The position numbers and the translations under genes are program-made. A stretch of DNA of 23,537 nt from a virus, in IMG/VR virus record IMGVR_UViG_3300035670_001260, positions 1 to 23,537 of that record; one strand, given 5' to 3'. The notes beneath the pieces are model-generated. The model was not told where the DNA came from. It saw nothing but the letters and a program-made list of their open reading frames with translations, and made no database searches. Shown in pieces: positions 1-23,537 of the stretch. Numbering within the stretch: position 1 is the first letter of the stretch; every line of letters starts with the position of its first letter.

Positions 1-63
1 GAATACCACGTCCACCGTGATCGTGCCACCCCCCCCCCCCCTCGCCGTCCGACCATCCGATCT
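1..63. other. Window edge with 13-C homopolymer
   Basis: A run of 13 consecutive C residues occupies 29-41. On the plus strand one frame is open from base 1 to a TAA at 82-84, which would give a proline-rich C-terminus (TPPPPSPSDHPIYKSVRG). This could be the tail of a plus-strand gene entering from the left, but there is too little sequence to support it. No gene is called. Confidence 0.3.
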
Positions 64-102
64 ACAAAAGTGTGCGGGGCTAACGTCTGTCAACCCCGCA
101 CA
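64..102 (-). terminator. Rho-independent terminator of the leftmost minus-strand gene
   Basis: Perfect 9-bp inverted repeat TGTGCGGGG (71-79) / CCCCGCACA (94-102) with a 14-nt loop. Read on the minus strand it starts 14 bases after the TAA stop of the 116-505 gene and is followed by CTTTTG (65-70), a short U tract. This is the expected geometry for an intrinsic terminator of that gene. Confidence 0.8.
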
Positions 103-115
103 TCACTTGTTCTCG

Positions 116-505
116 TTACTTCGCGGACCGCTTTTTAAGCTGCTCCTCAAAAGCCTTCACCTTCGCCTCCAGTTCAGCAATCTTCGCGTCCTTCTCCGCG
201 ACCACGTTAGCGTCGACCCCGATACCGCATTCCGCCTTCAGGACCGCAAGATCCGTAAACCGGATGGGCATCTTCACCTTCGCGACTAAATCGGTCCACG
301 CCAATTTCAGACCATTAGCGTTCGCCTTCGCGTAGCACTGCCCAAGGACGCTGCTAAGGGCAAGCTTCGCGCCATGCGCTGCGAATTCTTCGGCTTCGCT
401 ATCAAGCAGGTCGAATTCCCATTCTTGCTTGGTAGCTTTCACTTCACCTTCCAGCGTTTCTGACAGCTTCGGCGCTTGGATGTTTCCCTTGTGCTTGCAC
501 AGCAT
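116..505 (-). CDS. Hypothetical 129-aa protein with C-terminal coiled coil
   Basis: The family is not recognised. The 129-residue product has a charged N-terminal half and a C-terminal helical stretch from about residue 103 to 129 (KDAKIAELEAKVKAFEEQL), with heptad-like spacing of A, L and V and a basic end. It has no signal peptide or membrane segment. The start is well supported: AGGAG on the minus strand (516-520) lies 10 nt before the ATG. A consensus-like promoter lies further upstream (631-659) and a terminator follows directly (64-102), so it looks like a complete one-gene transcription unit. It is the only gene here on the minus strand and diverges from the structural operon, so it may belong to an early or accessory module extending left. 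Function unknown. Confidence 0.8.
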   Translation of the reverse strand: MLCKHKGNIQAPKLSETLEGEVKATKQEWEFDLLDSEAEEFAAHGAKLALSSVLGQCYAKANANGLKLAWTDLVAKVKMPIRFTDLAVLKAECGIGVDANVVAEKDAKIAELEAKVKAFEEQLKKRSAK

Positions 506-525
506 AACTCTTGATCTCCTATGTT

Positions 526-550
526 AACGCCTGCCCCTATGGCAGGCGTT
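526..550 (-). other. Hairpin in the 5' leader of the minus-strand gene
   Basis: AACGCCTGCC (526-535) and GGCAGGCGTT (541-550) are perfect reverse complements with a 5-nt loop (CCTAT). No U tract follows on either strand. It lies between the predicted minus-strand promoter and the ribosome binding site, so in the transcript it would form a stable leader structure ending about 5 nt before the AGGAG. It could stabilise the mRNA or modulate translation. Confidence 0.6.
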
Positions 551-630
551 CTGGACTTGCATATCCGATTCTACTTTCAAAGAGCTTGCTCGCTTGCGCG
601 TGCATAATCTCACTCTAACTTTCTACCCGA

Positions 631-659
631 ATTGTAACATAAATCCCCCCCGAAGTCAA
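631..659 (-). promoter_or_regulatory. Sigma70-type promoter for the minus-strand gene
   Basis: On the minus strand, TTGACT (659-654) and TACAAT (636-631) are separated by exactly 17 nt. Each differs from the consensus hexamer by one base. The spacer contains seven consecutive Gs (651-645). Predicted initiation is near 624, giving a leader of about 120 nt that includes the 526-550 hairpin. Confidence 0.7.
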
Positions 660-691
660 GCTTTTTCTTGCCTTCGGCGAAAATATTTTTC

Positions 692-707
692 CTGAAAGTT
701 CTTTCAG
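692..707. promoter_or_regulatory. 16-bp palindrome, possible operator
   Basis: CTGAAAG TT CTTTCAG is a perfect 7-2-7 inverted repeat located about 33 bp upstream of the -35 hexamer of the minus-strand promoter and just before the 25-bp array. The placement suits a dimeric regulator. No protein binding it can be identified in this window. Confidence 0.35.
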
Positions 708-722
708 TATTCCTGGCTGTAC

Positions 723-972
723 TAGCCACGTGCTACACCGACACTATGTGTATTGCGATACGGTCACAATATGGTACACATAGTACACCTACCCTATCCT
801 ACACATAATACACCTACTGTATAGTACACATAGTACACCTGCATTATGTGTACTCTAATACACTCACATTATGTTACACCTAGTACACTCGTATTAAGTG
901 TACCATAGTACACCCGTGTCGCGTGTACCACCATACAGGTGTATTAAGTGTATTATAGTACACCACTGTACT
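723..972. repeat. Array of ten 25-bp tandem units (iteron-like)
   Basis: Ten units start at 723, 748, 773, 798, 823, 848, 873, 898, 923 and 948, with an exact 25-bp period and no indels. The first unit and the second (748-772) are the most degenerate. The best conserved core is TA(G/A)TACAC at unit positions 9-16, followed by C or T and often ending ATTAT or ATTAA. Unit positions 1-8 carry a second half-site, either inverted (GTGTAC, for example 898-913, GTGTACCATAGTACAC, a perfect 6-4-6 dyad) or direct (GTACACATAGTACAC). It has no coding capacity. Such arrays act as replication iterons, packaging sites, centromere-like sites or operator clusters. The sequence alone does not decide between these. 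Confidence 0.85.
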
Positions 973-973
973 A

Positions 974-992
974 GGGGGGTAGGGGGGATAGG
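974..992. other. G-rich tract next to the repeat array
   Basis: Two runs of six Gs separated by TA (974-979 and 982-987), then ATAGG, directly follow the last 25-bp unit. The tract could form a G-quadruplex or act as a strand-asymmetric signal. Nothing more can be said from sequence. Confidence 0.4.
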
Positions 993-1097
993 TCGGTTGC
1001 AATCACACGTATTACTCTCCACGGTTAGTGTGTGGTGAATCAATTGTCACAAAATTGTTAAAGCTCTTTCACATAGGCCCAGCGTCCCTTCGGGCCG

Positions 1098-1120
1098 CAC
1101 GACTTCAAAATTTGAATAGG
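1098..1120 (+). promoter_or_regulatory. Shared intergenic palindrome, copy 1 (before terS)
   Basis: GACTTCAAAATTTGAATAGG contains the 6-1-6 palindrome TTCAAA-A-TTTGAA (1104-1116). The same palindrome, with T at the centre, recurs at 7195-7215 and 13131-13151. The 13 bases GCACGACTTCAAA (1098-1110) are identical to 13127-13139. A weak hairpin (GGCCC 1076-1080 / GGGCC 1092-1096) precedes it. Confidence 0.6.
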
Positions 1121-1172
1121 AGCAAGGGCGGCGTATGAAAGGGGCGGTGCTACGCTGTAACAAATAAATGCC

Positions 1173-1202
1173 TTGACATTCTACCTCCCCCTATGTTATG
1201 AT
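1173..1202 (+). promoter_or_regulatory. Strong sigma70-type promoter for the terS operon
   Basis: TTGACA (1173-1178) is a perfect -35 hexamer, and TATGAT (1197-1202) differs from the consensus -10 by one base. The spacer is 18 nt. The expected start point, about 7 nt downstream, falls on or next to the ATG at 1209, so the transcript may be leaderless or very nearly so. Confidence 0.7.
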
Positions 1203-1208
1203 AAGGGC

Positions 1209-1739
1209 ATGATGGAGACAACGCCGACATTGTTGGAGAGTTCGCCCAAGCGCAGCACGCCGGGACTCAAGCGGCTGCATGGCAAGCACCGCGAAATTTT
1301 ACGGCTGTACTGCGTCGGCACCCCGTATAATGAGATCGCGGAAATAGTCGGCGTATCGCTTATCTGCGTAAGGCTCACTATTGAGTCGCCTCTCGGCCAA
1401 GCTCGCATCAAGGAGATGCAAGACGCGCTGGATGAGAAGACACGCGACGTGCAGACCGCGATTATAGAAGGCGCCGCACGAGCCCAGGCCTATCTCGAGG
1501 ATATAGTGGTGGGCCGCGAAAAGGTCTCTCCCGCGTTACGAGCTAAGACGTGCGAATCCATGCTCGACAGAGCAGGGTACGTTAAGCCGACCAAAAACTT
1601 GAATATCAACCTAGAAGGTCAGCTAACTGCTGAGGACATCGCCGAGATAAACCGCCGGGCACAAGCCGCCAGTCCTTTCTGCCGGCCTCAGCCCACCTCT
1701 GCTACCATCGAAGCGGTGGTGTCCGATGACCAAAGCTAA
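1209..1739 (+). CDS. terS: Terminase small subunit (putative)
   Basis: The 176-aa product has the layout of many phage small terminases. There is an N-terminal helix-turn-helix (about residues 26-55, with GTPYNEIAEIVGVS as its core). A helical oligomerisation-like middle follows (DEKTRDVQTAIIEGAARAQAYLEDIV). The C-terminal part carries the LDRAGYVKP signature seen in these families. TerS recognises packaging sites and loads DNA onto TerL. The frame is open upstream to a TTG at 1173, but that TTG is the -35 box, so ATG 1209 (or 1212) is preferred. AAGGG at 1203-1207 is very close to it; TTG 1230, with GGAG 12 nt upstream, is an alternative. The gene overlaps the next by 14 bases. TerL lies 3.9 kb downstream, an unusual separation. 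The DNA-binding subunit next to the 25-bp array suggests, by inference, that the array is its target. Confidence 0.72.
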   Translation: MMETTPTLLESSPKRSTPGLKRLHGKHREILRLYCVGTPYNEIAEIVGVSLICVRLTIESPLGQARIKEMQDALDEKTRDVQTAIIEGAARAQAYLEDIVVGREKVSPALRAKTCESMLDRAGYVKPTKNLNINLEGQLTAEDIAEINRRAQAASPFCRPQPTSATIEAVVSDDQS

Positions 1740-2118
1740 GCTAAGCGAGCACTTCACTGTGCGCGAGTTTGCTTGTCCGTGCTGTGGAGCCTGCCACATC
1801 TACCCCACCCTCCTGCAATCACTGGAAGCACTTCGTACTGTCGTAAGCGCTCGCTTAGCTAAAGATACTCCTCTGCGTATCAACAGCGGGTACCGCTGTA
1901 CGCTACACAATTCGCAACTCCCTAACAGCTCTCCCTTCAGTATGCATTGCATCGGTAAAGCCGCGGACATCCGTGCGATAAAATCCTTGAGTGTGACGGA
2001 ACTCGCAGAGTTAGCGGAGACTATCCCTGCGTTTAACAACGGCGGTATAGGCCTCTATGGATGGGGTATCCACGTGGATGTCCGCGGCTATCGAGCAAGG
2101 TGGTATACACAGCCATGA
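1726..2118 (+). CDS. M15-family peptidase, probable endolysin
   Basis: The 130-residue protein matches the peptidase M15 (D-Ala-D-Ala carboxypeptidase or L-Ala-D-Glu endopeptidase) fold throughout. It begins with the typical FTVREFACPCCGAC segment (residues 10-23). SGYRC..HN follows (54-62), then SMHCIGKAADI with the first zinc ligands H74 and D81, then GIHVDVRG with the third ligand H116 and D118. The length is that of a stand-alone single-domain enzyme. It has no signal peptide or cell-wall-binding domain, so it would need a holin or other route to reach peptidoglycan. It overlaps terS by 14 bases and the next gene by four (ATGA). By family knowledge it cleaves peptidoglycan peptides during lysis. 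Its location, away from the membrane genes at 13.2-15.6 kb and next to virion genes, also allows a virion-associated role. Confidence 0.9.
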   Translation: MTKAKLSEHFTVREFACPCCGACHIYPTLLQSLEALRTVVSARLAKDTPLRINSGYRCTLHNSQLPNSSPFSMHCIGKAADIRAIKSLSVTELAELAETIPAFNNGGIGLYGWGIHVDVRGYRARWYTQP

Positions 2119-2576
2119 CTGCCCTCGCACGTACATTCGACAAGCGTTTCAAAGATGCGATTCGCTATGCGGAGACGGCGCAGTGGTTTCTCACTAACAC
2201 CTTCGGTGCAGGCCAAAATGGCGTATTTCGTTATGGCGACTCGCCGGCTTACTCCTTTAGTACTACACCCTCCGCATTTACCGTAGTCGTGGGTCCTGGC
2301 GCTGCTATCGTAGGCGGCATCCCCATTCGGATTACCGGCAGTCGCACCCTTACATTTGAAGCAGTCGATGAGAAAAACGATGGTCGCTACGACGTGATCG
2401 GCGTAAATGCTAACGAGCAAGTGGTGGCGCGTGCTGGTACCATCAGCGCTGACCCCACCATGACTGGCCTAGTGAAGTTGTGGCGGGTGGTGCGCCGATT
2501 TGGTGAAACACAGATTACCTCCACCGATAATGGCACTGACGCATATCTTGTCGATGTGCGGGACTGGGTGAACTAA
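2115..2576 (+). CDS. Probable virion (tail or baseplate-type) beta-sandwich protein
   Basis: The 153-residue protein starts at ATG 2115, which overlaps the upstream stop as ATGA. The N-terminal 45 residues are mixed. From about residue 46, short beta-strand patterns appear (FTVVVGPGAAIVGGIPIRI, then LTFEAVDEKNDGRYDVIGV). The 'value, PG.A.V.G' and 'RYDVI.V' patterns are common in phage baseplate and receptor-binding protein N-terminal domains. No catalytic motif is present. Context (M15 peptidase upstream, fibre-like protein downstream) supports a structural role. The assignment rests on pattern resemblance only; hypothetical protein is the safe fallback. Confidence 0.6.
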   Translation: MTALARTFDKRFKDAIRYAETAQWFLTNTFGAGQNGVFRYGDSPAYSFSTTPSAFTVVVGPGAAIVGGIPIRITGSRTLTFEAVDEKNDGRYDVIGVNANEQVVARAGTISADPTMTGLVKLWRVVRRFGETQITSTDNGTDAYLVDVRDWVN

Positions 2577-2577
2577 T

Positions 2578-3144
2578 ATGGCCACCATTGCAGCTATTAC
2601 AAACCGAGAGCGCATAAGTCTTATACGAATCGGTATACAGCAACTCAACCGCTGCGTTCAGAAGGTGTCTGACGTTGATCACCTTATCGCTTCGTATAAA
2701 AGCCAAACAGAGCCTAATCCTGGCGAGATAGTCTACTACGCCAACCTCCTCCTTGATGACGCCAAGGCGCTCTTCGAGACAGCCTTATCTCAACTGTGCA
2801 TACTTGCTAGCGGCACTGTACCCACAGCAAAAGACTCTAGATGGCGCCAGCGTTGGGAATGGACAGCTGGTGCTGACGGCGTAGCCAGTATTCAATTTGT
2901 AGAGACTACTGACCTTATCTACATTAACGCTGTTAGTGGCACTGTACTTGGCGAATTCTCTGGCTTTGAGGTAGGCGATGTCATTACTGTCACTGGCGCT
3001 ACCAATGCTGGCAATAACGGTGACCACATTGTTACTGACATTGGCGCAGCTGGCGCGTATGTTGAAGTAAGTGGTAGTACCTTGGTAAATGAGACTAAGA
3101 CTGACACTGTTGTCCTCACTCTTACGGAAGCTAACGTTGCCTAA
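2578..3144 (+). CDS. Hypothetical structural protein, helical N-terminus and beta C-terminus
   Basis: The 188 residues divide in two. Residues 1-80 form an amphipathic helical region (RERISLIRIGIQQLNRCVQK and on). Residues about 95-188 are beta-rich, with GDVITVTGATNAGNNGDHIV and a closing strand TDTVVLTLTEA. The second half resembles small domains appended to phage tail and baseplate proteins, but no named family is recognised. It starts two bases after the previous stop with no clear SD, suggesting translational coupling. Its last 8 bases overlap the preferred start of the next gene. No signal peptide or catalytic residues are evident. Function unknown; probably virion-associated by position. 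Confidence 0.65.
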   Translation: MATIAAITNRERISLIRIGIQQLNRCVQKVSDVDHLIASYKSQTEPNPGEIVYYANLLLDDAKALFETALSQLCILASGTVPTAKDSRWRQRWEWTAGADGVASIQFVETTDLIYINAVSGTVLGEFSGFEVGDVITVTGATNAGNNGDHIVTDIGAAGAYVEVSGSTLVNETKTDTVVLTLTEANVA

Positions 3145-5077
3145 CCACCCTTACATAAGTCGGAGACTGTACCTACTGCTTCTCACGGTTCTCCTGGCTG
3201 CTCCCCTTCCATTGGTTGCGCAGTCTCCGGCTTATTTCAACAACGTGAAGGTTGGCGGCGGGTACGAAGACCCTCCTGGTGTGGGAACGACCCTTACTAA
3301 TACTGGCGACGGGTACTTCCGTGGCGATCTTATCGTCGATGGTAACATAACCGGCGGTGGCATCAATGTGGACCTTGAAGCTGCCTTCGCCTCTCCATAC
3401 CCGCTCGGTGTAACAGTTCCAAACAGTGTAGCCGCGACAACCTTGTCAGCTTCTTCCCTCTCCCTGGTAACTCCCCTGGCCGACGCTTATGTGGCGAACA
3501 CCCTAACGCTGACTGCAGGGTCTGTCGCGGCTTCCATTATTACTGGCTCCATTACTGATGCGCAGGTTGCCGACGCACTTACCGTTACTGGCTACATGCA
3601 GGACACTGACATTGATACCTTCGCGGAGCTGCAATCCTGGGTAGCTGACAAGACGCTGCTAAACGCTGAAGACGACCTGCCGTGGGCGGATGCTGACGTG
3701 GCCGATATACTGACCATTGGTGCGGGTAGTACGATTGACCCGTCACTGCTTCCTACCACTGACCTTGCCAGCCCTGGGCCGATAGGTGGGACTACTCCGT
3801 CCACGGCAGTGTTTGACCCGACTGTTACCGTAAGCGGAGACGCAGGGACGATCGCGCTTAGTGGCGACCTTCAGGCGATTGTATATGATCGTGCCGCACC
3901 GAATACCGCTAACTACTTTCGCTGGACAACTGGCGAGTATATGATGTTTGAGAATACTGCAGGTACTGATGTATTCTACCTTGGTGACTCCGCTGTCACC
4001 GCTTATCAGGCTTTCTCCGCGCAGTCAACTATAGCCAGTTTTGGTGTAAACGATACTACCTATGCACAACTACGCTTATATGGCAACAGTACAACCACTG
4101 GTAGTCAGGTTTTGTGGTACCAAAGTGCAGACGAAGACGGCACCATCGATTACTTTGTCGCGCAGCCAAACAACACCTATTGGATGCTTGGTCCTAGTAC
4201 CAACACAAATCTGATACAGTTGTATGAAACTGAAATGCTGTGCGAGTATGACTTCACAGCTAACGACGACTTGAATGTCGGCGATGACATTGTATACATT
4301 GGTGCTGGCGAGTTCGACATCAACAATCCAGCCGATACGAATATGGACTTGGTGTCCGCTGGACAGCTGCGCTTTTGGACAGACTCTGATAATGACGATT
4401 CTAATACATCCGACTTTATTTGGTTCAAAGATGCTAGCACTGTAGTGATGACCTTTGATACTAGCGTCCCCGAGCTTAACATAGTTGGCTCTGTGGATAT
4501 CTCTACTGGTAGTACGTATCAAATAAATGGCACGCAGATTGCTGCTACTAACCTGAGCGATGGCGCTAATATAGCGCACATAAACGCCGTGGAGACACTC
4601 AGTGCTGACTGGGTTAATACTGCCAATCCGTGGGCAGATAATGAAGTCTCCAATACTCTCACATCGAGTATCTTCGTTGGTAGTGGTAGTACGACTAACG
4701 CGGTGGACTTGGCGACGGCTGAGGTAGCGGGTCGTCTTAATGCAGACATGCTGATTGCTGACACAGACAGCGCTACACTAGATGCTAGTGGAGAGGTATC
4801 ACTTACCAGCTTCATAGTGAAGATAACTTCTTACTCTGGTACCTCCGATACGCTAGAGACCTTTGATATTGGCACTAGCAATCTTTCTATGCCTTTTGTA
4901 CTACTACGTCCTGCTGTAGGCCATACTATTACAGTAAACGATGGCGGCGCGATAAATAGTTGCTTCGATCTAAATTCAGACTTTACTATGGTCGACACAG
5001 ATGGGGATTGTTTGCTAATCATGCAAGATCCATACGGCGGCGCATGGTACATGGAAGTGATGCGTAGAGACAGTTAG
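3137..5077 (+). CDS. Large tail-fibre-like protein with N-terminal signal peptide
   Basis: The preferred start is TTG 3137, with GGAAG (3126-3130) six bases upstream, giving 646 aa. An upstream ATG at 3089 in the same frame lacks such a site. Residues 1-28 look like an export signal: ISRRLYLLLL, a long hydrophobic core, then PLVA|QSP. The twin arginine in S-R-R-L-Y-L is Tat-like, but the core is hydrophobic enough for Sec. The mature part is Thr/Ser/Gly/Asp-rich beta-repeat sequence. It includes GDLIVDGNITGGG and SPGPIGGTTPSTAVF, motifs common in phage tail fibres. A PWADxxVxxxLT motif occurs twice (residues 182 and 498). It may be a receptor-contacting fibre. A signal peptide on such a protein is odd; export to the surface of the infected cell is an alternative. 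Confidence 0.72.
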   Translation: MPNHPYISRRLYLLLLTVLLAAPLPLVAQSPAYFNNVKVGGGYEDPPGVGTTLTNTGDGYFRGDLIVDGNITGGGINVDLEAAFASPYPLGVTVPNSVAATTLSASSLSLVTPLADAYVANTLTLTAGSVAASIITGSITDAQVADALTVTGYMQDTDIDTFAELQSWVADKTLLNAEDDLPWADADVADILTIGAGSTIDPSLLPTTDLASPGPIGGTTPSTAVFDPTVTVSGDAGTIALSGDLQAIVYDRAAPNTANYFRWTTGEYMMFENTAGTDVFYLGDSAVTAYQAFSAQSTIASFGVNDTTYAQLRLYGNSTTTGSQVLWYQSADEDGTIDYFVAQPNNTYWMLGPSTNTNLIQLYETEMLCEYDFTANDDLNVGDDIVYIGAGEFDINNPADTNMDLVSAGQLRFWTDSDNDDSNTSDFIWFKDASTVVMTFDTSVPELNIVGSVDISTGSTYQINGTQIAATNLSDGANIAHINAVETLSADWVNTANPWADNEVSNTLTSSIFVGSGSTTNAVDLATAEVAGRLNADMLIADTDSATLDASGEVSLTSFIVKITSYSGTSDTLETFDIGTSNLSMPFVLLRPAVGHTITVNDGGAINSCFDLNSDFTMVDTDGDCLLIMQDPYGGAWYMEVMRRDS

Positions 5078-5087
5078 GAACACCACC

Positions 5088-5651
5088 ATGCCACTCAAAC
5101 ATAGCCACTTCTTCGTTAGTTGCCTCTTGGCTTGCTCCGTCTTAGTCGCCCAAGAGCTGTACACCGTCGACGGTATCGCGCTCGACAGCTCCGAGTTAGA
5201 GCGCCTTACCATGCAGCAGAAGCTTAAGGCGGAGCAGGCCGAACAAACACAGCGCTTTGTGGCTCAGATGCAGGGGTGGATAAAGGAAACCGCGCCGGCG
5301 GTTATCGCTAACAGCACTCTAAGCGAAGGTCAAAAACAGCAGCTCGCAGCTCGGATGCAAGTCATGCAAGCAGACCTGCAGTTGCTAGGCCAGATGACAT
5401 TGGAGCAACTACAAGGCGTGGAAATCTCCGCTCGCGTTGTTAAAATGCAGTCACTCGACCATAATGTCGAAGCGCTGCAAGCGCAGATAGACAGAGCGAA
5501 TGAGCGTCTTGGGATGGCTGAAGAGGCTGATAAACAGAAGGTGGAAGAAGAGATTGCCACATTACAGACCCAACTGACCGACGCTTCCACCAGTGCCGAG
5601 AATTTCCGTACTACCCACAAGCTGCCGAAGAAAGCGGACAAGCCCGAATGA
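5088..5651 (+). CDS. Exported coiled-coil protein (spanin-like or structural)
   Basis: The 187-aa product begins with a short basic segment and hydrophobic core (FFVSCLLACSVLVA). It could be cut after A at VA|QEL, or lipidated at C16 (LLAC is a weak lipobox). The rest (about 40-185) is almost entirely helical, Q/E/A-rich coiled coil, including TLEQLQGVEISARVVKMQSL and LQAQIDRANERLGMAEEADK, with a Lys-rich end. A membrane anchor plus a periplasmic coiled coil is the plan of inner-membrane spanins, but no partner gene is embedded here. It lies 10 bases after the fibre gene and overlaps terL by four bases (ATGA). The cleavage sequence LVAQ is shared with the previous gene. Function is unproven. 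Confidence 0.65.
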   Translation: MPLKHSHFFVSCLLACSVLVAQELYTVDGIALDSSELERLTMQQKLKAEQAEQTQRFVAQMQGWIKETAPAVIANSTLSEGQKQQLAARMQVMQADLQLLGQMTLEQLQGVEISARVVKMQSLDHNVEALQAQIDRANERLGMAEEADKQKVEEEIATLQTQLTDASTSAENFRTTHKLPKKADKPE

Positions 5652-7195
5652 AACTCACTGATGCAGAACTAAGTATACACGAAAAATGCTCCATCTCTAC
5701 GGAAGCATGTGCGAATGTATACTTCCATGACCTCTTCCCTCTGCCATTCTCAGATGGTCATAGAGAAGCGATGGCTGCATTGGACAATCCAGAGATACGG
5801 CACCTTGCTATAGTCGCTACTCGTGGCTGGGGTAAGACCAGCATAGTGCAGCGGGCGTATGTAGCCCGACACGTACTATACCAGAAGAGCCGGTTTGTAG
5901 TTCCAGTGAGTTGTACCAGTTCGCAAAGCGAACAGCAGAGCGAAAGTCTGAAGCGAGAGTTTGAGTGCAACCCTCTGATGAAACAACTCGGCTTCAAGAA
6001 CTTGGTGAGCAACAATTGGGCTAAGGACCGGTGGATCTCCAATGGCACCTTAGTTCTGCCTCGAGGCTATGGACAACAAATCCGCGGTCAGTTGTATGGG
6101 AGCGACCGGCCGGACCTAATTATAGTGGACGACCTGGAAGACAGTGAGGGTGTACTGTCTGATGAGCAGCGCGCGAAGAAGAAAGAATGGTTCTTCGGTG
6201 ACGTGCTTGGAGCAGTAGACGCGAGCAAGTACCACAAGATAGTGTACATCGGTAACATGCTACACGAAGACTGCCTTCTTGCTAACCTGCTGGAAAATCC
6301 AGATTGGGTTAGCTTCCGCTATCCGATTGCTGATGATGATATGCACTCGCTATGGCCGGAGAAGTACAGCGATGAGTACATCGCCAAGTTGTACCGCTTC
6401 TATAAGAACGAGCACTTGCTCGACGTCTTCTATCGTGAATACATGTGCCAAAGCATGGCACGAGAAGGTGCACCCTTTGACTCAAAGTGCTTCCAATACT
6501 ACTCTCCCGAAGAGCTTAAGAAGCTGTTCGTGGAGTTCGTCGTACTCGTCGATCCTGCTAAATCGACTGGCTCTAGTGCATGTGACACGGCAGTAGTTGG
6601 AGTGGGCATAGATGCGCTGAATAACCGCTTCTACGTTCATGATATTGACTATGGCCGGTGGCACCCGAATGAGATCGTTGATAATGCTATGGCGATGTGC
6701 CAGCGCCTTGGAGCTCGTGTGCTGGGCGTGGAAGAGGCTGGTAGTGGAGAGTTTATCTCTTGGCCGATTAAGAACGAACTGAGGCGTAGGGCTGCTAATG
6801 TAGAATACGTCAAACTCACGCCACGTAAGGGCCCGTCACAGTACGTGCCGAATGGCTCCTCGCAGCAAGGTAAAGACTCTCGTATTGGGCACGCACTTGT
6901 AGGATTGTACCGTAATGGACTCGTTTATCATAACCGAGAACACCGTCATGTTGACCAGCTCGAACGTCAGTTGCTCGAATTCCCTCGAGGTAAACGCAAG
7001 GATATCATCGACGCTCTCTCTTACGTTGCCCAGCTCATGGAGACAGGAGAGCGGTACTTTGCTTGTCGCCGTTATGTAGATGACGATAAAGATACTGAGT
7101 ATGGTCCTGGTATGTTAGACGCGAAGTATGAGGACGCACGCCTCAAGGAACTGTGTGCACCAGATAGCACTCGCCCCGAGCCTTGGCAAGTGTAG
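5648..7195 (+). CDS. terL: Terminase large subunit
   Basis: This is the ATP-driven DNA packaging motor and headful or site nuclease, docking on the portal. The 515-aa protein has an N-terminal ATPase with Walker A ATRGWGKTS (residues 57-65) and Walker B LIIVDDLED (157-165, with the catalytic acidic pair following). The C-terminal RNase H-like nuclease has VLVDPA (D302), D313 in ACDTAVVGVG, the VEEAGSG segment (361-367) and the late acidic residues in KDIIDALSYV (451-460). Length and domain order are normal for TerL. It overlaps the previous gene by four bases. Its stop codon touches the second copy of the shared intergenic motif, before the portal gene. Separation from terS by four other genes is unusual. 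Confidence 0.97.
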   Translation: MKLTDAELSIHEKCSISTEACANVYFHDLFPLPFSDGHREAMAALDNPEIRHLAIVATRGWGKTSIVQRAYVARHVLYQKSRFVVPVSCTSSQSEQQSESLKREFECNPLMKQLGFKNLVSNNWAKDRWISNGTLVLPRGYGQQIRGQLYGSDRPDLIIVDDLEDSEGVLSDEQRAKKKEWFFGDVLGAVDASKYHKIVYIGNMLHEDCLLANLLENPDWVSFRYPIADDDMHSLWPEKYSDEYIAKLYRFYKNEHLLDVFYREYMCQSMAREGAPFDSKCFQYYSPEELKKLFVEFVVLVDPAKSTGSSACDTAVVGVGIDALNNRFYVHDIDYGRWHPNEIVDNAMAMCQRLGARVLGVEEAGSGEFISWPIKNELRRRAANVEYVKLTPRKGPSQYVPNGSSQQGKDSRIGHALVGLYRNGLVYHNREHRHVDQLERQLLEFPRGKRKDIIDALSYVAQLMETGERYFACRRYVDDDKDTEYGPGMLDAKYEDARLKELCAPDSTRPEPWQV

Positions 7196-7215
7196 ACTTC
7201 AAATTTTGAATGCCT
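7195..7215 (+). promoter_or_regulatory. Shared intergenic palindrome, copy 2 (before portal)
   Basis: GACTTCAAATTTTGAATGCC plus a following T is identical over 21 bases to 13131-13151 and carries the palindrome TTCAAA-T-TTTGAA (7198-7210). It fills the 21-base gap between the terL stop and the portal ATG. No SD-like sequence lies upstream of the portal start. Confidence 0.65.
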
Positions 7216-7216
7216 C

Positions 7217-9160
7217 ATGCCTATTATACAAAATCCACTGAACGCCCCGAATGAGATTGAGGTTGGACGAACTTATTCGTACCAATACCCACTCGGCCTC
7301 AATCTGCGTCCGGATTCCGAGCTGCACGCTGATCTTGTCGCTAGGATCACCTGCATGGCTCGAGATGCGCGCCAACAGATTGCGAACCGCTACACAAGAT
7401 GGCAGAAGATAGACAAGACCCTCACTGCTTATATCAGTGAGGATAGTCTATTTAACCAATCACTTGGCAAGAACGACGAGCTGCAGATTGTGGTGCCGAT
7501 GTCGTATGCCACATTGGACACCATCCTCTCTCACTGGATTACGTCATTCACAAACGGCCCACTTTTCCAGTATCGTGGCTTTGGTCCTGAGGACAAGGTC
7601 GCTGCCATGCTGCTGGAGCTGGCTATTGACTCCCAAGTAAGGCGCAATAAGATGCTCCTTAGCTTGCACACCCAATGGCGTGACTCCCTTGCGTATGGCC
7701 TTGGCATCGTGCATCCCAGATGGGAACTCCAATACGGTCGTCGGATAGTGAAGCAAGAGACGAACATCTTCTCTGAGATCCTCAATACGGTGCTAGGCGT
7801 GCGTAACCAGCGAGCCGTCACTCCTCGGCAACCCGTTTCCGAAGGTAACGTACTGGATGTATGGGACCCCTACAATTACTTGCCTGATCCAAATGTGGAC
7901 CCGAGTAATGTACAAGCAGGACAGTTCGTAGGCCACATCCGTCCGACTAACTACTACGCGCTATTGTCCCTAGAGCAGGACGACCCCGAGACCTACTTCA
8001 ATGTGCGCTATTTGGAGAATCGCGATTTTGCTATCTCCGAGAAGGAAACGAGCGGGTGGACCTCTACTGTACGCACTACGAACGACACTAAACTTACGTA
8101 CGGCAAACAGGGTGACGTACTAACCTTCTACTGCACGATCATCCCCAAAGAGTGGAAGGTTGGTAAGAGCACCTATCCGGAGAAATGGGTATTTGAAATC
8201 GCTGGCGACGCAGTAATTATACGCGCCAATCCGCTGAAGTTCGTGCACGACATGTATCCTGTGGGCGTGGCCGCTCCGACGTATGATGGTCACACGCTCG
8301 CACCTATTAGTGCCCTCGAGATGATCTACCCCATGCAGGAAATCATCGACTGGCTGTATAAGTCGCATATTCATAACGTCCGCAAGGCGTTAAATAATAT
8401 GCTGATTGTCGACCCGTCGCTGGTCCGGTACGATGACGTAGCGAATCCTGAGCCTGGTAAAATCATCCGGATACGTGAGCACGTATGGGGGCGGGGTGTA
8501 AAAGACGCCGTAGAGCAGCTCTCAATTGCCGATGTGACGCACTCCCATCTGCAGGATATTGGTAGTGCCATCGATGTGCTGCAACGCGTAAGTGGCGCGG
8601 TGGATTCGTTGCAAGGAATCGTACGAACTGGAGGAGAACGTCGCAGTGCAACAGAAATGCGTGACACACGACTTAGCGCCCTTAGCCGTCTCCAAAAAGG
8701 GGCCTTTTTGGCAAGCTTGCAAAGTATGCAAGACGTGGGTAGAATGCTCGCCATGCACACCCAGCAATTCATGGAACTGGGTATCTACCTGGACTTGGTG
8801 GGACAACACAAGCAAGAGCTTGAGCAAATCTACCAGTCGGACAACATAAAGGCCGACCCACTTGACTTCATCTGCGACTTTGATATTATTGTGGCGGATG
8901 GTATGTCTGAGGGTGAAGAATACTTAAATGAGAGCATGCAAATGTTCCAAGTCATTCAGAGTAATCCACAAACGCTGCAGACCTTTGACATGGTGCGAAT
9001 GTCCTTAGATTTGATGAAGAAAAGTGGGTACAAAAATCCGACTAACTTCTTGTTGCCCAACTTCCAAGTACTCCCCGACGAGCAAGCAATGAACATGGCG
9101 GCGGATGGTAACATGGTACCGGCGGACTCACTGATGCCTGCTGAGGTGGTCAATGCCTGA
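7217..9160 (+). CDS. Portal protein
   Basis: A 647-aa protein directly after terL with typical portal features. It has an N-terminal helical segment, then a wing and stem region with VSEGNVLDVWDPYNYLPDP, a hallmark pattern of portal families. Later come LEMIYPMQEIIDWLYKSHIH, GGERRSATEMRDTRLSALSR and a long C-terminal helical region. Twelve copies would form the DNA channel, bind TerL and seed capsid assembly. The length suits the larger portals of short-tailed and related phages. The start at ATG 7217 has no visible SD and follows copy 2 of the shared motif, so its translation may be coupled to terL or depend on the motif. It overlaps the next gene by 8 bases. Confidence 0.9.
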   Translation: MPIIQNPLNAPNEIEVGRTYSYQYPLGLNLRPDSELHADLVARITCMARDARQQIANRYTRWQKIDKTLTAYISEDSLFNQSLGKNDELQIVVPMSYATLDTILSHWITSFTNGPLFQYRGFGPEDKVAAMLLELAIDSQVRRNKMLLSLHTQWRDSLAYGLGIVHPRWELQYGRRIVKQETNIFSEILNTVLGVRNQRAVTPRQPVSEGNVLDVWDPYNYLPDPNVDPSNVQAGQFVGHIRPTNYYALLSLEQDDPETYFNVRYLENRDFAISEKETSGWTSTVRTTNDTKLTYGKQGDVLTFYCTIIPKEWKVGKSTYPEKWVFEIAGDAVIIRANPLKFVHDMYPVGVAAPTYDGHTLAPISALEMIYPMQEIIDWLYKSHIHNVRKALNNMLIVDPSLVRYDDVANPEPGKIIRIREHVWGRGVKDAVEQLSIADVTHSHLQDIGSAIDVLQRVSGAVDSLQGIVRTGGERRSATEMRDTRLSALSRLQKGAFLASLQSMQDVGRMLAMHTQQFMELGIYLDLVGQHKQELEQIYQSDNIKADPLDFICDFDIIVADGMSEGEEYLNESMQMFQVIQSNPQTLQTFDMVRMSLDLMKKSGYKNPTNFLLPNFQVLPDEQAMNMAADGNMVPADSLMPAEVVNA

Positions 9161-9413
9161 TAAACTCAAAGCGGCTGATGTCGAACTATACGTCAACATG
9201 GATGTGCACCGCGCACTGGAAGCAATTGCTGAAGCACGTATAGAGCGCATTCATGACGAACTCGAGGGTGCCAAAACGATGGATGACGTAAAGCTCCTAC
9301 TTGGTGAGCGTAGGGGTATACGTTGGCTATTGAAAATGCCGAAGCTTATGCTGGAAGATCTACAAATGGCTGAAGAAAGGGCTAATCATGGGCGAGCAAC
9401 CAACCAACAATGA
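9153..9413 (+). CDS. Small helical protein between portal and scaffold
   Basis: An 86-residue, charged, predicted all-helical protein (YVNMDVHRALEAIAEARIER, then LLLGERRGIRWLLKMPKLML). GAGGTGG (9141-9147) supplies an SD before ATG 9153. It overlaps both the portal (8 bases) and scaffold (26 bases) genes. No family is recognised. Position suggests a head-assembly accessory, but there is no direct evidence. Confidence 0.7.
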   Translation: MPDKLKAADVELYVNMDVHRALEAIAEARIERIHDELEGAKTMDDVKLLLGERRGIRWLLKMPKLMLEDLQMAEERANHGRATNQQ

Positions 9414-10248
9414 ATCCACTGAAATGCTAGCAATTGCAGAGTCGAATCTGGCTACTGCGAAGCAGGAAAACCTACGGGGCATGGCAGAGATGCTAGGCAT
9501 GCCAGTAGACGACCTTGAGCCTGCGCCAAAGAAGGAAGCACCTGCTCCTGAGCCTGAACCCGAAGAAGAGGCTGAAGAAGCTGACTCCGCCGAAGAAGAC
9601 AAAGGCGACGAGGACAGCGACGAAGCTGAACCTGAGGAGACAGACGAAGGTGCGGATACTGATCGTATAAAGGGTTTGGAGGAGAAGATCGCACACCTGA
9701 CTGAACTTCTGGAAGCGAAGCAAACGCCCGCTGAAGACAAGGGCGAGCCAGAGCCGAAGAAGGATAAGGATGGTGGTATTGACTTCATCACTGAAGACCA
9801 ATACACCGATGCACTTACCTCCAAGGGCGGTCTTAATACGGTATTGAATACTGTCTACGAAGCTGGTGTACAGGCTACCTTGAAGCGTATGGAGCCCGTA
9901 ATTCAACAGCGCGTAGTAGAGGCAATCAATACTCACATGGCCGTTCAGGACTTTTACCGTGCGAACCCTGAGCTCGCGGAGCATAAGGAAGTCGTGCAGG
10001 CCATCGCGCAGAAGCTAATCATCGAGAAGGGTGATAAGTATCCTGCGGCGAAGTTGTTCAAAGAAACTGCGACACTGGCCTACAAGAAGCTGAACCTTAA
10101 GCAAAACGAAGCAAAGAAGAGGGAGCCGAAGAGTAACCCCGGCTTCTCGCAGCCCGGTAAGTCCAATCGTGGTCCTGCCACGAAGAGTACTAACAAATCG
10201 AAGACCCAACAGGATATGATGGCTGAGCTGCTAAGCGCAGACATCTAG
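9388..10248 (+). CDS. Capsid scaffolding protein
   Basis: The 286-aa product has the composition and location of a scaffold. There is an acidic, Pro/Glu-rich low-complexity stretch at about residues 45-95 (EPEPEEEAEEADSAEEDKGD). A short coiled coil (RIKGLEEKIAHLTELLEAK) follows, then a central helical region. The C-terminus is strongly basic and disordered (NEAKKREPKSNPGFSQPGKS), ending in a helix, MMAELLSADI. In head assembly the basic end would bind the coat protein and the scaffold is later expelled. It sits between portal and major capsid genes, as expected. Similarity at sequence level is weak in this class, so the call rests on composition and synteny. Confidence 0.82.
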   Translation: MGEQPTNNESTEMLAIAESNLATAKQENLRGMAEMLGMPVDDLEPAPKKEAPAPEPEPEEEAEEADSAEEDKGDEDSDEAEPEETDEGADTDRIKGLEEKIAHLTELLEAKQTPAEDKGEPEPKKDKDGGIDFITEDQYTDALTSKGGLNTVLNTVYEAGVQATLKRMEPVIQQRVVEAINTHMAVQDFYRANPELAEHKEVVQAIAQKLIIEKGDKYPAAKLFKETATLAYKKLNLKQNEAKKREPKSNPGFSQPGKSNRGPATKSTNKSKTQQDMMAELLSADI

Positions 10249-10257
10249 GAGTTTGTG

Positions 10258-10701
10258 ATGAATCAAAACGCGGTAAATGAAGCTAACATGAGGGTTAGCC
10301 TCAATCCTGCCAATGGGGATGACCTTGCGGTTCTCCCCGCAAGTGCTACTATTACCTTGACGGATGGTGGCTCTAACATAGCGAACATCTCCGTTCAGGT
10401 ACTGAATGCGTATGGCGAAGCCGTCCTACGCCCCGTTCCTATCCTTGTGTATCTTAGCACCAGCGCCCTGGGTGTTGGTACTGACGAGACAGCAAGCACC
10501 GGTCTCGCCGTCGCAACCGGCCAGCTCCTTCATGCGCTTATTGCCAAGTCGACTCTGCTTGTGCAAACCCTCGCGACTGGCATCGCGACCCTGACGGATA
10601 CAGACACTGGTCTCACTATGAACTACGTCTGTGTCACGCTCCCGAACGGTCGTACCATCACCAAGCTGTTGACCGCAACTGAACTGAATGCTGCTGCATA
10701 A
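10258..10701 (+). CDS. Ig-like protein, possible capsid decoration or head fibre
   Basis: A 147-aa protein with AGGAG (10247-10251) six bases before ATG 10258; a GTG three bases earlier is less well placed. After a short N-terminal arm, the sequence ATITLTDGGSNIANISVQVL and AYGEAVLRPVPILVYLSTSA reads as alternating strands of an Ig-like domain. The latter half (ALIAKSTLLVQTLATGIATL) is also beta-patterned and ends YVCVTLPNGRTITK. It lies between scaffold and major capsid genes, the usual place for a decoration protein or head-fibre subunit. Not recognised as a named family. Confidence 0.6.
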   Translation: MNQNAVNEANMRVSLNPANGDDLAVLPASATITLTDGGSNIANISVQVLNAYGEAVLRPVPILVYLSTSALGVGTDETASTGLAVATGQLLHALIAKSTLLVQTLATGIATLTDTDTGLTMNYVCVTLPNGRTITKLLTATELNAAA

Positions 10702-10713
10702 GGAGAATGAGAG

Positions 10714-12015
10714 ATGCCTACCCCTACTGCTGTTCTCGGTATGCGCGGCTCCGGTACCTGGGACTCGAACGAACGGCCAGAAAGCTGGCGTGAAATGATT
10801 CTTCGGCTGTGGCCGAATGGCATGGCCCCGTTGACGGCCATGACGGCTAAGCTGAAGAATGAGGAAGTGCAAGACCCTGTTTTCCACTGGTTTGAAAAAG
10901 GCCTGTGGGATAAGGGCTGTACGCTGCAAGACAGCTATATCTACGAAGACGCCGCTATGGCTACGGCTGTATCGGCTAGCACAAACGCCGCTGTCGGCAC
11001 GGTTGTGTACGCGAAGGTAACGACCGCCTTTGCGAAGCAGGTGCGCGTCGGACACGTGGTGATGCTACGCTTGACGACCGACCATCGTCAAGACTTGCGT
11101 GCCATTGTGGAGAGTGTCAATACGACAACTGGTGCGATTGGTTGCCGTATGCTCGAGACGGACGCAGCTACGGATTACCTGGCGACGAACAATCGCTTGG
11201 TGATTATCGGCTCGGCACACGCAGAAGGCGCTGCTCGCCCCTCGGCAATTAGCTACACCACGAACCACTACTACAACTACACCCAGATCTTCCGTACCAG
11301 CATGGAACTCACGCGTACTGCGATGAAGACCAAGCTGCGCACTGGAAACTCCTACCAGGAAATCAAGCGGGACTGCTTGCTTGATCACTCGATGGAGATG
11401 GAATGGGCGTGGTTGTTCGGTACGCGTTATCTGGAAACGGACGACGTGACTGGTCAGCCTCGACGCTTTACCTACGGGATTGTCCCGTATCTGCGTGACA
11501 ACTATGCGACCAACGTGGTCGACTTCAAGGTCGACTATGTGGGCAACTCGTGGGTTGACGCAGGCAAGGAAGCGCTCGATACCTACATGGAGCTGGCGTC
11601 TCGGTACAAGGCTAAGGGTGACAACAACGAGAAGCTGGTGTTCTGTGGTAACGGTGCGCTGCTGGGCATCCAGCAAGTTGTGGAGGCCAATGCGTCGTAC
11701 AACATTTCTCGTGGTGAAGTTGGCTACGGGATTAAGGTGCGCACGCTGGAGTCGGTGTTTGGTACGTGGCATTTCATCACGCATCCGCTGTTCAACCAAG
11801 AGACGAGCATGCAGAACGCGATGCTGTTGTTCAATCCCAAGCACCTTACCTATCGGTACGTCACGGACACCATGTTCAAGGAAGATCGTTCCTGGCGTGA
11901 AGGTGGTAACTCCGGTTACGACGGTCCGCAGGAAGAATACCTCACTGAAGCTGGTCTTGAGATTCACCATCCCGAGACCTTCATGTATATCAAGAACGTC
12001 GGTATTGACGGCTAA
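10714..12015 (+). CDS. Major capsid protein (HK97 fold, SU10/DUF5309-like)
   Basis: The 433-aa protein follows the scaffold and has a strong AGGAG (10701-10705) eight bases before the ATG. The pattern YTQIFRTSMELTRTAMKTK, then MEMEWAWLFGTRYLETDD and RRFTYGIVPYL, resembles the DUF5309/SU10 group of HK97-fold coat proteins. The C-terminal SYNISRGEVGYGIKVRTLES and AMLLFNPKHLTYRYV strands fit the A and P domains. Hundreds of copies would form the capsid. No N-terminal delta or protease domain is fused, and the separate scaffold gene agrees with this. A perfect 13-bp hairpin follows the stop, as often found after highly expressed capsid genes. Confidence 0.9.
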   Translation: MPTPTAVLGMRGSGTWDSNERPESWREMILRLWPNGMAPLTAMTAKLKNEEVQDPVFHWFEKGLWDKGCTLQDSYIYEDAAMATAVSASTNAAVGTVVYAKVTTAFAKQVRVGHVVMLRLTTDHRQDLRAIVESVNTTTGAIGCRMLETDAATDYLATNNRLVIIGSAHAEGAARPSAISYTTNHYYNYTQIFRTSMELTRTAMKTKLRTGNSYQEIKRDCLLDHSMEMEWAWLFGTRYLETDDVTGQPRRFTYGIVPYLRDNYATNVVDFKVDYVGNSWVDAGKEALDTYMELASRYKAKGDNNEKLVFCGNGALLGIQQVVEANASYNISRGEVGYGIKVRTLESVFGTWHFITHPLFNQETSMQNAMLLFNPKHLTYRYVTDTMFKEDRSWREGGNSGYDGPQEEYLTEAGLEIHHPETFMYIKNVGIDG

Positions 12016-12024
12016 TAGCCGCGT

Positions 12025-12053
12025 AGGTGGGTGGCCACAATGGCCACCCACCT
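12025..12053 (+). terminator. Hairpin downstream of the capsid gene (terminator-like or processing site)
   Basis: AGGTGGGTGGCCA (12025-12037) and TGGCCACCCACCT (12041-12053) form a perfect 13-bp stem with a CAA loop, starting 9 bases after the capsid stop. The following bases (GTTAGCG) lack a U tract, so it may attenuate transcription, protect the mRNA 3' end or act as an RNase processing site. Confidence 0.55.
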
Positions 12054-12082
12054 GTTAGCGCATTGCTACAAAGGAGCAAATC

Positions 12083-13093
12083 ATGGGTAGCTTGAGTGTA
12101 AAGCGGGCAGCTGATAACAGCACCTACAACAATTACATGAACCAGTGCGTAGGCAGCAAAGTCGACTACGCCAACGAACAGATCGGTACTACGGTATCGC
12201 TCATGTCCTATTCCAAGGCTATCTTGGCGCTGCTGAAAGCCTCGCTAGCTGGTGGAAATATCTTCTACGTAGATAGCGGCCATGCAAGCGCTGCGAACGC
12301 TACAACTGGTGGTGCTGGCTCCTCGCCGACACTTCCGTTTGCCACCATTGACTACGCGATTGGCCAATGCACGGCAAACAACGGTGACGTTATCTTTGTG
12401 ATGCCTGGGCACGCAGAGACAGTAGCCGGTGCTGCTGGCATTGACTTCGACGTTGCTGGTGTGAAGGTTATTGGTATTGGCGAGGGTTCTGACAGGCCGA
12501 CTATCACACTGAGCGCCGTAGCTAGTACTATCCACATGGACGCCGCCAACAGCTGGCTTGAGAACATGTTGATTAAGGTCACGGACGACGCGGCCATTGT
12601 AATCAATGTGGACAAGACAGACTGCACTATCAAGGACTGCGAGTTTAGGTACGGTACATCCAAGGAATGGGTCATCTGTATCGACGTTAACGGTGGTGGA
12701 GCTAATGCCTGCGACCGTACTCGAGTACTTGGTTGCGTGTTTAAGAGTCCGGTGGCTGGTGCGAATACCTGTATTGAGCTCGGTGAAGTGGCCGATAGTG
12801 TGGAGATTGGCAACTGCCGTTTCATTGGTGACTATGCTGACGCGGCAATTCACAATCCCACCGGTAAAGTTCTCACGCAGCTGTACATTCATGACTGCGA
12901 TATTGAGAATACCCAAGCTGGCGACCATGCTGTCGAGTTGGTGAGCGCGTGCACGGGTCGTCTGATTCGTAACTTCTATTCGACTAATGCACTTGCGACA
13001 GCAGTTGATCCTGGGAGCTGCTTCAGCTTCGAGTGCTACGCAAACCATGCTGTTGACAAGAATGGTCTGCTTACGCCTGCGGTTGATGCATAA
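12083..13093 (+). CDS. Parallel beta-helix (pectate-lyase-like) virion protein
   Basis: The 336-aa protein has a good SD (AAAGGAG) before ATG 12083. An N-terminal helical region of about 55 residues is followed by IFYVDSGHASAANATTGG, then PFATIDYAIGQCTANNGDVI, the classical entry motif of right-handed beta-helix polysaccharide-binding or -cleaving proteins. Repeating coils follow (CTIKDCEFRYG, TRVLGCVFKSP, VEIGNCRFIGD, LYIHDCDIENT), each with an xIxxCxF-type turn. No catalytic triad can be assigned. Located right after the major capsid gene and before a terminator-like hairpin, it may be a capsid-surface or tail appendage binding glycans. No signal peptide, unlike the shorter relative at 14856. 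Confidence 0.75.
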   Translation: MGSLSVKRAADNSTYNNYMNQCVGSKVDYANEQIGTTVSLMSYSKAILALLKASLAGGNIFYVDSGHASAANATTGGAGSSPTLPFATIDYAIGQCTANNGDVIFVMPGHAETVAGAAGIDFDVAGVKVIGIGEGSDRPTITLSAVASTIHMDAANSWLENMLIKVTDDAAIVINVDKTDCTIKDCEFRYGTSKEWVICIDVNGGGANACDRTRVLGCVFKSPVAGANTCIELGEVADSVEIGNCRFIGDYADAAIHNPTGKVLTQLYIHDCDIENTQAGDHAVELVSACTGRLIRNFYSTNALATAVDPGSCFSFECYANHAVDKNGLLTPAVDA

Positions 13094-13102
13094 GTGGTAT
13101 GA

Positions 13103-13129
13103 TGCAGGGGGGCACTCAGCCCCCCTGCA
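13103..13129 (+). terminator. GC-rich hairpin closing the head-gene operon
   Basis: TGCAGGGGGGC (13103-13113) and GCCCCCCTGCA (13119-13129) form a perfect 11-bp stem with an ACTCA loop, 10 bases after the beta-helix stop. No U tract follows; instead copy 3 of the shared palindrome begins two bases later. The arrangement reads as end of one unit and start of the next. Confidence 0.6.
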
Positions 13130-13151
13130 CGACTTCAAATTTTGAATGCCT
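13127..13151 (+). promoter_or_regulatory. Shared intergenic palindrome, copy 3 (before membrane-protein operon)
   Basis: Bases 13131-13151 are identical over 21 positions to 7195-7215. The stretch GCACGACTTCAAA (13127-13139) also matches 1098-1110. It lies between the GC-rich hairpin and the AAGGAG of the next gene. Candidate phage-specific promoter or operator. Confidence 0.65.
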
Positions 13152-13168
13152 GGAAAAAGGAGCACGAT

Positions 13169-13708
13169 ATGGGTAAGCTATTGAAGGGAATGCTGAGCGT
13201 AGTACGATTCGCTAGGTCTCGTACTAGCCAAAACAGCATACTGGGTGTAGGCTCAATAGTCGCCGTTATCCAGTTTCTACGCACACGATATCCCGAGTAC
13301 GTCCTATGGAATTCAGAAGCAGATGCACTTATTGAGGGCGCCCTAATAGCGGTAGTTGGGCCATACCTTGGTCGCGCTATCGCCTTCCTTCGTGCTCACT
13401 TTAGTGATGATATACCAAAGCTGCGTAAGGCTGGACTACTTGCGCTGCTCATGACGGTCGGTCTCAGTATCGGGGTCGTAGGTTGTACGACTACCAGTAC
13501 ACTCCCAGATGGTACCATCATTGTTAAGACCACCGATTGGCAAGCCATTTTTGATGGCGTAGATGCTGCCCTCGAGCGGTACGAGAGGATAGAAGCACGC
13601 CGAGACGCTGCGGAAGCTGCCGGTGAGGCTGAGAAGGCAGCACGGTTGGATGCAATACTGGTGGCAATTACTAAGGCGGTAGAAGAGAACAAGGAAGGTG
13701 GAGAATGA
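13169..13708 (+). CDS. Holin-like membrane protein with internal lipobox
   Basis: ATG 13169 has AAGGAG (13157-13162) six bases upstream, giving 179 aa. Two hydrophobic segments (about 24-37, ILGVGSIVAVIQFL, and 53-74, ALIEGALIAVVGPYLGRAIA) resemble a small holin. A basic patch (KLRK) and a third segment (89-105) then end in VVGC (103-106), a perfect lipobox. The remainder, TTTSTLPDGTIIVKTTDW and a charged helical tail, looks like a periplasmic lipoprotein or o-spanin domain. One polypeptide thus seems to join holin-like and lipoprotein parts; an internal start giving a free lipoprotein is not evident (only ATG within the h-region). It opens the membrane-gene operon after copy 3 of the shared motif. 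A lysis role is inferred. Confidence 0.65.
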   Translation: MGKLLKGMLSVVRFARSRTSQNSILGVGSIVAVIQFLRTRYPEYVLWNSEADALIEGALIAVVGPYLGRAIAFLRAHFSDDIPKLRKAGLLALLMTVGLSIGVVGCTTTSTLPDGTIIVKTTDWQAIFDGVDAALERYERIEARRDAAEAAGEAEKAARLDAILVAITKAVEENKEGGE

Positions 13709-13953
13709 TGGAAGAAGTCACTGTCAGCTTCGGCTTAAAGGACATTACGCTGATGGTCGGCGTAGGCGTGACTATGGTTGGTATAGGTCTAGCAGTCGGT
13801 CAGGCCAAGAATGAATTTGCTCACCTTCGTGCGGCAGTGGCCAAGCTGGAGACGATATTGACTAACGGGTTGTCACGTAGAGTTGAGAATATTGAACGAC
13901 ATGTCCAGGCTCTGCCTTGCGCAGAGGACGATTGTCCTAATGGAGAGGATTAA
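13705..13953 (+). CDS. Small single-span membrane protein A (paralogue of 15353-15574)
   Basis: An 82-aa protein with one N-terminal membrane span (ITLMVGVGVTMVGIGLAVG, about 14-32), then a coiled-coil-like helix, the block TNGLSRRVENIERHV and a tail LPCAEDDC with two Cys. The 73-aa protein at 15353 has the same plan: span, TNGLTDKVDNIEAIV and LPCVTKEC, with about one heptad less in the helix. Topology suits a holin, an i-spanin or another small lysis or superinfection protein, but no family name can be given. It overlaps the previous gene as ATGATG and is followed at once by the GC-rich cassette. Confidence 0.75.
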   Translation: MMEEVTVSFGLKDITLMVGVGVTMVGIGLAVGQAKNEFAHLRAAVAKLETILTNGLSRRVENIERHVQALPCAEDDCPNGED

Positions 13954-13954
13954 G

Positions 13955-14470
13955 ATGAGATACGCAACGACGGCGGCGGTACTCGCCATTCTCGCTCTGG
14001 TAGCGCCGGGCGACGCACAGACGTGGGGCGACCTGCGTCCCGCGCCGATCGCGCCGATACTCTGGGACGCGGCTCCCACGCTCGACGTATTGGACACGAT
14101 GGAGGCGACCCAGCGTGACATGCGATGGGCACGGCGGCTCATCGAGGACGCCTACGAACTGACGTGGCTCGGGATGAAGGTTGACGGCCAGATCTGCATC
14201 AACGATGCCGTCGAGACGCTGGAGCAGCTACAGACGAAGCACGCGGCGGCAATTCTGCGTCTGCGTGACTACGCGTCGAAGAACAGCAAGAACTCGCTCG
14301 GCTGGGATGCGCGGGAGTACTGGCAAAGCCTGAGAGTCGAGAGCGCGAGACTGGTAGTTGTGGCGCGTAGCTTGCGGGCCGTGATTGACGGACTGGCGGG
14401 CACCGAGGACATAATGCAATGGCGTACCGCGCTGGAAGCGTGGGCGCAAGAGAATGGAGTGCAGAAATGA
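13955..14470 (+). CDS. Secreted helical protein A (cassette gene 1)
   Basis: ATG 13955 follows GGAGAGG (13942-13948) by six bases, giving 171 aa. An earlier in-frame TTG lies inside the upstream gene and is not used here. Residues 1-21 form a clear signal peptide (TTAAVLAILALVAPGDA|QTW). The mature part is helical. Residues about 43-165 align without large gaps with residues about 20-140 of the LamG protein at 15871: shared EA..xD, YE (67-68 / 45-46), LG (72-73 / 50-51) and a C-terminal ARLVVVARSL...W..AL.A block. Local base composition is clearly GC-richer than its left neighbour. No named family. Function unknown; exported by prediction. Confidence 0.68.
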   Translation: MRYATTAAVLAILALVAPGDAQTWGDLRPAPIAPILWDAAPTLDVLDTMEATQRDMRWARRLIEDAYELTWLGMKVDGQICINDAVETLEQLQTKHAAAILRLRDYASKNSKNSLGWDAREYWQSLRVESARLVVVARSLRAVIDGLAGTEDIMQWRTALEAWAQENGVQK

Positions 14471-14859
14471 AGCGGTACATCGTGACGGGACTGATAGCGG
14501 CGCTGGCGTTCGGCGCGGGGACGTTGGTGGAGTGGCCGGGCGTGTTCGCCGCGCAGGAGAACCCGCAGGTCATCAGCTACGCCAACGAGGACGTGCGCCA
14601 GGGCTGCGACAGCGTGATCCGCACTTATCGCCAACTGAAGAGCGACGTTCAAGACTGGTATGCGAAGGGACTGACGGTCCCGGCGGACGCGGATTTGCTG
14701 TCCGACGGGAGCGCGACGGACGGACGCACACCGATCACCAATTCCGACGTGCTGCTCTACGTGTCGAATGCCGAGGCGTTGATCGCGTGGCTGGAAGCGG
14801 ACAACAACGCGCGGCTGAATGTCTTCCTGAAACCAAACGTCAATGGTGATAGCCAATGA
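14467..14859 (+). CDS. Secreted small protein (cassette gene 2)
   Basis: The 130-aa product starts at ATG 14467 (ATGA overlap; GGAG seven bases upstream); an in-frame ATG at 14419 would spoil the signal peptide. Residues 1-29 are a signal sequence (RYIVTGLIAALAFGAGTL, then VFAA|QEN). The mature part has YRQLKSDVQDWYAKGL, then LLSDGSATDGRTPITNSDVL and a final helix, AEALIAWLEADNNARLNVFL. The 'DGS..DGR.PIT..DV' arrangement recurs in small phage structural proteins, normally without a signal peptide as far as I know, so a fusion of an export signal to a virion-type domain is possible. GC-rich like its neighbours. Confidence 0.65.
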   Translation: MKRYIVTGLIAALAFGAGTLVEWPGVFAAQENPQVISYANEDVRQGCDSVIRTYRQLKSDVQDWYAKGLTVPADADLLSDGSATDGRTPITNSDVLLYVSNAEALIAWLEADNNARLNVFLKPNVNGDSQ

Positions 14860-15356
14860 CGCGCTGGGTACTGATAGCCGCGCTGCTGCTGTGCGGCGCG
14901 GCGCAGGCGACGACGTACTACGTCGATCCGTCCGGCGGGAACGACGGCAACGCTGGCACGTCGTTCGCCGCTGCATGGGCGACGACGCAACACGCGGCGG
15001 ACACGGCGGTAGCGGGCGACGTGGTGAGGTTATGCCAGACTGCGACTGAGACCACCGCCGCCGACGGCACGGCCACGGGAGTGACAACGCAGAAGTACAC
15101 CGGTAAGGTGCGAATGCTACAGACCGTTCCAGGAGCCGGTGGAGACGCGCCAACGGACAACTACGATGGCGTCATCACCGATGCGGATGGGATGGACGTG
15201 CTAGCTGGGGCGGGAGCGAACAGAAGCACGAGCGCGACGCAGGTGGTCGCGGACGCGAGCCTAGGGGCCGTGGTAAACTCGGTACTTACGCTGGACATCT
15301 CCGCCGCTGGCGACACGAACAAGGGTACCTGGCAGATTGTAGTGGAGGGCACATGA
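14856..15356 (+). CDS. Secreted, truncated beta-helix (pectate-lyase-like) protein (cassette gene 3)
   Basis: A 166-aa protein with a signal peptide (WVLIAALLLCGAAQA|TTY) directly followed by YYVDPSGGNDGNAGTSFAAA and WATTQHAADTAVAGDVVRLC, the entry motif of right-handed beta-helix carbohydrate-active proteins. In complete enzymes several hundred residues of beta-helix follow. Here only about 110 more come before the stop, so it appears to be a cut-down or decayed form. It shares the YVD..G....N.G and AT..A....A..GDV pattern with the capsid-adjacent beta-helix protein at 12083. Start overlaps the previous stop as ATGA. GC content is the highest seen in the window (44 of 60 bases in 14881-14940). 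Confidence 0.68.
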   Translation: MTRWVLIAALLLCGAAQATTYYVDPSGGNDGNAGTSFAAAWATTQHAADTAVAGDVVRLCQTATETTAADGTATGVTTQKYTGKVRMLQTVPGAGGDAPTDNYDGVITDADGMDVLAGAGANRSTSATQVVADASLGAVVNSVLTLDISAAGDTNKGTWQIVVEGT

Positions 15357-15574
15357 TGCAAGACGTGGCAGTTCAGATACATCTAACCGACCTACTGATG
15401 GCGTTTGGAATCTTTGGTACGGCATTCGGTGTGGCTGGGTCGTGGTACAATCTCAAGAGAGACGTGAAAGACTTGAAGAGTAAAGTCACGAACGGCCTAA
15501 CTGACAAGGTGGATAACATCGAGGCAATAGTGATGACTCTGCCTTGTGTGACTAAGGAATGTAAGGAGCTCTAA
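15353..15574 (+). CDS. Small single-span membrane protein B (paralogue of 13705-13953)
   Basis: A 73-aa protein; ATG 15353 or, better spaced from GGAGGG (15344-15349), ATG 15356. Both paralogues start MM with an acidic residue nearby. The span LLMAFGIFGTAFGVAGSWY is followed by a shortened helix, TNGLTDKVDNIEAIV and LPCVTKEC. Conservation of the C-terminal block with a diverged span suggests the soluble tail and its two Cys matter. The composition drops back to about 47% GC here (28 of 60 in 15361-15420), marking the end of the GC-rich cassette. Confidence 0.75.
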   Translation: MMQDVAVQIHLTDLLMAFGIFGTAFGVAGSWYNLKRDVKDLKSKVTNGLTDKVDNIEAIVMTLPCVTKECKEL

Positions 15575-15577
15575 GTT

Positions 15578-15871
15578 ATGGCAACGTACACAGAAGTGAA
15601 CAGTGGGCTGGCCACTATCGAGAATCAGATTACGTATACGAGAAACGAACTCAAGAAAGCTAAGGTCGGCTTCGCACAGCAGTCCAGCATTCTGGCGGGC
15701 ATCCCCAGCACGTACCAGTCGATTATCGACGCCATTAACGCGTACACACCGACTGGTGCGGTGGAGCAGGTGGCGAAGGATAAGCTCGCGAAGTACGCGG
15801 CGGAGTACACTGCACTCAAGAGCGCAGCCGACGCAGCAGTCGCGGCACTTGCTGCTATCACGGAGTTCTAA
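15578..15871 (+). CDS. Small helical protein
   Basis: 97 residues, all-helical by pattern (ENQITYTRNELKKAKVGFAQ, then AKYAAEYTALKSAADAAVAA), with no signal or membrane segment. AAGGAG (15563-15568) lies nine bases before the ATG, and its stop overlaps the next start (TAATG). Ala-rich coiled-coil proteins of this size are frequent in phage tail regions, but no family can be named. Confidence 0.68.
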   Translation: MATYTEVNSGLATIENQITYTRNELKKAKVGFAQQSSILAGIPSTYQSIIDAINAYTPTGAVEQVAKDKLAKYAAEYTALKSAADAAVAALAAITEF

Positions 15872-17391
15872 TGTGGCTCACCTGCCTACTTATAACAGCA
15901 ACGCCGATATTCTCGGAGCGGCTGCCGTACCAGACAGCACTCAGCACTGTCGAAGCCATCGAGGCGGACCTCGAGGGTGCGACAGAGCGCCTGGAGTACT
16001 GCTACGAAGCGGTATGCCTAGGCAGGTGGGACCATGCGCTAATGCGGGCGAATGGCGCGGCGGCAGTGCTTGCTGGCTTCAACGAGAAGTACACAGCTCG
16101 CATAGAGCACGCGTACAGCCTATCGGAGAAGTATCCAGACACACCAGTGATAGAAGCACTGCTGGACAGGTTGTATGCTGCTCAGGTAGACGCAGAGCGG
16201 CTGATGGTGGATGTGCGTCTGTGGGTGGAAACAGTACAGGCACTGTCTGGACTGCCGATTGCAGAGTGGAAGGCGCAATTAGACGCACTGCTGGAGGCCC
16301 CCATGTCTCTTCCAACTAGCGGATACGACCTCTATTCGGTTCAGAACCCGGCTGGCGACGTCACGAACTTTCCGTTCTACGTCGACTTGAGCCTGATGTC
16401 TGCTAGTTGGTGGGCCGCAATAGACACGACAGACTTCACTAAGGGAAGAGCGGCGATACACGCAAGCGAGACGGAGCTTGCATGCGAGTGGAAGAACGTA
16501 AATACTACCGCTAAGACGGGAGAATTGTACACTAAGTGGTCTGCGACCATAGGTGCTGCTGGCAGCAACTCACTCAGAGTCTATCCGCCGATGGCCGCCA
16601 ACGCAACAGTGGCGGCTGGCGACCCTTACGGAAGTCAAGCAGTGTGGACTGGCGCCTCTGTTGTTTGGCACATGGATGATGCTAGCAGTACAACTGTCGC
16701 CGATAGCACGTCTAATGGCAATACAGGAACGAAGGAATCTGCGAACCCAACAGAAATTACCGGAAAAGTAGGCGATGCTGCACAGGCATTTTCTGGAGAC
16801 TCTACCAGTAATAGAAACAGACTGTATACCGCCGCTAGGACGGTTACTGCTCCGACAGCTATGTCGTTTAGTATGTGGGCAAACGTTCACGACGCAATGC
16901 CCAATACGTACTCTGGACGGCTATGGAGTGAACGCGGAACGCAGGGGCCATTTCTAAGTGTTCATGATGACAGGAACTTGATGTTCTACTGGAGTGGCGC
17001 TACTGCGTTAACACACAGGTCTAATAATGCGGTCATCTCTCTAGACACTTGGCATCACATCGGTGTCACGTGGGACGGGTCTAATACTGCCGCTAACGCG
17101 AAAATTTATGTCGATGGCTCAGAAGTAGGATATCAGACCACTACTAACGGTGCTACCTTAGCGAACGCTACTGGGTCTGGCCTGTATTTAGGCAGAGAGG
17201 CAACTACAGCCACAAGCGATACACCTATCGACGCCGACATAGACGAATTTCGGCATACCCTTGGAGAGAAATCTAGCCAATGGTTTGCTTATGAGTATGC
17301 TAATATGTCTAATCCATCTTCGTTCTGGGGAACACCTACATGGGTGTCCCACGGCACGCCGTTGTACTATCACCGCCGGAGGGCGAATTGA
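15871..17391 (+). CDS. DUF2341-LamG lectin-like protein with N-terminal helical domain
   Basis: 506 aa in three parts. Residues 1-15 are a short, weak signal-like hydrophobic stretch (WLTCLLITATPIF). Residues about 20-142 are a helical domain matching the secreted helical protein at 13955. Residues about 160-240 (GDVTNFPFYVDLS, then AIHASETELACEWKNV) fit DUF2341. Residues about 265-485 (VVWHMDDASSTTVADSTSNG, then TWHHIGVTWDGSNTAANAKI and LYLGREATTATSDTPIDADI) are a LamG/concanavalin-like jellyroll. DUF2341 next to LamG is a known pairing in carbohydrate-binding surface proteins. It likely binds glycans on the host surface or as a fibre tip. Tail-module context supports a receptor-binding role; no catalytic residues are visible. 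Confidence 0.78.
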   Translation: MWLTCLLITATPIFSERLPYQTALSTVEAIEADLEGATERLEYCYEAVCLGRWDHALMRANGAAAVLAGFNEKYTARIEHAYSLSEKYPDTPVIEALLDRLYAAQVDAERLMVDVRLWVETVQALSGLPIAEWKAQLDALLEAPMSLPTSGYDLYSVQNPAGDVTNFPFYVDLSLMSASWWAAIDTTDFTKGRAAIHASETELACEWKNVNTTAKTGELYTKWSATIGAAGSNSLRVYPPMAANATVAAGDPYGSQAVWTGASVVWHMDDASSTTVADSTSNGNTGTKESANPTEITGKVGDAAQAFSGDSTSNRNRLYTAARTVTAPTAMSFSMWANVHDAMPNTYSGRLWSERGTQGPFLSVHDDRNLMFYWSGATALTHRSNNAVISLDTWHHIGVTWDGSNTAANAKIYVDGSEVGYQTTTNGATLANATGSGLYLGREATTATSDTPIDADIDEFRHTLGEKSSQWFAYEYANMSNPSSFWGTPTWVSHGTPLYYHRRRAN

Positions 17392-18422
17392 TGAACTTCA
17401 TTAAACAAAGCACCGCAGTCATCCTGAAGCTGGGTCCGTTCGTCGATGATACGGACTTCAAGACAGCAGAGACTGGATTGACGATTGCGCAAGGCGATAT
17501 ACAAATAAGCAAGAATGGCGGTGCGTTTGCGCAGACAAGTGCGGCGTCGCCTACTACGACGCACGATGCGGATGGATGGTATCCAATTCCACTAACGACG
17601 ACGGACACTGGAACGCTTGGACACATCATGGTCCAGGTGTTGGTGAGTGGCGCATTGCCGGTGTGGTGGGAAGGGCTAGTGCTTCCAGCAAACGTGTACG
17701 ACGCGCTCGTAGCGGGCAGCGACTACTTGCAGGTAGACGCTGTGCAGGTAGAAGGCGGAGATGCTACGGACGCGCTCGGCACGGCACAGACGGGCGACAC
17801 GTATGCGAGACTGGGAGCGCCAGCTGGAGCCAGTGTGAGTGCGGATGTTGCCGCGGTGAAGGCACAGACAGCTGCAATTGAGACAGATACGCAAGACATT
17901 CAGACGAAGCTTGGCGCGCCAGCTGGGGCATCGGTATCTGCAGATGTGGCCGCGGTAAAGGCACAAACTGCTGCAATAGAGACCGATACGCAAGATATCC
18001 AGATAAAGATTGGCACGCCGTCTGTCAGTCTCGCAGCCGACATTGCTGGTGTGTCAGCCCCAACTGAGACTGAGGTAGCAGCAGAAGTTGACTCAGTGCT
18101 GACCGCCGCCCACGGGTCCGGTGCATGGACTAGCGGTGTGGCAGGTAGCGGTGATACTGAGGTCAACAGCAGCTCTCTCGACGATGAGAGCGATACGATG
18201 GTATTCCAAACGAGCGGTGGCGCTGGCATCGGCGGGGCGACAGTGCGGGCGTATGTGAAGACCGAGTACGACGCTGGCACCTACACGGTGAGAGCTACCG
18301 CCACTACCGAGGATGACGGCACCTGGGGCCCGATATACCTGAACGATGGCGTTCAGTACACTATCACCTTCTTCAAGCCCGGCTACGCAGTAGCCACTAC
18401 AACGATAACTGTGGGAGCGTAA
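17391..18422 (+). CDS. Tail protein with tandem coil repeats
   Basis: ATG 17391 overlaps the previous stop, with GGAGGG at 17378-17383; the frame is open upstream but the N-terminal domain begins here. 343 aa. An N-terminal beta domain (KQSTAVILKLGPFVDDTDFK and LPVWWEGLVLPANVYDALV), of a kind common in phage tail proteins, covers about 1-125. Two near-identical 33-residue repeats (141-173 and 174-206) and a partial third follow, with core SADVAAVKAQTAAIETDTQD. A C-terminal Ig or transthyretin-like domain (about 270-343: GIGGATVRAYVKTEYDAGTY, then YTITFFKPGYAVATTTI) ends it. The repeats suggest a trimeric coiled-coil shaft. Likely a fibre or baseplate component. Confidence 0.72.
   Translation: MNFIKQSTAVILKLGPFVDDTDFKTAETGLTIAQGDIQISKNGGAFAQTSAASPTTTHDADGWYPIPLTTTDTGTLGHIMVQVLVSGALPVWWEGLVLPANVYDALVAGSDYLQVDAVQVEGGDATDALGTAQTGDTYARLGAPAGASVSADVAAVKAQTAAIETDTQDIQTKLGAPAGASVSADVAAVKAQTAAIETDTQDIQIKIGTPSVSLAADIAGVSAPTETEVAAEVDSVLTAAHGSGAWTSGVAGSGDTEVNSSSLDDESDTMVFQTSGGAGIGGATVRAYVKTEYDAGTYTVRATATTEDDGTWGPIYLNDGVQYTITFFKPGYAVATTTITVGA
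17811..18053 (+). repeat. 99-bp in-frame tandem repeats within the tail protein gene
   Basis: Units begin at 17811, 17910 and 18009 (the third diverged and partial). The first two encode the same 33 residues except the penultimate (Thr or Ile), but differ at many third codon positions. The repeat is therefore old and kept by selection on the protein. Confidence 0.85.
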
Positions 18423-18423
18423 C

Positions 18424-19140
18424 ATGCCAGTAACAGGAACACCAGTATCTGCTAGTACGACTATAACTACACTGCAAGGACTGAGGACGCAGTTAGTTAA
18501 AAAGACTGGACTTACTAGATTGGTAAGTACAAAGGTGCAAGGTAGTGATACTGTACCAGATTATGATGTAGATAACGGTGCAGATTTGTACATCAACATG
18601 GCGGTGCGCTGGTGGGATGAGAAGTTCTACATTGAGCGTATGCAGTCTGTTGCGCTATCTGTAGATGCGTACGAATTGACGCTGCCAGATACGTTGCTAT
18701 CTGTTGAGTACATGGCTCTGGACGACCAACAAGATCCACTAACGGCAGTAAACGAACGGTGGATGCGAGAAGCTTTTGGCGTACCATTCAGCGGAGAAAC
18801 TAGCGAGACCCCGCTGTATTGGTGCTTCAAAGGTGGCTCAGACGCAGGGTCTGCTAACAAGACTATCTACATCATGCCACCTAACGATATTAGTAGGAAT
18901 GTGCTGGTGTATGGCCACTTTCGCGAAGCTGAGCTCGTAGACAACGCAGACACAAATTGGTGGACATTGAATCACTGGGATAAGGTACTCTTTGTAGCAG
19001 TGCAGTTGGCGCTGGACTTGGACCTTAACCCGGACGGGAATAGCACTCTCCAACGTCTCCTCTATGAGGTACAGCAGTCTATTGTTCGCCATAAGGTCTA
19101 CAACGAAGTCAGTGTGCATGGCACCGTAATGCGAGGCTAG
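18424..19140 (+). CDS. Head-tail adaptor-like protein (putative)
   Basis: 238 aa, starting two bases after the previous stop with GGGAG (18413-18417) six bases upstream. After an N-terminal arm, the central pattern DLYINMAVRWWDEKFYIERM, then VDAYELTLPDTLLSVEYMAL and GETSETPLYWCFKGG, resembles adaptor or gatekeeper proteins that sit beneath the portal in short-tailed phages. The C-terminus, WDKVLFVAVQLALDLDLNPD plus a long helix, also fits. Its position before two nozzle-like proteins matches the T7 gp11-gp12 order. The family assignment is by pattern and context; a generic virion protein remains possible. Confidence 0.6.
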   Translation: MPVTGTPVSASTTITTLQGLRTQLVKKTGLTRLVSTKVQGSDTVPDYDVDNGADLYINMAVRWWDEKFYIERMQSVALSVDAYELTLPDTLLSVEYMALDDQQDPLTAVNERWMREAFGVPFSGETSETPLYWCFKGGSDAGSANKTIYIMPPNDISRNVLVYGHFREAELVDNADTNWWTLNHWDKVLFVAVQLALDLDLNPDGNSTLQRLLYEVQQSIVRHKVYNEVSVHGTVMRG

Positions 19141-19141
19141 G

Positions 19142-19363
19142 ATGAGAAAGAAACGTACTAGACGCGAACCTCCTCCGCAGTTTAATACTGCACGAATTGA
19201 GCATTACCGCGAAGGCATTAAGCAGAGACAGATGCTAAAGGACAAACGCTATGAGTCAACTTTTATCTCTGACAGAGAGCTTAACGAAGGGCTTGCGAAT
19301 GAACTATCGACAGCGCAAGAACTCGTTGGGGTTGACGAAGCTAAAGAACCAAATAGCGACTGA
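19142..19363 (+). CDS. Small basic protein
   Basis: 73 residues, strongly basic at the N-terminus (MRKKRTRREPPPQF) and acidic at the C-terminus (QELVGVDEAKEPNSD), with a helical middle. GAGG lies a few bases before ATG 19142, one base after the previous stop. Its last 113 bases overlap the next gene in another frame, unusually long for this window. The bipolar charge suggests an unstructured nucleic-acid- or protein-binding role. No family recognised. Confidence 0.6.
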   Translation: MRKKRTRREPPPQFNTARIEHYREGIKQRQMLKDKRYESTFISDRELNEGLANELSTAQELVGVDEAKEPNSD

Positions 19364-20789
19364 GCATGGGTTGTATAAGCATGAGCTGATTACGCAGGCT
19401 TGTGCTGTTACGCCGACACTTCCTGGAACACAGCTGCATGTTGGTCCCTCGTATACGCTGCTGTTTGATGGCACCAGCGTCTATAGCGTAGATAGGAGTA
19501 CTGACCCCTGGACCATTGGTTCTGCTCTTTCGATACTGGACTTGGCTGGCAGTCCTGATAGTATTCAGGCTGGTGGTCGGTGGCATGTGATGGAGTTTGA
19601 AGAAGGATGGATGGCCTTCAATGGTTCGTGCGTTGTCTTTCGTGAGCCGAACAGCACGTACCATGTCGATTATGTTGCGCATGCGTTGACTGGCGCTTCG
19701 ATCAACGGCAGGGCGTTCTTTGGCGGAGTGGGACGGTATTATACCATAATGAATAGCCTTGGTGGGGCTAACTTAACGCTGTATGGTAACGTACTAACCA
19801 ACGTCTCGGACAGTTGGGTACAGTGGTGCAGCGTACGTGGATTGGATATTCTGTGGCCGCAGTACCCAGAACGAATGATGGCAGACCATGATACACCGGC
19901 GTACGACAATGACGTCGGTAGAGCAATTGAAGAGGATTTTAAGAATCAGCGAGGGCTGTCCCCAACTAGCGAGAACGGCACGGTACTCTGCGTTAAGCAG
20001 CTAGGCAATATGGCCATCGTGTATACGAGTGATAGCATATGGGCTTTTGTACCATCCGTGGTAGAACCGGATAGCACGCCACTGTTTGGCAAAGTAAAGC
20101 TGACGGACTATGGGATAATGGGCCGCGGAGCTGTCTGTGGTGACCTACGTAAGCACATCTTCGTTGATCGCCTTGGGATGGTACGGGAGTTGATTCCAAG
20201 TTTGGAGCTAATCGAGAGAGGTTATGAGGAGTTCTTCCTCGGCGCGTGGATAGCTGGAAACGCTTCTGAGATTACCATGGACTGGGACAGCACTCGACAG
20301 TACGCGTATATAACTACAACGTATGACGCAGAGACGCGCACCTTTATATTGACTCCTTCAACGTTGTCTATGCTTGGTGTCGAGCAGGTTGTGACACTGG
20401 CTAATGTACGAGATTTGGTCAGCACAGGTGCTGAGCTAGTTGGGCTTTCCGTTGTTACTGCAGACACTGAGTTTGAGCTGGAGACGGATGAGCTAGACTT
20501 TGGCCAACCTGGCCTGAAGTTGGTAAAGGGATTGCATGTAGGCGGAACTATTCCGAGTGATTTGCAAGGGAAGATATTCTATAGGGTAGACGAGCGTTCA
20601 GCTTTTACGGATAGCGGTTATGTAACGGTTTTACCCACTGGCTACATACCATTGAACGTTTCCTGTGTGGACTGTAAGATTGCTCTCTCCTGTACCGACT
20701 ATACGCAAATTCAACTGCACTCACTATCCGTCGAGCTAGACACTGTGGGCAAATACGTATCACGCAACGTATTGACGAGGCAGTCATGA
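19251..20789 (+). CDS. Nozzle-like virion protein 1 (paralogue of the next gene)
   Basis: 512 aa from ATG 19251 (AAAGGA at 19237-19242, eight bases upstream). ATG 19299 with GAAGGG is a second good choice and would shorten the overlap with the small basic gene. Repeated strand motifs suggest a beta-propeller: WHVMEFEEGWMAFNGSCVVF, then MAIVYTSDSIWAFVPSV and KLTDYGIMGRGAVCGDLRKH. The same landmarks recur in the following gene (FVEIGNIWLLTNGSHLFYC; KITDVGVLGADTV...HIF), so the two are diverged tandem paralogues. After an adaptor-like gene, this would be the place for a tail nozzle or hub. T7 gp12 and P22 gp10 are functional analogues by position, not by proven homology. Confidence 0.68.
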   Translation: MSQLLSLTESLTKGLRMNYRQRKNSLGLTKLKNQIATEHGLYKHELITQACAVTPTLPGTQLHVGPSYTLLFDGTSVYSVDRSTDPWTIGSALSILDLAGSPDSIQAGGRWHVMEFEEGWMAFNGSCVVFREPNSTYHVDYVAHALTGASINGRAFFGGVGRYYTIMNSLGGANLTLYGNVLTNVSDSWVQWCSVRGLDILWPQYPERMMADHDTPAYDNDVGRAIEEDFKNQRGLSPTSENGTVLCVKQLGNMAIVYTSDSIWAFVPSVVEPDSTPLFGKVKLTDYGIMGRGAVCGDLRKHIFVDRLGMVRELIPSLELIERGYEEFFLGAWIAGNASEITMDWDSTRQYAYITTTYDAETRTFILTPSTLSMLGVEQVVTLANVRDLVSTGAELVGLSVVTADTEFELETDELDFGQPGLKLVKGLHVGGTIPSDLQGKIFYRVDERSAFTDSGYVTVLPTGYIPLNVSCVDCKIALSCTDYTQIQLHSLSVELDTVGKYVSRNVLTRQS

Positions 20790-22357
20790 TACAAACGACG
20801 ATCAAAAAGGCGCTGCAGACTGGGCTGGTACGCTCGAACTATGGGCGGTATAATACTGAAGCCTGCGACGAACTTAAGGGTATGCGTGTCACGGAGCTGG
20901 GTGCTACGTGGGAGAAAGTGATTGGTGCTTTCAGTGCTCTCACTGTAACGTGGCCCTGGCCTAAAGTAATGCGCATGCCGCTTAATGCTTTGGTGATGGA
21001 TGCGGATGCGTTGTATGTACTAAATGGTGCTTCACTAGCTGCGACTGCGCCGCATGATCCAACTATGACGACACCGTACACTGTCTCTAATGCCACTACG
21101 GATAGGGCGTATCAGTTTGTCGAGATTGGTAATATCTGGTTGCTTACCAATGGTTCGCACCTTTTCTACTGTCATCCGATTAATGGCACGCATGGTGTAC
21201 AAACTCCACTCCTATATGGGGTAGCTCACGAGGCAGCCGCTACGTTGAGACTTGAAAGTATCGCCTATCATAATGGAGTGTTTTATGCTAGTGGGTTTGA
21301 TGCAAGTAATACTCGTTATGCCAACACCGAATTTAAGACGGCGTTCGAGTTGTGGCGTGCCCAGTCCCCTCTTGTCCTTACACAGGAGACTGACGTGGCA
21401 AATGCGCTTGAGTCGATTAGCGATACTCATGTGCTTATTAGCCGTAATTTTGGAAGCGATAGGGACTGGCCTCTCGCAGCTGAGCTCACGTTGCTGGGAC
21501 TTCCTAGCTCAGCTCAGGCGACGGCTGGATATCCGCTGTATCTGGACGCAATACAAAAGGGTAGGATTAGTTTCGTTAGACTTCCGAACCAGATGCAAAC
21601 GATAAGGATGTTGCCACTCGGTGAGCATATGGTGTGTTATAGCAAGAGAGGGATTAGTGCGGTACTGAGTGATGACACCGTGAGGAAGATTACCGACGTG
21701 GGCGTGTTAGGGGCCGACACAGTTATTGCCACCAATGCCGGTCACATCTTTATGTGTAACAATGGGCAGCTATGGACTATTGGACAAGACCTACAGCTTA
21801 CTTGGTTGGATTATACGCCAACGTGGGAAAGCGATAACTTTGCGGCGCTGGTAACAGACGCTGCCACGAAGCCTGTGGTCTTCTGCCATGACCCAGTGGA
21901 TGATGAGATTTATATTGGCAATGGAGATATCAGTTATAATCTGTCCAAGCTGGGGCTGTCCAAAGCTTGGAATTGTTATACGTCCATTGGTCAGGATGGC
22001 GGCAATACGAAGGGATACTATGTAGACCTTAGTCCGGTAGATGGGTTAGCACACGTAATTACATCAGTAACTGATCTGGGCACTACTGCTAGAAAGACTG
22101 TACACAGTGTAGAGGTAGGCCATGTGGGCTGCACGAATGTAAAGCTACGGTTGCAGTATCGAGATGATACTGGTGGCTACGTGGCCTCGGACTGGCTTAT
22201 ACCTTCTGCTGGACAGTTCTTAGTACCGAAGATAGACGCTGTGCAGTTCAGGTTTGAGTTGAAGTTTACGCCTGGTACAGGTGCTCGTATCGACTATATG
22301 AATGTCAATTGGTATTTGAGAGACAGGAGAATGCATCGTGAGCGACTGTACCGTTAA
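20786..22357 (+). CDS. Nozzle-like virion protein 2 (paralogue of the previous gene)
   Basis: 523 aa, ATGA overlap with the previous gene and GAGG six bases upstream. It shares with its neighbour a blade-like pattern (MVCYSKRGISAVLSDDTVRK, TDVGVLGADTV, HIFMCNNGQLWTIGQDLQLT) and a C-terminal beta domain with FRFELKFTPGTGARIDYMNV and a final VNWYLRDR. No signal peptide or catalytic motif. Together the two genes probably build successive rings or a mixed ring at the tail end. The next gene starts inside its last codons (GTG 22338). Confidence 0.68.
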   Translation: MIQTTIKKALQTGLVRSNYGRYNTEACDELKGMRVTELGATWEKVIGAFSALTVTWPWPKVMRMPLNALVMDADALYVLNGASLAATAPHDPTMTTPYTVSNATTDRAYQFVEIGNIWLLTNGSHLFYCHPINGTHGVQTPLLYGVAHEAAATLRLESIAYHNGVFYASGFDASNTRYANTEFKTAFELWRAQSPLVLTQETDVANALESISDTHVLISRNFGSDRDWPLAAELTLLGLPSSAQATAGYPLYLDAIQKGRISFVRLPNQMQTIRMLPLGEHMVCYSKRGISAVLSDDTVRKITDVGVLGADTVIATNAGHIFMCNNGQLWTIGQDLQLTWLDYTPTWESDNFAALVTDAATKPVVFCHDPVDDEIYIGNGDISYNLSKLGLSKAWNCYTSIGQDGGNTKGYYVDLSPVDGLAHVITSVTDLGTTARKTVHSVEVGHVGCTNVKLRLQYRDDTGGYVASDWLIPSAGQFLVPKIDAVQFRFELKFTPGTGARIDYMNVNWYLRDRRMHRERLYR

Positions 22358-22808
22358 GATCATTAAAGCAGAGCCAACGTTTGTTACCAAGTTCTGGGAC
22401 AAGTTTGTGCCGTACCTCGAGGTACTGATTGAGCGCGAAGAGGGTGTAAAGCCGACGATGCGAAGGCTCAACAATGTATTGATGGGGATTAATACGAGGG
22501 CGCTGGACTTCTGGGTTGGTGTACGGTTTAACGGTGCAGAGAGGGAGATGCTGGGGTTCTTTATAACTAGCAAGTGTGTGGGTGGGCCGAGTGGCGGGGA
22601 TACACTGTGGGTTTCATACCTATGCGGTATGTCAGATATACCAGAGGAAGCTTGGGTCGATGGAATAGAAGAGCTCAAAAAGTGGGCAGTAATGAATGGA
22701 TGCTCTACTATTGAAGCTACTACGAATATACAGCGAGTGGTGGATATGTGCGTGCGCAATGGAGCAGAACAAACTTCTCGTCTAAGATGGAGTGTGCAAA
22801 ATGGGTAG
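22338..22808 (+). CDS. GNAT-like virion-module protein
   Basis: 156 aa from GTG 22338, chosen because AGGAG (22325-22329) lies eight bases upstream; the ATG at 22331 is out of frame. DFWVGVRFNGAEREMLGFFI, then TLWVSYLCGMSDIPEEAWVD and GIEELKKWAVMNGCSTIEAT...MCVRNGAEQ follow the strand-strand-helix-strand order of a GNAT acetyltransferase fold. The usual acetyl-CoA loop (R/Q-x-x-G-x-G/A) is not apparent, so it may be a catalytically inactive structural version. GNAT-like proteins occur among the internal or tail proteins of some short-tailed phages. It overlaps both neighbours. Confidence 0.6.
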   Translation: MSDCTVKIIKAEPTFVTKFWDKFVPYLEVLIEREEGVKPTMRRLNNVLMGINTRALDFWVGVRFNGAEREMLGFFITSKCVGGPSGGDTLWVSYLCGMSDIPEEAWVDGIEELKKWAVMNGCSTIEATTNIQRVVDMCVRNGAEQTSRLRWSVQNG

Positions 22809-23537
22809 TCTTCCTGGCTCTGGTGCTTCTACCGTAGCAAATGTGTATCCACCTTACTTGGCAGACGTACATGCTGAAGTAATGATGGGTGGTACCGTAG
22901 ATACCACAGATTTGACGCTTCTTGACGAGGGCGAGTACGCATACAACGCCAAGATCTTCGTCGAACAGGCCATAGATAGTAATCCATATACGGAGGCTAT
23001 GGCGTATGATCCGGCGGATGCTATCGCCGCTGTGCAGACACAGATTGACGCATTGGGTTTGCTGATGGCGGACTTTATAGTCGCCGGGCAAGTCACAGAT
23101 GGTGAAGCAGTGAGTGATAGCGGCGGAAATGAAATGCAGCTGGCGGAGAACTTTCTGACGAAGGCTGCTGCTATCTTTGCCGACCTAGGGATTAACTCTG
23201 ACTTCGAAGACATCGCAGCGGATACACTGGAAGAATCGACCCGCCTGTCGAACCAGTTTGACGCTGCGATGTATAATATCAATGCGATTACTACATCGCC
23301 CTATGTCATCGGTGTTGCCAACTTGGCGAATGGTAGAACACGCATACTAGCGCGGCTCGCCGCCGAGATGGAGCGAATGATGTACGGTACAAGGACTGGC
23401 ACGAAGGCGCAGTTCTTGACTGGTGTAGCGCAGCTGATGGACAATATGCTCACACGGGATGTAGGCTTTGCGCAGATGCTGGCTGGTATGACGGCGGACC
23501 AAAGTCGGTTTGACTACGTATCAAATAAGGAATACGC
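22801..23537 (+). CDS. Virion protein, 3' end cut by the window edge
   Basis: From ATG 22801 the frame stays open to the last base (245 codons and counting). The start overlaps the previous stop by eight bases. The visible part is Ala/Met/Asp-rich and largely helical (DAIAAVQTQIDALGLLMADF, then MQLAENFLTKAAAIFADLGI, RTRILARLAAEMERMMYGTR). It has no signal peptide, membrane span or recognisable domain. Long helical proteins after the nozzle genes are often internal (ejection) proteins in short-tailed phages, or the start of a tape measure in long-tailed ones. The missing C-terminus would help decide. Function unassigned. Confidence 0.75.
   Translation, partial: MGSLPGSGASTVANVYPPYLADVHAEVMMGGTVDTTDLTLLDEGEYAYNAKIFVEQAIDSNPYTEAMAYDPADAIAAVQTQIDALGLLMADFIVAGQVTDGEAVSDSGGNEMQLAENFLTKAAAIFADLGINSDFEDIAADTLEESTRLSNQFDAAMYNINAITTSPYVIGVANLANGRTRILARLAAEMERMMYGTRTGTKAQFLTGVAQLMDNMLTRDVGFAQMLAGMTADQSRFDYVSNKEY

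Follow-up and report, generated by a model that had tools for sequence, protein, structure and literature searches.

A block of 25-bp repeats lies beside the small terminase gene (terS) of an uncultured phage, in a linear fragment of 23,537 bases from one IMG/VR virus record that is here called the window. The locus raises the question of what kind of protein reads such repeats, and for which process. A preliminary description of the sequence had offered four candidates for the array, namely a packaging site for the adjacent TerS, replication iterons, a ParB/ParR-type centromere and an operator array; the best supported of these is the packaging site, for reasons that lie less in the neighboring gene than in a conserved element at the junction that the array occupies.

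A phase-locked array between divergent arms

The array is real and non-random. Its full units, with the consensus TACACCnrCATTATGTGTAccATAG, begin at 734, 759 and so on to 934, and they keep the 25-bp register without any indel. Identity at a lag of 25 is 0.58, against 0.26 ± 0.03 in dinucleotide-preserving shuffles (the best of 2000 reached 0.37), and it amounts to 0.62 at lag 50 and 0.57 at lag 100, bearing out the constrained spacing that had been proposed. The ten units previously assigned to 723-972, correct in their exact period, are better described as nine full units and a half that span 734 to about 963; the earlier interval opens with 10 bases that do not fit the repeat. Tandem Repeats Finder reports the array as overlapping rows, and in a scan for direct 8-mer repeats the 258 bp before the G-tract described below outscore all other segments of the record. 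No open reading frame runs through the array, which is non-coding.

Each unit carries an outer half-site, TACAC in 8 of 10 cases, with two variants (TACGG at 759 and TACAG at 934) where the preliminary description had counted one. Every full unit (9/9) also holds a single inner half-site at nearly the same place, either inverted or direct as first described: five units (734, 834, 884, 909 and 934) have GTGTA at unit position 15, and the other four (759, 784, 809 and 859) have TACAC at unit position 17. A GTGTA and the TACAC that follows it form a dyad with a center spacing of 11 bp, about one helical turn, and further GTGTA half-sites occur at 748, 898, 923 and 948. The direct TACAC-N4-TACAC pairs are spaced by 9 bp, the others starting at 800, 825 and 875 (Table 1).

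The array sits in the non-coding stretch between a minus-strand gene and terS and fills the junction at which the early and late arms diverge. The sigma-70-like promoters on its two sides both face outward, and the array overlaps neither. The terS gene is adjacent, as had been stated, at a distance from position 972 to its ATG of 237 bp rather than 236. Inside the spacer of the divergent promoter lies another G-tract, this one on the minus strand (TTCGGGGGGGATTTATG, about 644-650), and G-tracts of opposite orientation (644-650, minus; 972-987, plus) flank the array. In many relatives, the start codons of terS or late genes are preceded by a recurrent GTTCAAAATTTGAACGGAGG-like palindrome (e.g. 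L082, 424-446; window, 1104-1126). Elsewhere in the window, a run of 12 C at 30-41, near the record's left end, is a possible cause of the assembly break, and a 99-bp repeat (17840-18019; 1.8 copies, 83% matches) lies within a 360-aa ORF. Searches of Rfam and of INPHARED DNA gave no match, and a tRNA search found none.

The window encodes SU10-like portal, major capsid and adaptor proteins. Its terS gene shows the features expected of a small terminase gene, being homologous to the annotated terS of Desulfofustis phage LS06-2018-MD01 (MD01), the one complete named relative recovered by protein search, encoding an N-terminal helix-turn-helix (HTH) domain and lying upstream of terL. In an AlphaFold2 model of TerS (mean pLDDT 82), the HTH spans residues about 18-59 and a long helix residues 61-101; a Foldseek search with this model gave no significant PDB match, the TerS-like structure 2ao9 matching weakly. 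As a scan of IMG/VR with the single TerS sequence found no relatives, the clade was collected with TerL profiles, which yielded about 90 uncultured SU10-like phages. TerS homologues were found as 33 ORFs in a first set (the window's own counted) and 25 in a second, and they are highly divergent, with 20-34% identity to the TerS of the window. The early arms of complete relatives encode a PolA with a UDG domain, a primase, a ligase and a ParB_N-methyltransferase fusion. The contigs of three clade members (L220, L221 and L218) were binned with genomes of Nanohaloarchaea, WOR-3 and Clostridia, and are probably phage contigs that ended up in those bins.

Table 1. Coordinates of the array, its neighbors and related features (window positions unless another record is named)
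Feature	Position	Strand	Basis or remark
Nearest gene of the early (opposite) arm, 129 aa	116..505	-	no family match above chance
Divergent sigma-70-like promoter, TTGACT-17-TACAAT	631..659	-	sequence
25-bp repeat array	734..963		nine full units (734-958), then the opening half of a tenth (959-963)
Direct half-site pair TACAC-N4-TACAC, example	775..788		9 bp apart
Inverted half-site pair GTGTA-N6-TACAC, example	848..863		centers 11 bp apart; inverted-repeat search
G-tract TAGGGGGGTAGGGGGG	972..987	+	conserved clade motif, consensus about CGAWGGGGGRA; directly after array
Predicted packaging cut	1003..1035		inferred from tract-to-end distance in mapped cos phages
AT palindrome-like element AATTGTCACAAAATT	1042..1056		similar palindrome about 30-100 nt after G-tract in relatives
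terS sigma-70-like promoter, TTGACA-18-TATGAT	1173..1202	+	sequence
terS	1209..1739	+	HTH at the N-terminus, plus a long helix; homologue of the terS annotated in MD01
terL (phrog_38)	5648..7195	+	basis for collecting the clade
ParB_N-N6/N4 DNA methyltransferase fusion, early arm	L226:15490-16899; L084:10342-11634	-; +

A conserved G-tract and recurrent arrays in relatives

The G-tract that borders the array is a conserved motif of the clade. In a de novo search of 26 upstream regions it reached a log-likelihood of 87.9, against 46.7-66.8 in 8 shuffled sets, and a matrix built from the first set found it at p<=0.05 in 7 of 16 held-out non-redundant relatives (0.8 expected), the terS-sense strand giving the better match in 13 of the 16. 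Four relatives without a tract just before terS carry one farther upstream, in intergenic DNA, at distances from terS of 5.6 kb (G003/L086), 2.2 kb (L098), 1.3 kb (L189) and 1.0 kb (L176). That the tract remains at the junction where terS has moved indicates that it marks the divergent-arm junction and not terS; by a crude ORF map it lies between divergent genes in 25 of 32 relatives. In 7 of 35 relatives (0.09 expected) the hexamer CGCGCG occurs no more than 60 nt downstream of the tract, and this is the more independent of the tests because the tract positions in this set were picked by eye with the aid of the motif. Further downstream, an AT palindrome is found in most relatives (log-likelihood 46.5 vs 25.5-31.2 in shuffled sets). 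In L093 a small HNH_3-type gene (about 4403-4753; PF13392 match, record G009) lies between the G-tract and terS. For a clade known almost only from metagenomes, a conserved junction tract offers a way to predict genome ends.

Arrays, too, recur at this place. Measured against its own locus, the 258 bp before the G-tract reaches at least the 98th percentile for direct repeats in 10 of 33 relatives, the window included (0.7 expected); behind the tract the same level is reached in 3 of 32. The arrays immediately upstream of the tract differ in unit and in period, which is 25 bp in the window, 17 bp in L112 and in L084, 14 bp in L110, 42 bp in L095 and 40/24 bp in L191. The array of L112 has the same mixed-orientation design as that of the window, with TTCCTAGTTTAGAATCA and the reverse-orientation TTCCAAACTAGGAATCA succeeding each other at an exact 17-bp phase, yet the 17-bp units are unrelated. 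The array is kept in kind rather than in sequence. Its presence is scattered on the TerL tree, with 8 changes for 9 rows and clustering not beyond that of shuffles, although the sister of the window (L095, support 100/99) also carries one.

About two thirds of the relatives with a homologous TerS and a G-tract have no detectable array, and the array is therefore not indispensable. Relatives with the same terS and no array had been named in advance among the observations that would refute the proposal, and this is borne out in part. As to the suggested check of whether the array's location in related phages follows terS, arrays recur next to a junction G-tract that does not itself follow terS. 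In more distant relatives a different, 257-aa protein occupies the place of TerS and is preceded by short palindromic or tandem arrays, including 16-bp ACATATAGCTATATG arrays (L062 at 8299-8375, L044, L045, L025 and L038), 19-bp arrays (L026 and L018) and 35-bp TTTTCAACT arrays (L054, L056, L057 and L059). These marine-phage arrays were set aside because the TerS differs and no G-tract was seen. Literature searches found no description of arrays like those before the G-tract, or of the tract itself.

Candidate roles of the array

The clade's tract has a parallel in some well-studied phages. In a small, selected sample of records opened at cos, a tract of at least 4 G lies 21-49 nt before the end in HK97, D3, SfV, phiC31, TM4 and A2, and a C-tract (at least 4) lies 21-49 nt from the end in PSA and sk1, while lambda has no tract; the background for a tract of at least 5 in 70 nt is 0.066. 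These eight phages have 3' overhangs and lambda a 5' overhang, and their records begin at cos. For HK97 the overhang is 10 nt, 3' (PMC11331095). A G- or C-tract that precedes the cut by 20-50 nt is a likeness noted here rather than an established definition of cos: the eight cos phages show it, and the clade conserves the tract, ahead of a putative cut. In the light of this parallel the junction is best read as a cos-like site, with the cut predicted in Table 1. The position of the array at the arm junction, upstream of the late and packaging genes, is also that expected of an HK97-type 3'-overhang cos. An HNH endonuclease gene, as found beside HK97-type sites, was sought in 14 records, with matches to PF01844 in none and to PF13392 in two, a scarcity that counts against the likeness.

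The reading we favor, tentatively and at somewhat less than an even chance, is that a cos-like packaging site lies where the early and late arms meet, and that the array is the part of it on which protein docks, bound by one oligomeric HTH protein. It is the neighboring G-tract/CGCGCG element that argues for packaging, and not, as first suggested, nearness to terS. An apparent clustering of contig starts upstream of terS was dropped as evidence: complete contigs such as G011, G033 and MD01 carry end overlaps of 114 or 127 bases, as circular assemblies do, and contig ends were accordingly left unused. The complete relatives assemble as circles, which is compatible with cos, pac or circular replication forms alike. 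The pink-berry paper holds no packaging data on MD01, and the high-coverage regions for which it gives coordinates are those of MD02 and MD04.

In such a site, multiple HTH domains of one oligomeric protein, with TerS as the first candidate, would bind the 25-bp units, and the bound complex would set the terminase to cut 20-50 nt beyond the G-tract. Since the half-sites point both ways yet keep a fixed phase, a ring or other polymer that carries its HTH domains on flexible tethers would be a likelier ligand than a rigid two-fold dimer; a rigid dimeric repressor is not expected to accept both the 11-bp inverted and the 9-bp direct pairs, whereas domains tethered in this way could. In small terminases, which assemble into rings, the N-terminal DNA-binding segments are arrayed on the outside (PMC7672466, PMC9611059, PMC11331095). 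The TerS of HK97 threads DNA, and it binds at +15 to +29, to the terS side of its cut (PMC11331095); the array is placed across the G-tract from there, so that TerS is a plausible, putative ligand.

A bolder extension, which we regard as unlikely, would see at the cos-like junction of this large clade a fast-evolving family of packaging arrays. Several lineages would each have one of their own, with periods of 14 to 42 bp and mostly unrelated units, and the half-sites, facing either way, would fit the HTH crown of a TerS ring, the DNA being wrapped or docked on several subunits at once. If this were true, the arrays would represent a mode of packaging recognition unlike the threading of HK97. 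How TerS recognizes DNA is debated, with wrapping round the ring, threading through it and lateral docking all proposed (PMC11331095, PMC9611059). A long, phase-locked array of mixed orientation beside a cos-like element would be a natural substrate for a direct test of the wrapping or docking model.

Iterons are typically regular repeats at fixed spacing, usually uniform direct ones, and in the constancy of its spacing the array is iteron-typical. It might offer sites to a phage initiator at the arm junction and serve bidirectional replication, in which the G-tract would perhaps help to open the strands or form an R-loop. PolA, primase and ligase are encoded by the clade itself, and the skew check proposed with this candidate did, in 4 of 5 genomes (G011, G010, G033 and MD01; not G031), place a cumulative GC-skew minimum at about 0.2-3 kb from the G-tract. 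However, the coding direction flips at that minimum, and the signal, confounded by the flip, fits a genome end as it fits an origin. The half-sites run in both orientations (5 inverted, 4 direct) and not as uniform direct repeats, most relatives lack the array, and the G-tract/CGCGCG element resembles cos regions. No initiator gene was recognized beside the array, most of the early arm of this phage lying outside the record. On balance an origin is improbable.

Lower still we place the possibility that the array belongs to the packaging site but is read by an accessory or host DNA-bending protein, or that it forms the termination (cosQ-like) side instead of a TerS site. The pac sites of P1 and SPP1, with terminase-recognized repeats on both sides of the cut, weigh against this, and no accessory protein was identified. 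In its favor, the TerS of HK97 binds the opposite side of the cut (PMC11331095), the array being on the far side of the G-tract, and lambda, with its separate termination element cosQ, offers a precedent (PMC6092414).

An operator array, on which a phage regulator would polymerize to control the divergent early and late promoters, is doubtful to a similar degree. The array does lie between two sigma-70-like promoters of opposite arms, and its GTGTA-N6-TACAC pairs resemble dimer operators, but it overlaps neither promoter, standing about 75 bp from the -35 element at 659 and about 200 bp from the promoter at 1173; moreover, 4 of 9 units hold direct and not inverted pairs, and the arrays of relatives border the G-tract. 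A centromere-like site for a ParB/ParR-type partition protein is very improbable, since the sole ParB-like protein of two complete relatives, a ParB_N domain fused to an N6/N4 DNA methyltransferase, is not encoded beside the array, and neither ParA nor ParM was found among the early-arm proteins scanned.

Likeness to known replication and packaging sites

With iteron origins the array shares short repeats, constant spacing and a position at a divergent junction; it differs in its mixed orientations, in the absence of a recognized adjacent initiator and in not being conserved in most relatives. The pac sites of P1 and SPP1, in which repeated terminase-recognized boxes on both sides of the cut are few and irregularly spaced, resemble it in having multiple copies of a short recognition-type element near the terminase genes. 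The nine units of the array, in contrast, keep an exact 25-bp spacing.

Among cos sites, the cosB of lambda contains three R sites for TerS (PMC6092414), and the likeness lies in multiple putative HTH-recognized sites within a cos-like region; cosB, however, with only its three sites, is located between the cut and terS, and lambda lacks a G-tract near its end. HK97-type cos sites (HK97, D3, SfV, phiC31 and TM4) have no known 25-bp array and are adjoined, in the records examined, by an HNH endonuclease gene that is mostly absent in this clade, and the TerS of HK97 binds the other side of a cut that in this clade is a predicted one. They nevertheless share with the present junction a terS-sense G-tract, a GC-rich element after the tract and terS downstream, and the TerS modeled here, with its N-terminal HTH and long helix, looks like the ring-forming small terminases (PMC7672466, PMC9611059).

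Follow-up and report, generated by a model that had tools for sequence, protein, structure and literature searches.

A GC-rich cassette with predicted export signals in a variable coat-to-adaptor block of an environmental tailed phage

Three consecutive genes of an environmental tailed phage, here called A, B and C, begin with stretches that resemble export signals, are richer in GC than their surroundings and lie between two similar genes for small membrane proteins, TM1 and TM2. This arrangement raises the question of where the cassette came from, how it relates to the genes that bracket it, and what exported products might do for the phage. The window analyzed is the whole of IMG/VR virus record IMGVR_UViG_3300035670_001260 (23,537 bases), and a DNA comparison with 50,697 phage records returned no match to it. 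Its mapped genes run along the + strand from an M15 endolysin gene and two signal-peptide genes (g3089 and g5088) through terminase, portal, a scaffold-like gene and coat to the block studied here, which is followed by G and then by the large genes I and J (Table 1).

Table 1. Coordinates, strand and supporting evidence of the features discussed
Feature	Coordinates	Strand	Evidence or remark
M15 endolysin	1726..2118	+	
g3089, signal-peptide gene	3137..5077	+	
g5088, signal-peptide gene	5088..5651	+	
Terminase	5648..7195	+	
Portal	7217..9160	+	
Scaffold-like gene	9388..10248	+	
Major coat protein, left edge of variable block	10714..12015	+	30-40% identity to annotated major capsid/head proteins of four phages
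g12083, accessory, possibly beta-helix-like	12083..13093	+	weak similarity to C N-terminus, z 4.5
g13160, hydrophobic segments and lipobox-like VVGC	13169..13708	+	4-nt overlap with TM1 start; sub-threshold holin and Lpp-like matches
TM1, small one-TM protein, coiled-coil-like tail, TNGL...LPC....C	13705..13953	+	weak PHROG 736 match, E 0.003
A, signal-peptide protein, predicted helical bundle, GC-rich	13955..14470	+	paralog of E N-terminal domain
B, phage protein family member, 27-aa hydrophobic N-terminal extension, GC-rich	14467..14859	+	17 other loci
C, signal peptide, beta-helix-type N-terminus and ~75-aa domain, GC-rich	14856..15356	+	~75-aa domain also occurs as small stand-alone phage proteins
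Maximum-likelihood GC-rich segment	13971..15270	.	composition change-point scan
TM2, TM1 paralog	15353..15574	+	start overlaps C stop (ATGATG)
D, 97-aa protein, no significant family	15578..15871	+	
E, A-type helical domain and LamG/concanavalin-like lectin domain	15871..17391	+	PF13385, E 7e-15
F, phage protein	17388..18422	+	relatives in Microcystis phage Mvi-Yong1342-1 and L095
G, tail-adaptor-like, right edge of variable block	18424..19140	+	directly after coat in relatives; adaptor role inferred from position

Two features of the block stand apart from the cassette. Between g12083, which has no Pfam match, and g13160 lies a strong hairpin (13103-13129; TGCAGGGGGG CACTCAG CCCCCCTGCA), followed, by eye, by no T-run and possibly a transcription or processing signal, and F contains a 99-base unit twice in tandem (17785-17982), the copies being 72% identical. 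PADLOC found nothing.

Composition and paralogy of the cassette and its flanks

The initial annotation had described the three genes as GC-richer than their flanks and had read this as insertion of foreign DNA, and gene-by-gene composition bears out the difference. A, B and C have GC contents of 0.632, 0.621 and 0.655 and GC3 values of 0.77, 0.82 and 0.77, against 0.455-0.576 and 0.41-0.69, respectively, for the remaining mapped genes; the cassette as a whole (GC 0.639) lies far outside windows of the same length taken elsewhere (mean 0.515, sd 0.020, maximum 0.559). An unsupervised change-point scan, based on likelihood only and using no gene positions, returned as its best segment a stretch of GC ~0.64 that nearly coincides with the three genes, with a log-likelihood ratio of 42.9; the largest value in 30 block-shuffled control sequences was 10.3. 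In codon usage, too, the three genes fit one another better than they fit the rest of the phage. Compositionally A-B-C is foreign, and it is sharply bounded at gene junctions.

The bracketing membrane genes are paralogs, as first proposed: an alignment of TM1 with TM2 over 77 aa gives 35% identity (E 5e-14; z 22 relative to shuffled sequences), and both the TNGL block and the LPC....C tail are conserved between them. A second paralogy links A to residues 12-139 of E (25% identity, E 8e-7, z 11.6). At the nucleotide level both pairs have diverged widely, with 50% identity between TM1 and TM2 and 43% between A and the N-terminal part of E in codon alignments, and TM1 and TM2 have no long direct repeat in common, which places the duplications, or twofold acquisitions, well in the past. 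Both TM genes are low in GC and A is high, so the composition step must be later or come from a different source; judged from these alignments, the TM1/TM2 pair is probably far older than the step. The further proposal that the insertion duplicated its bracketing gene does not fit this picture, and a recent target-site duplication is rejected on the same grounds, though old recombination at the TM gene may have taken place. The duplicated or doubly acquired unit is a TM gene together with an A-type domain, not the TM gene alone, and we infer two diverged modules of this kind in tandem, TM1-A-B-C and TM2-D-E.

In the searches made of a phage collection and of IMG/VR, A, TM1, TM2, D and E had no homolog outside the window. 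The phage collection yielded no homologs of A, TM1, E or C and none of B or D, and IMG/VR profile scans with A plus the E N-terminus and with TM1 plus TM2, made with two peptide patterns each and of low sensitivity, found none.

Relatives of the block and of its genes

Relatives of the phage were reached only by coat alignment, IMG/VR scans with a single coat or portal protein having returned nothing. The alignment found 80 IMG/VR loci, all distant (coat at most 45% identical). A match to G was present in 50 coat relatives, 49 of them usable once L006, in which both matches fell on one frame, was excluded. G lies within ~630 bases after the coat gene in 48 of the 49; the one exception, L031, has an interval of 3,825 bases. 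In several relatives accessory genes are found elsewhere, either between G and I or in the terminase-portal interval. As the coat-G interval is short or empty in nearly all of these genomes, the entire block 12016-18423 is accessory in this phage, and the comparison points to this whole coat-to-adaptor interval, not the cassette alone, as the variable site. The searches brought up no close relative in which the cassette is missing or replaced; what the distant relatives reveal is the state of the whole interval, not of the cassette site.

B has relatives at 17 distinct loci besides the window. These are proteins of ~105 aa, most beginning like MxNTNPQA, and reading upstream in frame gave no counterpart of the hydrophobic N-terminal extension of the window's B (the L117 copy is cut at its start). 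Directly after B, at a distance of a few bases, 16 of the 17 loci have a large open frame in the position of C; it measures 437-562 aa in 15 of them, was seen over its first 120 codons in L116, and often begins like ALSANTVWEVxTGGSDTNGGGF. Terminase, portal and coat profiles matched nothing in these loci, which cover parts of the genomes concerned. L097 repeats the window's B-C-TM order, with B, a C-position gene that has a predicted signal peptide where its counterparts have none, and a gene for a small TM and coiled-coil protein; the first two of these have GC3 values of 0.66 and 0.68 vs 0.49. Across the family GC3 tracks that of the own genome (r 0.79), and the window's B, at 0.82, exceeds the 0.58 predicted from the rest of its phage (z 2.8). 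By these comparisons B and its following gene look like a traveling fiber-type module, and the recurrence of B beside a fiber-type gene in other phages, together with the composition step at gene boundaries, upholds the foreign origin first suggested for the cassette. Its source was most probably another phage.

In genome_contigs, tblastn with the B alignment found no relative, and a DNA pattern found five loci, one of them a true B relative (L118, 2651-2965) on a contig binned as an Opitutaceae MAG, which hints at possible hosts of such modules. A separate 119.7-kb contig, L095, carries relatives of F at 7118-8485 and 10772-11248 as well as a pair of B and a C-position gene.

C is a composite of 166 aa. 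For its N-terminus the matches are a Pfam Beta_helix protein of L038 (E 9e-8) and a gene with a signal peptide in L065 (E 2e-5); for the last 75 residues they are small phage proteins of L056 (E 8e-11) and L020 (E 9e-6). Homology between the C N-terminus and the C-position genes beside B relatives is unsupported (hhalign probability 0.8%); the two have only their position and general type in common.

AlphaFold2 predicts A, from a two-row alignment, as a helical bundle (pLDDT block means 75-94 over residues 41-170); B, at a mean pLDDT of 81, is modeled as a long helix and a smaller helical portion. The A model resembles generic helical bundles in the PDB, the best match being to a designed protein (Z 12.2), and the B model has no significant match among solved structures and a single match in BFVD, to the uncultured Caudovirales protein A0A6J5L8R5 (E 1e-4). 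Neither predicted model points to a function.

Predicted export and the possible roles of the cassette

All three cassette genes had been credited with signal peptides, and the N-termini of A, B and C do pass a heuristic for export signals based on charge, hydrophobic core and small residues at -3/-1. Cleavage, placed by eye, is predicted at MRYATTAAVLAILALVAPGDA^QTW in A and at MTRWVLIAALLLCGAAQA^TTYY in C. The heuristic is also passed by g3089 and g5088, so predicted signal peptides extend beyond the cassette; E has a weakly hydrophobic N-terminus and fails it. The two upstream genes, of which g3089 is fiber-like, sit just before the terminase gene. Among 84 coat relatives, signal-peptide-like N-termini occur in 9 of 326 large genes (>=400 aa), at nine different loci, and three of the seven that were scanned are Pfam Beta_helix proteins, one of them with a sub-threshold Phage_depo_C match. 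These counts are lower bounds, given that the automatic gene map overlooked A, B and C owing to a long antisense ORF; signal-peptide spike-type genes thus recur in this group at low frequency. Our reading of the literature on signal peptides in phage structural proteins turned up no decisive paper.

We give about an even chance to the reading that A, B and C, as part of an accessory phage block, are exported fiber or adhesin proteins that act at a surface. On this reading the three co-translated genes (13955-15356) would have been acquired fairly recently, an age that, like the edges of the import, is judged from composition alone, from a phage of roughly 63% GC, and would have lodged inside the larger accessory block between the coat and tail-adaptor genes. 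The block would then contain one surface module twice, in diverged forms that both combine a small membrane protein and a helical domain with a part of binding or fiber type (the beta-helix start of C; the LamG domain of E). By their predicted signal peptides, A, B and C would reach the host envelope late in infection, there to work at the cell surface or to become part of the particle as fiber- or tailspike-type adhesins; TM1 and TM2 would be their anchor- or holin-like partners in the inner membrane. Exchanged tail-fiber and tailspike modules offer a close likeness, in the mosaic block, the foreign composition, the adhesin-type domains and the pairing of B with a large following gene, which phages with differing structural genes appear to share; they differ in that this cassette lies between coat and adaptor, bears predicted Sec-type signal peptides and has a short C.

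A different function would follow if the region were a block for lysis or envelope disruption, in which g13160, TM1 and TM2 are holin- or spanin-like and A, B and C are periplasmic accessory lysis or superinfection-exclusion proteins. Small one-TM proteins with a coiled-coil tail beside a lipobox protein do recall holin/spanin cassettes; g13160 combines hydrophobic segments and a lipobox-like VGC with sub-threshold holin matches, and L020 groups an M15-like endolysin gene, a DUF1353 gene and a gene for a small TM and coiled-coil protein. In this phage, however, the M15 endolysin is encoded 11 kb away, TM1 and TM2 have weak matches to PHROGs of unknown function and none of significance to holin or spanin families, and positive charges after their TM segment suggest, by eye, an inside C-terminus and a cytoplasmic tail, unlike that of an i-spanin. 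The paralogous TM genes are moreover split by fiber-type genes, and the B family elsewhere precedes such genes. We regard a lysis block as unlikely.

Somewhat less probable still is a moron-like lysogenic-conversion cassette, whose secreted effectors of host origin would alter the surface of the lysogen. Foreign composition and predicted export are what such a cassette would bring, and the N-terminal part of C has a likeness to secreted proteins of the pectate-lyase type (NCBIfam PelN, E 0.001, far short of the family cut-off). Yet B belongs to a phage family, not a host one, with just one of the five pattern matches in genome_contigs a true relative; consensus scans found neither a promoter-like site nor a terminator in the cassette, which is embedded in an overlapping operon, and no lysogeny gene was recognized within the 23,537-base fragment.

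It is improbable that A, B and C are native genes made GC-rich by their amino-acid content or by local mutation: D, the E N-terminus and F are moderately GC-rich as well (0.56-0.58), but the high GC3 of A-B-C steps at gene boundaries, and the E N-terminus, although a paralog of A, reaches a GC3 of only 0.64. An assembly chimera is very improbable, for although the sequence is a single contig for which a close relative was not seen, the changes in composition at either end coincide with intact gene junctions, the overlapping stop and start codons at A/B, B/C and C/TM2, with SD-like sequences inside the preceding gene, indicate one operon rather than a chimera, and the paralog of A lies on the same contig.

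To return to exported fiber or adhesin proteins, the suggestion that the cassette is a swappable set of surface effectors is plausible for the class, and we read the cassette as an exchange of modules at a variable site rather than as a system of a new kind. More tentatively, and with rather doubtful odds, Sec signal peptides may have been fitted to a phage fiber module whose parts are exported to the infected cell's envelope for display, for exclusion of rivals or for extracytoplasmic assembly. Fiber modules are the main means by which phages change binding. The B-type module appears to travel between phages of differing structural genes, and here its parts carry predicted export signals; should export prove true, the envelope of an infected cell, and not the virion only, would be a place from which phage adhesins act.
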